Shown: in pieces, positions 1 to 64,000 of the stretch
Numbering within the stretch: the stretch's first letter is position 1
Layout: every line of letters begins with the position of its first letter
NCBI RefSeq assembly: GCF_024449095.1
Contig: NZ_CP024627.1
Coordinates: 2,294,001 to 2,358,000 of the forward strand
Length of the DNA: 64,000 nt
Direction: 5' to 3'
From: Vibrio coralliilyticus
GTDB lineage: Bacteria > Pseudomonadota > Gammaproteobacteria > Enterobacterales > Vibrionaceae
Program-made: the position numbers and the translations under genes
The notes under the pieces: model-generated
Databases searched by the model: none
Told to the model about the DNA's origin: nothing
The model's input: the letters and a program-made list of their open reading frames with translations, nothing else

Positions 1-72
1 TTTCTATGTAGACTTGCGCCAATTGAGTTAGAAAATTTAAAAATCGCTTTGTCAAGACATGGTAAAATATAA
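1..72 (+). CDS. C-terminal end of an unidentified upstream gene (incomplete at window edge)
   Basis: The first 72 bases read open as 23 codons ending in TAA at 70-72, directly against the fliM start at 73. The peptide ends in ENLKIALSRHGKI. The abutting stop and start suggest the gene is in the same operon as fliM. In Vibrio lateral clusters the candidates would be a regulator (LafK) or another flagellar gene, but 23 residues are too few to decide, and I do not assign a function. Confidence 0.4.
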   Translation, partial: FLCRLAPIELENLKIALSRHGKI

Positions 73-888
73 ATGGAAAGTAGCAGCAAGATATCTATTC
101 CAGACTATCAGACTCTAAGCATAGAATCTTTAGGGAAACCTATTCACGTAATTCGAGACAGATTGGATGATTTAATATCCACCTCGTGTAACGGCCTGAC
201 TTATGAGCTGCAGAACTGGTTAAAAACACATCACGCAGATGTCAATATAAATCAAGTTTCACTGCATACTTTTACACCAAGTGAAATGGATAAGTCTTTT
301 ATCAGTACTTTTAGGCATGACGAGGGTGGGCGAGTATTTATCTATACCGATAGTCAGATACTGATTAAATTAGCTGATAGCTTTTACAACGCAAGGATGG
401 AAAGAAGCCATAGTTCACTCAATAACAGTGATTTACGACTTCAGGAAAAAATTGGCAGACTGATTATTAACTGGTTGGCGCCCGAAGAAATGTGGTCTGA
501 CTGTGAATTTGAGCCAGCACAAGGGACAGGCCTTCACGCCACCATTGAAGTCAACCTCAACAATCACCAAGGTACCATCCACCTTAAGCTAGATGAACAG
601 CTTGTCGCCACCTTAACCGAACAATTGGATTTGCAACCCAAAGAGTCCATGTACGAGCCATTCTGCCAATCTCTGGCAGCAACGCCTGTCAAACTCAATG
701 TCTTACTTAGTAAAAAAACCATGCCGCTCAGTGAAGTCATTTCACTGCAACCTAACGATATATTACCCATCGAGTTATTGTCTTCCGCTCCTGTGAGCAT
801 TGGTCAAGAACAGCTTTTTTCTGGTCGAGTTGCAGAGAATGATGGGCAACTAGTTTTAATTCTTAATCACGATAAGGACTCTTTTTAA
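73..888 (+). CDS. fliM: Lateral flagellar motor switch protein FliM (short form)
   Basis: C-ring switch protein of the lateral flagellar motor, identified mainly by its position directly before fliN and fliP and by a C-terminal SpoA-like region (about residues 190-271). At 271 residues it is shorter than polar or enteric FliM (about 330). Two hallmarks are missing by eye: the N-terminal EIDALL-type peptide that binds phospho-CheY (here the protein begins MESSSKISIPDYQTLS), and the GGxGR loop of the middle domain (here ADSFYNARMERS). It abuts the preceding stop codon and overlaps fliN by one base, so translation is probably coupled. The family call is firm from context; the inferred loss of CheY contact needs a structural alignment. 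Confidence 0.8.
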   Translation: MESSSKISIPDYQTLSIESLGKPIHVIRDRLDDLISTSCNGLTYELQNWLKTHHADVNINQVSLHTFTPSEMDKSFISTFRHDEGGRVFIYTDSQILIKLADSFYNARMERSHSSLNNSDLRLQEKIGRLIINWLAPEEMWSDCEFEPAQGTGLHATIEVNLNNHQGTIHLKLDEQLVATLTEQLDLQPKESMYEPFCQSLAATPVKLNVLLSKKTMPLSEVISLQPNDILPIELLSSAPVSIGQEQLFSGRVAENDGQLVLILNHDKDSF

Positions 889-1256
889 TGAGCGAGACAA
901 CAGAAACTGCCACATTTAATGGCGAAGAGCTGAACTTTGATGATTTTCAACTGGAAGATTCACACACCGATATTCTCGATGCCGCGGTACCAACACCAGA
1001 ACGTGATCTGAGCTTTTTCAAAAATATTCCGGTTACCGTCACTCTGGAAGTCGCCAGTAAAGATATTGCTTTGGGCGATCTAATGAAAGCTGGCGAAGGC
1101 AGTGTTATTGAGCTTGATAAACTCAATGGCGAGCCCCTCGATGTTAAAGTCAACGGATCGTTGATGGGCCATGCTGAAGTGGTGGTTGTGAACGAAAAAT
1201 ATGGCCTGAGATTGATTGATATTGTCGATTCGGCTCTGACCTCCGCAGTTGAATAA
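888..1256 (+). CDS. fliN: Lateral flagellar motor switch protein FliN
   Basis: FliN forms the lower rim of the C ring with FliM and helps dock the export ATPase complex. The 122-residue product has an acidic N-terminal stretch (residues 1-45) and a C-terminal SpoA/FliN domain (about 45-120) with the typical run IPVTVTLEVASKDIALGDLM and a G-S-VIELDKLNGEPLDV pattern. The start codon shares its first base with the fliM stop codon (TAATG), a translational coupling signature. Length and domain layout are normal for the family. Confidence 0.92.
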   Translation: MSETTETATFNGEELNFDDFQLEDSHTDILDAAVPTPERDLSFFKNIPVTVTLEVASKDIALGDLMKAGEGSVIELDKLNGEPLDVKVNGSLMGHAEVVVVNEKYGLRLIDIVDSALTSAVE

Positions 1257-1270
1257 GGGTTCACAGAAAC

Positions 1271-2029
1271 ATGACTAAGTCACCTTCCTTGCAAGGATGG
1301 GGGATCCTAATCGGCTTGGTTAGCCTGCTCTTCGCTTTCCCTTCTGTTGCGAATGAGTCAGGCTTAACCATTTTGTCTGTCAGTGACGGAGCTACTCAGC
1401 AAGAATACAGTGTAAAACTGCAGATTCTGTTATTGATGACAGCCCTGAGTTTTCTCCCAGCTTTTATTCTGATGGCCACCAGCTTTACTCGCATTATTGT
1501 GGTTCTTGCAATCCTTCGTCAGGCTTTAGGGCTCCAACAAAGCCCACCGAACCGAGTATTGGTGGGTATTGCACTCGCGCTTTCCCTACTGATCATGCGC
1601 CCTGTCTGGACAGATATTTACCAAAATGCTTTCCAGCCATACGACAAAGGGGAAATTACCTTAATGCAGGCGTTTTCAGTCGCAGAAAAGCCCGTACGAA
1701 ACTTCATGTTGGCACAAACTCAGCAAACATCCTTGGAACAAATGTTGCGCATTGCTAATGAGCCGCTCGATACCGCGTTGGAGGACATCTCGTTTGCAGT
1801 GGTACTGCCCGCTTTTGTCATCAGTGAGCTCAAAACCGCTTTTCAAATCGGCTTCATGCTGTTTATTCCGTTTCTAATCATTGACCTTGTCGTCGCCAGT
1901 GTCCTGATGGCAATGGGTATGATGATGCTATCACCGCTGATCATCTCACTTCCATTCAAACTGGTGGTGTTTGTTCTAGTCGATGGCTGGGCGATGACGG
2001 TCGGCACATTATCCGCCAGCTTTGGGTAA
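1271..2029 (+). CDS. fliP: Lateral flagellar type III export gate protein FliP
   Basis: FliP is the main subunit of the export gate at the centre of the basal body. The 252-residue product begins with a cleavable signal peptide (hydrophobic to about residue 26, SVA before NESG), as is usual for FliP. It then shows the conserved block MTALSFLPAFILMATSFTR followed by several membrane helices and a late pair of helices around residues 195-245. It lies 14 bases after fliN and 12 before fliQ in an unbroken operon. Confidence 0.95.
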   Translation: MTKSPSLQGWGILIGLVSLLFAFPSVANESGLTILSVSDGATQQEYSVKLQILLLMTALSFLPAFILMATSFTRIIVVLAILRQALGLQQSPPNRVLVGIALALSLLIMRPVWTDIYQNAFQPYDKGEITLMQAFSVAEKPVRNFMLAQTQQTSLEQMLRIANEPLDTALEDISFAVVLPAFVISELKTAFQIGFMLFIPFLIIDLVVASVLMAMGMMMLSPLIISLPFKLVVFVLVDGWAMTVGTLSASFG

Positions 2030-2041
2030 ACAGGAGTTCGC

Positions 2042-2311
2042 ATGACACCAGAAATGACCGTCACCCTGTTTTCCAATGCGGTATGGCTGATCATCACCAT
2101 GGTCGCAGTACTGGTTGTGCCAGGCCTGATTGTCGGCCTTGGCATTGCAATTTTTCAGGCCGCCACGCAAATCAATGAGCAAACACTGAGCTTTCTACCA
2201 AGGCTTCTGGTCACGTTACTTATGGTAATTTTTGCGGGGCACTGGATGCTACGTAAAATCATGGAGCTGTTCGACTACCTGTTCCACAATATTCCAGGAA
2301 TGATTGGCTGA
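2042..2311 (+). CDS. fliQ: Lateral flagellar type III export gate protein FliQ
   Basis: Small export-gate subunit of 89 residues with two membrane helices (about 12-40 and 52-75) and the family signature ATQINEQTLSFLPRLL between them. An AGGAG-type ribosome binding site precedes the ATG. Its stop codon overlaps the fliR start by one base (TGATG). Length matches the family. Confidence 0.95.
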   Translation: MTPEMTVTLFSNAVWLIITMVAVLVVPGLIVGLGIAIFQAATQINEQTLSFLPRLLVTLLMVIFAGHWMLRKIMELFDYLFHNIPGMIG

Positions 2312-3087
2312 TGGAGGTTACCTTCGCAGAAATCTCTCGCCTCCTTGGGCAGCTATGGTGGCCTTTTTTCCGCATTGGTGCGGTATTTATCTCCATGCCT
2401 TTCTTTGGTGACTCATTGATACCCGTCTGGGTGCGTAGCTTACTGGCACTGTCGATTGTGATGATCTCCGCTCCTTTGATGCCGCCAATGCCAGCGGTCG
2501 AGTTTTTCTCGATGACTTCTCTGTTTCTCGCTTTTGAACAAGCCATTTGGGGACTGTTCTTTGGCCTGATTTTGCATATGCTGTTTACCATTTTTACGAC
2601 GCTGGGCCAGATTGTCTCCATGCAGATGGGCTTAGGCATGGCAATGATGAACGACCCTGTCAACGGCATGTCCGTAGCAATTCTTGGTCGTATTTTTCTG
2701 ATTTTCTGCACCTTATTGTTTTTATCTCTCGAAGGTCATTTGGTGGTGCTTGATGTCCTTATCCAAAGCTTTGTTGTTTGGCCAGTCGGCTCCGGTCTGA
2801 CTTCAGCCTCTCTGCAAGGCATCGTTAATTTATTTAGTTGGATGTTTGCATCTGCACTGGCACTCGCCCTTCCAGCCATTGTCTCCATGTTGTTAGCAAA
2901 CATCAGCTTTGGTGTGATGAACCGAGCAGCACCGTCACTGAATGTCTATGCATTAGGCTTTCCAATGACCATGCTACTAGGGCTATTCAGCGTGCTCATT
3001 TCTGTGTCTGGTGTGCCGAGCCGATATACTGTGCTGGTCAACGACACCCTACGTTTTCTGAATCAATTCATGGCGGGGGGCGGATGA
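2311..3087 (+). CDS. fliR: Lateral flagellar type III export gate protein FliR
   Basis: Export-gate component that completes the FliP5Q4R1 complex. The 258-residue product is strongly hydrophobic with about six membrane helices and conserved FliR features such as RIGAVFISMPFFGD near the N-terminus and QMGLGMAMMNDPVNG in the middle. Its start overlaps the fliQ stop, and its end overlaps the flhB start by four bases (ATGA). Confidence 0.95.
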   Translation: MEVTFAEISRLLGQLWWPFFRIGAVFISMPFFGDSLIPVWVRSLLALSIVMISAPLMPPMPAVEFFSMTSLFLAFEQAIWGLFFGLILHMLFTIFTTLGQIVSMQMGLGMAMMNDPVNGMSVAILGRIFLIFCTLLFLSLEGHLVVLDVLIQSFVVWPVGSGLTSASLQGIVNLFSWMFASALALALPAIVSMLLANISFGVMNRAAPSLNVYALGFPMTMLLGLFSVLISVSGVPSRYTVLVNDTLRFLNQFMAGGG

Positions 3088-4211
3088 GCGAGCAATCTTC
3101 TCAGGACAAAACAGAAAAAGCCTCACCGCAGAAGCTCAAGAAAGCGCGTCAGGAAGGTCAGATACCCAGAGCGAAAGAATTCACGACCGCCGCAATTTTT
3201 CTCGCAGTCACCGTGTACTTCTCCAGTCAGCTCCCAGTGATTTGGGACAGTATTGCAGGTATTTTTCGTTTTAACATGACATTGACGAAGCAAGACTTAG
3301 CGAACCCGAAGCAAATGGTGGAGCAGCTCGGACATAGCCTCGGCATGATCATTACTCTGCTTCTACCTATGTTTATCGTGATTATTGCGGTAACGCTTAC
3401 TAGCACTATGGTACTGGGTGGCTGGATGTTTCGTTTAACGAACGCTTTTCCTAAACTGAGTAAGCTTAATCCACTCAGCGGTATCAAACGGATATTCTCA
3501 ACCCGCTCTCTGGTTGAACTCCTCAAATCGACCCTCAAAGTGCTGGTCATTTTTGGCGTGCTATATGGCTATCTTGATAATCACCTGCAACCCTTACTCG
3601 GTATGCAGAGACTGTCGCTGGAGCAAGGTGTCATTTCCGTAATGCAAATCCTGTTCGATGGTCTGCTAATGATGGGGTTTGCCTTACTGCTGTTCGGCGT
3701 TATTGACATCCCCTATCAACGTTGGGAGCACATGAAAGAGCTCAAAATGACCAAGCAGGAGCTCAAAGAAGAGTACAAAAATAATGAAGGACGGCCTGAG
3801 GTCAAGCAGCGTATTCGTCAGATTCAGCAACAATTTGCTCGGCGTAAAATCGATAAAATGGTACCGACTGCCGATGTGGTCATCACCAACCCGACCCACT
3901 ACGCCGTCGCGATGAAATATGACCCTGATTTATCAGACGCTCCATTTGTGGTCGCCAAAGGCGTGGATGAAACAGCGATGCATATTCAACGTATCGCCCG
4001 TGAAAATCAGGTTGAAATCATCAACTCGCCACCGCTGACCCGTTCTATTTACTACACCACGGCGATCGAACAGGCTGTACCAAGCCAGCTCTACATCGCG
4101 GTGGCGCATATTCTGACGTATGTCATGCAACTCAAAGCATTCCGTACCGGCAATGGCGATAAGCCGATGCCTTTGCCCCATTTTGCTATTCCAAAGCATT
4201 TGCAACACTGA
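3084..4211 (+). CDS. flhB: Lateral flagellar export switch protein FlhB
   Basis: FlhB switches export specificity from rod/hook to filament substrates by autocleavage. The 375-residue product has four membrane helices in the first 210 residues, then a cytoplasmic domain with the cleavage motif NPTH at residues 269-272 (VITNPTHYAVAM). I place the start at 3084, where MSEQSSQDKTEKASPQKLKK matches the conserved FlhB N-terminus and the ATG overlaps the fliR stop. The reading frame stays open back to 2838, but that stretch lies inside fliR and looks non-coding. Confidence 0.95.
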   Translation: MSEQSSQDKTEKASPQKLKKARQEGQIPRAKEFTTAAIFLAVTVYFSSQLPVIWDSIAGIFRFNMTLTKQDLANPKQMVEQLGHSLGMIITLLLPMFIVIIAVTLTSTMVLGGWMFRLTNAFPKLSKLNPLSGIKRIFSTRSLVELLKSTLKVLVIFGVLYGYLDNHLQPLLGMQRLSLEQGVISVMQILFDGLLMMGFALLLFGVIDIPYQRWEHMKELKMTKQELKEEYKNNEGRPEVKQRIRQIQQQFARRKIDKMVPTADVVITNPTHYAVAMKYDPDLSDAPFVVAKGVDETAMHIQRIARENQVEIINSPPLTRSIYYTTAIEQAVPSQLYIAVAHILTYVMQLKAFRTGNGDKPMPLPHFAIPKHLQH

Positions 4212-4241
4212 TCATCCGTATTTACCCAAGGACACCCACCT

Positions 4242-6332
4242 ATGCTCAATCGGTTAAAACAGATACAAGATTCTACAAAAGGCTTTGTCGGTATTCCGCT
4301 AGTCTTACTTATGGTGCTGGCAATGGTCATCCTGCCGCTGCCACCCCTGCTACTGGATGCCTTGTTCACTTTTAATATCGTACTCGCTATTTTGGTACTG
4401 TTGGTCAGTACAACCGCTAAGCGCCCCCTCGACTTTTCCATTTTCCCCACCATTTTGCTAGTGGCAACCCTATTACGCCTGACGCTCAACGTTGCCTCAA
4501 CTCGAGTCGTCCTGCTCGAAGGTCACAACGGAGGCGATGCTGCAGGTAAAGTAATTCAGGCCTTTGGTGAAGTAGTCATTGGCGGCAACTATGTGGTCGG
4601 TATGGTGATTTTCGTCATCCTGATGATCATCAACTTCGTAGTAATCACCAAAGGTGGCGAACGTATTTCAGAAGTATCAGCGCGTTTCACACTTGACGCT
4701 TTACCTGGCAAGCAAATGGCAATCGATGCGGATCTCAATGCAGGTTTGATCGATCAGGAAGCCGCCCGTCAGCGTAGGCGTGAAGTGGCTAATGAAGCCG
4801 ATTTTCACGGTTCTATGGACGGTGCGTCAAAGTTTGTTAGAGGGGATGCTATCGCCGGATTACTGATCCTGTTTATTAACATCACTGGTGGTATCAGCAT
4901 CGGTGTGTTTGAACACGGACTCACCACTTCTGAAGCGTTTAAAACTTACGCATTACTCACTATTGGTGACGGCTTAGTCGCCCAAATACCATCACTACTT
5001 TTGGCAACCGCAGCGGCCATTATCGTTACTCGTATCAACGACAGCGATAATGATATGTCAGAAACTATGCAAAAGCAGTTATTGGCTTCACCCGCGACCC
5101 TGTTTACGGTGGCTGCGGTGATGTTAATTATCGGCATGGTGCCTGGTATGCCTCACCTCGCCTTCTTTACTTTTGCCGCGGTGCTCGGATTTGCAGCTTG
5201 GCGACAGCGCAAGAACCCGGCTCATGATGCTCAAATTGAAGACGTCGAAGTACTCACTCAAGCCATGCAGCAGGAAGAAACCCCACTCAGTTGGGAAGAC
5301 ATTCCACATGTGCACACGCTGTCGCTGGCTCTTGGTTACCGACTGGTTCACCTGGTCAATAAGGAACAGGGCGCGCCACTCACCCAACGCATTCGTGGTG
5401 TAAGACGTAACCTGTCTGAGCAAGTCGGCTTCTTGCTACCAGAAGTGCGTATTCGTGACAACCTGAGCCTAAAACCCAACCAGTACACCATTTCACTCAA
5501 TGGCGAAACGATAGAGCAAGGCTTTATTGAGCCAGAGCGATTGATGGCGATTGCGGTTGGCGAAACGTATGGCGAAGTCGATGGTATCCTCGGCAGTGAT
5601 CCCGCCTACCAGTTGCCAGCGGTCTGGATTGAGCATACAGATAAAGCCAAAGCGTTAAATATGGGTTATCAGGTGGTAGATGATGCGACTGTCATCGCAA
5701 CCCATATCAGCAAAGTGATCAAAACCCACCTTTCAGAACTGTTTAATCACGACGATGTCGATGCCATGATGCAAAGGCTAACCCAACAAGCGCCGAAATT
5801 AGCGGAAGCGCTCGGCGCAGCACTCAACCCAGCACAGCAGCTGAAAGTGTATCGTCAACTGCTACTGGATCAGGTACCTCTACAAGATATCCGTACCATT
5901 GCCAACACCATGCTTGAGTCGTCTGAAAACACCAAAGATCCGATACTTCTCGCGGCTGACGTGCGTTGTGCGTTGCGCCGAACCCTCGTGAGCTTGATCG
6001 CTGGGCAGAAGGTGGAACTGAAGGTGTATGCACTCTCCGATGAACTGGAACAAATGCTGATAACCTCTCTTCAGCAGGCGCAAGCAAGTGGCAGTGTCAA
6101 TCTAGACAGTTTCCCTGTTGAGCCCAATATTCTGGCTCAATTCCAACAAAACTTACCTTTGGTAAAACAACAGCTAAAACAACAAGGCTTGGCACCGATA
6201 CTTCTGGTTATGCCGCAGCTTAGACCGCTGATTGCCCGCTATGCTCGTACGTTTTCTCAGGGATTGGCGGTATTGTCATATAACGAAATACCAGAAACAA
6301 AACAAATCAACGTGGTAGGTAACCTTGGATAA
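4242..6332 (+). CDS. flhA: Lateral flagellar export apparatus protein FlhA
   Basis: Nonameric export-gate protein that uses the proton motive force and receives export chaperones. The 696-residue product has about eight membrane helices up to residue 310, including the conserved FHIPEP region between helices (GNYVVGMVIF, KGGERISEVSARFTLDALPGKQ, shown in pieces), followed by a cytoplasmic domain of about 350 residues. Length is normal. A 30-base gap with AAGGA separates it from flhB. The next gene begins eight bases before its stop codon. Confidence 0.96.
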   Translation: MLNRLKQIQDSTKGFVGIPLVLLMVLAMVILPLPPLLLDALFTFNIVLAILVLLVSTTAKRPLDFSIFPTILLVATLLRLTLNVASTRVVLLEGHNGGDAAGKVIQAFGEVVIGGNYVVGMVIFVILMIINFVVITKGGERISEVSARFTLDALPGKQMAIDADLNAGLIDQEAARQRRREVANEADFHGSMDGASKFVRGDAIAGLLILFINITGGISIGVFEHGLTTSEAFKTYALLTIGDGLVAQIPSLLLATAAAIIVTRINDSDNDMSETMQKQLLASPATLFTVAAVMLIIGMVPGMPHLAFFTFAAVLGFAAWRQRKNPAHDAQIEDVEVLTQAMQQEETPLSWEDIPHVHTLSLALGYRLVHLVNKEQGAPLTQRIRGVRRNLSEQVGFLLPEVRIRDNLSLKPNQYTISLNGETIEQGFIEPERLMAIAVGETYGEVDGILGSDPAYQLPAVWIEHTDKAKALNMGYQVVDDATVIATHISKVIKTHLSELFNHDDVDAMMQRLTQQAPKLAEALGAALNPAQQLKVYRQLLLDQVPLQDIRTIANTMLESSENTKDPILLAADVRCALRRTLVSLIAGQKVELKVYALSDELEQMLITSLQQAQASGSVNLDSFPVEPNILAQFQQNLPLVKQQLKQQGLAPILLVMPQLRPLIARYARTFSQGLAVLSYNEIPETKQINVVGNLG

Positions 6333-7131
6333 CCTCAACTCACATCAGGCGATGTATAGCTACATCGCCAAACTCATGGAAGAACACCTTGAAACCGAAG
6401 ACGATCAACTCATCCATCAAGCGCTGATTCACAATGACATCCGACATGCATGTCAAGCGATCCGCGCAGCGGACTCTGGTGAAGTAGAATTTCAACACCT
6501 GACCCTTAGGTTTGGCGGTGATGGCGAACAAAGTGTGTATCAATTCAACCTCTCTCAACAGGTAAAATACTGTCTTGACTTGTTCAGCCTGTACCTAGCA
6601 CTACGCCAAACTCACTTTCAGCTAGAAACGTTTCATCCAGATTTGATCAGCAATGTTGTGGTACCTCTTCAAGTCGAGGCACTCATCTGGCCACCGGGTG
6701 AATATTTTTTAGAGCAAGTTATCCTCTGCCATAAGAAAGCATTCACGCATGTTATTCCTTCACTGCAACTCAGCCATTCTTTAGGGTTGGACTCGTCGGT
6801 AGAAAGCCTGATCGAGTGTGTGGAAGAATACGCTTACGCATTGTGGTTTGAAGTCACTCCGCCCTACCCTTTACTTGAACAACTGGCTTGCTATCAACCT
6901 GCGATGCTGAAACTCTCAGTGTCACTGGAAGAAAAACAAGATCGAATGGCCTTGTTGCCCATCGTACGTTTTTTGAAAAAACACAAATTGAAGTGGGTCG
7001 CCAGCCGGGTCGCAAGTCAAAAAGAATTGAACCAGTATAAATTGCTCGGCGCCAGTTACTATTTTGGCTACTTCAGTGACATCCCAACCCCGCTCTCTTT
7101 TAAAACGTTTACCAGCGAATACGACATCTAG
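6325..7131 (+). CDS. Degenerate EAL-domain protein, probable flagellar regulator
   Basis: A 268-residue soluble protein whose pattern fits the EAL (cyclic-di-GMP phosphodiesterase) fold with the catalytic residues lost. The EAL-L-RW strand becomes QHLTLRF (57-63), the KxD motif becomes KLS (196-198), the AEGVE loop becomes ASRVA (226-230), and the QGY motif near the end becomes FGY (about 247-249, within GASYYFGYF). It should therefore neither bind nor cut cyclic-di-GMP in the usual way. Enteric YdiV/RflP is a known precedent for a dead EAL protein acting on flagellar control by protein contact. The TTG start at 6325 lies in the flhA tail with GGTAGGT ahead; an ATG at 6352 is the alternative. 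Position before lafA suggests a role in lateral gene control or export; this is inference. Confidence 0.72.
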   Translation: MDNLNSHQAMYSYIAKLMEEHLETEDDQLIHQALIHNDIRHACQAIRAADSGEVEFQHLTLRFGGDGEQSVYQFNLSQQVKYCLDLFSLYLALRQTHFQLETFHPDLISNVVVPLQVEALIWPPGEYFLEQVILCHKKAFTHVIPSLQLSHSLGLDSSVESLIECVEEYAYALWFEVTPPYPLLEQLACYQPAMLKLSVSLEEKQDRMALLPIVRFLKKHKLKWVASRVASQKELNQYKLLGASYYFGYFSDIPTPLSFKTFTSEYDI

Positions 7132-7136
7132 TCAAT

Positions 7137-7170
7137 CCACTAATTGGCACCGAAAAGAGCCAATTAGTGG
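7137..7170 (+). repeat. Perfect 12-bp inverted repeat downstream of the EAL-like gene
   Basis: CCACTAATTGGC at 7137-7148 and GCCAATTAGTGG at 7159-7170 form a perfect stem around a 10-base loop. No T-run follows, so it is not a standard intrinsic terminator. It begins five bases after the stop codon of the upstream gene and could protect the mRNA 3' end, end transcription with Rho, or bind a protein ahead of lafA. Confidence 0.6.
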
Positions 7171-7217
7171 AATCAGCTTCACTAAATCAGCACCAAATTC
7201 CTAAATATTCCCGTTAT

Positions 7218-7244
7218 TTACACTTTTTAATTAATCTTCGATAT
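7218..7244 (+). promoter_or_regulatory. Candidate sigma-28 promoter of lafA
   Basis: TTAC (7218-7221), 15 bases, then TTCGATAT (7237-7244) resembles the flagellar sigma-28 layout TAAA-N15-GCCGATAA, with the CGATA core kept. It would give a leader of about 70-75 bases before lafA, which includes the small hairpin AGGG-AAA-CCCT near 7270. Lateral flagellin genes in Vibrio are driven by the lateral sigma-28 (LafS); the match itself is only moderate. Confidence 0.4.
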
Positions 7245-7323
7245 TTATCGTCCGCCTCCTGTTAGTGACCAGGGAAACCCTGAAGCCAAAATCTGAGTAT
7301 TGTGAAAACCGAAGGAGACCATA

Positions 7324-8151
7324 ATGGCTTTATCAATGCACACTAACTACGCATCACTCGTTACACAGAACACACTAAGCAGCACAAACGATCTACTGAC
7401 AACCGCTATGGAGCGCCTAAGTACTGGTATGCGTATCAACTCTGCAGCGGATGATGCCGCAGGTCTGACTATCGCTAACAAATTAGAAGCGCAAACTCGT
7501 GGCATGTCAGTTGCGATGCGTAACTCTCAAGATGCAATCTCAATGCTGCAAACAGCAGACGGCGCACTAGAAGAGCTAACTAACATTGCTTACCGCATGA
7601 AAGACCTTGCTACTCAAGGTGCGAACGGCACAAACGGTACCACTGAGCTTTCAGCGCTAAACTCAGAATATCAAGAGCTTGAGAAAGAAGCGGTACGTAT
7701 TATGGGTGAAACCACATACGGTGCAGGTCAAAAGCTACTGACTGGTGGTAAACTTGCTGCAGCAGTAGATTTTCAAATCGGCGCATCAGGTGCAGAGAAG
7801 CTCACTGTTGACGTGTCTACTGCACTAGGCGACGTAGACTTCACTACAACAGGTGACCTTGATACTAATGCTAACTCTAACGCTCAAATCGCTGTTGTTG
7901 ATGGCTTATTTGATAAAATCAACACTGTTCGTTCATCACTAGGTGCAAACATTAACCGTCTCGAGCACACCATCAATAACCTAGCAAACGTGTCTGAAAA
8001 CACGGCGGCTGCGAAAGGCCGAATCACAGATGCTGATTTCGCGGTTGAATCTTCAAACATGACGAAGAACCAAATGCTAATGCAAGCAGGCACTACGGTT
8101 CTTGCTCAAACGAACCAAATGCCAAGCATGGCAATGTCTCTACTTCGCTAA
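7324..8151 (+). CDS. lafA: Lateral flagellin LafA
   Basis: Filament subunit of the lateral (swarming) flagella. The 275-residue product has conserved flagellin ends: N-terminal D0/D1 ([12 protein letters not shown], then the [12 protein letters not shown] signature) and C-terminal D1/D0 ending [16 protein letters not shown]. The middle D2 region is short (about residues 140-190), as in other lateral flagellins. An AAGGAG ribosome binding site lies at 7311-7316. It is monocistronic, with a strong terminator directly behind it. Confidence 0.95.
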
Positions 8152-8194
8152 TAAGCGATAGACACTCTTCTATTTATTTTACTCCAGTGATTTT

Positions 8195-8219
8195 AGCCTC
8201 CCTTGCGGAGGCTTTTTTT
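8195..8219 (+). terminator. Intrinsic terminator of lafA
   Basis: AGCCTCC at 8195-8201 pairs with GGAGGCT at 8207-8213 around a five-base loop, followed by a run of T. This ends the single-gene lafA transcript. Confidence 0.9.
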
Positions 8220-8401
8220 GGTTTTAAAGTCTCTCATCAAACGCTTTTTTCATTTAACAACCCCTGCCATTTGGTCGCCTTAAAACATTGAGCAAAGCTG
8301 ATCTTCATTCAAGGAAACAGCGGAACTCAGCCATGGGAAGTCACACTTCCGCAAAACCAAGAAAAAAAACATAACTTATTGATATTTAAAAGCTAAGTGA
8401 A

Positions 8402-8417
8402 TGGCACTTATCTTGCT
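8402..8417 (+). promoter_or_regulatory. Sigma-54 promoter ahead of the fliD operon
   Basis: TGGCACTTATCTTGCT matches the sigma-54 consensus TGGCACG-N4-TTGCA, with GG and GC in the required spacing of ten bases. It lies about 78 bases before the fliD start. The rest of the 275-base gap after the lafA terminator has no evident gene. Vibrio lateral intermediate genes are activated by sigma-54 with LafK, so this site fits a LafK target. Confidence 0.75.
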
Positions 8418-8494
8418 ATTTTTCTAATCAAATCAGAATGATGATAGCGATATGAACCACAACGGTCATACACAAAAGACAAGGGAGTACTCTG

Positions 8495-9832
8495 ATGAGT
8501 TCAATCGATCCAGCTACGATGGCACAGCAACTCGCCACCTTCGACGTCCAGTCATTTAGACAGCGCTACACCAATCAGGCCTCCCAGTACCAATCTCAAC
8601 TGGATGCACTTGGCAAAGTCGAATCTGCATTGCGTGAATTCCGTACCGCTGTGAATGACATGAACAACAGCACATCAGGGATCATCAAAAATAGCGCAAC
8701 CGTGTCGAGTGAGGGGTTCTTCACTGCCAGTGCAGACTCCAAAGCACTGACAGGCAGTTACCAGATCTTTGTTGAGCAGATCGCAACAGCACATCAAGTC
8801 TCAACGGGTATGCCTGCAAACCTGGAGCCGACAACTGAAATACCGCTGACGGGCACGCTCGAATTTAAAATCAACGGCGAGACAATGACGCTGGATCTCT
8901 CCACTCTAGACAGTGATGGAGACGGCAAAGCGACTATGGCCGACTTAACTTCAGCAATCAACAATGACTCCGATAATCCGGGCGTTAACGCTACCTTAGT
9001 TCGCTCCGGTGGACAAACCCACTTTATGCTCTCCAGTGAAGAAACGGGGGTCGCTAACAAGATTGAAGTCTCAGCAACTGGAATCGGCCAAAGTTGGTTT
9101 GAAGATGCCTTCACAAACCTAAATCAGATTAGCGAAGCAAAAGACGCCATTATCTGGTTAGGTGCCAAAGATTCAGGCCTTAAACTCGAAGGCAGCAGCA
9201 ATACCTTTAGTGATGCTATCGATGGCCTCGACATCACTGTCAGCAAGGCCCAGGAAACTGGCGAATCGCCGTTAACGCTCAGTGTCAGCGGTGACAACGA
9301 CGCCACTAAAGAGCAAGTTACTCAGTTCGTTGATGCCTATAACAAGCTGATGTCGACCGTTGACGAATACACCAAGGTAGATACGGAAAACAACACTCGG
9401 GCTGTTCTAGCCAGTGACCCTACCCTACGAGCCATTGAAAGCCAGGTGAAGTCTGTTGTGCGTGGAGATTTCGGTGGCCTGCGCCTAAGTCAAGTCGGTA
9501 TTGAGATTGATCGTAACGGCAAAATGAAGATCGATTCTGAAAAGTTTGAACAGGCTCAAATCGATAATAGTGCAGGTCTTGAAGCGATGTTTAATGGCGA
9601 CGGCAATCTCTTGGATAGCATCGACACCATCATTGAGCCTTACCTGCAATTCTCCTCCGGCCTATTTAAATCTCGTAAAGACGCACTAAAGCAGAACATT
9701 GATCGCATCAGCGACAAGCAGGTCGTGCTGGACCGTAAATACGATATGGCTTACGACCGCTACCTCAAGCAATTTACTCAAATGAACACCATTATGCGCC
9801 AAATGAACCAAACCATGTCGATGTTTGGTTAA
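8495..9832 (+). CDS. fliD: Lateral flagellar filament cap protein FliD (LafB)
   Basis: FliD caps the growing filament and guides flagellin insertion. The 445-residue product has the FliD N-terminal domain (about residues 5-100, rich in Q/S heptads) and the FliD C-terminal domain (about 210-430), ending in a helical region KQVVLDRKYDMAYDRYLKQF typical of the family. AGGGAG lies nine bases before the ATG. It is the first gene of an eight-gene operon reaching lafU. Confidence 0.93.
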   Translation: MSSIDPATMAQQLATFDVQSFRQRYTNQASQYQSQLDALGKVESALREFRTAVNDMNNSTSGIIKNSATVSSEGFFTASADSKALTGSYQIFVEQIATAHQVSTGMPANLEPTTEIPLTGTLEFKINGETMTLDLSTLDSDGDGKATMADLTSAINNDSDNPGVNATLVRSGGQTHFMLSSEETGVANKIEVSATGIGQSWFEDAFTNLNQISEAKDAIIWLGAKDSGLKLEGSSNTFSDAIDGLDITVSKAQETGESPLTLSVSGDNDATKEQVTQFVDAYNKLMSTVDEYTKVDTENNTRAVLASDPTLRAIESQVKSVVRGDFGGLRLSQVGIEIDRNGKMKIDSEKFEQAQIDNSAGLEAMFNGDGNLLDSIDTIIEPYLQFSSGLFKSRKDALKQNIDRISDKQVVLDRKYDMAYDRYLKQFTQMNTIMRQMNQTMSMFG

Positions 9833-9853
9833 CGGCCACCAGGAGACGATTTT

Positions 9854-10240
9854 ATGTTAATGGATTCAGGCTACAACTCTTATCAACAGGTCGATCTTGA
9901 TGCTCAGGCAGCCTCGGCAAACCCACATCAACTGGTGGTGATGTTGATCGATGGGTTACTCAACGAAATCGAACGAGTCCGCGGTCACATGGCCGCGGGC
10001 CGCCTTGCAGAGAAAGGGGCTGGCATCAACAAATGTATGAACATTTTGGTTGGTTTAGACAGCGCACTTGATGCAGAAAACGGCGGCGAAATCGCTGAAA
10101 ACCTCCACCAACTCTACGACTTCTGTCAGGTCGAGCTTTATCAAGCAAGCGTACAAAACAACCTAGACAAACTCACGAGCGTGGAACACGTCATGAACAA
10201 TATACGAGAAGGGTGGATGAGTTTTGGTCAGCAAGCATAA
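9854..10240 (+). CDS. fliS: Lateral flagellin export chaperone FliS (LafC)
   Basis: FliS binds the C-terminus of unfolded flagellin and delivers it to FlhA. The 128-residue helical protein starts with the family pattern YNSYQQVDLDAQAASANPHQ and LVVMLIDGLLNEIERVRG. It overlaps the next gene by 17 bases. Length is normal. Confidence 0.93.
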   Translation: MLMDSGYNSYQQVDLDAQAASANPHQLVVMLIDGLLNEIERVRGHMAAGRLAEKGAGINKCMNILVGLDSALDAENGGEIAENLHQLYDFCQVELYQASVQNNLDKLTSVEHVMNNIREGWMSFGQQA

Positions 10241-10538
10241 AGTGTCCCCTGAACGGTTTCGCCATCTCGCCAAACTGATTCAGATCGCAACAAAAACCCA
10301 AGATTGGCAAGGGCTAAAACGCTACGATCTTCAATTAAGAGAGCTGCTAGAAAGCCATCAGCCCTATCTCAAAGATCCCCGACTTGCGCCTGTCATTACT
10401 GAAGTTAAATCGGTACACAAACAGGCTTTTGACGCACTGGATAAAGCCATCAACGAGCTGGAAGCCGAGATTAATGTTGTCGACGCTCAACATGAGCGAG
10501 CAAAAGCTTACCAACTTGCCATGACCATGGAGTACTAG
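10224..10538 (+). CDS. FliT-like lateral flagellar chaperone (LafD position)
   Basis: A 104-residue, all-helical charged protein placed between fliS and fliK, where FliT/LafD is found in other lateral clusters. FliT binds FliD and other late export substrates. Sequence likeness is weak by eye, as is common for this family, so the call rests on position, size and helical content. The start is a TTG at 10224 inside the end of fliS, with GGTGGATGAG ahead of it; the next in-frame start is a GTG at 10242 without a ribosome binding site. Confidence 0.6.
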   Translation: MVSKHKVSPERFRHLAKLIQIATKTQDWQGLKRYDLQLRELLESHQPYLKDPRLAPVITEVKSVHKQAFDALDKAINELEAEINVVDAQHERAKAYQLAMTMEY

Positions 10539-10540
10539 CA

Positions 10541-11539
10541 ATGAATACACCTTCACTGCACACCATGACAAGTCAAAGACCAGAGCAGTTATCCGCTGAT
10601 GGTACGATCCAAAAAGCCCGTGGATTCGGTCAGCCTGCCGAACAAAACACTGGCTTTACTCTCATGGGGCAACCAGCATCGACGCTTACTGGCAGTCAGC
10701 CAAATGCTAAACAAACTGCCGTAACCTTCACTGATGATAGCGAGGAAATGCTAGGGCAGGAAAATAGCTCAGATCATACGACTACGCTATCGATTGAAAG
10801 CCCTCATCTACTAAAAGAACACTCTGCGACCATGAATACTTTGGCATCGCTGCAACTGAAACAAAAACGAGCAGTGGACGGTTCTCAAGCGTTCAATGCC
10901 GCCCCCGTTTCAGCAACAAATTCGTCAGACAAAATGACGTCACAAACAATCAGCAGTCAATTGGTCAAGCAAGCAGGCGGGCCTTTGAGTATCGACACGC
11001 CTATCAACCAAAGCCCATCAGTACAGAGTGCTCTGCAAACGTTAGCCTCAACACAAACACAACTTCAAGTCTCTCATCAACAACCTACAACAACATCTGT
11101 ACAAACGACAGAGTGGGCAGCAGTTAAGGTCGATACGAGTGCGGCTAAGTGGGGCGAGCAAATGATCCAGGTGCTGCATGATAGAGTCTCGCTTCAAGCA
11201 CAACAAAGTATGCAAGAAGCCAAAATCCGTCTTGACCCGCCAGAGCTTGGGAAACTGGACTTGCTGGTTCGTGTTGATGGCGATCGCCTCAACGTGCAAA
11301 TCAACGCCAATGCGGCCGCAACTAGGGAAGCCTTGCTTCAGGTTTCTGACAGGCTACGTGCTGAGTTGCAAGACCAAAACTTTGTCCATGTCGACGTCAA
11401 CGTAGGCTCAGGAGAAAGCGAGCGCGACCCGTCACCTCATCAAGGTGAACATCAAACACACATATTCGACAGTCGCGAGTTTGCCAATTCAGACAATACC
11501 AATGATCCATCAGAGCATTGGCTCAGCACACACGCATAA
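10541..11539 (+). CDS. fliK: Lateral flagellar hook-length control protein FliK (LafE)
   Basis: FliK measures the hook and triggers the FlhB specificity switch. The 332-residue product has a long low-complexity N-terminal region rich in Q, S and T (about 1-200) and the conserved C-terminal Flg_hook domain (about 205-295), with the diagnostic run RLDPPELGKLDLLVRVDG. It follows the FliT-like gene by two bases. Translation ends 14 bases before the fliL start. Confidence 0.9.
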   Translation: MNTPSLHTMTSQRPEQLSADGTIQKARGFGQPAEQNTGFTLMGQPASTLTGSQPNAKQTAVTFTDDSEEMLGQENSSDHTTTLSIESPHLLKEHSATMNTLASLQLKQKRAVDGSQAFNAAPVSATNSSDKMTSQTISSQLVKQAGGPLSIDTPINQSPSVQSALQTLASTQTQLQVSHQQPTTTSVQTTEWAAVKVDTSAAKWGEQMIQVLHDRVSLQAQQSMQEAKIRLDPPELGKLDLLVRVDGDRLNVQINANAAATREALLQVSDRLRAELQDQNFVHVDVNVGSGESERDPSPHQGEHQTHIFDSREFANSDNTNDPSEHWLSTHA

Positions 11540-11553
11540 TTAGGAATAGGGTT

Positions 11554-12051
11554 ATGACAAAACAACAAATGATCGCGCTCTTTGCAGCGATGATTCTCAC
11601 CAGTGCTCTGGTTTCAGCAGCAACCGTCATCGGCGGAATTTGGCTCATAAAGCAGTCGGGAGACAGTCCCCAGTCAGAATCATTTTTCTCAGGTTCTCCT
11701 CTCGCTTTTCTCATCGAAGAACGTCAACCAGCTCAGACACCTAGCTTCCACTCACTGGATAAAATTGTTCTGAGTGTCAAAGGTAAGCGTCAGACTCACT
11801 TTGTTATGTTAGAAGTCGCGATTGAAACTCGCCGTCCAGAACGAATTCAGAATATCGATGACTACATGCCGGTTGTACGGAATTCGTTACTTAAGCTTTT
11901 CAGTGACAAAACCTACGAAGACCTTCATCAAGATGGCGCCGTTAACCTGCTGCAGAATCAGGTCAAACAAACGGTACTGCTGGCCTTTGAAAAAACCGAC
12001 ATTCTTCGCGACATCGATGATGTCTTGCTGACGAAATACGTCGTGCAATAA
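11554..12051 (+). CDS. fliL: Lateral flagellar basal-body-associated protein FliL (LafF)
   Basis: FliL is an inner-membrane protein that surrounds and supports the stator. The 165-residue product has one N-terminal membrane helix (about 6-30, IALFAAMILTSALVSAATV) and a periplasmic stomatin-like domain ending in IDDVLLTKYVVQ. I choose ATG 11554, preceded by AGGAATAGGG, over an in-frame TTG at 11518 that lies within fliK. Confidence 0.9.
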   Translation: MTKQQMIALFAAMILTSALVSAATVIGGIWLIKQSGDSPQSESFFSGSPLAFLIEERQPAQTPSFHSLDKIVLSVKGKRQTHFVMLEVAIETRRPERIQNIDDYMPVVRNSLLKLFSDKTYEDLHQDGAVNLLQNQVKQTVLLAFEKTDILRDIDDVLLTKYVVQ

Positions 12052-12063
12052 GGAGCACGGCCC

Positions 12064-12792
12064 ATGTTGGATATGAATTTTCAGGAAGAATACGGCGTAG
12101 AAGGTGAAATCAGTTCACCTTCCATCCCTATTGATGAGAACAAGTTACTCAAAAAACATCAGGTGTTGGTCAACCGTATCGTCAATCAGCTCAGAGCTCA
12201 CGCGACACCGCACTGTAGCATCGAAGATATGCAGCAAATTGGCCTTATTGGTTTACTGGAAGCGGGCCGTCGATACGGAAATGTCGAAGATCCCAACTTC
12301 CCTGCCTTTGCCGTGTGTCGCATCCGCGGAGCAATATTAGACGAGTTACGACGGCTGGATTGGCGGTCAAGAAAAACGCGTCAGCAGGCTCATGAACTTA
12401 ATGATGTAACCCGCGATTTGATGCGTTCTCTTGGCAGGCAACCAACCGATGCTGAAATCATCAAGGCATTGGGAACAGACGAACAAGATTATCTTACTCG
12501 ACAAAATGCGGCGCTGGCCGGAGAAATGCAGAGTCTTGATCAATTGATTGAGAACGGTATCGAAGCACAATCTGACGCTGTTTATGACGGAATGTCCCAT
12601 GAGCAAACTCGTCGCAGTCTCGAAGTCGCTTTAGATAAATTGCCGAAAAGAGATCAACTGCTTTTGACGCTGTTTTATCAACACGAACTTAACCTTCACG
12701 AAATCGCTTTAGTGCTTGATCTGACGCCTCCAAGGATTTGTCAGCTACACAAGCAAGCACTCAAACAACTCAACCACTACTTATCCTCCTAG
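12064..12792 (+). CDS. lafS: Lateral flagellar sigma-28 factor LafS (FliA family)
   Basis: Sigma factor for late lateral genes such as lafA and the motor genes. The 242-residue product shows sigma regions 2 (MQQIGLIGLLEAGRRYG, then FPAFAVCRIRGAILDELRRLDW), 3 (about 100-150) and 4 (KLPKRDQLLLTLFYQHELN with a helix-turn-helix to the end). Its partner anti-sigma factor is probably FlgM at 26163. It sits in the fliD operon, so it would be made under sigma-54 control. Confidence 0.94.
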   Translation: MLDMNFQEEYGVEGEISSPSIPIDENKLLKKHQVLVNRIVNQLRAHATPHCSIEDMQQIGLIGLLEAGRRYGNVEDPNFPAFAVCRIRGAILDELRRLDWRSRKTRQQAHELNDVTRDLMRSLGRQPTDAEIIKALGTDEQDYLTRQNAALAGEMQSLDQLIENGIEAQSDAVYDGMSHEQTRRSLEVALDKLPKRDQLLLTLFYQHELNLHEIALVLDLTPPRICQLHKQALKQLNHYLSS

Positions 12793-12801
12793 GAGTCACA
12801 A

Positions 12802-13659
12802 ATGCAAAAGTTTTTTGGAGCCATCACCGTCTTACTGTGTGTCTTTGGCGGATATATGTGGGCAGGCGGTAAGCTTGGCGCTATCTGGCAACCGGCTGAA
12901 TTTCTGATCATCATTGGTGCCGCTGCAGGTTCTTTGATCATAGGTAACCCACCACAAGTTCTAAAAGAAATGCGTCAGCAAGTCCGTGCTACCATTTCCG
13001 CCCCACGCGAAGAGTATGAGTACTACATGGAGCTGATGGCTCTACTTAATAACCTGCTTGAAACAGCACGTAGCCGAGGCTTTAAGTTTCTCGACTCTCA
13101 TATTGAAGCCCCTGATCAGAGTTCGATCTTTCTCGCCTACCCGAAAGTAGGTTCAGATTATCGGCTGATTTCTTTCATTACTGACAACTTGCGTTTAATG
13201 GCCATGGGTCAAATGTCGCCTCACGAGTTAGAAGGTTTACTGGAACAGGAAATCGAAGCCATTCAAACCGAAATGCTGCTGCCTTCTCGCTCAATGCAGA
13301 GAACGGCTGAAGCACTGCCGGGCTTTGGTATCCTAGCGGCTGTGGGTGGCATCATCATTACGATGCAGGCTATTGATGGCTCAATCGCCCTAGTGGGCTA
13401 CCACGTCGCTGCAGCTCTGGTTGGAACATTTGTTGGTATTTTTGGCTGTTACTGCTGCCTTGATCCGCTCAGCAATGCTATGGCGCAGCGTGTAAAGCGC
13501 AACATGACCGCATTCGAGTGTGTTAGAGCAACACTGGTGGCCTATGTGGCGAAAAAACCCACGTTACTTGCCATCGATGCCGGCCGTAAGCACATCCAGT
13601 TAGACATTAAACCGACATTCAATCAGATGGAGAAGTGGCTCTCTGAGCAGGAGGCGTAA
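12802..13659 (+). CDS. lafT: Lateral flagellar stator protein LafT (MotA family)
   Basis: MotA-type stator subunit; LafT of Vibrio works with proton motive force. The 285-residue product has two N-terminal membrane helices (about 2-20 and 33-52), a large cytoplasmic loop with the charged stretch that meets FliG (around residues 85-110), and two later helices around 170-225 including [16 protein letters not shown]. Its stop overlaps the lafU start by one base, as usual for motAB pairs. Confidence 0.94.
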
Positions 13660-14651
13660 TGCAAAGACAAGAACAGGTGGTGTTCAAACGAACCAAGACC
13701 GTCGCTGATGATGACTTCCACGGAGGCGCTTGGAAAGTCGCTTTCGCTGATTTCATGATCGCCCTAATGGCTCTATTTTTGGTCTTATGGGTGATGCAGA
13801 TTGTCGATAAGGAAGAGCGCAAGGCGATTGTGGCTCACCTTCAAAGTGCAAGCGTCTTTGACAAGAGTTACGGTAACCCGTTTGATACCTCACAAAGTAT
13901 CTCTCCTATTGACTTGGCTGCCGACTCTTCCGTACCGAGCCGGCATGATTCGACACATATTGTCAGTTCATTCTTTCAAGGCGATGGTGATGGTCCGGAA
14001 ACCGATTCTCTGATCCCGGGCACATTCGACACTCAAGAGCGACTGGCAGCATTGGCGAAGGTAATAAAAGAAGCGGTTCGCCAAATCAGCGCTCAGGGGA
14101 ATGTCAATGTCACAGTGACACCACAGGGTTTACGGATTGTTCTGCAAGACGATTATAAGCAGCATATGTTCAGTCGTGGCGGGTCAGAACTAACACCATT
14201 CTTTGAAGATCTTCTCCTTGCGTTGGCGCCTGTCTTTAAGCGGGTAGAGAACCCACTGATCATTAGCGGTCATACGGATTCTACCCGGTTCAAAGGTCAT
14301 GTTGAACGCCGTTCGAATTGGGAGTTATCAGCATCACGCGCGAATATCGCCAGACAGACTCTCGTTTCAGGTGGGATGCCCGACGAGCGAGTATTGCAAG
14401 TAACCGGTATGTCGGATCGCGCTTTACTCAATGGAGATGAGCCGGAATCCAGTGAGAACCGACGTATCGAGTTGTTTATACTGACCACACCAGCCGCCAA
14501 AGTATTGGAAACCTTCTTTGGTAATCAAGCTGACAGCGAACTGCAAAAAGCAAAACAGAAAGCAGAGTTTAATCAGCCAGTAATTCGCCAGGAAGTGATT
14601 AACTTTTCCGGCACCCAAGCTCCTTCGAAGCCAGCGCTTCAACAACTTTAA
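13659..14651 (+). CDS. lafU: Lateral flagellar stator protein LafU (MotB family)
   Basis: MotB-type stator subunit with one membrane helix and a C-terminal OmpA-like domain that anchors the stator to peptidoglycan. The ion-carrying aspartate is visible at residue 31 in [20 protein letters not shown]. The OmpA-like part spans about 180-290 with [19 protein letters not shown] and ends NRRIELF. At 330 residues the length is normal for the proton-type lateral stator. It is the last clear gene of the fliD operon. Confidence 0.94.
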
Positions 14652-14660
14652 CTCTCTCAG

Positions 14661-14677
14661 GCGCTCTTGCAGCGCCT
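14661..14677 (+). repeat. Short hairpin after lafU
   Basis: GGCGCT and AGCGCC pair perfectly around CTTGC ten bases after the lafU stop. There is no T-run, so it may slow RNA decay rather than terminate transcription. Confidence 0.45.
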
Positions 14678-14699
14678 ACTAACTCAAGCGTAAAAGCAC

Positions 14700-14987
14700 A
14701 TGCCTCAATATACGGTCCGACACGCCAAAAAAGATGGATTACAAAAAGCCTTTATGTGGCTGATTGTCATCGACTACGTGTTGCTTTCTCTATTCCTTAG
14801 CCAGTTGTACAACCTGACTTTAAATGGAGGCACGGCCATTAGCACTCTACTGCTTATCTACAATGTCCTACTCACTTTTCTCTGCTTTCAACGTACTGAC
14901 AAGCGCGATTCTTACATTATTTACCCAACGTTATCAGCAACGCTACTGGCTTTCGTCTGCTTCCTGTACTTCTTCTTTCTGGTCTGA
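14700..14987 (+). CDS. Small hypothetical protein with three membrane helices
   Basis: A 95-residue product with a basic N-terminus (RHAKKDGLQK) and three hydrophobic segments at about 17-38, 45-63 and 73-95; it ends in a run of F and L. I do not recognise a family. It lies 48 bases behind lafU on the same strand, just before the terminator of the convergent flg operon. No ribosome binding site is obvious before the ATG. It could be a membrane accessory of the lateral motor or an unrelated gene; the regular helix pattern makes a chance reading frame less likely. Confidence 0.55.
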   Translation: MPQYTVRHAKKDGLQKAFMWLIVIDYVLLSLFLSQLYNLTLNGGTAISTLLLIYNVLLTFLCFQRTDKRDSYIIYPTLSATLLAFVCFLYFFFLV

Positions 14988-15004
14988 CGCGACTTTCCTT
15001 TAGG

Positions 15005-15035
15005 CAAAAAAAATGCTCTTCAATTAATGAAGAGC
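15005..15035 (-). terminator. Intrinsic terminator of the lateral flg operon
   Basis: On the - strand GCTCTTCA and TGAAGAGC (15028-15035 and 15015-15022) form a perfect eight-base stem around five bases, followed by a T-run (the A-run at 15006-15013). It ends the flgB-to-flagellin-like transcript. Confidence 0.85.
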
Positions 15036-15082
15036 CAAACGAGCAATAGAAATCGGTCAATTGTTTTAGCTGGGCTTCCGTC

Positions 15083-16126
15083 TTAGCTTCTCATCAACGC
15101 CACCACAGAATGACGCTTTACGTTCGCCTGAGCATTGAGAGCCATAAAGGCTGTGGAAAACTGACCTGAATTCTCATCGAAGAGTTTAAGTTTGTCTTCG
15201 ACTTGGTGAGCAGAAATCACCGAAGACTGCTTATGAAGCGTTTGCATTTGCATCGTCAATTCAGAACCCACTGCGCTCGCCTGCTCTAACCCAACCTGTA
15301 CTTGACGGAAGAGCTGGTTCACCTTGGCGATGGTCTGTTTGATTCCGTCGCGTGAGCTCAAGTCAAAGCTTAGCTCGGCAATACCTTCTGGTTCCGCTTT
15401 AAGCGTCATCACATTAGATTGCCCAGCAGGGAAACGATGCCCCTGCCCCGTGACCATCACCTTCTGTTGCATCTGCTGATAAGCCTTCTCTGAGGATTCA
15501 AATAGTATCGTTCCATCCTCAGACAACGAGGCTCTGAGCCCAAGAGGAATCAGGCTTCGGTCTAGCATCTTGACGGTTTGCTTGCCCTCTGACAGGCCAT
15601 CAAACTCAACCATCACTGAGTTTCCTTGTGGGAAGTCGAGGCGAATTTGTTCCGCTTTATCACTCAAACGATGGATGTTTAGCCCGGGAATTGAGAAACG
15701 ACGCATATCCGCTTTGTCGAGCTTGAGCGTCAGCTCGTTGTCGATCACCTTGTTACCGTCAAAACGTGCGTTGTCTAGAATGCGCTCTATGTTTGCTTTG
15801 GCTCCTGTTAAGCCTTCTTTTAAACCGGCCACATTGCTCGCGCCAAGATTCATTGCTCGAGTAAGGCCCTGCTTAATCTTGGCCAACTCACCGCCTATGG
15901 CTTGTAAAGAGCGTGTCGCAATCTGAACTGAGGTGGCATTTTGTTGCCCCTGAGTAAGCAAAACACCAGACACCGAATACGATGCTGGTGTTTGGTTTTG
16001 GGCAGCTAGGTTACGCTGCCCGTTATCACCATGAGACTCTGAAGAACGAGGAGGAGAAATAGAAGCTCTATCGTGCCCAGTCAATCTGACATTGTGTGGG
16101 CGAACCTCAACTGTGCTCATTACCAT
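15083..16126 (-). CDS. Flagellin-family (FlgL/flagellin-like) protein after flgL
   Basis: A 347-residue protein at the end of the lateral flg operon, 17 bases after flgL. It has flagellin-like ends: an N-terminal helix region (about 50-140) including RILDNARFDGNKVIDNELTL, which parallels the flagellin NTQFNG-KLLDG motif, and a C-terminus NAQANVKRHSVVALMRS that parallels the [16 protein letters not shown] end of LafA. The first 50 residues are low-complexity. The terminal helix pattern suggests an exported filament or hook-junction protein. It is neither a standard flagellin nor FlgL, and its role is unknown. AGGA lies eight bases before the ATG at 16126. Confidence 0.65.
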   Translation of the reverse strand: MVMSTVEVRPHNVRLTGHDRASISPPRSSESHGDNGQRNLAAQNQTPASYSVSGVLLTQGQQNATSVQIATRSLQAIGGELAKIKQGLTRAMNLGASNVAGLKEGLTGAKANIERILDNARFDGNKVIDNELTLKLDKADMRRFSIPGLNIHRLSDKAEQIRLDFPQGNSVMVEFDGLSEGKQTVKMLDRSLIPLGLRASLSEDGTILFESSEKAYQQMQQKVMVTGQGHRFPAGQSNVMTLKAEPEGIAELSFDLSSRDGIKQTIAKVNQLFRQVQVGLEQASAVGSELTMQMQTLHKQSSVISAHQVEDKLKLFDENSGQFSTAFMALNAQANVKRHSVVALMRS

Positions 16127-16143
16127 ATTTCAATTCCTGCTTA

Positions 16144-17040
16144 TCAAATGCGGTCGAATAAGTTGAGATCGTTAATCTTAACGTAGCTAGCTTGAGTCGC
16201 TTGCAATGCGGCCATGTAGTTACTCAAACGAACTGAAGCTTCACCGTAATCTAGCGCGGAGAGGTCGCTGCTGACCTTATCAACAAACAATTTATTTTCA
16301 CCGTGAGCACTATCCATCAAATCTAGGTTGTTGTGACGACCACCCATTTCAGTCATCGCAGCTAACACGTTGCTGGATGTTGCTTCGATAGAGCTGAGCG
16401 TCGATTCAACCGTAGTTCGAAAAGCTGGAGTGGGTGACTGGAACTCTGCAATCAAGGCATCAAGATCGTTAAGAACGTTATTGCCACCTAGATCCAGAAT
16501 TTCCTGTGCGGTCATATTGGATTCCATCGTCACGCCTTTCGCTACTGTCACAACCCGCTTATCACTATTGCCTTGGATTACGTAGCTACCACTCGCGTTG
16601 GACAAAGCCGCCGTATCTGTTTTAGTTCCGGAGAACAAGTAACGGCCTTCTTCATCCTGAGCATTGAACGCGGAAACGACAGAAGAACGTAGACTTTCCA
16701 ATTCGCTGATGATGCCAATACGTTCACTGCTTGTTAACGTCCCGTTCGCTCCCCATAGCACACGCTCATTCATCATCTTTAGACTTTCATTCACGGAGTC
16801 GAGCTGCACTTCCTGATTGGATAATGCGGTCTTCACATTGGAAATATTAGTCTTGTACTGAGTGATCGCCGAGCCTTCACGCTCTAAATTTAGTAATTGA
16901 ACAGACGCCATTGGGTCGTCGGACAGTTTGGTCAGACGTTCACCGGTAGACATTTGCTGCATCACTTGCCCAAGCCCAGCGTTATTAATTTGCAAACTTT
17001 GCAGCATCATCTGACTGAATTGAGTATCACTAATTCTCAT
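16144..17040 (-). CDS. flgL: Lateral flagellar hook-associated protein 3, FlgL
   Basis: FlgL joins the hook to the filament. The 298-residue product has the flagellin-like N-terminus of the family (MRISDTQFSQMMLQSLQ, then LSDDPMASVQLLNLEREGS) and a C-terminal helix ending YVKINDLNLFDRI. It follows flgK by 15 bases. Length is normal for the family. Confidence 0.93.
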   Translation of the reverse strand: MRISDTQFSQMMLQSLQINNAGLGQVMQQMSTGERLTKLSDDPMASVQLLNLEREGSAITQYKTNISNVKTALSNQEVQLDSVNESLKMMNERVLWGANGTLTSSERIGIISELESLRSSVVSAFNAQDEEGRYLFSGTKTDTAALSNASGSYVIQGNSDKRVVTVAKGVTMESNMTAQEILDLGGNNVLNDLDALIAEFQSPTPAFRTTVESTLSSIEATSSNVLAAMTEMGGRHNNLDLMDSAHGENKLFVDKVSSDLSALDYGEASVRLSNYMAALQATQASYVKINDLNLFDRI

Positions 17041-17055
17041 CTGTCTTTCCTATAT

Positions 17056-18429
17056 TTAGAATAACTGAAGTACTGAATCAAACAGCTGATTCGCTGTACT
17101 GATCACTTTCATATTGGCGTTGTGAACGTTGGCAAACGTCATTAAATTGGCCGCTTCCTCATCACTGTTTACGGCACTGACGTTGTCACGAGCGGCAACG
17201 GCCTGTTCACTCATTGCCAACTTAGCCTGATAATCCGCATCAGCCTGACGTGCTTTGATTGCTGTTTCACCTACCATTGCAGCAAATGCATCGTTCAATG
17301 TTACTGAGCCAAAACCACTAATTGACACGGCTTTGTTACTGACAGCAATTAAGCTGTCCAGTACATCCGCATTGCCAGGATTACCGTCACCAGACAAAGC
17401 AAGCTCCTCTGGTTTCAAATCAGTAATCGTCAGGCTTGCAGCAGGATTAGCAGGGTCGTAACTGAACAAAGGCTTACCCGTATGACCATTGAGATCTTGA
17501 CCAGTAACCAGTACAGAATTGAATTCATCGGCTAATGCCTGAGCCATATCGTCAATCGCGGTACGGTATGGCTTTAACACCTCCGTCTGATAATCCGTCA
17601 GTGCGCCAACCTGCCCGCCTGGCGTATCCGTCACCGCAAAGCTCTGAGTACCAAACTCAACATGCAAAGCAGCAAGGTATGGATCACTTGGGTCAGGAAC
17701 GGCTTTAAGCACAGCAGCATCTCCACCCATAACCAGTGGTTGCCCAGAAGAAAGCGTCACCTGCAAACTACCATCAGCCTGTGATGTCGTTTTCACTTCT
17801 ACCACTTGGGACAACTCTCCAATTAATGTGTCGCGGGTGTCCATTAGTTGAGCTGGGTTTCCCCCTGTACCTTGCATCTCAACGATCTGTTTGTTCACGT
17901 CCGCGATATTAGTCATCAAACTGTTAGCATGAGCAATGGCCGCATTACGTTGGTCGTTAACATCTTTATGTTGGTGCGAGAGCGATTCAGTGAGGGTGTT
18001 AAAACGTCGCGCAAGGGCTTCGGATTCATTAATGATTTGCTGACGATAAGGCACCGATTCAGGTTTTACTGTTGCATCATTCAGAGCTGAAAATAACGTA
18101 TCCAAACCAGCTGAAAGGCTAAAACCGTCAGCGCCGAGCGTATTTTCCAGTTGACTCATCGTGCTGCTGTAGCGAGTCGCGTAAGCGGAAAGACTGTTTG
18201 TCGCCCAAGTTTGCTTCACCAGATACTCATCGGTGACTCGGCGAATACTGGTCACTTCGACCCCTAGCCCAGGGTGTAACTTGTCGTGTTTCGTTCCACC
18301 AACCGATGCCATCAAAGCTTGTTGCCGGCTGTATCCCGGTGTATTAATGTTGGAGACATTTTGCGCTGTGACGTCTAGGGCCACGCGATTCGCGTTAAGC
18401 CCAGAAAGGGCAATATTGACGAGATTCAT
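17056..18429 (-). CDS. flgK: Lateral flagellar hook-associated protein 1, FlgK
   Basis: First hook-filament junction protein. The 457-residue product has the rod/hook N-terminal motif (ALSGLNANRVALDVTAQNVS, then NTPGYSRQ) and the C-terminal conserved end (SDEEAANLMTFANVHNANMK, then DSVLQLF). Its start follows the flgJ stop without a gap, so translation is probably coupled. Confidence 0.94.
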   Translation of the reverse strand: MNLVNIALSGLNANRVALDVTAQNVSNINTPGYSRQQALMASVGGTKHDKLHPGLGVEVTSIRRVTDEYLVKQTWATNSLSAYATRYSSTMSQLENTLGADGFSLSAGLDTLFSALNDATVKPESVPYRQQIINESEALARRFNTLTESLSHQHKDVNDQRNAAIAHANSLMTNIADVNKQIVEMQGTGGNPAQLMDTRDTLIGELSQVVEVKTTSQADGSLQVTLSSGQPLVMGGDAAVLKAVPDPSDPYLAALHVEFGTQSFAVTDTPGGQVGALTDYQTEVLKPYRTAIDDMAQALADEFNSVLVTGQDLNGHTGKPLFSYDPANPAASLTITDLKPEELALSGDGNPGNADVLDSLIAVSNKAVSISGFGSVTLNDAFAAMVGETAIKARQADADYQAKLAMSEQAVAARDNVSAVNSDEEAANLMTFANVHNANMKVISTANQLFDSVLQLF

Positions 18430-18975
18430 TTACAGCTCCATTTTTCGAATCAATGGTTGGGCGAAAGCCGTTGTCACACCTGCTTCGCCCAACATTTGTC
18501 TAACTGAGGCGACCGACTCCTGGCTCGAATGAAGTGCAGGTGCAGAATTAGGCGCAACGGAAGTTTCAGCGTGTGAGCTTGCTTCCACCTCACTAAGAAT
18601 GTCATTCGCTGGCAAGGTTGACTCACTGGCTGAAAATGCCACTTCTGAAATTGAAGGGCTGAGCTGTTTAATCAACATTTCTGAAATACCAGAATGCTGT
18701 TTCTTAGACATTTCAATCGCCAGCTGGCCATCGTACATATCGCGAAAAACACCCTGTTGCTGGCTGGAGAATGGGCTGTCATCGTCGGCCAATACATCAC
18801 TACTACTGCGCATCTGCCGCAGTACTAACTGTAAAAACATCGCTTCAAACTGACCCGCCACTGTCTCCAGAGCGGCTCCCTGTTCGTTACTATTCTTTAT
18901 GTTCATCAGAGCACTGTTATCGTGATAAAGCACCGAGTTCATAGAAGACTGTTCGTTCAGTCCGTCAAGTTTCAT
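18430..18975 (-). CDS. flgJ: Lateral flagellar rod cap protein FlgJ, single-domain form
   Basis: Rod-assembly scaffold. The 181-residue product contains the rod-binding FlgJ_N domain (about 35-110: ALETVAGQFEAMFLQLVLRQ and GVFRDMYDGQLAIEMSKKQ) and then an unstructured S/A/E-rich tail. The C-terminal peptidoglycan hydrolase domain of polar and enteric FlgJ (total about 310 residues) is absent. A separate lytic transglycosylase at 26903 in the same cluster is the likely replacement. It lies between flgI and flgK as expected. Confidence 0.9.
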   Translation of the reverse strand: MKLDGLNEQSSMNSVLYHDNSALMNIKNSNEQGAALETVAGQFEAMFLQLVLRQMRSSSDVLADDDSPFSSQQQGVFRDMYDGQLAIEMSKKQHSGISEMLIKQLSPSISEVAFSASESTLPANDILSEVEASSHAETSVAPNSAPALHSSQESVASVRQMLGEAGVTTAFAQPLIRKMEL

Positions 18976-18984
18976 AAAGACTCC

Positions 18985-20187
18985 TTAAATCACTACCAGC
19001 TCTGCATTCAATGCCCCTGCTTCATGCAAGGCTTGTAGAATCGACATCAAATCCGTTGGTGTCGCCCCTAAGCTGTTGACCGCACTAACGATTGTGTTGA
19101 GCTCCGTACCCGGAGGCCAGATCACCATTTGCGCTTGCTCTTCGCTGACGTCCAATAGCGACTGATCCACCACTTTGGTTTCACCGTCAGCAAACGCGTT
19201 TGGCTGGCTCACCTGTTGCGATTCAGCAATGGTGACCGTTAAGTTGCCATGGCTTACCGCCGCTTCACTGACCTTGACACTTTTACCTATCACAACGGTA
19301 CCGGTACGAGAGTTGAAAACGATGCGCGCTGGTTTGCGTCCTTCTACCACACTGATGTCTTCTAACATCGACATCATGACCACACGCTGCTGGCTGTCTT
19401 TTGGCGCTTTGACGCTAATGCGCACATTGTTTTTGGCAACCGCGACTTTTGGCCCAAAGATGTTATTGATCTCACGTGCAATATTCTTAGCGGTCGTAAA
19501 GCTTGGTTTTCTCAGGTTCAGTACCACGTTATCTTGCTCTGAAAAGTCATTGGGGACTTCTCGTTCCAGCGTGGCACCACCGGGAATCCGACCAGAAGTC
19601 GGGGTATTAATGACGATTTTAGAGCCACTTTTTCCTTCAGCAGACACGCCGCCCACGACGACGTTGCCCTGAGCAACGGCATACACCTCACCATCGATAC
19701 CGCGCAGTGGTGTCAGCAGCAGGGTACCGCCGCGCAAACTCTTGGCATCACCGATGGAAGACACCACCACATTCAGCGTTTGCCCTGCACCTGCCATCGG
19801 CTCAACCGTAGCAGTCACACTCACTGAAGCAACATTGCGCAATTTTGGGTTAGTGCTGTCGTCGATTTGAACACCAAATTGTCGCAACATATTGGTGATG
19901 GATTGCGCGGTAAATTTGACCTGATTGCGGTCACCCTGCCCGTCTAGGCCAACCACTAGACCATAACCAACCAATTGGTTTTCACGAATACCCTGCACAT
20001 CAACTAAGTCCATGATAGGGATTTCAACTTCAGCTTGAGCAGGTAACGCTGTCCCTAGTGACAACACCAGCAACATCCCCATCAAGAATGAATCTCTTTG
20101 CTTAGCAACCCTCTTCTCATGCGCCGAGCTAAATCGGGGAGAAAGAGAGCTAAGAACGGCGGTAAACATAGTCATTTTCTGTTTCAT
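18985..20187 (-). CDS. flgI: Lateral flagellar P-ring protein FlgI
   Basis: P-ring subunit, exported by Sec to the periplasm. The mature protein begins near EVEIPIMDLVDVQGIRENQL, then LVGYGLVVGLDGQGD. I start at ATG 20187, whose first base is the last base of the flgH stop, giving 400 residues and an unusually long n-region before the hydrophobic segment MLLVLSLGTALPAQA. A later ATG at 20079 would give a normal signal peptide but lacks a clear ribosome binding site, so the true start is uncertain by up to 36 residues. Confidence 0.92.
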   Translation of the reverse strand: MKQKMTMFTAVLSSLSPRFSSAHEKRVAKQRDSFLMGMLLVLSLGTALPAQAEVEIPIMDLVDVQGIRENQLVGYGLVVGLDGQGDRNQVKFTAQSITNMLRQFGVQIDDSTNPKLRNVASVSVTATVEPMAGAGQTLNVVVSSIGDAKSLRGGTLLLTPLRGIDGEVYAVAQGNVVVGGVSAEGKSGSKIVINTPTSGRIPGGATLEREVPNDFSEQDNVVLNLRKPSFTTAKNIAREINNIFGPKVAVAKNNVRISVKAPKDSQQRVVMMSMLEDISVVEGRKPARIVFNSRTGTVVIGKSVKVSEAAVSHGNLTVTIAESQQVSQPNAFADGETKVVDQSLLDVSEEQAQMVIWPPGTELNTIVSAVNSLGATPTDLMSILQALHEAGALNAELVVI

Positions 20188-20858
20188 TAAAACGGCATCC
20201 AAGGACTGTTGAAGAATTGGCTTAACCAGCCAGCAGCATTACTGTCAGCCAGCGTACCTCGACCTGAATAAGTAATTCGCGCATCACCGATACGTGCAGA
20301 AGAGACCTGATTGTTACGACTGATATCATCAACACGAACAATACCCGTTAGGCGAATAAACTCATCGCCCTGATTGAGGCGAATCCATTTTTCACCACTG
20401 ATGCGCAATACCCCATTAGGTAACACTTCGTGCACCGTCACAGTAATAGCCCCTTCTAATTTGTTGCCCTGTGAGCTGGATGCACTACCATCAAAAGCGC
20501 GTTGAGCATCGACACTAGCGGCGAGTTCATCGATGGTTTTGCCACCCAAACTCGGCGTAGCAAAACCAACGCTCGAGTTTTTACCATACTTGGTATCGGC
20601 TTTTTTGCTCGATTCCGTTTCTTCGGAAAGGACGACTGTGAGCATATCGCCGACACGATACGCTCGCCTGTCCTGAAACAGGGTCATGGAATATTGGTGA
20701 CGATAAAGACTGCCGTTTTGCGCGGCTGGAAGTGAATAGTCCAGCGTAGGCGGTGCGTATTTTTCTTCATCAGGTTCAGGAGGGGTAAACTCCTGTCGAC
20801 CCGCACACCCAGCAAGCAAAATGACAACCAGAGGCCAAACTCTCAATAATGCCTTCAT
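20187..20858 (-). CDS. flgH: Lateral flagellar L-ring lipoprotein FlgH
   Basis: Outer-membrane L-ring subunit. The 223-residue product has a lipoprotein signal with the lipobox LAGC (cysteine 18) and conserved FlgH parts such as VGDMLTVVLSEETESSKKAD and the C-terminal AGWLSQFFNSPWMPF. I choose ATG 20858, which has AAGGA ahead and gives a normal signal peptide; an in-frame start at 20903 lies within flgG. Confidence 0.94.
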   Translation of the reverse strand: MKALLRVWPLVVILLAGCAGRQEFTPPEPDEEKYAPPTLDYSLPAAQNGSLYRHQYSMTLFQDRRAYRVGDMLTVVLSEETESSKKADTKYGKNSSVGFATPSLGGKTIDELAASVDAQRAFDGSASSSQGNKLEGAITVTVHEVLPNGVLRISGEKWIRLNQGDEFIRLTGIVRVDDISRNNQVSSARIGDARITYSGRGTLADSNAAGWLSQFFNSPWMPF

Positions 20859-20883
20859 TCCCTGTTCCTTTATTACTTGACCG

Positions 20884-21669
20884 TTACACCGACTGAGCGA
20901 CAAACTTCAGCATGTCATCCGCAGCCGAAACGACTTTGGCGTTCATCTCGTAAGCACGCTGAGTCGTGATCATGTCAACCATTTCCTCCACGACTTGAAC
21001 GTTTGAACCTTCTAAAGAGCCTTGTTTAATACTGCCCACACCGTCTTCTCCGGCGATCAGCTCATCCGCCTGACCACTGGCTTCCGTTTCACGGAATAAG
21101 TTTCCGCCCACAGCTTCAAGGCCGGCTGGGTTGATGAATTTCGCTAAGGTGATTTGACCGAGTTCTTGCGGTGCAGTGCTGTCAGCTGTAGTAGCCGACA
21201 CCGTACCATCCACACCAATGGAAACCGATAATGCGTTCTCGGGTATCTGGATTTGCGGTTCCAAAGGCAGACCTTGGCTATTGACCATTAGGCCTTCCGA
21301 ATTGACGTGAAACTGGCCATTACGGGTGTACATGATCTGCCCATCAGAGTTTTCGATTTGGAAAAAACCCTGCCCCATCACAGCAAGATCCAATTCTTGA
21401 CTGGTGTTTTGCGTATTGCCTTGAGTGAACACCTTTTGTGTGCCTACCACTCGCACACCGCTACCCAACTGAACGCCGGATGGTAACTCATTGACCTGAT
21501 CCACCAGCGCTCCCGGCTGGCGTTGAATGCTGTAAAATAGGTCTTCAAACACCACTCGGTCACGTTTAAAACCAACAGTGTTAACGTTTGCTAGGTTGTT
21601 AGAGATGGCCGTCATTTTAGTGTCTTGAGCCGCCATGCCCGTTTTACTTACCCATAATGCTGAGTGCAT
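20884..21669 (-). CDS. flgG: Lateral flagellar distal rod protein FlgG
   Basis: Distal rod subunit. The 261-residue product has the rod N-terminus (ALWVSKTGMAAQDTKMTAIS, then NNLANVNTVGFKRDRVVFED) and the conserved C-terminal end (LEGSNVQVVEEMVDMITTQR, AYEMNAKVVSAADDML). Length matches the family exactly. It lies between flgF and flgH. Confidence 0.96.
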   Translation of the reverse strand: MHSALWVSKTGMAAQDTKMTAISNNLANVNTVGFKRDRVVFEDLFYSIQRQPGALVDQVNELPSGVQLGSGVRVVGTQKVFTQGNTQNTSQELDLAVMGQGFFQIENSDGQIMYTRNGQFHVNSEGLMVNSQGLPLEPQIQIPENALSVSIGVDGTVSATTADSTAPQELGQITLAKFINPAGLEAVGGNLFRETEASGQADELIAGEDGVGSIKQGSLEGSNVQVVEEMVDMITTQRAYEMNAKVVSAADDMLKFVAQSV

Positions 21670-21690
21670 TTTCTACTCCTTGCGCCACGC

Positions 21691-22422
21691 TTAGCGCGAC
21701 GACATTAATTTGTTACCGGCTTGCGCCAAAGTCTCTGCGGTTTTCATCATCCGCACCTGCATTTCAAAGTTACGTGTTAGCGACATCACATTCAGCAGCT
21801 CATCAATCGCTGATACGTTGCTGCCTTCGATATGTTCTGGCGCAAGTTGAACGGTTTGGTCAACTTCAAATGGGTTGCCATCAACGCTGTGAAGCAAGCT
21901 ATCGCTCTCTTTCTGCAGTTGAGTGGTTTCCGGCTTCACCAACTTCAACGTGCCGACTTCAAGCTCAGCACCGCCACCCGGAGGGACGACAGAAATACGA
22001 CCACGTTCGCTGATTTCAACTTTCTGATAGTCTGGAAGAACCAAAGGGCCACCTTCACCGACAACCGCGAAACCATTGATAGATAAAGCGCCGAACGGGT
22101 CGACTTTGATGTTACCTGCGCGGGTATACGCTTCCTGGCCATCAGCCGTCTGAACGGTCAGATAGCCTTCCCCCATAACGGCAACATCCAATGCACGCCC
22201 CGTTTTGACGATGTCACCTTCATCAAAACGAGTAGACGCAGAGTTGGTCACCACCATAGTACGGCCATCAAAGCCTGAACCCTGAAGCTGAACACTCGAG
22301 ACACGCTCCATGTCAGCACGAAAACCAGCGGTATCCGCATTGGATAAGTTGTTTGAACGAACATGCTGAGCCTTGAGTACTCGACTCGCGCCAGATGTTG
22401 CAGTGAATAGCAAACTGTCCAT
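21691..22422 (-). CDS. flgF: Lateral flagellar proximal rod protein FlgF
   Basis: Proximal rod subunit of 243 residues, with the rod-type N-terminus (SNNLSNADTAGFRADMERVS) and C-terminal motif (EGSNVSAIDELLNVMSLTRN, FEMQVRMMKTAETLAQ). It lies 11 bases after flgE and 21 before flgG. Confidence 0.94.
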   Translation of the reverse strand: MDSLLFTATSGASRVLKAQHVRSNNLSNADTAGFRADMERVSSVQLQGSGFDGRTMVVTNSASTRFDEGDIVKTGRALDVAVMGEGYLTVQTADGQEAYTRAGNIKVDPFGALSINGFAVVGEGGPLVLPDYQKVEISERGRISVVPPGGGAELEVGTLKLVKPETTQLQKESDSLLHSVDGNPFEVDQTVQLAPEHIEGSNVSAIDELLNVMSLTRNFEMQVRMMKTAETLAQAGNKLMSSR

Positions 22423-22433
22423 ATCAGGCTCCG

Positions 22434-23630
22434 TTAGATTGCGTTAAACAACGCCTGAGTCAGTTTGTCATTAGTCGAAATGGTTTTTGCATTCGCCTGA
22501 TAGTTGCGCTGTGCTGTCATCAGATTGACCAACTCGCTCGTCAGATCGACGTTTGAACCTTCTAGCGCTCCCGGTGTTAGATCACCCAAAGTGCCAGAAC
22601 CTGGAACACCCATTACTGGCGCGCCTGAGCTGAAACTTTGAGTCCAGGCTGTCCCGCTGACTTTTGAGAGGCCTTGAGGGTTAGCAAAATCCGCCAGCAC
22701 AACTTGACCCTGTAATTGGGACTGACCGTTAGTGTATGTGGCGTAAACCATGCCGTTGTCTTCTACGCGAACACCCGCGAGTTCACCCGATGTGTAACCA
22801 TTCGGGTTGTTAGTACTGACACCAAAGCCTGTGCCAAATTGAGTGCTGCCTGACAGGTCAATATCGATGCTCATTGGGTTCGCACCCGCCGCTGGGAACG
22901 AAACGTTATAAGCGCCTGTCGGCGTCGCAATAGAGCCATCTGGGTTGAACGTCATTGCAACGGTTGACACTGCCGTTGCCCCGCTATCAACCTGCACATT
23001 CACTTCCCACGCGTTATCCGCCGTTTTGGTGAAATACTGGGTAACGGTATGCGGCTTACCTTGAGAGTCGTAAACTTTTGTCGTGTAAGAGGAGTTGAAT
23101 GAATCAGTGTTGTTAGGGTCAAACGGGTTCACCGTCTGGTCAACAATCGAATTGGTTGCATCTAGGTTGGCGATGAACGCCATCTTGTCAGTCGCTTTAG
23201 CCGCCAATGAAGACGTCGAGATCTTAATATCGCCCGAGGCTCCCGTAAGCAGGTTGTTGTTTCCATCAACGCTGTAGCCTTGCAATTTAGCGCCCGTGTT
23301 GCCAATAACGTAATTGTCTTTATCTGTACCAAATACCCCTGAGCGGGTGTAAAGCAATTGTCCTGCACTATCTTTGGTCACAAAGAAGCCGTTACCATTG
23401 ATGGCAAGATCCATTGCTCGGCCCGTTCCACTCACCGAACCATTTTTATCAAAGTTTTGAGAGATAGAAGCGACTTCCACGCCACCTGGCTGCATACCGT
23501 TGTAAACAGCTGCAAACTCAGTACGTGCCCCCTTGAATCCGTAAGTCGATGCGTTGGCAATATTGTGGCTGATGGTATTCAGCTCTTGGTTAGTCGCATC
23601 AAGGCCACTTAGGGCAATATTAAAACTCAT
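22434..23630 (-). CDS. flgE: Lateral flagellar hook protein FlgE
   Basis: Hook subunit. The 398-residue product has the N-terminal rod/hook motif (MSFNIALSGLDATNQELNTI, then SHNIANASTYGFKGARTEF) and the C-terminal one (LEGSNVDLTSELVNLMTAQR, NYQANAKTISTNDKL). Residues 150-290 form the variable outer domain. It lies 26 bases after flgD. Confidence 0.95.
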   Translation of the reverse strand: MSFNIALSGLDATNQELNTISHNIANASTYGFKGARTEFAAVYNGMQPGGVEVASISQNFDKNGSVSGTGRAMDLAINGNGFFVTKDSAGQLLYTRSGVFGTDKDNYVIGNTGAKLQGYSVDGNNNLLTGASGDIKISTSSLAAKATDKMAFIANLDATNSIVDQTVNPFDPNNTDSFNSSYTTKVYDSQGKPHTVTQYFTKTADNAWEVNVQVDSGATAVSTVAMTFNPDGSIATPTGAYNVSFPAAGANPMSIDIDLSGSTQFGTGFGVSTNNPNGYTSGELAGVRVEDNGMVYATYTNGQSQLQGQVVLADFANPQGLSKVSGTAWTQSFSSGAPVMGVPGSGTLGDLTPGALEGSNVDLTSELVNLMTAQRNYQANAKTISTNDKLTQALFNAI

Positions 23631-23656
23631 AACTAAACCTCTTTATTCCTTATTGG

Positions 23657-24337
23657 TTAAGCACCAAACTGAGTGATTTGATAGAAAGGTACGCTGCCAA
23701 CACCTGCGATATTGACGAACGCTGCGCCGCCTGAGCTTGGAATACGAACTTGCTCAACCTGACCGGCTAAAAGAATGTTTGGAGCTGATTGCCCCTCCTG
23801 CACCTGAACCGATACCTTGTACTTGCCAGGTTTAAGCTCAAGCTCTTCAGGATTGATACTGAATTCAACATCTCCCGCGGGATGAGCGCCTAAAGGCACT
23901 TTACGCGATTGCCCAAACTCATCTGTGACAACCAAATTGACTTGGCTTGAAGGATGTTGAAGTTCAATTTTTCCGCCTTGAACCGCGTCACCCATTTCGA
24001 ATTCATTGCCAGACACATAAACCGTCTGACCTACCAGCCCGGCCGTAGACAGAACTTGCATGTTATCGAGCAAAACCATGCTGTTTTGCATCATTGACGC
24101 CATGTTCTCTGTACTTTGTACCTGAGAGAACTGTGCCAATTGACTGACATACTCAGTGCCATCAAGTGGGTTGAGAGGATCCTGGTTTTGGATCTGCGCG
24201 ACCATCAAGCTGATGAATTCGTTTTCCAGCGACGTGGCACTATTGGCATCCTGTGGATTGCCTGTCACCGATGATGCATTTGTCCCTGAAGCAACTGGTG
24301 TATCAGAAGATAAAGCGTTGTAAGAAGCGATGCTCAT
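23657..24337 (-). CDS. flgD: Lateral flagellar hook cap protein FlgD
   Basis: Scaffold that caps the growing hook. The 226-residue product has the conserved N-terminal block (EFISLMVAQIQNQDPLNPLD, GTEYVSQLAQFSQVQSTENM) and a C-terminal FlgD tudor/Ig-like part (about 105-220). The start overlaps the flgC stop by one base. Confidence 0.95.
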   Translation of the reverse strand: MSIASYNALSSDTPVASGTNASSVTGNPQDANSATSLENEFISLMVAQIQNQDPLNPLDGTEYVSQLAQFSQVQSTENMASMMQNSMVLLDNMQVLSTAGLVGQTVYVSGNEFEMGDAVQGGKIELQHPSSQVNLVVTDEFGQSRKVPLGAHPAGDVEFSINPEELELKPGKYKVSVQVQEGQSAPNILLAGQVEQVRIPSSGGAAFVNIAGVGSVPFYQITQFGA

Positions 24338-24771
24338 TAGCTGCCCTGCCCTAGTCTAAGCAGGCCTTGCTGCATACTTTTTACATTGCTCAGCACTTCA
24401 ACATTGGTCTCGAAGCTACGGGTGGCTGACATCATATCTGCCATCTCAGACACCACATCGATATCTGGGTAGTAAACATACCCCTCGTCGTTAGCCAGCG
24501 GGTTACTCGGCTCAAAGCGTTTTTCCGCCTGAGCTGCACTTTGGACAACATCAACAATTCTCACCTCAGCATTTGGGTAACTTTCTTTACTCGCTGACAA
24601 CTGAGTTTTGCTGTACACCGTGGCGAACACAGGTTTTAGCGCCTTGTAGGCGTCATCTGGATTGGCAGAGACGGCATCTGCGTTAGCAAGGTTACTCGCC
24701 ACCGTGTTTAAACGTACTGTCTGAGCATTCATTGCTGAGCCAGCAATCGAGTAAATATCGGTAAATGACAT
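24337..24771 (-). CDS. flgC: Lateral flagellar proximal rod protein FlgC
   Basis: Rod subunit of 144 residues with the N-terminal motif AGSAMNAQTVRLNTVASNLA and the C-terminal SEMADMMSATRSFETNVEVL. It lies two bases after flgB and overlaps flgD by one base. Length is normal. Confidence 0.95.
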   Translation of the reverse strand: MSFTDIYSIAGSAMNAQTVRLNTVASNLANADAVSANPDDAYKALKPVFATVYSKTQLSASKESYPNAEVRIVDVVQSAAQAEKRFEPSNPLANDEGYVYYPDIDVVSEMADMMSATRSFETNVEVLSNVKSMQQGLLRLGQGS

Positions 24772-24773
24772 GA

Positions 24774-25136
24774 TTATCGTCCCTCTATCACTTTCGCCAG
24801 CCCTTGAAACTTCATATTCAAGAAGGTCAGGCTGGTCTGAAAGTCCATGTTGTTTTGTGTGAATTTGCCTTGCTCAACCCCCAGCTCGACCGTATTGCCG
24901 TCTTTGCTGTTTTGATAAGGGATCGAGTACATAGAAGAGACCTGCAGTTTCGGCACGGAGTTGTTCACTCCATGAGGTGATAACTGATTCATTACCGTGG
25001 TAAAACTCAGGTCCTTCGCCAAGTAACCCGGGGTATCAACATTTGCTAGGTTACTGGCAAGGACTTTGGTACGCTGAACCCGAAAATTCAGCGCATCAGG
25101 GTGAACACCTAACGCACTTTCAAATGAAATTGCCAT
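24774..25136 (-). CDS. flgB: Lateral flagellar proximal rod protein FlgB
   Basis: First rod subunit, 120 residues, with the rod N-terminus (RTKVLASNLANVDTPGYLAK) and the C-terminal QNNMDFQTSLTFLNMKFQGL. I choose ATG 25136 (MAISFESALG), which is preceded by GGAAAGAG and matches the family; the longer in-frame start at 25193 would run through the promoter region. It is the first gene of the eleven-gene flg operon. Confidence 0.94.
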   Translation of the reverse strand: MAISFESALGVHPDALNFRVQRTKVLASNLANVDTPGYLAKDLSFTTVMNQLSPHGVNNSVPKLQVSSMYSIPYQNSKDGNTVELGVEQGKFTQNNMDFQTSLTFLNMKFQGLAKVIEGR

Positions 25137-25177
25137 GTCTCTTTCCTTTAAAGTCGACTCGAATAAGGATGAATAAG

Positions 25178-25192
25178 ACAAGATGCATGCCA
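25178..25192 (-). promoter_or_regulatory. Candidate sigma-54 promoter of the flgB operon
   Basis: On the - strand TGGCATGCATCTTGT fits TGGCACG-N4-TTGCA, with GG and GT in the correct spacing; the second element has GT in place of GC. It ends about 41 bases before the flgB start. Like the site before fliD, it would place the hook-basal-body genes in the intermediate class controlled by sigma-54 and LafK. Confidence 0.55.
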
Positions 25193-25214
25193 CAAAAATA
25201 ACAAAACAAAATCA

Positions 25215-26012
25215 ATGACTTACAAAAAAGAAAGGAAATGTCATTTCCGCATTACGGAAGTATTAAAAAGCCAGAGGAACCGAATTCTTTCCCCTCTATA
25301 TTGGGCAGCATTGATCAGTGCCATGCTATCCAGCCATGGCGTATTAAGCCGTGAAAATACCAGTGCCAAGCAGGCTATTATTCAGGCCGTTGAAACTAAC
25401 TTTAAACAGCAGGTCCAAGCTCAAGCCAACAGCAGAAACTGGGGAGACTATCAACTCGATTATGATCTTCGCGTCCCTGATGCTGCCAAGCACCTGCCTA
25501 TGTGCCCAAAACCACTAAGTATTGCTGGTATCGATAACAAAACACTCCCTGTCGGTAACCTAAAACGGTCTGTTAGCTGCGATGTACCTTCCGTGGAATG
25601 GCGAATCAATGTCACCATCAAATCAGCGCTGACTCTCAAGATGGTCGTGACCAAAACAGGCATCAATCGAGACCAAGCGATTTCACCCATGAACCTTAAG
25701 CTTGAAAAGAGAACCCTGAGTCGGGAGCAAGATTTCTTTACCCAGCTCTCTCAAGTCTCCGGCATGGTTGCCTCTAGGCGCATACGCTCAGGCCAGATAT
25801 TAGATCCAAGAAAATTAGCGTCCACGCCTTTGGTCGCGAAAGGTAATCAAGTGGTGATAACCGCCTCCAAAGACGGATTTACTGCATCCACCAAAGGTGT
25901 CGCCCTTGAGCAAGGAACGCGTGGTGAACAAATTGATGTTCAGAACAGTTCTTCAGGAAAAGTCATTAAAGCGGTGGTCACTGGACTCAATCAGGTACAG
26001 ACCCAATTCTGA
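25215..26012 (+). CDS. flgA: Lateral flagellar P-ring assembly chaperone FlgA
   Basis: Periplasmic chaperone for P-ring assembly. The C-terminal SAF domain is visible (about 140-265: TKTGINRDQAISPMNLKLEK, VASRRIRSGQILDPRKLAST, ending in AVVTGLNQVQTQF). The N-terminal hydrophobic segment (about 28-42) is a signal peptide behind a long basic n-region. The ATG at 25215 has no clear ribosome binding site, and no better in-frame ATG lies before the signal peptide, so the start is uncertain. It is divergent from flgB, with a 78-base gap that holds the flgB promoter. Confidence 0.9.
   Translation: MTYKKERKCHFRITEVLKSQRNRILSPLYWAALISAMLSSHGVLSRENTSAKQAIIQAVETNFKQQVQAQANSRNWGDYQLDYDLRVPDAAKHLPMCPKPLSIAGIDNKTLPVGNLKRSVSCDVPSVEWRINVTIKSALTLKMVVTKTGINRDQAISPMNLKLEKRTLSREQDFFTQLSQVSGMVASRRIRSGQILDPRKLASTPLVAKGNQVVITASKDGFTASTKGVALEQGTRGEQIDVQNSSSGKVIKAVVTGLNQVQTQF
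25234..25259. repeat. Two overlapping inverted repeats at the 5' end of flgA
   Basis: GGAAATG-T-CATTTCC (25234-25248) is a perfect 7-1-7 palindrome. TTCCG-CATTA-CGGAA (25245-25259) is a perfect 5-5-5 palindrome that shares TTCC with it. The two stems cannot form at the same time. They lie in the first codons of flgA, or in its leader if translation starts later. Confidence 0.55.
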
Positions 26013-26052
26013 TTTTTGGACTCCGGTTATCATTTTCGCTGTTTATGACTCG

Positions 26053-26080
26053 TAAAGAGATAATCATTTCAGGTAGATAT
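26053..26080 (+). promoter_or_regulatory. Weak candidate sigma-28 promoter of flgM
   Basis: TAAA at 26053-26056 and GTAGATAT at 26073-26080, 16 bases apart, resemble TAAA-N15-GCCGATAA but match only part of the second element. The 150-base gap between flgA and flgM holds no gene, so some promoter here is plausible. FlgM genes are often late (sigma-28) genes. Confidence 0.3.
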
Positions 26081-26162
26081 AAAAAAGTGATTACTTTGAC
26101 TTAATGTTTCGCGCATCATGGTCGCACTTAACCTGTAACCACGATGACTAAGGAACCCATTG

Positions 26163-26444
26163 ATGAAAATCGACAAAGTTGCAGGCGGCCACGTACCTCA
26201 AACCAGCCTAAACCAAGCTTCTAAGAAACCCGCAGAATCTGCGACTGCTCAACCGATTTCAGAAGCCATGGTCAACACCAATACTGCTGCAATCGATAAA
26301 GCACAGGCAGAAATGCAATCACTGCCTAACGTAGATATGGAAAAGGTGGAACAAGTCCGTAATGCACTGGTAAAAGGCGAGTTAGTACTGGATACCAAAG
26401 CGCTATCTCAAGCAGTGCTTCAATTCCATACTGGTCACGAGTAA
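26163..26444 (+). CDS. flgM: Lateral anti-sigma-28 factor FlgM
   Basis: FlgM holds the lateral sigma-28 (LafS) inactive until it is exported through the finished hook. The 93-residue product has a disordered polar N-terminal half and the conserved C-terminal sigma-binding helices (about 52-90: VDMEKVEQVRNALVKGELVL, DTKALSQAVLQFH). I use ATG 26163, ten bases after AAGGA, rather than the TTG just before it. Confidence 0.9.
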   Translation: MKIDKVAGGHVPQTSLNQASKKPAESATAQPISEAMVNTNTAAIDKAQAEMQSLPNVDMEKVEQVRNALVKGELVLDTKALSQAVLQFHTGHE

Positions 26445-26462
26445 CGCAGGCTGGAGTTCAAT

Positions 26463-26906
26463 ATGGCATCTGAAACCTCTCGCGTGATTCAGCGTTTTCT
26501 CACCTCAATAGGCGATGACATCAAGTCGTATCGCCAATTAGCGACACTGCTGCAAGAGCAAAAATCGCTGTATCTGTCTTTTGATGCAGCGAAGCTCAAT
26601 CAAAATCTTGCCGAGCAAAAATCATTGCTTAAAAAGCTTGATCAACATGCCAGTGAACGTAGCCAGGCCATGAAAGCTTTACGGCTGACTAGCGATCAAG
26701 CCGGTATTAGCAAACTTTTTTCTGTATTACCGCCGTCGTTATCAAATAAAGTTCATGCACAATGGCGTGAGCTAGAATCTCTGGTGAAACACTGTCATGC
26801 TCTCAATCAAGAGAATGGTCAAAGCTCTGCCAGCTTCCATGAGCTGATGTCCCATATCACTCAGCCAAGCCAAGATACCTATGAAGAGCAGCCATCGTTG
26901 AGATGA
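26463..26906 (+). CDS. flgN: Lateral flagellar chaperone FlgN
   Basis: Export chaperone for FlgK and FlgL. The 147-residue product is all-helical with heptad spacing (about 15-130) and shows LATLLQEQKSLYLSFDAAKL, typical of FlgN. It follows flgM by 18 bases and overlaps the transglycosylase gene by four bases (ATGA). Confidence 0.85.
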   Translation: MASETSRVIQRFLTSIGDDIKSYRQLATLLQEQKSLYLSFDAAKLNQNLAEQKSLLKKLDQHASERSQAMKALRLTSDQAGISKLFSVLPPSLSNKVHAQWRELESLVKHCHALNQENGQSSASFHELMSHITQPSQDTYEEQPSLR

Positions 26907-27595
26907 TCAATGTTCGCAGTGGTTGGAAAGGGGCATTGTGCAAGCTCTTGTCGGTTTATCTTTGTACTGTATACCCTCTCAAGGCCTCACCTTTACCTAC
27001 TGAATTTGAGCAAGAATTGGCAATTCTGACTCCCTATAAAAAACACATCGAGCAACGTTTAACGGTTAATCGACCTCTAATACAGGATATCGCTCAGCAG
27101 TTGTCATCACACTCTTTGCCACTACAACTCATATTGCTGCCCATGCTTGAGTCCTCCTATGATCCTAAAGCTGTCTCTCATGCCAATGCAGCAGGGTTAT
27201 GGCAACTTATGCCAGCCACAGCACAACGCTTCGGCCTTAAAGTTGATGCCAGCCAAGATCAACGATTTGACATTCAAACCAGTACGAAGGCAGCTATTGA
27301 ATATTTGGCGTTTTTGCACAATAAGTTTGATGATTTGGCACTCACCCTTGCCGCCTACAATGCGGGCGAAGGCCGAGTATCCAGGGCTATAAAACAAGCT
27401 GGCAGCAGACAATTCTCAACACTCGCTCTTCCTTTGGAAACAACGCAATATGTACATCGATTTTATGCCCTGCGCAGCTTGATTCCGCTAGAAAAACTAT
27501 TAGGCCAGCAGTCTAATTCACTGTTTTTATTTGGAGAGTTAAGCCAATCACCGCTTATCGATCTTTCTCCTCTGCCACCACTCATCACTTTGTAA
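26903..27595 (+). CDS. Lytic murein transglycosylase (SLT family) of the lateral flagellar cluster
   Basis: A 230-residue SLT-domain protein with an N-terminal signal sequence (hydrophobic residues 10-28). The catalytic glutamate is residue 83 (LPMLESSYDP), followed by family motifs AAGLWQLMPATAQRFGL and, later, LTLAAYNAGEGRVSRAI. It should cleave peptidoglycan glycan strands in the periplasm. Its four-base overlap with flgN ties it to the flagellar operon. The lateral FlgJ lacks the hydrolase domain found in two-domain FlgJ, so this enzyme probably opens the wall for the rod. MltD-like SLT proteins are its nearest relatives by eye. Confidence 0.88.
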   Translation: MINVRSGWKGALCKLLSVYLCTVYPLKASPLPTEFEQELAILTPYKKHIEQRLTVNRPLIQDIAQQLSSHSLPLQLILLPMLESSYDPKAVSHANAAGLWQLMPATAQRFGLKVDASQDQRFDIQTSTKAAIEYLAFLHNKFDDLALTLAAYNAGEGRVSRAIKQAGSRQFSTLALPLETTQYVHRFYALRSLIPLEKLLGQQSNSLFLFGELSQSPLIDLSPLPPLITL

Positions 27596-27862
27596 ACACT
27601 CAGAGTTTCATCTGACAATTTATTAAATCCGTCTGCTTTTTTATTCTCTCAAGCTATTAACAGGCTAACCTTAATATCCAAGAGCTCTAAAAATCCCCCT
27701 ACTTTATGACGGTTTTTACAGGTTTAAGCACGAATTTACTCCGAGATCGAGAATATCCCGTATAATTTTCATTCAACAATACAAAACCCTAGCTTTACTT
27801 GGTTGTTATTGACTCAGCAAAGCAGGATAATATCGGGATCGGATTCTCTTAAATATATAATT
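27596..27862 (+). promoter_or_regulatory. Intergenic region between the lateral cluster and rnfA
   Basis: This 267-base, AT-rich gap holds no gene. A perfect -10 hexamer TATAAT lies at 27761-27766, but no good -35 stands at the right distance. GAGAATATCCCG (27749-27760) and CGGGATCGGATTCTC (27834-27848) form a loose inverted repeat. No transposase remnant, attachment site or clear terminator was seen at this edge of the flagellar block. Confidence 0.35.
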
Positions 27863-28444
27863 ATGACCGAATATCTTTTGTTGCTGGTCGGCACAGTGCT
27901 GGTCAACAACTTTGTACTGGTAAAGTTTTTGGGCTTATGTCCATTTATGGGTGTTTCCAAGAAACTGGAAACCGCAATCGGAATGGGGTTGGCAACTACG
28001 TTTGTCCTGACCTTAGCTTCAGTGTGCTCGTATCTTGTTGAAAGCTATATCCTAGAGCCTTTAGGGCTAGAATATTTGCGTACCATGAGCTTTATTTTGG
28101 TAATCGCCGTGGTGGTTCAGTTCACCGAAATGGTGGTGCATAAAACCAGCCCAACACTCTACCGTCTGCTAGGGATTTTCCTACCGCTGATCACAACCAA
28201 CTGTGCAGTACTAGGGGTCGCCCTACTTAATATCAACGAAAACCACAATTTCATCGAATCCATTATTTATGGATTTGGTGCAGCGGTCGGTTTCTCACTG
28301 GTGCTAATCCTCTTTGCATCCATGCGTGAGCGTATCGCAGCGGCAGATGTGCCTGCGCCATTCAAAGGGGCATCGATCGCAATGATCACCGCCGGCCTGA
28401 TGTCGCTAGCCTTCATGGGCTTTACTGGACTGGTGAAATTGTAA
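27863..28444 (+). CDS. rnfA: Rnf complex membrane subunit RnfA (RsxA)
   Basis: Integral membrane subunit of the Rnf complex, which couples ferredoxin:NAD electron transfer to ion pumping. The 193-residue product has six membrane helices and the paired motifs [20 protein letters not shown] and [15 protein letters not shown], with the conserved membrane cysteines. I start at ATG 27863 ([16 protein letters not shown]), the family N-terminus; the frame is open upstream from 27803 but without support. It overlaps rnfB by one base. Confidence 0.95.
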
Positions 28445-29028
28445 TGAGCGCGATTCTTATTGCTGTATTGGCCCTAGCAGCACTCGCTGCCCTATTTGGC
28501 GCCATATTAGGCTTTGCCTCGATCCGCTTTAAAGTGGAAGCGGATCCGATTGTTGACCAGATTGATAACATTTTACCTCAGACTCAGTGTGGCCAGTGTG
28601 GCTACCCTGGGTGTCGCCCTTATGCAGAAGCAATTGCCAATGGCGACGAGATCAACAAGTGTCCTCCTGGCGGTCAGGCCACCATCGAAAAGCTGGCTGA
28701 CCTTATGGGCGTTGAAGCAACAGATTCGGCTCACGATCTGGACAATAACGTCAAAACCGTCGCATTTATTCACGAGGACATGTGCATTGGTTGCACTAAG
28801 TGTATTCAGGCTTGTCCGGTTGATGCGATAGTTGGCGGTACAAAAGCCCTTCATACGGTGATCAAAGACGAATGCACCGGTTGTGACCTGTGTGTCGCAC
28901 CTTGCCCAACGGACTGTATTGAAATGATTCCTGTAGAAACCACTACAGCGAGCTGGAAGTGGCAACTGGACGCCATTCCTGTTGTTGATATTACCGATTC
29001 TGCCAAGCCGCAGAATGGCGTGAATTAA
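28444..29028 (+). CDS. rnfB: Rnf complex iron-sulfur subunit RnfB (RsxB)
   Basis: Membrane-anchored iron-sulfur subunit that receives electrons from ferredoxin. The 194-residue product has an N-terminal membrane helix (about 3-26), a CGQCGYPGC cluster motif (about 48-56), and two 4Fe-4S ferredoxin motifs, [12 protein letters not shown] and [12 protein letters not shown]. It lies eight bases before rnfC. All expected cysteines are present. Confidence 0.96.
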
Positions 29029-29036
29029 GGACTGGT

Positions 29037-31469
29037 ATGCTGTCACTCATCGAACAAATTAAGTCAGGCGCACTTTGGGATTTTCCTGGGGGCGTCCACC
29101 CAGCGGAAAACAAAAAACAATCCACCAAGAGTCAGATTGCTAGGGCAAGTATTCCACAAGAAATCATTCTGCCCGTAAAGCAGCACATTGGTAAACCGGG
29201 CTCGATCACCGTAGAAGTTGGCGAGCAGGTACTCAAAGGTCAGCCGCTGACTAAGTACGATACTAGCTTCATGCTACCGGTTCATGCACCAACATCAGGT
29301 AAAATCACCGCGATTGAACCTCGCACCACCGCGCATCCATCAGGTCTAGCTGAAACTTGTATCGTCATTTCTCCAGATGGCGAAGATCGCTGGATTGAAC
29401 GCAAAACCCAGAACGACTTTACCCAATCCACACCGGACGAATTGATTGAGATTATTCGTCAGGCTGGCGTTTCAGGTATGGGCGGCGCAGGCTTCCCAAC
29501 CGCGAAAAAGATCCAAGCTGGATTAGCTCGTACTGAAATCCTGATTGTTAATGCGGCCGAATGTGAACCTTACATCACCGCTGATGACATGTTGATGCAA
29601 GAAAATGCTGATGAAATTATCAAGGGCATCGAGATTGTTGAACATATCTTAAAGCCTAAGCTGACTATTATCGGTATTGAGGATAACAAACCTCAAGCCA
29701 TCAAAGCGTTAGAGCAAGCCGCGCTGCACAAAGACATCATCATTCGCGTCATTCCAACTAAATACCCATCAGGTGGTGAGAAGCAACTGATAAAAATTCT
29801 GACTAACAAAGAAGTACCGGCGAATAACATTCCTGCTGATATTGGTCTACTAGTGCAAAATGTCGGTTCACTGCAGGCCATCAAGCGTGCTGTGTGTGAC
29901 GGCGAACCGCTGATAGAGCGTATTGTTACCCTGACGGGGAACACGTTTAAGCAACCACGTAATGTCAAAGCATTGATCGGGACCCCTGTACAATCGCTGC
30001 TTGATGAATTTGGCTACAAAGCCGATAAAAAACTACCGCGCCTAATCATGGGCGGTCCGATGATGGGCTTTACGCTTCCGCATGCCAACGTGCCTATCAC
30101 CAAAACGGCTAACTGTATTCTCGCCCCAACTCGTAGAGAGATCTCACCAGATCAGTACGAAATGGCGTGTATTCGCTGTGGCCAATGTGCTGAGGCCTGC
30201 CCAGCTTCTCTACTACCTCAGCAGCTTCAATGGCACGCGAAAGCAGAGGAATATGACAAATGCGAAGAGCTCAACCTTAAAGATTGTATCGAATGTGGTG
30301 CCTGTGCCTTTGTTTGCCCAAGTGAAATCCCACTGGTGCAATACTACCGCCAAGCCAAAGCCGAAATACGTACTCGCAAAGAAGAGTCCGAAGCCGCTGA
30401 ACGCGCTAAAATCCGCTTTGAAGAGAAAAAAGCGCGACTTGAGCGTGATAAAGCAGAACGCGAAAATCGATTTAAGAAAGCGGCCGATGATCGTCGCAAA
30501 GATATGAAGAAAACCGGTGGCGATGATGCTATTGCTGCTGCCATTGCGCGTGTAAAAGCGCAGAAATCTGAATCGAAGTCGGATGAACCTGCAGTGAAAC
30601 CCGCAGTAGCTGCCGCAATCGCTAAAGCAAAAGCCAAGCAAGCGGCTGCGATGCAAGCAGGTGATACGGAGCCAGACAACTCTGAAATGGCAAAACTGCG
30701 TGAAGAACGCAAACGTCAGGCAAGAGAGAAAAAAGCTCAGAAGACTCAAGATGCCACGCCAGCCACTTCATCCGATGATAAGAAAGATGCGGTTGCAGCT
30801 GCTATTGCTCGTGCTAAAGCACGTAAAGCGCAGCAAGAAGGCAAACCGGAACCCATCACGGCAGAGCCAAAAAACACCGAAGCAGCCGAAGAGGATCCTA
30901 AGAAAGCTGCGGTGGCTGCTGCTATTGCTCGAGCTAAAGCACGCAAAGCGCAGCAAGAAGGCAAACCGGAACCCGTCACGGCAGAGCCTGAAAACACCGA
31001 AACAGCCGCAGAAGACCCGAAGAAAGCTGCCGTGGCTGCCGCTATCGCGCGTGCCAAAGCTCGTAAAGCACAGCAAGAAGGTCAGTCAGAATCCGTCACT
31101 GCCGAGCCAGAAAGCTCAGAATTAGCTGCAGAGGATCCAAAGAAAGCTGCGGTGGCAGCCGCTATTGCTCGAGCTAAAGCACGCAAAGCGCAGCAAGAAG
31201 GCAAACCGGAACCCGTCACGGCAGAGCCAAAAAACACCGAAGCAGCCGAAGAGGATCCTAAGAAAGCTGCGGTGGCTGCTGCTATTGCTCGAGCTAAAGC
31301 ACGCAAAGCGCAGCAGGAAGGTAAGCCGGACCCCGTCACCGCTGAACCGGAAAACGCTCAAACTTCCGAAGAGGCTCCAAAGAAAGCCGCCGTCGCGGCC
31401 GCTATCGCACGCGCCAAAGCACGCAAGGCTGAACGCGAACAGAACAATAAATTTGAGGAGAACGAGTAG
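29037..31469 (+). CDS. rnfC: Rnf complex NADH-side subunit RnfC (RsxC) with long repeat tail
   Basis: Peripheral flavin and iron-sulfur subunit at the NADH side. Residues 1-370 carry the glycine-rich nucleotide-binding and SLBB-like regions ([20 protein letters not shown]). Two ferredoxin motifs follow, [12 protein letters not shown] and [12 protein letters not shown] (about 378-430). From about residue 435 a charged coiled region leads into about 220 residues of 40-residue repeats of type [20 protein letters not shown]. At 810 residues it is long because of this tail. It overlaps rnfD by one base. Confidence 0.95.
30780..31439 (+). repeat. Tandem 120-bp repeats in the 3' part of rnfC
   Basis: Five full 120-base units begin at 30780, 30900, 31020, 31140 and 31260, with a partial sixth at 31380. 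Each encodes 40 residues: an Ala/Arg/Lys helix ([19 protein letters not shown]) and a Pro/Glu/Thr linker. Unit halves at 30841-30900 and 31201-31260 differ at one base, as do 30901-30960 and 31261-31320. That offset of 360 bases suggests recent duplication or gene conversion. Confidence 0.95.
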
Positions 31470-32515
31470 TGGCCTTTTTCATTGCCAGCTCACCCCACGC
31501 TCATAGTCGCAGGAGCACACCCAACTTAATGAAATGGGTGGCACTATGTGCTTTACCCGGATTATTTGCTCAAACTTACTTTTTTGGTTGGGGAACGTTA
31601 ATTCAACTTGGCTTTGCCATCATTCTTGGGCTTTTGCTTGAAGCTGGTGTCATGTTGGCTCGCAAGCGTCATCCTATGTCCGCTTTACGGGATAATAGCG
31701 CAATTGTTACGGCTTGGCTGCTTGCTGTGGCTATCCCTCCTCTATCCCCTTGGTGGCTAATTACTATTGGCTTAATTTTCGCTATTTTGATTGCTAAACA
31801 CCTCTATGGCGGTATTGGGCAGAACCTGTTTAACCCAGCAATGGTCGCTTACGTTGTGCTCTTGATCTCTTTCCCAGTACAGATGACCAGTTGGATTTCA
31901 CCGATGGAACTTCAACCGACAGCCGTATCTTTCGGTGATGCTTTTTCGCTGATTTTTGCAGGATTTAACCTTGATGGCCTATCACTCCAGCAGATCCGAA
32001 CAGGTGTTGATGGTGTCACCATGGCCACACCACTAGACGCGTTCAAAACGGCATTGCGTACAGGTAACACTGCTGCGGAAGTTCTCCGCCAGCCTCAGTT
32101 CAGTGGTTTAGCCGGTATTGGTTGGGAATGGGTCAATCTGGCTTATCTCGCAGGTGGACTGGTACTGATCAAATTGAAAGTCATTAACTGGCACATCCCT
32201 GTTAGCTTCCTTGTCGGTTTGACAGTAATGAGCGGCCTATTTGCTATCGTAACTCCAGCAGAGACAGCATCCCCACTGCTCCACTTGCTATCAGGTGCTA
32301 CCATGCTGGGTGCATTTTTTATTGCCACCGATCCTGTCTCTGCATCCACCACGGTGAAAGGTAGGCTAATTTTCGGAGCTTTTATTGGCGCAATGGTTTT
32401 CATCATCCGTAGTTGGGGCGGTTTCCCTGATGGCGTCGCTTTTGCTGTGCTGCTTGGTAACATGTGTGTGCCTTTGATCGATTACTACACCAAACCTAGA
32501 ACGTACGGGCACTAA
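31469..32515 (+). CDS. rnfD: Rnf complex membrane flavoprotein RnfD (RsxD)
   Basis: Membrane subunit carrying covalently bound FMN. The 348-residue product has about ten membrane helices and the flavinylation motif DGVTMATPL, whose threonine is residue 187, the position known from the Vibrio cholerae protein. The start is a GTG at 31469 that overlaps the rnfC stop, with GAGGAG ahead. Length is normal. Confidence 0.95.
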
Positions 32516-32523
32516 GGAGCAAT

Positions 32524-33159
32524 ATGTTAAACGCGATTCGCAAGAACGGTGTAATACTCGCGATTTTCGCCTGTGCTTCAACAGGTGTCGTCGCCCTCAC
32601 TCACTACTTAACTAAAGAGCAGATCCGTCAACAGGAGCAAGCCCAGTTGTTGTCTGTGCTCAATCAAGTGATTCCACAACAAATGCATGACAACAGCTTG
32701 TATAAGTCCTGCACCATGGTCACAGATCCCGCCCTTGGTACGGATACTCCAATGCCTGTTTATATGGCGAGCAAGAATGACGAACCCACCGCATTGGCTA
32801 TCGAGGCCATTGCGCCGGACGGTTATAACGGAGCGATCAAAATTATCGTCGGTATTAAACAAGACGGTACAGTGCTAGGTTCACGGGTACTGGCTCATCA
32901 GGAAACACCGGGGTTAGGCGATAAAATCGACTTGCGTGTCACTGATTGGATCCTGAGTTTTGCTGGTAAAAAACTCACACCTGAAAATGAAGCTGACTGG
33001 AAGGTGCGCAAAGATGGTGGCCAATTCGATCAATTTACTGGTGCGACAATTACCCCAAGAGCAGTCGTCAAAGCGGTCAAAAATACCGTACAATTTGTAA
33101 ACGACAATCGCGCACAAATCCAGAACCAACCACTTAATTGTGGAGGCAACAATGAGTGA
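32524..33159 (+). CDS. rnfG: Rnf complex periplasmic flavoprotein RnfG (RsxG)
   Basis: Single-helix subunit (residues 9-27) with a periplasmic FMN-binding domain. The FMN attachment threonine is residue 175 in FTGATITPR. The 211-residue length is normal. AGGAG precedes the ATG, and the gene overlaps rnfE by eight bases. Confidence 0.95.
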
Positions 33160-33844
33160 ACACAAAACACTGATTAAAAATGGTATGTGGGACAACAACC
33201 CCGCACTGGTTCAGCTACTAGGCCTCTGTCCATTGTTGGCAGTCTCTTCAACCGTAACCAATGCTTTAGGTTTGGGGATCGCCACTTTGCTGGTATTAGT
33301 AGGGTCCAACGTCACTGTATCTTTAGTGCGTGACTATGTGCCAAAAGAAGTGCGTATCCCCGTCTTCGTGATGATCATTGCCGCTCTGGTGACCTGTGTT
33401 CAACTGCTGATGAACGCATACGCTTACGGCCTCTATCTCTCTTTGGGCATTTTCATTCCTCTTATCGTGACCAACTGTATTATCATCGGTCGTGCTGAAG
33501 CTTTTGCCTCTAAAAATGCCTTATTACCCTCGGCTCAGGATGGTTTCTGGATGGGCCTCGGAATGACTAGTGTTCTGGTCGTTTTAGGTGCGATGCGTGA
33601 AGTGATCGGCAATGGTACCTTATTTGATGGCGCTGACCTGTTGCTTGGCAGCTGGGCAAGTGCCCTGCGCATTGAAATATTCCAGTTTGATAATAGTTTT
33701 CTGCTGGCACTTCTTCCACCCGGAGCTTTTATTGGCGTTGGGTTACTCATCGCACTGAAAAACATCATAGATAAACAGCTAGAAGCTCGTCAGCCAAAAC
33801 AAGAAAAACCGACCATTGAACGCGCTCGCGTCACGAATCAGTAA
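33152..33844 (+). CDS. rnfE: Rnf complex membrane subunit RnfE (RsxE)
   Basis: Membrane subunit paralogous to RnfA, with six helices and the motifs [20 protein letters not shown] and [20 protein letters not shown] start at ATG 33152, seven bases after GGAGG, giving 230 residues; the in-frame GTG at 33140 lies on that ribosome binding site. The gene ends the rnf block, with nth 33 bases behind. Confidence 0.95.
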
Positions 33845-33877
33845 TGTCTGGTCTACACACTGGAAAGCCGCTTCAAA

Positions 33878-34519
33878 ATGAATAAAGAAAAACGAGTACA
33901 AATACTGGAACGTCTAAGGGCAAACAACCCTAACCCTCAGACTGAGCTCAACTGGAGTACCCCTTTCGAACTCTTGATTGCCGTGCTCTTATCCGCTCAG
34001 GCAACAGATGTGAGTGTTAACAAAGCAACCGACAAGCTTTATCCGGTTGCGAATACACCACAAGGAATATTCGATTTGGGCGTTGATGGCGTCAAAGAAT
34101 ACATAAAGACCATTGGTCTGTTTAACTCAAAAGCGGAAAACGTCATCAAGACTTGCCGTATTCTGCTGGATAAACACAATGGCGAAGTCCCTGAAGATCG
34201 AGCCGCATTGGAAGCTCTACCTGGCGTCGGTCGCAAGACTGCCAATGTGGTACTGAATACCGCTTTCGGCTGGCCAACTATTGCTGTAGACACGCATATC
34301 TTCCGTGTCTCTAACCGCACTAAGTTCGCGATGGGCAAAAATGTCGATCAGGTGGAAGAAAAGTTACTCAAAGTCGTACCCAAAGAATTCAAACTCGATG
34401 TACATCATTGGTTGATTCTTCATGGGCGCTACACCTGTGTTGCACGCAAGCCGCGCTGCGGTAGCTGTATCATTGAAGATTTGTGTGAGTTTAAAGAGAA
34501 AGTTTACCCAGAAAACTAG
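33878..34519 (+). CDS. nth: Endonuclease III (DNA glycosylase/AP lyase)
   Basis: Base-excision repair enzyme that removes oxidised pyrimidines. The 213-residue product has the helix-hairpin-helix LPGVGRKTANVV with catalytic lysine 120, catalytic aspartate 138 (AVDTHIF), and the C-terminal 4Fe-4S cysteines in CVARKPRCGSCIIEDLC. Following rnfE in the same direction is the common gammaproteobacterial order. Confidence 0.96.
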   Translation: MNKEKRVQILERLRANNPNPQTELNWSTPFELLIAVLLSAQATDVSVNKATDKLYPVANTPQGIFDLGVDGVKEYIKTIGLFNSKAENVIKTCRILLDKHNGEVPEDRAALEALPGVGRKTANVVLNTAFGWPTIAVDTHIFRVSNRTKFAMGKNVDQVEEKLLKVVPKEFKLDVHHWLILHGRYTCVARKPRCGSCIIEDLCEFKEKVYPEN

Positions 34520-34531
34520 GAGAGCAAAGCA

Positions 34532-34948
34532 ATGTCAAACGGGCGTATTTTACACACCATGCTACGAGTGGGTGATTTAGAAAAGTCGATCAAGTTTTAC
34601 ACAGAAGTAATGGGAATGCAGTTGCTGCGTACCAATGAAAATAAAGAGTATGAATACACTCTCGCTTTCTTGGGTTACGGTGATGAATCTCAAGGGGCAG
34701 TCATTGAACTGACTTACAACTGGGGTACCACAGAGTACGATCTGGGCAGTGCGTTTGGCCATATCGCGATTGGTGTCGAAGACATCTACCAAACTTGTGA
34801 TGCGATCAAAGCGGCTGGCGGCAATATGACTCGCGAACCAGGCCCTGTCAAGGGAGGCACGACTCACATTGCTTTCGTCAAAGACCCTGACGGCTATATG
34901 CTCGAGCTAATCCAAAATAAACAAGCATCTGCTGGCCTTGAAGGGTGA
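34532..34948 (+). CDS. gloA: Lactoylglutathione lyase (glyoxalase I)
   Basis: Converts the hemithioacetal of methylglyoxal and glutathione to S-lactoylglutathione. The 138-residue protein has the two vicinal-oxygen-chelate repeats ([20 protein letters not shown] and [20 protein letters not shown]) and the metal-binding C-terminal [11 protein letters not shown]. It follows nth by 12 bases and is closed by a terminator. Confidence 0.95.
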
Positions 34949-34970
34949 TCACCTCCAGTACTGACTCGAT

Positions 34971-35000
34971 AGGGTGACACTCTGTTACCCTATTATTTTT
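34971..35000 (+). terminator. Intrinsic terminator after gloA
   Basis: AGGGTGACA pairs with TGTTACCCT (one G-T pair) around a short loop, followed by ATTATTTTT. It separates the rnf-nth-gloA unit from the next gene. Confidence 0.75.
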
Positions 35001-35008
35001 CACTTTAC

Positions 35009-35025
35009 ATGATAATGGTTATCAT
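35009..35025 (+). promoter_or_regulatory. Fur-box-like operator
   Basis: ATGATAATGGTTATCAT is a perfect inverted repeat (ATGATAA/TTATCAT) and fits the Fur 7-1-7 pattern TGATAAT-n-ATTATCA with one mismatch. It lies about 40 bases before the start of the next gene, where a promoter is expected, so that gene may be repressed by iron-loaded Fur. Confidence 0.6.
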
Positions 35026-35065
35026 TTAACCTCCAGGTATTGTGAACTTGGAGAGTGAGAAAACA

Positions 35066-35503
35066 ATGGGCGTCGCCGAGTGGGAAAAACACACGTTACT
35101 GGCTGATATCGCAATGAATGATGCTGATCATCTGCGTAGCATTCTTCACTACCAACAAGCGTTAACATTAAGCGAACGAATTAGTGACTCAAGTGAGATC
35201 GACGTTGAAGAGCGCCTGATGATTTCAGTGATTTCCTGCCATAATATGGCTTCGTTTTGGCGCACGATGGGCGATACCAAGTATGAACTGAAATATCTTC
35301 AACTTGCTTCCGAAAAGGTGCTGACACTAGTACCGCAATGTCCAAACCACCATTGTGATGCCTTTGTCGACTCTATGGGTTGCTGTAAAAAAGCATTGAT
35401 TGAGTTCATGAAAAGACACCCAAACCCCAAAATAGCCAAACTTGTTCAGGACATAGACACCGCCACTAACTGTAATCTCATTGCAAGGTTTCGTCTAAAT
35501 TAA
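35066..35503 (+). CDS. Small helical protein, DUF2753-like
   Basis: A 145-residue soluble protein with TPR-like helices (about 5-80: [28 protein letters not shown]) and a conserved-looking cysteine/histidine patch [11 protein letters not shown] with GCCKK further on, which could bind a metal. I recall similar Vibrio proteins labelled DUF2753; no function is known. I choose ATG 35066 over the GTG at 35042, which has no ribosome binding site. Its stop codon overlaps the end of the convergent motY gene by four bases. Confidence 0.6.
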
Positions 35504-36381
35504 ACCTGCGTCCGCCCCAGTGATATTACAACTCGACGGTTTTTATCTTTGCCTATTGGTGAAGAATTGTCATCGACAGGGCGACGACGGCCATAGCCTT
35601 GAACCTGAATTCGGTCTTCTGGTAAACCTAAAGATTTAAAGTAGTCACGTAATACTTCAGCACGCTGCTCTGATAAGTTTTGGCTAGCACTTTTACTTTC
35701 ATCATTGGCAGTGTAAGTCGACACCAAAACTAAATCGATATCTTGGTTATGACGAATGTATTCGGCAATCTGCGCCAAACGTTTTTGTGACGCTTTGTTC
35801 AACTGCACACTTGAACGGTCATAATGCAAAATAGTAAAAGCAATATCTTCAAAGCTATACGGTAGTAAGTTGGCGATACAATCGCTAAATGCATTGTAGG
35901 AACGCTGAAATAACACGGAAGATAATGCCACTTCTATACGCTGATCACGGCTTTGCCATTCCTGGTAACTGAAAGTGGGATAGCGCCCTTTCTCCAATTC
36001 AGTCAGAATACTCCACGCTGTTTGTCCACCGACATAACCATCAAATTGCTGAAAAAAGCGAATATTGGTGATGCGCTCCGAGCTGTCACCAGGGCGCCAG
36101 ACAGGAGGCATGGATACCAACGAAACATCACGGGTTTTACCCATTGGACGTTTCATCTTCAATTCGAAATCAAGATTGATTTTTTTGCTAGCATGAGACG
36201 AAAATACTGCGTCACCATAATTTGGAATCGGATGTACCATTCGACACTCCAGTGGCGTGTTTGCAATCATCTGCCACTGCGATTGCTGAGGCTTAGCAAC
36301 ATAGCGAACATCCATTGCCGATACTGAACTGGCAATAGAGGTAAATAGTAACGTTAAGCTAGTGGCTAACAGTCTCTTCAT
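35500..36381 (-). CDS. motY: Sodium-driven polar flagellar motor protein MotY
   Basis: MotY forms part of the T ring that holds the PomA/PomB stator around the polar sodium motor. The 293-residue product has a signal peptide (cut after VSA, about residue 22), an N-terminal MotY domain (about 23-170) and a C-terminal OmpA-like peptidoglycan-binding domain ([20 protein letters not shown], then [13 protein letters not shown] and [10 protein letters not shown]). In Vibrio cholerae motY is likewise next to rnt, gloA and nth (recalled). It is a polar motor gene although it lies only 8 kb from the lateral cluster. Confidence 0.92.
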
Positions 36382-36586
36382 GGGGTACGGATTCTCTTAC
36401 TCAATACGGCGCAAAGTTGCCGCTAATACTTCTACAACACTTAGGAATGCAAAAACCTCGCCAAAAAGTCTAAGCATATTTTCACACCTATCAATAAGCA
36501 TTGAGCATTATTAATTCGCCAATCCGGTTTGTCTTACCTTGAGAATCTGCAATAATGCTGCCCTTGTCACATAATACTAGGCCAAC

Positions 36587-37246
36587 ATGACTGTAGAAAA
36601 CGAAGCATTGACGCTCAAAAAACGATTTCGTGGCTATTTCCCTGTCGTTATTGATGTAGAAACAGCAGGTTTTAACGCTAAAACGGATGCACTGTTAGAA
36701 ATCTGTGCCGTCACTCTGAAAATGGACGAAAATGGCGATCTTCAGCCCGCTTCTACCATACATTTTCATGTTGAGCCTTTTGAAGGAGCAAACCTTGAGA
36801 AGGAAGCTCTGGATTTTAATGGCATTCGCGATCCTTTCAGTCCACTACGTGGTGCAATACCTGAATCCGAAGCCCTAAAAGAAATTTATAAGCTTGTGCG
36901 CAAAGAACAAAAAGCGGCCGATTGCAGCCGTGCAATTATCGTCGCTCATAACGCAACTTTCGATCATAACTTTGTGATGGCCGCCAGTGAGCGTAGCAAG
37001 CTAAAACGAGTCCCTTTCCACCCCTTTGCTACCTTTGACACTGCTACACTAAGCGGACTGGCTTATGGCCAAACTGTGTTAGCTAAAGCGTGCAAAGCTG
37101 CTGGGATGGAATTTGACAATAAAGAAGCCCACTCTGCCCTTTATGACACACAAAAAACGGCAGAACTCTTCTGCGGCATCGTCAACAAATGGAAAGCTCT
37201 GGGTGGCTGGCCACTTGCTGGTGAAAACGTTGAAGACAATAACTAA
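36587..37246 (+). CDS. rnt: Ribonuclease T
   Basis: 3'-to-5' exoribonuclease that trims tRNA and other stable RNAs. The 219-residue product has DEDD-family motifs: VIDVETAGF (Asp23, Glu25), [10 protein letters not shown] and [10 protein letters not shown]. It is divergent from motY; the 205 bases between them show no clear promoter match. Length is normal. Confidence 0.95.
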
Positions 37247-37274
37247 AAAAGCAAACACAACAAACGAGTAAACT

Positions 37275-38600
37275 ATGAATCCTGTTGTAATTTCAGTATG
37301 CATCATGCTGCTTCTCGCCCTGATGCGTGTGAATGTCGTCGTCGCTCTGACATTCAGTGCAATTGTTGGGGGCCTCGTTGCAGGCATGAGCCTCAATGAT
37401 GCAGTTGCGGCATTTGAAAGCGGCCTTGGTGGAGGTGCAACGATTGCACTCAGCTACGCAATGCTTGGGACATTTGCTGTCGCTATCTCCAAATCTGGCA
37501 TCACCGATTTGCTAGCCAATAGCGTTATCAAACGTATCCACGGTAAAGAAAACGGCTCTGCTTCGACAGGTCTTAAGTACGCAGTGTTAATCGCACTGAT
37601 CTTAGTGACCATGTCATCGCAAAACGTCGTACCTGTACATATCGCCTTCATCCCTATTCTTATCCCACCTCTGTTAGGCGTTTTTGCAAAATTGAAGCTT
37701 GACCGTCGTATGATTGCCTGTGTGCTGACATTCGGCCTCGTTACCCCTTATATGGTGCTTCCTGTCGGTTTTGGCGGTATCTTCCTTAACAACATCCTGC
37801 TAAAAAACCTCCACGATAACGGGTTAGAATCCGTTGTCGCCAGCCAAGTTCCAGTGGCTATGCTACTGCCGGCCGCCGGCATGATATTTGGCCTTCTGAC
37901 CGCTATTTGCTTTAGCTACCGTCAACCTCGTGAGTATAAAGAAACGGAGCTGACGCATGTTGAAGAAAACACGCCTTCTATTAACAAAAAGAACATCCTA
38001 ATCGCAGGTGCAGGTATCTTGGCTGCTCTTTCTGTTCAGTTAACAACAGGGTCAATGATCATTGGTGCGCTCGCAGGCTTTATGGTCTTCACTTTTGGCG
38101 GTGTGATCGCATGGAAAGAAACCCATGATGTGTTTACCAAAGGTGTGCATATGATGGCGATGATTGGTTTCATCATGATCGCTGCAGCAGGCTTCGCTGC
38201 CGTAATGAAGCAGACTGGTGGTGTCGAATCTTTGGTTGAAGCTTTGTCTACCAGCATTGGCGATAACAAACCGCTTGCGGCATTATTGATGCTCATCGTT
38301 GGCCTGTTAGTCACAATGGGTATCGGTTCTTCGTTTTCGACCATCCCAATCATAGCGACTATTTATGTTCCACTGGCAGCCGCATTCGGTTTCTCGCCAA
38401 TGGCAACGATCGCTCTAGTTGGTACTGCTGCCGCCTTGGGTGATGCGGGTTCTCCAGCTTCTGATTCAACACTTGGCCCTACTTCTGGTCTCAATGCCGA
38501 TGGTCAACATGAACACATTTGGGAAACTGTAGTCCCGACTTTCGTGCACTACAACATCCCATTGATTGTGTTTGGTTGGATTGCGGCAATGGTTCTCTAA
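37275..38600 (+). CDS. NhaC-type Na+/H+ antiporter family permease
   Basis: A 441-residue membrane protein with about eleven helices, no signal sequence, and the conserved runs [20 protein letters not shown] and [20 protein letters not shown] seen in the Na+/H+ antiporter NhaC-like (YuiF-type) family. Related proteins are annotated as antiporters or amino acid permeases, so the substrate is not certain. It lies 28 bases behind rnt and ends at a shared terminator. Confidence 0.8.
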
Positions 38601-38633
38601 TCGAGCCCAAAGCAAAACAACAAACATAAAAAA

Positions 38634-38660
38634 AGCTGACTCTAAAAGTCAGCTTTTTTA
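38634..38660. terminator. Bidirectional terminator between the antiporter gene and bamC
   Basis: AGCTGACT (38634-38641) and AGTCAGCT (38647-38654) form a perfect stem around CTAAA, with an A-run before and a T-run after. It serves both convergent genes. Confidence 0.9.
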
Positions 38661-38679
38661 TTGCTTATTTAGCGTAACT

Positions 38680-39705
38680 TCACTTCGCGTGTTTATCCAC
38701 TACTGCTGATAGAACGGGTACCATATCTTTTAGCAACTCTTCTTCTACAGGCTTGCCAGAAGAGTCGGTAACGTTGATTGAAGTGCGGTTCCCTAAATCA
38801 CCAAATAGGAAAGTATAAGTCCCTGAAGACAGACCAATAGGTTTAACGCCAATTTCTGTCCAAAACTCATCATCTGGAGCCGCATATTTCGCTTTTACTG
38901 TACCTTGCGACTGACTACGTTCTTCAATAGTGAACCCCATTTCTGGCAGAAGCTTAGGCAAACGAGGCCACAATACATTGTAAGGCGTGCGGGCGATGAT
39001 CACCGGGAAGCCACTTCTGTCTGTCCCCATTGAAATTGGGATCTGTTTAACCAGTTCTTCTGCACGACGAGCGGCTTCTTGGCGAATATCGAGATCATAA
39101 CGCGCAGTGACTAAGTTAGTCATTAATGCGTTATAACGCTCTTTATTCGTAGCTGACACTGGTATTTGTTTGCCCGCTTTACGCCAGTCAATTAAGGAAA
39201 TCTTAAATCCATAACGGTTATTGGCTTCTAGGCTAGTAATTTCGTAGCGAGAACCAATTTCGGCATCTTCATCTTCCGATACCCAGCTAACCCAATCGGT
39301 TTCGATGCGGTTATCTGTCTGCTCACGAATTGAAATATTCTGCTCTTTCAGCATAGTCAGAGCTGTCTGCCATACTTTATCCAACTCATCTTTACGCAAC
39401 AGCCATAAAGTCACTTCACCGTTTTGACGCTCAGCTCGTGCGCCAGGAATCAGCTCAAGCACTTGCTGTGGTGGGCGGATATCAACGTCACGGCCAGTTC
39501 CACCAGCAAACTCACCCTGAGGGATTTGGTAGTTGGTGTAAACACGTGGCTGAACACCTTCGATATTCTTCCATTCCGATAGTGGTGGGGTATTGAGATA
39601 GTCAAAATCGTCCTTAGCTTGACGACGTTGCGTTGCGTCCCCAGAGCAGGCACTTAAAACAAAAACAGCTAGCGAACTGACAACTAGCTGATGAGACAAT
39701 TTCAT
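38680..39705 (-). CDS. bamC: Outer membrane protein assembly lipoprotein BamC
   Basis: Lipoprotein of the BAM complex. The 341-residue product has a lipobox LSAC (cysteine 20), the unstructured N-terminal lasso (DFDYLNTPPLSEWKNIEGVQ) that wraps BamD, and two helix-grip domains. It follows dapA in the same direction, as in most gammaproteobacteria. Confidence 0.93.
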   Translation of the reverse strand: MKLSHQLVVSSLAVFVLSACSGDATQRRQAKDDFDYLNTPPLSEWKNIEGVQPRVYTNYQIPQGEFAGGTGRDVDIRPPQQVLELIPGARAERQNGEVTLWLLRKDELDKVWQTALTMLKEQNISIREQTDNRIETDWVSWVSEDEDAEIGSRYEITSLEANNRYGFKISLIDWRKAGKQIPVSATNKERYNALMTNLVTARYDLDIRQEAARRAEELVKQIPISMGTDRSGFPVIIARTPYNVLWPRLPKLLPEMGFTIEERSQSQGTVKAKYAAPDDEFWTEIGVKPIGLSSGTYTFLFGDLGNRTSINVTDSSGKPVEEELLKDMVPVLSAVVDKHAK

Positions 39706-39725
39706 TGAAACTCCTGATAATTAAA

Positions 39726-39748
39726 TGCCGAAGCTCAGTGCTTCGGCA
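39726..39748 (-). repeat. Hairpin between dapA and bamC
   Basis: TGCCGAAGC and GCTTCGGCA form a perfect nine-base stem around five bases, followed on the - strand by TTTAATTA. It may act as a partial terminator or RNA stabiliser inside the dapA-bamC unit. Confidence 0.55.
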
Positions 39749-39760
39749 ATTCATTCTGAA

Positions 39761-40639
39761 TTAGTAAATACAAGCTTCTGTCATCGCCTGCGCCACAATA
39801 GGGCGAGCATTTTCAGACAGTTCTGTCAGCGGTAATCTTAAGTCACCATGAGCAATCAAGCCCATCTTATGCGCCGCCCACTTAACTGGGATTGGGCTGG
39901 ACTCAACAAACAGATTCTTATGAAGCGGCATCAAGCGTTGGTTGATAATTTCGGCTTCTTCGTACTTGCCTTCAAGAGCAAGTTTCATCATTTTCGCCAT
40001 ATCGGCTGCCGCAATGTTATTCGTTACAGAAATCACACCTTGGCCACCTTGCTTAACAAAATCAAGGCCACTCGAATCATCACCACTTAGTAAGATAAAA
40101 TCTTTGCCACAAAGTTCACGATGAATTGCAATTCTGCTTAAATCGCCCGTTGCGTCTTTCAGCGCCACGATATTATCGATTTCAGCAAGACGAGCAACGG
40201 TTTCCGGTAATAAATCCACTGCAGTACGACCTGGCACGTTATATAGGATTTGTGGAACATCACTCTCTTCCGCTATCGCTTTGTAATGCTGGTACAAACC
40301 TTCTTGGGTCGGTTTGTTGTAATACGGCGTCACACTCAGACAACCAGAGATGCCTGAGTTGTTAAGTAATCGGCTGAAAGTCACGGATTCATGTGTCGCA
40401 TTTGCCCCTGTACCAGCAATGACAGGAATACGGCCATCGGCAAATTCTACAGTTTTGGTTACAACTTTGACATGCTCTTCCACAGTTAACGTTGCAGACT
40501 CACCAGTAGTGCCAACGGCCACAATTCCATCTGAGCCAGACTCAACGTGAAAATCCACAAGTTTTTTCAGGCTTACGTAATCTACTTCGCCATCATCATT
40601 AAACGGTGTAATTAACGCTACGATACTTCCTGAAAACAT
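39761..40639 (-). CDS. dapA: 4-hydroxy-tetrahydrodipicolinate synthase
   Basis: Condenses pyruvate and aspartate semialdehyde in lysine and peptidoglycan-precursor synthesis. The 292-residue TIM-barrel protein has the Schiff-base lysine 161 ([13 protein letters not shown]), tyrosine 133 ([12 protein letters not shown]) and the pyruvate-binding GTTGES. A ribosome binding site AGGGAGA precedes the ATG. A weak promoter (TTGTCT, 18 bases, TACCAT on the - strand) lies just upstream. Confidence 0.97.
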
Positions 40640-40939
40640 GTCTTTCTCCCTAATTTAGATACTTTCTGCATGGTACTGTAAGGCGATTGAAAAAGACAAG
40701 CGATTAAACCCGCTTAAATCACCTATTTGAATGAATATTTATCAGATGTTAGAACTTTGGCAACTTACGCCTTTTTAAAGGCCTGTTGTCAGCCTGAAGT
40801 TAGAAATATCAAGCTCTCCGACGAGCAGAAAAGCAAGCGACGAAAATTGCGCCAGTTTTATCCATTGCGAGCATTTTTCTCTTCGACAACTGTGCTAAGC
40901 TATCTCATTAATAATCATAACAATGCTCAAAGTGATACT
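40640..40939. other. Intergenic region between divergent dapA and gcvR
   Basis: About 300 bases with no supported gene. The gcvR frame is open back to 40727, but that stretch lacks a ribosome binding site and adds 71 residues not seen in GcvR. Promoters for both genes should lie here; only weak matches are visible. Confidence 0.5.
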
Positions 40940-41482
40940 ATGACTCAACATTTGGTGATTACAGCGGTAGGGACAGACCGCCCAGGCGTCTGCAACCAAG
41001 TGGTTCACTTGGTCACACAGTCTAGATGCAATATTGTCGACAGTCGCATTGCGCTTTTCGGCAATGAGTTCACCTTGATTATGCTGTTGTCTGGCAATAA
41101 CGCCGCCATCACACGTGTAGAGACCACTTTACCATTGTTAGGCCAAGAACTTGATCTCATCACCATGATGAAACGTACATCACAACACGCATACGCTGAC
41201 AATTCTTACAGCCTTGAAGTGTTTGTGGAGTCTGATGATAAGTTGGGGTTAACCGAAAAATTCACTCAGTTCTTCGCAGATAAAAATATTGGCCTTGCGT
41301 CACTCAGTGCACAGACCATAGATAAAGCAAAAGTTCATTCAGAGAACAACCAATTCCACATCGCACTGACAGCGACAGTGGATGCAGAATGTAACTTGAT
41401 GCAACTCCAAGAAGATTTCGAAGCACTATGCTCAAGCCTTGACGTGCAAGGCTCATTAAATTTCATAAAGAACAGTCAATAA
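40940..41482 (+). CDS. gcvR: Glycine cleavage system regulator GcvR
   Basis: Cytoplasmic ACT-domain protein that, in E. coli, binds GcvA and represses the glycine cleavage operon. From ATG 40940 the product has 180 residues with two ACT domains (TQHLVITAVGTDRPGVCNQV at the start and SLEVFVESDDKLGLTEKFTQ in the middle). It is next to bcp and divergent from dapA, a common order. No gcvA lies in this window. Confidence 0.88.
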   Translation: MTQHLVITAVGTDRPGVCNQVVHLVTQSRCNIVDSRIALFGNEFTLIMLLSGNNAAITRVETTLPLLGQELDLITMMKRTSQHAYADNSYSLEVFVESDDKLGLTEKFTQFFADKNIGLASLSAQTIDKAKVHSENNQFHIALTATVDAECNLMQLQEDFEALCSSLDVQGSLNFIKNSQ

Positions 41483-41494
41483 AAAGGAAAATCA

Positions 41495-41965
41495 ATGAAC
41501 ACGCTAACAGCTGGCACTCCAGCTCCGGCATTTTCCCTGCTGGATCAAGACGGCAACACAGTTTCACTCGGTGATTTTGCCGGCAAAAAAGTTCTTTTCT
41601 ACTTCTACCCGAAAGCCATGACGCCAGGATGTACTGTTCAGGCTCAGGGACTGCGTGACACTAAAGCTGAGCTGGATGCACACAATGTGGTTGTATTAGG
41701 TGTCAGTATCGACCCAGTAAAACGTCTGGGTAAATTTATTGAACGTGATAACCTCAACTTCACTCTGCTCTCTGACGAAGATCATGCAGTAGCAGAACAG
41801 TTCGGTGTTTGGGGCGAGAAAAAGTTCATGGGAAAAGTCTACGACGGTCTACACCGTATCAGCTTCCTTATCAACGAAGAAGGTGTGATTGAGCACGTCT
41901 TTGATAAGTTTAAGACCAAAAACCACCATGAAGTCGTGCTGGACTATCTAAACGAAAACAAATAA
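41495..41965 (+). CDS. bcp: Thioredoxin-dependent peroxiredoxin Bcp, single-cysteine form
   Basis: Reduces hydroperoxides. The 156-residue product has the peroxidatic cysteine 46 in AMTPGCTVQAQGLRD. E. coli Bcp has a resolving cysteine five residues later (QACGLRD) and a third near residue 99; here both are replaced (Gln and Ala), and cysteine 46 is the only one in the protein. The enzyme should therefore work as a 1-Cys peroxiredoxin. It follows gcvR by 12 bases. Confidence 0.94.
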   Translation: MNTLTAGTPAPAFSLLDQDGNTVSLGDFAGKKVLFYFYPKAMTPGCTVQAQGLRDTKAELDAHNVVVLGVSIDPVKRLGKFIERDNLNFTLLSDEDHAVAEQFGVWGEKKFMGKVYDGLHRISFLINEEGVIEHVFDKFKTKNHHEVVLDYLNENK

Positions 41966-41980
41966 TTCAGCTAATAACAA

Positions 41981-42007
41981 AACGCCAGCGAGTCGCTGGC
42001 GTTTTTT
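41981..42007 (+). terminator. Intrinsic terminator after bcp
   Basis: AACGCCAGCGA and TCGCTGGCGTT form an eleven-base stem around a single G, followed by TTTT. It lies between convergent bcp and the chemoreceptor gene. Confidence 0.88.
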
Positions 42008-42016
42008 GTTGGGATT

Positions 42017-43888
42017 CTAGACAATAAATTTGTTTAAAATGGCGTCTTGCTCACGCACGTTCTCAGTCTGAACTTGCATGGCAATATTGGCATTCTCGGC
42101 TGAGTCTGCGACTTGCGTGGAGAGATCTTTAATCTTAACAGTGTTGCTGTTGATCTCTTCCGCCACTAAGCTTTGCTCTTCTGCTGCAGAAGCTATCTGC
42201 ATGTTCATATCCGTAATGCGCTGGATGGCATCACGGATTCGGTGTAAAGATTCATCCGCAGCTTGTGCTTTATCTACCGCATCAACTGCTGTGTTCTTAC
42301 TTTCGTGCATAGCCGCAGACACGGAGCTTGCTCCGGCTTGCAACTGCTCGATCATGCTGCGAATCTCTGTCGTGGATTCCTGGGTACGCTGCGCAAGAGT
42401 TCGAACCTCATCTGCAACAACCGCAAAGCCTCGACCAGACTCACCAGCACGCGCTGCTTCGATTGCCGCATTCAAAGCCAGTAAATTCGTTTGGTCGGCA
42501 ATATCATTGATGACTTTAAGAATGGTTTCAATATTCGCAGTCGCAGATTCTAACCCTTGAACTTCTTCAACAGCCTGATCGATGCGAGCAGATAGAGCAT
42601 CAATTGATACTGTGGTCTCGCTCACCACAGAAGAACCTTGCTGAGTTGCTTCATCGGCTTCCTTCGCAGCCCCGGCTGCGCCTTGAGCATTATTTGCCAC
42701 TTCGGTTGCCGTCACAGCCATTTCATTCATTGCAGTGGCTAGCTGTTCCAGCTCTTGCAGTTGGCTACGCATCGCTTCAGCAGATTCTTGAGAGCCCTGA
42801 ACCGTCATTTCCGTACCACGTAGAATTTCAGCACCAATCGCTTTCGACTGTTGGATTTGCTTCTGCAAGGTTTCGGTAAAGGTATTAAAGCCTTCAGCCA
42901 ATTCCGCAAATTCTTTATCCGTGTTTGTGTCTAGACGTTTGGTCAGATCACCTTGCCCCGAAGCGACATCCTTGATTGCTTCATTGAGTGTACCTAGAGG
43001 CTTCATAAGGAACTTAATCAGGAAGCTCAGTACCACCACACTCAACACCACACTAATCACAGCATAAAGGATCGAGCTACTACGCATATCGTCTATTGCT
43101 GCAAATGCAATGCTTTCATCAACAATCGCACCGATATACCAGTTTTCACTTGGCACTTTCGTAAAGTGAACGAGGTAGGATTTGCCCTCTTTTTCTATAC
43201 GTTGATTACCTTCTTTGATACTCGCTTCAGGCAAATAGGTAGAAAGGTTTTGGCCATTATTTTTGGCATCAGGGTGAGCAATGGTTGTCCCATCAGCGGT
43301 GATAATAAACAAGTAACCAGCATCCAATAGGTTAGCGCTATTCACTAAATCGGCTAAACCTGTCAGCTCTAAATCGTAGAACATAGCTGCGGTAAACTGG
43401 CCATTATCTCGAACAGGAGTACCAATAGAAATAATAACTTTCTTTGAAGACACGTCCACATAGGGGGCCGTTACGACGAGCTTGCCTTGTGCTTTGGCAT
43501 CTTTGTACCAAGGTCGAACTCTTGGATCATAATCAGGGCCTGCTTCCCAACCGTCGTCATTTTCTACAACAAAACCATCAACTTCATAACCATATCCAAC
43601 AGCCAAGAAGCTGCCTTTTAAATTGGGCTTTTCAAGAATATCTTTAACACGGGCTTTATTTTGAGGGTCGAGTTCAATCACCTCGGTGGTGGATTGAGCA
43701 AGGGATTTCTTGCTTGCCATTTCAGAAGTGACGGTATTTTTCACCCCTTTCACCATTTCAATGAGGCTGGTATCAACCAAGTCCTCGACTTCATCCTTTA
43801 CTGTACTCAGTTGTTGCACCGAAAGTAATACCACGGTTACCAACAGCAATGCTGATGATGCAGCAACGATTTTTTGACTAAATCTCAT
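42017..43888 (-). CDS. Methyl-accepting chemotaxis protein with dCache sensor
   Basis: Membrane chemoreceptor of 623 residues: first membrane helix (about 5-28), periplasmic dCache-type sensor (about 30-275, with [20 protein letters not shown]), second helix (about 277-298), HAMP domain (about 300-352), and the cytoplasmic signalling helix pair with the invariant tip [19 protein letters not shown]. No C-terminal CheR-binding pentapeptide is seen (it ends in LNKFIV). The ligand cannot be told. I choose ATG 43888 behind TGAGGGA. A sigma-28 promoter lies upstream, so it belongs to the flagellar/chemotaxis regulon. Confidence 0.93.
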
Positions 43889-43940
43889 AGTGTCCCTCAA
43901 AGATTAATTCGTTTTGTAATTGTTATGTTGTCATTAGTTA

Positions 43941-43967
43941 TTATCGCCCTAACCACAGCAGACTTAA
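43941..43967 (-). promoter_or_regulatory. Sigma-28 promoter of the chemoreceptor gene
   Basis: On the - strand TTAAGTC (43967-43961) and GGCGATAA (43948-43941) are 15 bases apart when counted from TTAA, matching TAAAGTTT-N11-GCCGATAA with seven of eight bases in the -10 element. It lies about 52 bases before the gene start. Confidence 0.7.
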
Positions 43968-44032
43968 GAAATTTCTTACAAAATTCATACTTTGTACAAC
44001 AATCTTTTAAAAAGTATATACCGTTTGCGCAA

Positions 44033-44067
44033 ATAAAAAGCCCTAATGCACAAAATGCATTAGGGCT
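44033..44067 (-). terminator. Intrinsic terminator of the PerM-like gene
   Basis: AGCCCTAATGCA (44039-44050) and TGCATTAGGGCT (44056-44067) form a perfect twelve-base stem; on the - strand it runs into TTTTTATTT. It ends the TusA-like/PerM-like transcript. Confidence 0.85.
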
Positions 44068-44094
44068 ATATATGCTATAAGTTTTACAAACATA

Positions 44095-45168
44095 TCAACT
44101 AGGATATGAATGCACTTCCTCATCATTGCTGGGTAGCGCATTCCAAACTGCTTTGACTAACGTCGCTAACGGGATAGCGAAAAAGACTCCCCAGAATCCC
44201 CATAAGCCACCAAAAACCAACACCGCAACTATAATGGCAACGGGATGTAAATTTACCGCTTCAGAGAAAAGAACTGGAACAAGAACATTACCGTCCAGCG
44301 CTTGAATAATACCATAGGCAATCAGCAACCAGTAAAACTGTGGCGTTAGTCCCCACTGGAACAAACCTACGATAGCAACAGGCACGGTCACTGCGGCTGC
44401 ACCAATATAAGGGATCAACACAGAGAGCCCGACAGCAACCGCTAGCAATACCGAGTAACGTAAATCTAAAATGGCAAATGTTACATAACTCACCCCACCG
44501 ACAATCAAGATTTCCATCACCTTACCGCGAATGTAATTCGAGATTTGCTCATTCATCTCATGCCATACTTTGTTCGCCAGCTTGCGGTTACGCGGTAAAA
44601 CACCACTCGCCATCGCAATCATTTCTTGTTTGTCTTTTAATAGAAAAAACACTAATAGCGGCACCAAAATTAGATAAACCGCCAAAGTCGCAATACTCAC
44701 CAATGATGCGAGTGATCCCTTTACTACCGTTTCCCCCATCACAATGACTTGATTCTTTGCATTGGACACCAAAGATTCAACAATCTGAAAATTATCCAGC
44801 TCGGGGTAACGCTGCGGAAGCTCAGCTATCACTTTTTGCAGCCCGGTGTACATTGAAGGAATATCATTAATCAGGTTACCGACCTGCTGCCAGATAGTAG
44901 GAACCAACCCAAAAACCGCTACCAGCATCAAACTGGTGAAACCTAAGATCACCAAGATAACGGACAAGGTTCTGGGAATACCAAGGCGTGATAGCTGGGA
45001 TACAGGCCATTCAAGCAAGTAAGCTAACACGATAGCCACCAGCAAAGGCGCAATCAAATTGCCAAAAAAATAAATCGTGATAAAACCAAAGAGCAGGATT
45101 GCCACTAGGCTTACAGCGTGTGGATCAGAAAAGCGTCGCTTATACCAGCGACTCACCATTTCAAACAT
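44095..45168 (-). CDS. perM: PerM/AI-2E transporter family permease
   Basis: A 357-residue membrane protein with about eight helices and the family landmarks APLLVAIVLAYLLEWPVSQL near the start and ALDGNVLVPVLFSEAVNLHP late in the protein. Members are annotated as PerM or AI-2 exporter-like permeases; the substrate is not established. It overlaps the TusA-like gene by eight bases, so the two are co-translated. Confidence 0.85.
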   Translation of the reverse strand: MFEMVSRWYKRRFSDPHAVSLVAILLFGFITIYFFGNLIAPLLVAIVLAYLLEWPVSQLSRLGIPRTLSVILVILGFTSLMLVAVFGLVPTIWQQVGNLINDIPSMYTGLQKVIAELPQRYPELDNFQIVESLVSNAKNQVIVMGETVVKGSLASLVSIATLAVYLILVPLLVFFLLKDKQEMIAMASGVLPRNRKLANKVWHEMNEQISNYIRGKVMEILIVGGVSYVTFAILDLRYSVLLAVAVGLSVLIPYIGAAAVTVPVAIVGLFQWGLTPQFYWLLIAYGIIQALDGNVLVPVLFSEAVNLHPVAIIVAVLVFGGLWGFWGVFFAIPLATLVKAVWNALPSNDEEVHSYPS

Positions 45169-45397
45169 TCGACAAGGTTCCTTTAGTCACTTGCAAAGAG
45201 TAATAGCCATCCAACTCTTCGCACACCAATTCAAATGACTGCTTAAGTAGGAAAGAGGTTATATCGGACAAAGAGCTGGAATCAGAGACATAAATACTGG
45301 TTTGCTGCCCCTCACTCAACGCCTTAGTGTGGCGCTTGGCTAACAGTAGCGCCATTGGGCAACGCTCTTGACGCAAATCCAAAAGATTCAGTTCCAT
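45161..45397 (-). CDS. TusA/SirA-family protein with altered active site
   Basis: A 78-residue protein with the TusA fold pattern (LDLRQERCPMALLLAKR). The active cysteine 13 is kept, but the signature CPxP is CPMA here. TusA proteins carry sulfur for tRNA thiolation and other uses; this paralogue may have another sulfur-related role. It is upstream of the PerM-like gene with an eight-base overlap. I do not call it tusA, because the altered motif and pairing argue for a separate paralogue. Confidence 0.78.
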   Translation of the reverse strand: MELNLLDLRQERCPMALLLAKRHTKALSEGQQTSIYVSDSSSLSDITSFLLKQSFELVCEELDGYYSLQVTKGTLSNV

Positions 45398-45699
45398 TCT
45401 TCAGCCCGATACTTATCATAGAAAGAATATTGTATAGTGTTTTTTTCCAAGCGTCAGTGCAAATACATCGATGCCGAAAAGTTTCACATTGAAATGACTC
45501 GTCTCAGTGGAACACTTTTGCATCAGCACGAAAGCCAAGGGTATCACTTATTAAAGGCTTTACCCCTTCTCACAACTGTGAAACCATCTCAGTTAACGAG
45601 TGTCAAAAGCTATACTTCTTGTCCTGATGCCATAAGTATAACGAAATGGTACAGACAGAGTGGATAGACCAAATGATCACGGAGTATCACCGATAAAAT
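45398..45699. other. Intergenic region between divergent TusA-like gene and bepA
   Basis: About 300 bases holding no gene I can support. A 76-codon open frame at 45437-45667 starts with GTG in a T-run, has no ribosome binding site and resembles nothing known. A TATAGTG element near 45434 could belong to a promoter, but no partner -35 is convincing. Confidence 0.45.
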
Positions 45700-47154
45700 A
45701 TGTTTAAACATACGCGTTCGATTGTCTGCTTATGTGTAGCGGCTTCTCTTGGTGCACCATCACCTATCTACGCCAATACTCTTGACCTACCCGATATTGG
45801 TACCGCAGCCAGTAGTACACTGACCATAGATCAGGAGCTGCAATACGGTGATGCCTATATGCGCATGCTGCGTAATAATCAGCCCATCGTCAATGATCCA
45901 GTATTGAATGAGTACATTGATAGCTTAGGTCACCAATTGGTCGCTAACGCCAATGACGTTAAGACACCATTTACCTTCTTTATGATCCGTGACCGCAATA
46001 TCAATGCATTTGCATTCTTTGGTGGGTATGTCGCTCTACATACCGGACTGTTTCTTCATGCCCAAAGCGAAAGTGAGTTGGCTTCGGTCGTTGCTCACGA
46101 GATTGCCCACGTTACTCAGCGCCATCTCGCTCGCAGTATGGAAGAGCAAGCACGACGTTCGCCGGCAACCATGGCAGCACTAGCAGGCTCTCTGTTGCTG
46201 GCTATTGCGGCCCCAGAAGCGGGGATCGCCGCAATTACCGCCACTACTGCGGGAAACATTCAAGGCCAGATAAATTACACACGCAGTAACGAAAAAGAAG
46301 CTGACCGATTTGGCATCGATACCTTAGCCAAAGCGGGATATGACGTTAATGCGATGCCACGCTTCTTCAGTCGCCTAGCCGATGAGTATCGATACGCTAG
46401 CAAGCCACCGCCAATGTTGCTGACTCACCCATTGCCGGAAGATCGCATTACCGATAGTCGTGCAAGAGCGCAGAATTACCCAGCCCGTCGTGTCGATCCT
46501 TCACTAAATTATAACTTAGCCCGTGCTCGTATTGTCGCTCGATATGCAGGCATCAGTGCGAAATCAGCCATGGATTGGTTTTCTCGTACAGAAAAGAAAG
46601 CACCAGAAAATCTCAAAGTTTCATTCCAATATGGTCGGGCGCTGGTTCATCTTGATAACAATGAACTGGACGAAGCCAGTGAGATTTTGCAATCACTCAT
46701 CAAATTGCAACCTGACAATAACTTCTATCTCGACGCCATGTCTGACCTGTATATAGCGCAGGAAAAAGCATCACAAGCTGAGAATATGTTGCAAGCGGCA
46801 CTTAAGGACAAACCTAAGAACTCAGTACTGACGATCAATTACGCGAATGTGTTAATGAAGCAAGACAAGAATGAAGAAGCCATCAGAGTCCTTCAACGGT
46901 ATACCCACGACAACCCGAATGATGTCAACGGCTGGCACCTGCTTTCAGAAGCGAATATTCATCTTGGTCGCAGTGACGAAGACCTTGCTGCACGAGCCGA
47001 GGTCTTAGCTCTCAAAGCCAATTGGAATAAGGCTATTCAGTATTATACTCAGGCAAGTCAGCTCGCGGAGCTTGGCAGTCTCAAGCAAGCACGTTACGAT
47101 GCGCGTATTGATCAGCTGATGGTTCAGCGAGATCGTTTTATGGCTCTACAATAA
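45700..47154 (+). CDS. bepA: Periplasmic M48 metalloprotease/chaperone BepA
   Basis: Quality-control protease and chaperone for outer-membrane proteins such as LptD. The 484-residue product has a signal peptide (cut near YAN, residue 26), the zinc motif HEIAH (133-137) with the third ligand Glu200 in NEKEAD, and a C-terminal TPR region (about 300-480). Family members are about 480-490 residues. A hairpin follows the stop codon. Confidence 0.93.
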   Translation: MFKHTRSIVCLCVAASLGAPSPIYANTLDLPDIGTAASSTLTIDQELQYGDAYMRMLRNNQPIVNDPVLNEYIDSLGHQLVANANDVKTPFTFFMIRDRNINAFAFFGGYVALHTGLFLHAQSESELASVVAHEIAHVTQRHLARSMEEQARRSPATMAALAGSLLLAIAAPEAGIAAITATTAGNIQGQINYTRSNEKEADRFGIDTLAKAGYDVNAMPRFFSRLADEYRYASKPPPMLLTHPLPEDRITDSRARAQNYPARRVDPSLNYNLARARIVARYAGISAKSAMDWFSRTEKKAPENLKVSFQYGRALVHLDNNELDEASEILQSLIKLQPDNNFYLDAMSDLYIAQEKASQAENMLQAALKDKPKNSVLTINYANVLMKQDKNEEAIRVLQRYTHDNPNDVNGWHLLSEANIHLGRSDEDLAARAEVLALKANWNKAIQYYTQASQLAELGSLKQARYDARIDQLMVQRDRFMALQ

Positions 47155-47160
47155 CGACCA

Positions 47161-47179
47161 AGCAGCACTCAGTGCTGCT
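47161..47179 (+). repeat. Hairpin between bepA and the ArsC-like gene
   Basis: AGCAGCACT and AGTGCTGCT are perfectly complementary with one base between, so the loop must open a few pairs. It is followed by TACTTATAA, not a T-run. It may act as a weak terminator or processing site. Confidence 0.45.
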
Positions 47180-47204
47180 TACTTATAATTCGGAGATTAA
47201 CATT

Positions 47205-47549
47205 ATGTCAGTCGTGATTTATCACAATCCACGTTGCTCAAAAAGCCGACAAACATTGGCACTACTAGAAGAAAAAAACATCCAACCTGAAATCGTAAAA
47301 TACTTAGAAACCCCACCTAGTGTTGCGGAATTGAAAGAACTCTACGCCCAGCTTAACCTGACTGAAGTGCGTGCCATGATGCGCACTAAGGAAGATATCT
47401 ATAAAGAGCTCAATCTCGCTCAAGCGTCAGATGAGCAGCTTTTTGAAGCCATGACAAACAACCCCAAACTGATTGAACGACCAATTGTGGTCAATAACGG
47501 TCAAGCCAAGCATGGCCGTCCACCAGAGCAGGTTCTCGATATTCTATGA
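47205..47549 (+). CDS. arsC: ArsC-family (glutaredoxin-type) reductase
   Basis: A 114-residue thioredoxin-fold protein of the ArsC/YfgD family, with the active cysteine 11 in YHNPRCSKSRQTL and the late IERPIVVNNGQAKHGRPPEQ. The family includes arsenate reductases, but chromosomal members without an ars operon often have an unclear role, as here. I choose ATG 47205 behind CGGAG; the frame is open to 47172 without support. It overlaps the next gene by four bases. Confidence 0.85.
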   Translation: MSVVIYHNPRCSKSRQTLALLEEKNIQPEIVKYLETPPSVAELKELYAQLNLTEVRAMMRTKEDIYKELNLAQASDEQLFEAMTNNPKLIERPIVVNNGQAKHGRPPEQVLDIL

Positions 47550-48115
47550 GTTGCTCAATCGTTGTCCTCTATTACAGTCGACACGGTTCTACTCGCGCAT
47601 TAGCACGACAAATCGCTAGGGGGATAGAGTCTATCCCTCATTGTGAAGCCTTGATTAGAACCGTCGCTGATATTGATGAAAGGATTACACCTCAAGATCC
47701 TGTATTGACCTTGAAGGAACTACAAAACTGTGACGGGTTAGCTATGGGAAGCCCGGTGTGGTTTGGCAATATGTCAGCGTCTTTGAAACACTTTTGGGAC
47801 CAGACAACGTCTTTATGGGTCTCTGGTGACTTGATTGACAAACCAGCCTGTGTATTTAGCTCTTCCTCTAGCTTACACGGTGGCCAAGAGACCACGCTGC
47901 AAACCATGATGTTGCCTCTTCTCCACCATGGCATGATGATTTTAGGGATCCCTTACTCGGAGCCCAGCTTACATACCACTCAAACGGGCGGGACGCCTTA
48001 TGGAGCTACCTCCGTTAGCCATGATGGCAACACATTAAGTAAAGAAGAGAACGAGCTGGCACAAACGCTAGGCAGGCGCCTCGCTACTACCGCTTTAAAA
48101 GTGAAGGACAAATAA
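47546..48115 (+). CDS. WrbA-like flavodoxin-fold NAD(P)H:quinone oxidoreductase
   Basis: A 189-residue flavodoxin-fold protein. The FMN-phosphate loop is YYSRHGSTRALARQIARGIE, followed by GLAMGSPVWFGNMSASLKHF and a late HTTQTGGTPYGATSV that resembles WrbA. Its start overlaps the ArsC-like stop (ATGA), so the two reductases are co-translated. It may reduce quinones by two electrons; whether it is orthologous to E. coli WrbA is unsettled. Confidence 0.85.
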   Translation: MSCSIVVLYYSRHGSTRALARQIARGIESIPHCEALIRTVADIDERITPQDPVLTLKELQNCDGLAMGSPVWFGNMSASLKHFWDQTTSLWVSGDLIDKPACVFSSSSSLHGGQETTLQTMMLPLLHHGMMILGIPYSEPSLHTTQTGGTPYGATSVSHDGNTLSKEENELAQTLGRRLATTALKVKDK

Positions 48116-48118
48116 AAC

Positions 48119-48538
48119 ATGCAGGCAATGCAATCTCATACAAAACTGTTTCGACTTCTTGCACTGTTTGGCAATCTAGGTTTACTTGCCTGGGTCGCAC
48201 TGTGGCAACTCAGTTTATCTCCCCACCCTCACATCAGCAGCACCACACTTGCCATTGCTTGGAGTATCCCTCTGTTATTACCCCTGCCCGGGATCCTCGC
48301 AGGTAAGCCTTACACACATGCGTGGGCAAACTTTGTGCTCATGTTGTACTTCTTACATGCCTTTACCATCCTCTATGTGGATGGCGGTGAACGCTGGTTA
48401 GCGAGCATTGAGCTGGTACTGACAGCTGCCGCTTTTGTCGGCAATATTCTCTACGCACGTTCAAGAGGTAAAGAGTTAGGACTCAAACTCAAACGGCTGT
48501 CTAAAGTAGAGAAAGAAGAAAAAGAACGATTCGAATAA
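48119..48538 (+). CDS. DUF2069 membrane protein
   Basis: A 139-residue protein with four membrane helices (about 10-28, 40-58, 65-83 and 92-112) and a charged C-terminal tail (KLKRLSKVEKEEKERFE). It matches the DUF2069 pattern (GKPYTHAWANFVLMLYFLHA). Function is unknown. It lies three bases after the WrbA-like gene in the same operon and ends at a shared terminator. Confidence 0.82.
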   Translation: MQAMQSHTKLFRLLALFGNLGLLAWVALWQLSLSPHPHISSTTLAIAWSIPLLLPLPGILAGKPYTHAWANFVLMLYFLHAFTILYVDGGERWLASIELVLTAAAFVGNILYARSRGKELGLKLKRLSKVEKEEKERFE

Positions 48539-48540
48539 AA

Positions 48541-48567
48541 AGGTCTGGCATTTGCCAGACCTTTTTA
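48541..48567. terminator. Bidirectional terminator between DUF2069 and DUF2066 genes
   Basis: AGGTCTGGC (48541-48549) and GCCAGACCT (48554-48562) form a perfect stem around ATTT, with an A-run before and a T-run after. Confidence 0.9.
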
Positions 48568-49791
48568 TTATTCAATGACTTCATCAAGAGCTGTGTCAGT
48601 TTTTCCCTCGGGGGACTCTGTATGGTCAATGGTGGCTCTCGTGGGAGCACCTTGCCACTCAAACACCAGCACTTGCTCTGCTGGGATAATCTCTGGTACA
48701 TCAACAGTGAGGTCACTTGACTCTGTTGATAGATCATCATTTACGGCATCAACAGGCTGCTCGCTCTGCTCTTGTTGTTTAACGACCGGCTGTGACTCAG
48801 TTGCACTTTCTAGTTGCACCACTTTTCCCATGCGTGTCACTTCATGTTCAAATTCTGCCTGAGAAGCTAATAAGTGGATATTAAATGTAACTTGATTGCC
48901 CTGAATTTTCAGAATATCCAACGATGCCACAGAGCTTAGCTTCTTGAGCTGGTTTTCTACAGTAAAGAAATCGACAGCATTATCTAGTGAAGTAAACCGC
49001 ACCTTGATGGTTTCAGAAGATTCGCTTGCAACAACAACAGCACTCTTCTTCGCATAGTAGTCGCTGATTTGGTTAACCATTTTCATTGCTGCTTCTGCAC
49101 CACCATTAGATCCAGACACAGGTGCCTGACGCGTAACGCCTATCGTAGCGGGTTTTTGATCATATAGAGTCCAGCGCAACGAGTTGCCCTGCACTCTGAC
49201 AACCAATACAGCATCTACTGGATAACGTTGACTTGCCTCACCTACTGGGCGTGCAAAACCTCCCCATAAATCAGAGACAGCGACACCTGTAATATCATCA
49301 AAATCACCGACAGGCACAGTCAATGGTAAGCCACGTCTTTGTGCTTCAATACGCATCTGATTCAGTACCTGTGAATCAGAGTGCTCCCAACTGATATTAC
49401 GATCATGCTGAGTTTCTTCCACTAACCACACTAATAGGTTGGCGCGTGCTGCAGGCCAAATTGGGAGTTGAGCCTGACTCAACAAAGAACGAATATGCGT
49501 CGCACTAAAGCCTAATCGTAGTGTTTGCTGACCATTTTGTTGCCCATAGCTGATTTGAGTAAGGTACTGAGAATTTTGCTTTAGCGCCTTTTTTACCACA
49601 GGATTAGACACCGCATCCTGATCACCGGAAGCTCGGACGATGATCTCTTTCATCCCGTCCACACGCGCTTGTGCGTCTGCATTGTCAGCACTTTGGTCGA
49701 GCACAATTTCTGTTTGATATAAATCTACATTGGTCAATGCTGCTGCAGGTAATCCTACTAGCGCTAAAGCCAACAAAACTAAATGACGCAT
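48568..49791 (-). CDS. DUF2066 periplasmic protein
   Basis: A 407-residue protein with a signal peptide (cut after AAA, about residue 18) and the DUF2066 region (about 20-290) with KEIIVRASGDQDAVSNPVVK and WPAARANLLVWLVEE. The C-terminal 80 residues are acidic and low-complexity. Function is unknown. It lies between the DUF2069 gene and uraA, a neighbourhood I recall from other Vibrio. Confidence 0.8.
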   Translation of the reverse strand: MRHLVLLALALVGLPAAALTNVDLYQTEIVLDQSADNADAQARVDGMKEIIVRASGDQDAVSNPVVKKALKQNSQYLTQISYGQQNGQQTLRLGFSATHIRSLLSQAQLPIWPAARANLLVWLVEETQHDRNISWEHSDSQVLNQMRIEAQRRGLPLTVPVGDFDDITGVAVSDLWGGFARPVGEASQRYPVDAVLVVRVQGNSLRWTLYDQKPATIGVTRQAPVSGSNGGAEAAMKMVNQISDYYAKKSAVVVASESSETIKVRFTSLDNAVDFFTVENQLKKLSSVASLDILKIQGNQVTFNIHLLASQAEFEHEVTRMGKVVQLESATESQPVVKQQEQSEQPVDAVNDDLSTESSDLTVDVPEIIPAEQVLVFEWQGAPTRATIDHTESPEGKTDTALDEVIE

Positions 49792-49941
49792 AGCTTTCCT
49801 AAAGTCAGTTTTTTATTGCAACTTCGGATGATAAGCAACTATCTAATTTGGAGCAACTAAAGCTCAAATTTATGTGTTTTGCCCCTTGAAGTCATCAAGC
49901 TAAGTTATTGGTCAATTACTGTTTATTTGATCCGGCTCAGA

Positions 49942-49969
49942 TTGCAATCGTTTGCCAAGGTGATAAGAT
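49942..49969 (+). promoter_or_regulatory. Promoter of uraA overlapped by a PurR-like operator
   Basis: TTGCAATCGTTTGCCA (49942-49957) has the PurR core GCAAACGTTTGC with a single mismatch. The same bases begin a sigma-70 promoter, TTGCAA, 16 bases, TAAGAT (49964-49969). A repressor bound here would block RNA polymerase. The start codon lies about 60 bases further on. The rest of the 244-base gap upstream shows nothing. Confidence 0.6.
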
Positions 49970-50035
49970 CCCGCGAATTTTGTGTTTAGCAGGCTCTGCT
50001 ATCGCTGCTCTTAGTTGCTACTAAAGGAAATAAAG

Positions 50036-51283
50036 ATGAAAAATGCCATTCAAGGCGCTCAAATGCTTTTCGTTGCATTCGGTGCGCTCGTGTTGGTACC
50101 TCTGTTGACTGGGCTAGACCCTAGTGTTGCATTGTTTGGTGCTGGTCTTGGAACCCTTCTCTTTCAATTTATGACCCGACGGACTGTACCTATTTTCCTT
50201 GCTTCGTCTTTTGCTTTTATTGCCCCGATTCTTTACGGTGTCCAAACTTGGGGCATTCCAGCCACCATGGGGGGGCTAATGGCGGCGGGTTTTGTTTACG
50301 TCATTATGGGTGCAGTCATTAAACTCCGCGGCGTAGAAATCATTCATAAGCTGCTGCCTCCTGTTGTTGTCGGTCCGGTAATCATGGTGATAGGGCTGGG
50401 CCTTGCTCCCGTTGCTGTGAACATGGCATTAGGTAAAGGTGGTGATGGAACGCAGCTCATCGACGCTGATGCTTCGCTTGTGATTTCAAGTATTTCCTTA
50501 CTCACAACAATCATCATCAGCGTTTTCGCTAAAGGCTTTCTCAAGTTAATGCCAATTCTTGGTGGGATTATCGCAGGTTATTTAACCAGCCTAGTATATG
50601 GCGTGGTCGATTTTGGCCCAGTCACGCAGGCGGCTTGGCTGTCACTACCTAATTTCACGACGCCAGAATTCAACATTAACGCAATCTTATTTATGATTCC
50701 TGTCGCGATAGCCCCTGCCGTCGAACACGTCGGTGATATGTTGGCTATCTCCAATGTCACTGGTAAAGACTACCTGAAAAAGCCAGGCCTACATCGCACC
50801 GTTGCTGGTGATGGCGTAGCAACGATTGCCGCATCTATGGTTGGCGCACCGCCTAATACGACTTACTCTGAAGTGACAGGTGCCGTTATGCTGACCAAAG
50901 CCTTCAACCCCGTAATCATGACTTGGGCAGCGGTGACCGCCATTATATTAGCTTTAGTTGGCAAACTTGGTGCAGCACTGCAAACCATTCCTATGCCGGT
51001 TATGGGCGGCATTATGATCCTATTATTTGGTTCAATTGCGACGGTTGGCCTAAACACCCTTATCAAGAACAATGTCGACCTGCACAAATCCCGCAACCTA
51101 GTTATCGTTGCGATCACCTTAGTATTTGGTATCGGCGGTATGGCTTTTGGTATTGGCGAATTTAGCCTACAAGGTGTGAGTTTGTGTGGTATCGTCGCAA
51201 TCCTTCTCAACCTGTTACTTCCACAGGACCTGGGTGAAAATCATGTTGTCGACAATGCGCAAATGGAAGAAGAAGCAAAGTAA
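50036..51283 (+). CDS. uraA: Uracil permease UraA
   Basis: Uracil:proton symporter of the NAT/NCS2 family, 415 residues and about 14 membrane segments. Family motifs seen are AIAPAVEHVGDMLAISNVTG, with the substrate-binding glutamate, and APPNTTYSEVTGAVMLTKAF in the following segment. I choose ATG 50036 behind AAAGGAAA; the frame is open to 50015. No upp gene is adjacent in the window, unlike the E. coli upp-uraA operon. Confidence 0.93.
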   Translation: MKNAIQGAQMLFVAFGALVLVPLLTGLDPSVALFGAGLGTLLFQFMTRRTVPIFLASSFAFIAPILYGVQTWGIPATMGGLMAAGFVYVIMGAVIKLRGVEIIHKLLPPVVVGPVIMVIGLGLAPVAVNMALGKGGDGTQLIDADASLVISSISLLTTIIISVFAKGFLKLMPILGGIIAGYLTSLVYGVVDFGPVTQAAWLSLPNFTTPEFNINAILFMIPVAIAPAVEHVGDMLAISNVTGKDYLKKPGLHRTVAGDGVATIAASMVGAPPNTTYSEVTGAVMLTKAFNPVIMTWAAVTAIILALVGKLGAALQTIPMPVMGGIMILLFGSIATVGLNTLIKNNVDLHKSRNLVIVAITLVFGIGGMAFGIGEFSLQGVSLCGIVAILLNLLLPQDLGENHVVDNAQMEEEAK

Positions 51284-51300
51284 AATAAGGCGCGGATAGC

Positions 51301-51332
51301 AAGAGGGTTGATGTAATGGCATCAACCCTCTT
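51301..51332. terminator. Hairpin terminator between uraA and ybaK
   Basis: AAGAGGGTTGATG (51301-51313) and CATCAACCCTCTT (51320-51332) form a perfect thirteen-base stem around six bases. The following T-run is weak (ATCGTTTA), but the stem is strong and lies between convergent genes. Confidence 0.75.
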
Positions 51333-51344
51333 ATCGTTTAATCT

Positions 51345-51818
51345 CTAGAGGCATAAATCTGCAAACTGACCTCGTGTCAGTGAGGCTAAATCTTTCGGTG
51401 CAAGCTCAATCTCTAACCCACGCTTGCCTGCACTGACACAGATCGTCTCTCTGTATTCGGCACTCTGATGTATAAATGTTGGTAGTGCTTTTTTCTGTCC
51501 AAGTGGGCTAATGCCACCCACTATATATCCCGTGGTGTTCTGAGCTATCTCTGGATTTGCCATCTCTGCTTTCTTTGCTTTCGCGGCTTTTGCAGCCAAC
51601 TTGAGGTTCAGCTTTTGATCGACTGGTATCACCGCAACCGCTAAGTTTTTAGGTTCACCGTTTATGCTAAACAGTAAGGTCTTAAAGACTTGTTCAGGAT
51701 CTTGCCCCAGCGCCTCTACCGCTTCCATACCATAGCTATTTGCACGAGGGTCATGATCATATTGATGAATAGTGTGCGCCACTTTTTTCTTCTTCGCGAG
51801 ATTAATTGCTGGGGTCAT
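51345..51818 (-). CDS. ybaK: Cys-tRNA(Pro)/Cys-tRNA(Cys) deacylase YbaK
   Basis: Trans-editing enzyme that clears Cys-tRNA(Pro). The 157-residue product has the YbaK fold, with lysine 46 in the catalytic region (QVFKTLLFSINGE), VIPVDQKLNLKLAAKAAKAK, and the GGISPLGQKKALPTFI loop. Length matches the family. Confidence 0.92.
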   Translation of the reverse strand: MTPAINLAKKKKVAHTIHQYDHDPRANSYGMEAVEALGQDPEQVFKTLLFSINGEPKNLAVAVIPVDQKLNLKLAAKAAKAKKAEMANPEIAQNTTGYIVGGISPLGQKKALPTFIHQSAEYRETICVSAGKRGLEIELAPKDLASLTRGQFADLCL

Positions 51819-51841
51819 ACTGATTCCATTAGATACATAAC

Positions 51842-51873
51842 AAAAAAAGCGCTGCAGAATGTGCAGCGCTTTT
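51842..51873 (-). terminator. Intrinsic terminator of the 5'-nucleotidase gene
   Basis: AAAAGCGCTGCA (51845-51856) and TGCAGCGCTTTT (51862-51873) form a perfect stem around GAATG. On the - strand it ends in seven T. Confidence 0.88.
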
Positions 51874-51904
51874 AAGTTAATGAGATTTCGACATTTTAGT
51901 CAAC

Positions 51905-53566
51905 TTACTTGTAAATAATCTCGCCAGCAGGTGCGTACTTGTTCACATCAACTGGGCTGTTCGCTTCTAGGTACTCTTTTAGAACCTCAGCATCGACAAA
52001 ACCAGTGTTCACATAACCAGGGTGACCTGTCAGTTTAGGGTAACCATCACCGCCCGCTGCGTTAAAGCTTGGGATAGTGAAACGGTAAGTCTCATCAAGG
52101 CGAAGTTGCTCACCACCAATGAACACATTAGATACTTTACCGTCTGCCACTGTCATAGAGATACCGGCAAACTGTGCGTAAGCGCCAGAATCAACAGGCT
52201 TAGTTGCCACTACGTTGAGGTAATCCAGCACTTCTTTACCTGACATGTCAGTGTAAGTCAGGATATTCGCGAATGGTTGTACTGTTAGCACATCTTTGTA
52301 CGTTACATCGCCACCTTCAATGGAATCACGAACACCACCTGAGTTCATTACCGCAAAATCCGCTTTGGCACGTTCCATATGTGCAGTCGCGATAAGACGG
52401 CCGAGGTTAGTCTGCTTGAAGCGAACCACATTACGGTCACCTTCAAGTTTACCGTTCGTTTCTGCGATCTTAACATCTAGTTGTGCTTTACCTTTTTCTT
52501 GGTAAGGACGTAGGAACTCCAGTAGCTCTTCGTCCTGCTTGATTTCGTCTTCAATAAGAACACGCTGTTTCTTACCGTCGATCTTAACCTTCTTCTTCAA
52601 GTTAACTGGGATCAGGTCGTAGCTCACCATTTCTAGCTCACCGTTACGGAATTCGTAATCCGCTCGACCTACGTATTTACCCCACTCGTGAGCTTGAACA
52701 ATGTAAGTACCGTTTTGCAGATCTGGCTTACATTCGTCAGAAGGCTTGAAGTTCTTCTTCACGACGTTAGGCGCTTCCATACATACCGGCTCTTGAGAGT
52801 GACCACCGACGATCATATCCAAAGAGCCTTCGTCTAGGTAGCGAGCAAGAGCCACGTCACCCGGAGCATTAACACCACGCTTACCGTCTTCGTAGTGACC
52901 CATGTGAGTCACAGCAAAGATCAGATCGGGCTTTTCCGTTTCTTCGATCTCAGCGATAAGCTTCTTCGCTTCTTCTTTAGGATCACGGAAGTCAATACCA
53001 CCAATAAACTCTGGATTACCGATTTTCGCCGTATCTTCAGTGGTTAGACCAATAACGGCAATCTTAATGCCCTGCTTATCAAACATCTGGTAAGCCTGGA
53101 ACATACGCTCACCCGTTTTTTTGTCATAGATGTTTGCTGATAGCATCGGGAAGTTTGCCCACTCTTTCTGCTTAAACAGCACTTCAAGTGGGTTATCAAA
53201 TTCATGGTTACCAAGAGCCATGGCATCGTAACCAATTTTGTTCATGCCTTTAAAATCTGGCTCAGCATCTTGCAGGTCAGACTCTGGAACACCTGTGTTG
53301 ATGTCACCACCTGAAAGCAGCAGCACACTACCACCATCGGCTTCTACTTCTGCACGCAGCTCATCAACCAATGTTTTGCGAGCAGCCATGCCGTACTCGC
53401 CGTATTTGTTCTGCCAGAAACGACCGTGATGGTCATTCGTGTGTAGAACGGTCAGCTTATAAGTTTTATCCGCTTCCCACTCTTGCTGAGGTGCTGTCGC
53501 ACACCCTGCTAGAGTGGCAAGAATTGCTGCGCTTAGAGCGGTTTTTACAATCAGGCGTTGCTTCAT
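51905..53566 (-). CDS. ushA: Lipoprotein 5'-nucleotidase (UshA/NutA type)
   Basis: Hydrolyses external nucleotides to nucleosides and phosphate; the Vibrio parahaemolyticus relative NutA is a chloride- and sodium-dependent, membrane-bound form. The 553-residue product has a lipoprotein signal with LAGC (cysteine 22), the metallophosphatase motifs TVLHTNDHHGRFW, LSGGDINTGVPESD, ALGNHEFDN and VGGHSQEP, and a C-terminal substrate-binding domain (about 365-540) with NSGGVRDSIEGG. I choose ATG 53566, seven bases after AAAGG, over the ATG at 53572. A PurR-like palindrome lies upstream. Confidence 0.93.
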   Translation of the reverse strand: MKQRLIVKTALSAAILATLAGCATAPQQEWEADKTYKLTVLHTNDHHGRFWQNKYGEYGMAARKTLVDELRAEVEADGGSVLLLSGGDINTGVPESDLQDAEPDFKGMNKIGYDAMALGNHEFDNPLEVLFKQKEWANFPMLSANIYDKKTGERMFQAYQMFDKQGIKIAVIGLTTEDTAKIGNPEFIGGIDFRDPKEEAKKLIAEIEETEKPDLIFAVTHMGHYEDGKRGVNAPGDVALARYLDEGSLDMIVGGHSQEPVCMEAPNVVKKNFKPSDECKPDLQNGTYIVQAHEWGKYVGRADYEFRNGELEMVSYDLIPVNLKKKVKIDGKKQRVLIEDEIKQDEELLEFLRPYQEKGKAQLDVKIAETNGKLEGDRNVVRFKQTNLGRLIATAHMERAKADFAVMNSGGVRDSIEGGDVTYKDVLTVQPFANILTYTDMSGKEVLDYLNVVATKPVDSGAYAQFAGISMTVADGKVSNVFIGGEQLRLDETYRFTIPSFNAAGGDGYPKLTGHPGYVNTGFVDAEVLKEYLEANSPVDVNKYAPAGEIIYK

Positions 53567-53792
53567 TGTCATACCTTTGAACTATTGGGTTTCCACTGCA
53601 TTAGATACTGTGCCTATTGAACAGACATGCTCAGCAATCAGTCGCTGAGAACTCAGTAAAACTTGAACTAGTTTAAATTAAGCTATTTGGGGTGGCATCT
53701 TGATTTCATATTTATGTAGATTAGATCACCCTAATTGACATTTAAGTGTGTAACAAAGCAGCATAATTACACCTGTTCTATCAAACGGTCAC

Positions 53793-53808
53793 AAGCAAAC
53801 GTTTGACT
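53793..53808. promoter_or_regulatory. PurR-like palindrome upstream of the 5'-nucleotidase gene
   Basis: AAGCAAACGTTTGACT matches the PurR consensus ACGCAAACGTTTGCGT at 13 of 16 bases, with the centre GCAAACGTTTG intact. It is extended by TCACA and TGTGA arms. It lies in the 400-base gap between kdsA and ushA, 227 bases before the ushA start; no gene is supported in that gap, and the exact promoter was not found. Confidence 0.5.
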
Positions 53809-53921
53809 GTGAGTTAACATCACCAAACGGCAAGTGTGAGGTTGAGCGTTTACTCAACAAAGAACGAAAACATAACTCCGGCTTTAACAAGAGTTTCATC
53901 GATTTATAAGCCGTCTGAAAC

Positions 53922-53951
53922 AAAAAAGGTTAGCCACATGGCTAACCTTTT
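53922..53951 (-). terminator. Intrinsic terminator of the kdsA operon
   Basis: AAAAGGTTAGCC (53924-53935) and GGCTAACCTTTT (53940-53951) form a perfect stem around ACAT and run into T on the - strand. It lies 16 bases after the kdsA stop. Confidence 0.88.
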
Positions 53952-53966
53952 CTCAACATCCGCTCA

Positions 53967-55671
<1,705 letters not shown>

Positions 55672-55690
55672 GAATAGTTCCTAGTCCCGC

Positions 55691-56074
55691 TTAACCTAAA
55701 AATATTGGAGCTTTGCTTACTGCCACTTTACCCGCCATTGCAAGCCAACCCAGTGCCCCAAAGAAGGAAAACGTACGTAGCAGTTTATTTTTACCTAACT
55801 TAAGTGCAAAAAAGCCCAATGCAATATAAGCCAATACACAAGTGATCTTTTCTGTCAGCCAAGGTGCAGCTGGAGTAAAAGGAATAAATCCAGTGATAAA
55901 AATCAGACCAATACCAGACAGCAACAAGCAGGTATCGTTAATGTGGGGGAAGACCTTAAAAAACTTCTTCTCTACCAAAGCGGAATTTGCCATCATCATC
56001 GCATAACGCACAGACAATAAAGTGGCACTGATAGCGATCGTCAATAAATGAAAGTGCTTCAACCCTTCGTACAT
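55691..56074 (-). CDS. sirB2: SirB2-family membrane protein
   Basis: A 127-residue protein with four membrane helices (about 8-26, 45-65, 75-95 and 102-120). It matches the SirB2 (E. coli YchQ) family in size and position between prmC and sirB1. Function is unknown. Two bases separate it from the prmC stop. Confidence 0.88.
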   Translation of the reverse strand: MYEGLKHFHLLTIAISATLLSVRYAMMMANSALVEKKFFKVFPHINDTCLLLSGIGLIFITGFIPFTPAAPWLTEKITCVLAYIALGFFALKLGKNKLLRTFSFFGALGWLAMAGKVAVSKAPIFLG

Positions 56075-56076
56075 AA

Positions 56077-56946
56077 TTATCTCTCTTGCTTCCCTGGAGA
56101 AAACTGACCTATGGTCACACGGTCATTCTCGCCGTAGTCTTTATAAGTAGTAATATTCTGGAACCCCAGTGAGTCTAAAATAGCTCTCACTGAAGCTCCT
56201 TGGTCATACCCATGTTCAAACATCAGCCACCCATCAGGCAGCAAAAATGTCACCGATTGCTTGGCGATATGTATGATATCTGCCAGTCCATTATCTTTTG
56301 CAACCAACGCACTCAAAGGCTCAAATCGAACATCCCCTTGTTTTAGATGTGGGTCTTGCGCTTCGATATAAGGAGGGTTTGACACTATGAGAGCAAACTT
56401 TGTACCAGCTCCTAGTGGTTCAAACCAACTGCCTGATAAAAATTTAGCGTTACGAATCCCCAAGAGCTCAGCATTGGACTCTGCTAACCACTTAGCTTCT
56501 TGCTTGAGGTCGATCCCCCATACTTGCCGGTTTGGTAACTCTGAAGCAATGGCGAGCGCAATTGCGCCGGTCCCAGTGCCTAAATCTAAAATATCACCCT
56601 GATTTTCAATGGCTTTCTCTAAAGCAACTTCAACCAAACGCTCTGTATCTGGACGGGGAATAAGTGTACTGGGTGCCACTTTCAGTGGTAAGGACCAAAA
56701 CTCGCGCTCACCAGTAATGTAAGCGACCGGTTCACCGCTGAGCCGCCTTTGCAACGTCTTTTCAAAAGCCAGTAATTCCTCTGGCTCAAGAATTTTATCA
56801 GGCCACGTCAGTAGAAAGGCGCGAGGTTTATTGAGGGTGTGGCAAAGCAGTACCGCCGCATCAAGAGCAGGCGAATCGCTGCCACTCTTCTGAAGCTTTT
56901 CGACGGCACTCTTTAGTGTGTTTTCAACACTGTGTGCTGCTGCCAT
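56077..56946 (-). CDS. prmC: Release factor glutamine methyltransferase PrmC (HemK)
   Basis: Methylates the GGQ glutamine of release factors RF1 and RF2. The 289-residue product has an N-terminal helical domain, the S-adenosylmethionine motif DLGTGTG (121-127) and the catalytic NPPY (190-193). It begins three bases after the prfA stop, so enzyme and substrate are made together. Confidence 0.96.
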   Translation of the reverse strand: MAAAHSVENTLKSAVEKLQKSGSDSPALDAAVLLCHTLNKPRAFLLTWPDKILEPEELLAFEKTLQRRLSGEPVAYITGEREFWSLPLKVAPSTLIPRPDTERLVEVALEKAIENQGDILDLGTGTGAIALAIASELPNRQVWGIDLKQEAKWLAESNAELLGIRNAKFLSGSWFEPLGAGTKFALIVSNPPYIEAQDPHLKQGDVRFEPLSALVAKDNGLADIIHIAKQSVTFLLPDGWLMFEHGYDQGASVRAILDSLGFQNITTYKDYGENDRVTIGQFSPGKQER

Positions 56947-56949
56947 TGA

Positions 56950-58038
56950 TTAGTTGTTCTCTGCAAGTGCCGCAAGCTGATCAGCTTGATGCTCTTGCAT
57001 CACTGGGTCCACCAAGCTGGCTAGATCCCCTTCCATCACTTCGTTCAGTCGGTAGATAGTCAAGTTAATACGGTGATCAGAGACACGGCCTTGCGGGTAG
57101 TTATAGGTACGGATGCGATCACTGCGATCCCCTGAACCAAGTAGATTTCGTCGAGTATCAGACTCTTCCGCAGCGCGTTTTGCTTCTTCTGCCTGAATGA
57201 TTCGAGCCGCAAGAACCGACATGGCCTTCGCTTTGTTCTTGTGCTGTGAGCGTTCGTCCTGACATTCAACTACCGTACCTGTAGGCAAGTGAGTGATACG
57301 AATAGCGGAATCTGTGGTGTTAACGTGCTGCCCACCCGCACCAGAGGCACGGAAAGTATCAATTTTCAGATCAGCCGCTTTGATTTCCGGGATTTCTGCT
57401 TCTGGAATTTCAGCCATGATAGCGACAGTACATGCCGAAGTATGCACACGTCCCTGAGATTCGGTCGCTGGAACTCGCTGAACGCGGTGGCCCCCTGACT
57501 CAAACTTAAGTACCCCGTAAGCCCCTTCCCCAGTGACCTTAGCGATCATTTCTTTATAGCCGCCGTGCTCTGCTTCATTTGAAGACATGACTTCAACACG
57601 CCAGCCTTTCTTCTCTGCAAACTTGCTGTACATACGGAATAAGTCACCTGCAAAGATGCCCGCTTCATCTCCCCCAGCCCCAGCTCGGATTTCGAGGAAG
57701 CAGTTGCGATCATCATTTGGATCTTTTGGCAGCAGCAGAATTTGCAACTCTTCACTCAAACGCTCGATAGTGTCTTGTGCTTCTTTGACCTCTTCCTGAG
57801 CCATTTCACGCATTTCTGCATCGTCTTCCTTCGCCATTTCTTCAGCCGCGACCAAATCTTCTTGTGCTTGCTGGTAGGCTTGGAAACACTTAGTCACTTC
57901 CTCTAACTGAGAGTACTCTTTTGACAATGCGCGGAATTTGTCTTGGTCACCGATCACATCAGGATCGCCAAGCAGATGTTGAACTTCTTCATAACGTTCA
58001 ACCAATGTTTCTAGCTTAGTTAGAATCGAGGCTTTCAT
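56950..58038 (-). CDS. prfA: Peptide chain release factor 1
   Basis: Ends translation at UAA and UAG. The 362-residue product has the RF1 stop-codon recognition tripeptide PAT (190-192) and the catalytic GGQ (235-237, within [19 protein letters not shown]). Length is normal. It lies 53 bases after hemA. Confidence 0.97.
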
Positions 58039-58091
58039 AGTTTTCTTAACTCAGGGTTCGATAAATTGGACGTCTTTCACGACCAAAGAAA

Positions 58092-59348
58092 TTAGGAGTC
58101 TTCCAGACCCAAACTTTGTCTTAGCGTGGCGAGCTTAGCTGGCTCGCCTTGCTCCGCTGCACTTTGCAGCGCTCGGGTTGGAGCATGAATCAATTTATTT
58201 GTCAGCTTATTACTTAGCTCAAGCAGAACCTTTTCTGGATCCGCACCGGCTGCCAAAGATTGGAGGCTTTTACTCAGTAAATCTTCTCGTATGTCATTGG
58301 CAGATTTACGGTAATCGCGGATACTGTCAACCGCTTGCAGGGAGCGTAGCCAAGACATAAAGGTGGCGCTCTCTTCACTGACAATCGCTTCCGCTTGAAT
58401 CGCTTCCACTTTTCGCTGCTCCATGTTGTTCTCAACAATCGACTGCAAGTCATCCACGGAGTAGAGATACGCATCATCGAGCTCTGCCACTTGCGACTCA
58501 ATATCACGCGGGACAGCGATATCCACCAATAAAATGGGCTGGTGACGACGAGTTTTTAAAGCGGTTTCGACCATTCCCTTACCAATGATCGGCAATGGAC
58601 TGGCGGTGGAGCTTATCACAATATCAGCGCGAGGGAGATGTTCTGGTATTTCCGGTAAGCCGATAATCTGGGCACCAAACTGCTCGGCAAGTGGCATAGC
58701 ACGCTCACGAGTACGGTTAGCCACGATCATCTTGCTACAGCCGTTGCTCGCCAGATGCTTAGCAACCAGCTCTATCGTCTCACCCGCACCCACCAATAAT
58801 ACTGTCGAATCTTGTAACGATTCAAAGATGTGTTTCGCTAAGGTACAAGCGGCATACGCTACAGAGACAGCATTACCACCAATATCGGTTTCTGTTCTGA
58901 CACGTTTTGCCACAGAAAATGTCTTCTGGAAGAGCTTGTCCATCGCGGTATCCACCGCTTTGTGCTCGCGAGAATCCGAATAAGCTTGTTTAACTTGCCC
59001 TAGAATTTGCGGTTCGCCTAACACTAGGGAATCTAAACCACAAGACACTCGCATTAAATGGCGAATAGCAGCTTGCTCTTCATGAATATAGAGACTGGGT
59101 TTTAGATCTTCTGGGCTTACTTGGTGAAATTGCGCAAGCCAATCAATAACTTTGCTTTTTCCAGAAGGTTTAACATCGCAGTAGATTTCAGTACGGTTAC
59201 AGGTTGAGACAATAACGCTGCCGTTGACAAGAGGGTTATCGCCTAATTGCTTCAGTGCTTGAGGTAACTTCTCCGGCCCAAATGCGACTTTCTCACGCAA
59301 CTCTACCGAAGCTGTATTGTGGTTAATACCTATAGCAAGCAAAGACAT
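58092..59348 (-). CDS. hemA: Glutamyl-tRNA reductase
   Basis: First enzyme of the C5 route to haem. The 418-residue product has the catalytic cysteine 50 in [16 protein letters not shown], an NADPH-binding domain with [20 protein letters not shown], and a C-terminal dimerisation helix (about 310-410). It is divergent from lolB with 162 bases between, which must hold both promoters. Confidence 0.96.
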
Positions 59349-59510
59349 GTAATCGAGGTTCTCTGAATCAGCGAATGAACAAACAAGGACGGAATTTTAC
59401 TTGATGGCCCAATTTAATTAAAGGGTATTCGGGATATGTTTTCATGACTTCGTGATTTCAATGATATAGTGTGGCGTAAGACAAGGACTTAAATGGATAA
59501 ATAATCGCCA

Positions 59511-60128
59511 ATGACGACTTACTTTCGTCCCTTACTCATTTTTCTATTCTCTAGTTTCATTCTGTCGGGTTGTGCCACTTTCAACACCAGTACAACGAAT
59601 GTCGAGTGGCAAACGCATCAACAACGATTAGCCAGTATTGCTCAATATCAGTCCAACGGTAAACTCGGTTATATCTCCCCTAAACAGCGTCAATCTCTGA
59701 ATTTTCAGTGGAAATACAGCCCAGATTTAAGTCAACTTCGCCTAACGACTTTTATCGGCCAGACCGCTTTGAATCTAAAAATCACACCTAGCGGCGCACT
59801 AGTCGAGACTTATGATGATGAAACTTATACTTCACATGACGCTCAGTCTCTCATATATCGGCTGACTGGTTTGACGCTCCCTATCGAACAGCTCAATAGC
59901 TGGTTCTTAGGCAGCCCTGCAGAGGCTGACAGTTATATACTCAATGAGACGCACACTCTCGCTTCATTGACCAAACAAATCAACGATAAAGTTTGGCAAC
60001 TTGATTACCTCAATTACCAAGACATTCAATATCAAGGTAGCGCTTTACCTCTTCCACAAAAGCTCAAGCTAAAACAAGGCGATATATCAATTAACATCGT
60101 GATATCCAAATGGAATCTTGAACAATGA
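59511..60128 (+). CDS. lolB: Outer-membrane lipoprotein receptor LolB
   Basis: Accepts lipoproteins from LolA and inserts them into the outer membrane. The 205-residue product has a lipobox LSGC (cysteine 21) and the LolB pattern [19 protein letters not shown]. It overlaps ispE by four bases (ATGA). Length and order with ispE and prs match the E. coli locus. Confidence 0.93.
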
Positions 60129-60997
60129 TCAGCGAAACAACCCATTGGCCATCACCGGCAAAACTCAATCTATTTCTTTACATTACGGGCCGAAGAGAAA
60201 ACGGTTATCACGAACTGCAGACGCTGTTTCAGTTCATTGACTTTGGTGACGATATAAGTATCAGAGCGAATGAGACTGGCTCGATCACTTTAACACCTGA
60301 GCTACCGGGCCTTCCTCTTGAAGACAACCTCATCTGGAAAGCCGCGATGGCTTTGAAAAACAAAACCGGCTGTGCATATGGCGCAGATATCAGCCTCAAT
60401 AAACGCTTGCCTATGGGGGGTGGCATCGGTGGCGGCTCTTCAAACGCAGCAACCGTTTTAGTTGCCCTGAATCACCTATGGCAAACTCACTTAACTGAGC
60501 AAGAATTAGCTGACATTGGCCTAAAACTTGGGGCAGATGTCCCAGTATTCGTCCAAGGCTTCGCTGCATTTGCCGAAGGGGTGGGTGAAGAATTAACCCA
60601 AGCAGAACCCGAGGAAAAGTGGTATTTAGTCGTCAGACCGAATGTTGCGATTGCGACAGTGGATATTTTTACCCATCCAGATCTGACACGAAACACACCA
60701 AAGCGCGATTTGGCAACACTTCTTGACAGCCCATACGAAAACGATTGCGAAAAAATTGTTCGAATGCTGTACCCAGAGGTTGATAAGCAACTTTCTTGGC
60801 TGCTACAATACGCGCCGTCTAGACTGACAGGAACCGGATCCTGCGTTTTTGCTGAGTTTTCGAGCCAAAATGAGGCCAATGAGGTTCTTGAAAAAGTGCC
60901 TGACAACGTCTCCGCTTTTATAGCGAAAGGAAAAAATATTTCTCCTTTACACGAGACGCTTGCTAAGTATCGCTTAGCCCACAATATATCTATCTAA
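60125..60997 (+). CDS. ispE: 4-diphosphocytidyl-2-C-methyl-D-erythritol kinase
   Basis: ATP-dependent step of the MEP route to isoprenoids. The 290-residue GHMP kinase shows [20 protein letters not shown], the glycine-rich ATP loop [18 protein letters not shown] and a C-terminal [14 protein letters not shown]. It is translationally coupled to lolB. Confidence 0.96.
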
Positions 60998-61026
60998 ATA
61001 CTGGACGCAACCCCGAGGTTTCCACC

Positions 61027-61971
61027 GTGCCTGATATGAAGCTATTTGCTGGTAACGCTACACCTGAACTAGCCCAACGTATTGCTGATCGTCTATACAT
61101 CTCTCTTGGTGATGCAAGTGTTTCTCGTTTTTCTGATGGCGAAGTCGCTGTACAAATTAACGAAAACGTACGTGGTAGTGATGTTTTCATCATTCAATCT
61201 ACCTGCGCACCAACTAACGACAACCTAATGGAACTTGTAGTGATGATTGACGCAATGCGCCGCGCTTCAGCGGGCCGTATTACAGCAGTTATCCCTTACT
61301 TTGGTTATGCTCGCCAAGATCGTCGTGTACGTTCAGCGCGTGTGCCAATCACTGCAAAAGTTGTCGCTGACTTCCTTTCTAACGTTGGCGTTGATCGCGT
61401 CCTAACTATTGACCTGCACGCTGAGCAGATTCAAGGCTTCTTTGATGTACCAGTAGACAACATCTTCGGTACTCCAGTGCTTCTTGATGACATGGAAGCG
61501 CGTGGCCTAGAAAACCCAGTTGTGGTTTCCCCTGATTTGGGTGGCGTAGTTCGTGCTCGTGCAACCGCTAAAGCGCTAGGTGATATCGATATTGCTATCG
61601 TGGATAAGCGTCGCCCACGCGCTAACGTATCTGAAGTAATGAACCTTATCGGTGATGTTGAAGGTCGTGACTGTGTAATCGTTGATGACATGATCGACAC
61701 TGGTGGCACACTATGTAAAGCAGCAGAAGCTCTAAAAGAGCGTGGGGCAAAGCGCGTATTCGCCTATGCAACACATGCTGTTTTCTCAGGTAACGCGGCA
61801 CAAAACATTAAGAACTCCGTACTGGATCAAGTCATCGTGACGGACTCCATTACCCTGTCAAAAGAAATGCAAGCAACAGGTAAAGTCACCACACTTAGCC
61901 TATCTCGCATGCTGGCAGAAGCAATTCGTCGTATCAGCAACGAAGAATCGATTTCAGCGATGTTTAATTAA
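61027..61971 (+). CDS. prs: Ribose-phosphate pyrophosphokinase
   Basis: Makes PRPP for nucleotide, histidine and tryptophan synthesis. The 314-residue product is nearly identical to E. coli Prs over its N-terminal half and has the PRPP loop [20 protein letters not shown]. The start is GTG 61027 behind GAGG, giving [17 protein letters not shown], the same start as in E. coli. A terminator follows. Confidence 0.97.
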
Positions 61972-61992
61972 TTTCGAATTCGTCAGTTTCTC

Positions 61993-62020
61993 AAAACACC
62001 CCATTTCGGGGTGTTTTTTT
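61993..62020 (+). terminator. Intrinsic terminator after prs
   Basis: AAAACACCCC and GGGGTGTTTT form a ten-base stem around ATTTC, followed by more T. Confidence 0.92.
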
Positions 62021-62115
62021 ATGCCAGAGAATAAACGCTCAAGCACACCTCGCCCGCAATAATAATTCTGTGCTATCATACTGCGCTTTTTGAGATTCCA
62101 AGAGAGATCCTTACC

Positions 62116-62706
62116 TTGAGTCAACAAATCAAACTTCTCGTAGGGCTTGCTAATCCCGGCCCTGAATACGCTAGGACTCGTCATAACGCTGGTGCTTGGG
62201 TAGTAGAAGAGCTTGCTCGCGTCCATAACATCACACTAAAAAATGAAGCCAAGTTTTTTGGGGTTACAGGACGCATAATGATAAATGGTCAGGATCTCCG
62301 CTTACTCATCCCTACTACGTTCATGAACCTTTCAGGTAAATCCATCGCCGCAGTAGCGAAGTTTTATCAAATTAAGCCTGAAGAAATTATGGTGGCACAC
62401 GATGAACTGGATTTACCTCCAGGTGTCGCTAAGTTTAAGAAAGGGGGCGGACATGGTGGTCATAATGGCCTGCGCGATACCATCAGTAAGCTAGGCAATT
62501 GCAAAGATTTTTATCGTCTTCGGATTGGCATTGGGCATCCGGGGCACAAAGATAAAGTGGCCGGTTTTGTTCTGGGCAAAGCGCCCGCTAAAGAGCAAGA
62601 GCTGCTAGAGGCAGCAACAGATGAGTCTGTTCGCTGTTTAGACATTCTACTCAAGGATGGCTTGTCAAAAGCACAAAATCGTCTACACACGTTCAAAGCA
62701 GAATAA
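62116..62706 (+). CDS. pth: Peptidyl-tRNA hydrolase
   Basis: Recycles tRNA from drop-off peptidyl-tRNA. The 196-residue product has [20 protein letters not shown] with catalytic histidine 23 and the HDELDLPPG motif. The start is TTG 62116 after AGAGAT; the only nearby alternatives would remove conserved N-terminal residues. ychF follows ten bases after the stop. Confidence 0.96.
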
Positions 62707-62716
62707 GGTTATTATC

Positions 62717-63808
62717 ATGGGTTTTAAATGTGGCATCGTTGGTCTACCAAACGTCGGTAAATCAACACTGTTCAACGCACTAACTAAAGCAGGTATCGAA
62801 GCAGCAAACTTCCCGTTTTGTACGATCGAACCAAACACTGGTGTTGTACCTGTGCCAGATCTACGCCTTGATGCACTGGCAAAAATTGTTAACCCACAAA
62901 AAATTCTACCAACCACAATGGAGTTCGTTGACATTGCGGGCTTGGTTGCAGGTGCATCTAAAGGTGAAGGTTTAGGGAACAAATTCCTAGCGAACATCCG
63001 AGAAACCGATGCGATTGGCCACGTTGTCCGTTGTTTTGAAAATGAAAACATCGTTCACGTTGCTGGTAAAGTGTCTCCGATTGAGGATATCGAAGTCATC
63101 AACCTTGAATTGGCTATGGCCGATTTAGACTCTTGTGAGCGCGCAATTCAGCGTAACGCCAAGAAAGCGAAAGGTGGAGACAAAGACGCGAAGTTCGAAC
63201 TGACAGTACTAGAGAAGCTATTGCCCGTTTTAACTGAAGGCGGCATGGCCCGCACTGTTGAACTGAGTAAAGAAGAACTTGCGGCTATTGGTTACCTCAA
63301 CTTCCTGACTCTAAAACCAACAATGTACATTGCCAACGTTAACGAAGATGGTTTCGAAGACAACCCTTATCTAGATGCAGTGCGTGAATTTGCTGAGAAA
63401 GAGAACAATGTCGTTGTTCCTGTGTGCGCAGCAATTGAGTCTGAGCTTTCAGAGCTTGAAGACGAGGATCGTGAAGAGTTCCTAGCGGATATGGGTATTG
63501 AAGAGCCTGGTTTGAATCGAGTGATCCGTTCAGGTTATGAACTACTAACCCTTCATACCTATTTCACTGCTGGCGTTAAAGAAGTACGTGCATGGACAAT
63601 TCCTGTAGGAGCTACAGCACCACAGGCGGCTGGTAAGATTCACACTGACTTTGAAAAAGGCTTCATTCGTGCCGAAGTGGTCGGCTACGATGACTTCATC
63701 GAATACAACGGTGAAAGTGGTGCAAAAGACGCAGGTAAATGGCGTTTAGAAGGTAAAGATTATATCGTTAAAGATGGTGACGTTGTTCACTTCCGCTTCA
63801 ACGTATAA
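62717..63808 (+). CDS. ychF: Redox-regulated ATPase/GTPase YchF
   Basis: Obg-related P-loop ATPase bound to ribosomes and linked to oxidative stress response. The 363-residue product has the P-loop [14 protein letters not shown], switch [20 protein letters not shown], a helical insert and a C-terminal TGS-like domain. I choose ATG 62717 behind AAGG; the open frame back to 62657 lies in pth. The pth-ychF pair is conserved. Confidence 0.97.
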
Positions 63809-63832
63809 TTTCCTTGCAAGTTATTGACTTTC

Positions 63833-63863
63833 AAAGCCAGCCTTAGTGCTGGCTTTATTTTTT
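63833..63863 (+). terminator. Intrinsic terminator after ychF
   Basis: AAAGCCAGC (63833-63841) and GCTGGCTTT (63848-63856) form a nine-base stem around six bases, followed by ATTTTTT. The remaining 137 bases to the window end are AT-rich and show no gene. Confidence 0.9.
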
Positions 63864-64000
63864 ATGCCGACTAGATCCTCTAAATTAAATCGATAAATGC
63901 ATGACATTTTGTTATCACTTTTCGATCATTAACACGCCTCTTTGTTTAAAAAGAAACCGAACAGTTGATTTATCCTGATTTCTTCAAAAAAACTATTGAC

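Follow-up and report, generated by a model that had tools for sequence, protein, structure and literature searches.

LafV of Vibrio coralliilyticus, a degenerate EAL protein with a TTG start probably coupled to lateral flhA and a putative brake on lateral flagella

LafV of Vibrio parahaemolyticus was reportedly named and studied by Kimbrough and McCarter in 2021 (J Bacteriol 203:e00409-20), so that the original prediction for the gene considered here, which saw no described role for it, was wrong. According to passages of PMC9303241, lafV (VPA1547) encodes a degenerate EAL protein, is the final gene in its operon and represses the lateral genes when LafK is present, the effect being on transcription; by number, it adjoins lafA (VPA1548; excerpt of PMC9817140). 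Part of PMC8215210 describes a negative influence of LafV on swarming, whereas an extract of PMC12405303 lists LafV among phosphodiesterases inhibiting biofilm and/or promoting motility. RflP/YdiV from Escherichia coli, likewise a degenerate EAL protein standing alone, reduces the expression of flagellar genes by targeting FlhD4C2 (sections of PMC7515728), whereas the candidate partner of LafV is the sigma-54 activator LafK. The 'LafV' of the enterobacterial Flag-2 system shares only its name with LafV from Vibrio, as it is a FliB-type lysine N-methylase that methylates flagellin (section of PMC6993521).

Judging by both sequence and position, the gene examined in the window (the whole stretch of 64,000 nucleotides analysed) is lafV, a gene already known and named, and its identity can be regarded as settled. 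A protein named as from V. parahaemolyticus (P0020), which from its species and gene kind would be VPA1547 itself, shares 63% identity with it over 99% of the length, and the gene lies, like LafV genes of Vibrio, after lateral flhA and beside lafA. It is carried by the largest contig (3.30 Mb), whereas its V. parahaemolyticus ortholog bears a VPA number; VPA numbers denote chromosome 2 of that species. Both genes encode a degenerate EAL protein, adjoin lafA and end their operon, as far as passages of PMC9303241 describe the V. parahaemolyticus one. Nothing substantially different was found; the function of the window protein would be that assigned by orthology. What is new is the evidence on the coupling of its start to flhA, on its distribution and on the conservation of its pocket.

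Table 1. Features of the lateral flagellar cluster in the window
Feature	Position	Strand	Description	Basis
lafV	6325..7131	+	degenerate EAL protein, 268 aa, TTG start	ORF list, homologues, fold, profile alignment
lafV start region	6314..6332	+	ribosome-binding-like stretch (GGTAGGT) and TTG start, within the last flhA codons	sequence; synonymous-codon conservation in relatives
lateral flhA	4242..6332	+	export gate	ORF; locus and FlhA comparisons
lafA	7324..8151	+	lateral flagellin, first gene 3' of lafV	ORF; loci compared
fliM, fliN, fliP, fliQ, fliR, flhB	73..4211	+	5' of flhA	gene order
fliD, fliS, lafE, lafF, lafS, lafT, lafU	8495..14651	+	remainder of the lateral cluster	ORFs; loci compared

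The lateral cluster runs fliM, fliN, fliP, fliQ, fliR, flhB, flhA, lafV, lafA, fliD, fliS, lafE, lafF, lafS, lafT, lafU, which we take to be the appropriate gene names. The six genes from fliM to flhB would form one operon with flhA and lafV; fliM, fliN, fliP, fliR and flhB (fliQ being outside the comparison) keep this order at 45 of 47 public loci, the exceptions being L008 and L047. As originally predicted, the lafV frame starts inside flhA, whose stop it overlaps by 8 bp, and lies just ahead of lafA. LafK is encoded just 5' of the cluster on the opposite strand, where lafK and motY, identified by position and domains, are found beyond the window edge (L048:11417-12748 and L048:12751-13659). 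Near lafV, a single promoter-like and a single terminator-like sequence were detected, i.e. about as many as in shuffled sequences (1.4 and 1.0), and no Rfam family was found; over 14.1 kb upstream, a scan for sigma-54 sites with no more than 3 mismatches yielded 73 matches for 72.7 expected, and is hence uninformative.

The 47 public loci were gathered by scanning genome contigs with two conserved motifs and are hence biased to typical members. In 46 of them, a lateral-type flhA lies directly 5' of lafV and a lafA-like flagellin gene 3', at most about 2 kb away; lafV is also open over its whole length in 46 of the 47. The locus L047 from Grimontia indica encodes no more of LafV than residues 1-99 and gave no match to flhA. 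LafV was matched at an E-value of 0.001 in 95 of 329 Vibrionaceae genomes, i.e. 74 with LafV proper, including broken-looking copies in G024 and G200, and 21 with weak partial matches that presumably correspond to other EAL proteins. The expected presence of the gene in related lateral clusters was borne out, as lafV occurs in 69 of the 78 genomes harbouring a close lateral flhA (FlhA match of at least 652 of 696 residues with at least 79% identity) besides adjoining flhA at the loci above. It is absent from the nine others (G079, G082, G122, G169, G170, G214, G237, G315 and G326). Five genomes carry LafV without such an FlhA: G024 (broken copy), G030, G036 (FlhA at 69%), G078 and G296 (both with partial FlhA matches). 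Genomes with an FlhA at 60-70% identity mostly lack LafV, G036 being the sole carrier among the ten at 67-70%. In eight of the nine lafV-less genomes, the next matched gene is lafA-like and located 0.2-0.5 kb past flhA, other genes being found there in G079. In eight lafV-less loci (L055 left out), no clear lafV remnant was found between flhA and lafA, the best hmmsearch E-value being 0.093. In 394 genomes sampled from the order, no full-length LafV was found outside Vibrionaceae, only partial EAL matches (best E-value 3.3e-8), and all organism-named proteins among the 85 retrieved by profile search belong to Vibrionaceae. Two loci have unusual surroundings: in L055 (G315), lateral flhA is matched in two reading frames towards its 3' end, and in G030 (L066; 87% complete) a LafV relative has no flhA or lafA match within the 6 kb fetched, LafK not being found in this genome.

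In 42 of the 46 flhA-bearing loci, lafV begins with TTG, and its frame and the 3' end of flhA share exactly 8 bp; at the four Photobacterium loci (L035-L038), the lafV match starts ~40 bp past flhA, with no overlap. At the 42 loci, which come from related species and hence do not represent 42 independent events, the last flhA codons (V-G-N-L-G) are GTA in 41, GGA in 30, AAC in 40 and CTT in 42, the frequencies in the body of the same genes being 14%, 9%, 60% and 12%, respectively. The TTG arises from CTT followed by GG, and GTAGGA provides a ribosome-binding-like stretch; the window flhA ends with GTA GGT AAC CTT GGA TAA. None of eight lafV-less loci (leaving out L055, whose flhA end is frame-shifted) has CTT and only L054 has GTA. 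This conservation of synonymous codons supports the TTG start of lafV and suggests that its translation is coupled to that of flhA. The flhA of L054 (G169) ends with GTA GGA AAC then CTC, ~420 bp from lafA, which looks like the trace of an apparently recent loss of lafV.

Such an arrangement could also be expected if LafV acted at export or assembly, i.e. if the protein, made together with FlhA, contacted the export apparatus and affected transcription indirectly through secretion of a regulator. Both the overlap conserved in 42 of 46 loci and the finding of lafV flanked by flhA and lafA in 46 of 47 would agree with this reading. It nevertheless appears improbable, given the nine genomes that possess lateral flhA without lafV, the non-overlapping Photobacterium genes, the G030 gene, for which the 6 kb retrieved contain nothing matching flhA, and the published effect, which is on transcription with LafK present (passages of PMC9303241).

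The four EAL motifs had been claimed to occur in order without their catalytic residues. The profile-profile alignment of LafV with 18 EAL domains from its own genome (hhalign probability 91, E-value 1.2e-7, 257 columns) places them as claimed, with H58-L59-T60 at EAL, K196-L197-S198 at KxD, A226-S227-R228-V229-A230 at AEGVE and F247-G248-Y249 at QGY. However, K196 of KxD is kept, as are Q44 (QPI) and R62 (ExLxR), so that three of ten canonical residues survive, on a list of residues and roles that we assume to be correct. All ten are present in 17 of the 18 own-genome domains and seven in the other one (L094, G000:C1:375830-376640). In the catalytic set, the successive substitutions are E to H58, N to P114, E to S146, second D to E176 and E to S227, and the first D has no aligned residue; LafV thus lacks the complete metal-binding and catalytic set of cyclic-di-GMP phosphodiesterases. 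LafV has no DFGTG loop and has lost the AEGVE Glu and the QGY Gln. The Glu of EAL, the Asn, the Glu of ExTE and the Glu of AEGVE are substituted in all 62 sequences of the family alignment (window LafV and the 61 similar proteins from the homologue search, P0001 possibly being the window protein itself). Going by these residues, LafV most likely cannot hydrolyse cyclic-di-GMP. The Pfam EAL profile (PF00563) matches LafV at an E-value of 0.0026 with 17.6 bits, under the curated cut-off of 31.3 bits; a precomputed PF00563 tag is attached to many members of the family, and the predicted structure of LafV is the EAL TIM barrel of that family, in line with the fold originally anticipated.

In public databases, several LafV orthologs (P0002, P0003, P0011 and others) bear the name 'diguanylate phosphodiesterase', and these names, the listing in the extract of PMC12405303, the acidic residue 176 of all 62 sequences and the retention of K196 would speak for a working cyclic-di-GMP phosphodiesterase. 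This is very hard to reconcile with the four residues replaced in 62 of 62 sequences and with the lack of any LafV residue aligned to the first Asp of DD. The activity was rejected because the metal site is missing, and the listing in PMC12405303, as far as its extract goes, is doubted for the same reason; the database name, contradicted by the residues, is probably misleading. It is scarcely conceivable that lafV is a decaying, functionless EAL copy: its weak Pfam score, its absence from nine of the 78 genomes with close lateral flhA and the broken-looking copies of G024 and G200 would fit decay, but the frame is open over its full length in 46 of 47 loci, 26 columns are invariant across the 62 sequences and the start signal is conserved.

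The former active site, as read from the alignment, is not decaying. All 62 sequences share Q44, H58, R62, P114, K196 and F247, R47 is invariant in the family, and an acidic residue always stands at position 176, opposite the second Asp of DD, which leaves one possible metal ligand. The mean entropy of the nine mapped active-site columns is 0.26 bits, compared with 1.41 for the whole protein (permutation over residues 25-259, p 0.0001, a value too favourable because the sequences share kinship). The equivalents of Q44, R62 and K196 in EAL domains are substrate-side residues. LapD and FimX, catalytically inactive EAL effectors crystallised with cyclic-di-GMP, share the EAL fold with LafV and give high structural scores, LapD being among the top-Z matches (3pfm 21.7, 6pwk 21.4); LafV is a single EAL domain with three of ten canonical residues, and ligand binding like that of these effectors is hypothetical for it. 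These data would suit a metal-free sensor in which Q44, R62 and K196, kept in all sequences, bind cyclic-di-GMP, pGpG or another anionic ligand and so gate the action of LafV on LafK, as in LapD or FimX. We hold this possible but rather doubtful: the DFGTG loop is gone together with the Glu (AEGVE) and Gln (QGY) residues, H58, P114 and F247 could occupy the pocket, the conservation of the motif columns may reflect folding alone, with a p-value flattered by relatedness, and active EAL enzymes equal LapD in Z against the LafV model.

A kinship of LafV with RflP/YdiV past the EAL fold was sought and not found: hhalign gave a probability of 0.1 over 1 column, a weak test with one RflP sequence only, and BLASTP gave no match (E-value 2.8). 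Of the ten canonical residues, RflP retains E and Q, whereas LafV retains Q (of QPI), R and K; RflP is not named among the 50 structural matches listed, which carries no weight either way. Closer kinship with EAL-HDOD proteins, an idea that arose from weak C-terminal matches often located in frames of ~400-420 aa that we take to be EAL-HDOD proteins, was dropped, as hhalign with two own-genome proteins assumed to be of this type gave a probability of 46 over 104 columns, below ordinary EAL domains.

At an E-value of 1e-120, LafK was found in 78 of 80 genomes (the 78 plus G030 and G036; G024, G078 and G296 left out), i.e. in all nine lafV-less genomes and in 69 of the 71 with LafV. One of the two without it, G208, has LafV and lateral FlhA but no LafK match at this threshold. 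Since LafK is kept in the nine lafV-less clusters, it does not need LafV. The LafK of the window's genome and those of 20 of the 78 genomes, including all nine lafV-less ones, were aligned with the FlrC-like and FlaK/FlrA-like activators of the window's genome (in which LafK, FlrC and FlaK are named by position and domains). At the phospho-Asp position of FlrC, LafK has Ser in 19 sequences, Gly in one and Asp in one (the distant L122), and the LFRS arginine of the FlaK-like protein faces a gap in 21 of 21; in FleQ/FlrA, an LFRS-type arginine binds cyclic-di-GMP. No coevolution signal between LafV and LafK was seen in receiver-domain identity to the window's LafK, which ranges from 53 to 81% in the nine lafV-less genomes and from 20 to 84% in eleven lafV-bearing ones, the ranges overlapping. 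Literature searches found nothing linking LafK with YdiV and nothing on the LFRS motif.

The scheme that we consider probable is the following. LafV would be translated from the TTG start in coupling with flhA translation, would most likely not hydrolyse cyclic-di-GMP, and would serve as an intrinsic brake on the regulon for lateral flagella and surface sensing, as a non-enzymatic EAL-fold protein that most likely binds LafK directly and reduces its sigma-54 activator activity. LafK is proposed as target because LafV repression requires it (passages of PMC9303241). The original prediction of a catalytically dead EAL protein regulating lateral flagella agrees with what passages of PMC9303241 and PMC8215210 report; action through protein binding as in YdiV, also suggested there, would be putative, the published statement being about transcription. 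As the fliM operon is independent of LafK according to part of PMC3930126, lafV can be made without LafK, which sets back a LafK-driven feedback in which lafV is made only with active LafK. In an excerpt of PMC9817140, fliMN expression is reduced when rpoN is deleted, a result not easily squared with an operon independent of LafK. That nine genomes have LafK but no lafV agrees with a negative regulator that can be dispensed with, although these nine lateral clusters are also a counterpoint to the brake, along with the overlapping receiver identities of LafK with and without lafV, the acidity of residue 176 in 62 of 62 sequences, and the listing in the extract of PMC12405303, set against passages of PMC9303241 and PMC8215210. 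In another reading, which we judge unlikely, LafV is a rebuilt EAL sensor whose metal-free pocket (Q44, R47, H58, R62, K196) receives a phosphate-bearing signal and provides a swarming input to LafK, which has lost the phospho-aspartate and the FlrA-type cyclic-di-GMP motif. Should LafK lack its customary inputs and LafV be an EAL shell whose pocket is conserved, surface signals may reach the swarming activator via LafV. Genomes that naturally lack lafV but have LafK provide species pairs for comparison.

Beside lafSTU, axial genes (flgI, flgH, flgE, flgK, flgA and, from Pfam, a gene encoding a flagellin-N protein like flgL) are found at 15083-26012, so that the two lateral clusters seem merged here; in V. 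parahaemolyticus, flgB2 (VPA0264) and lafA (VPA1548) are distant from each other (excerpt of PMC9817140). A 347-aa ORF (15083-16126, minus strand) with no Pfam match at an E-value of 0.001 adjoins the flgL-like gene. A second MotY-like protein is encoded at 35500-36381 on the minus strand (MotY_N E-value 5e-51, compared with 3e-15 for the lafK-adjacent one).
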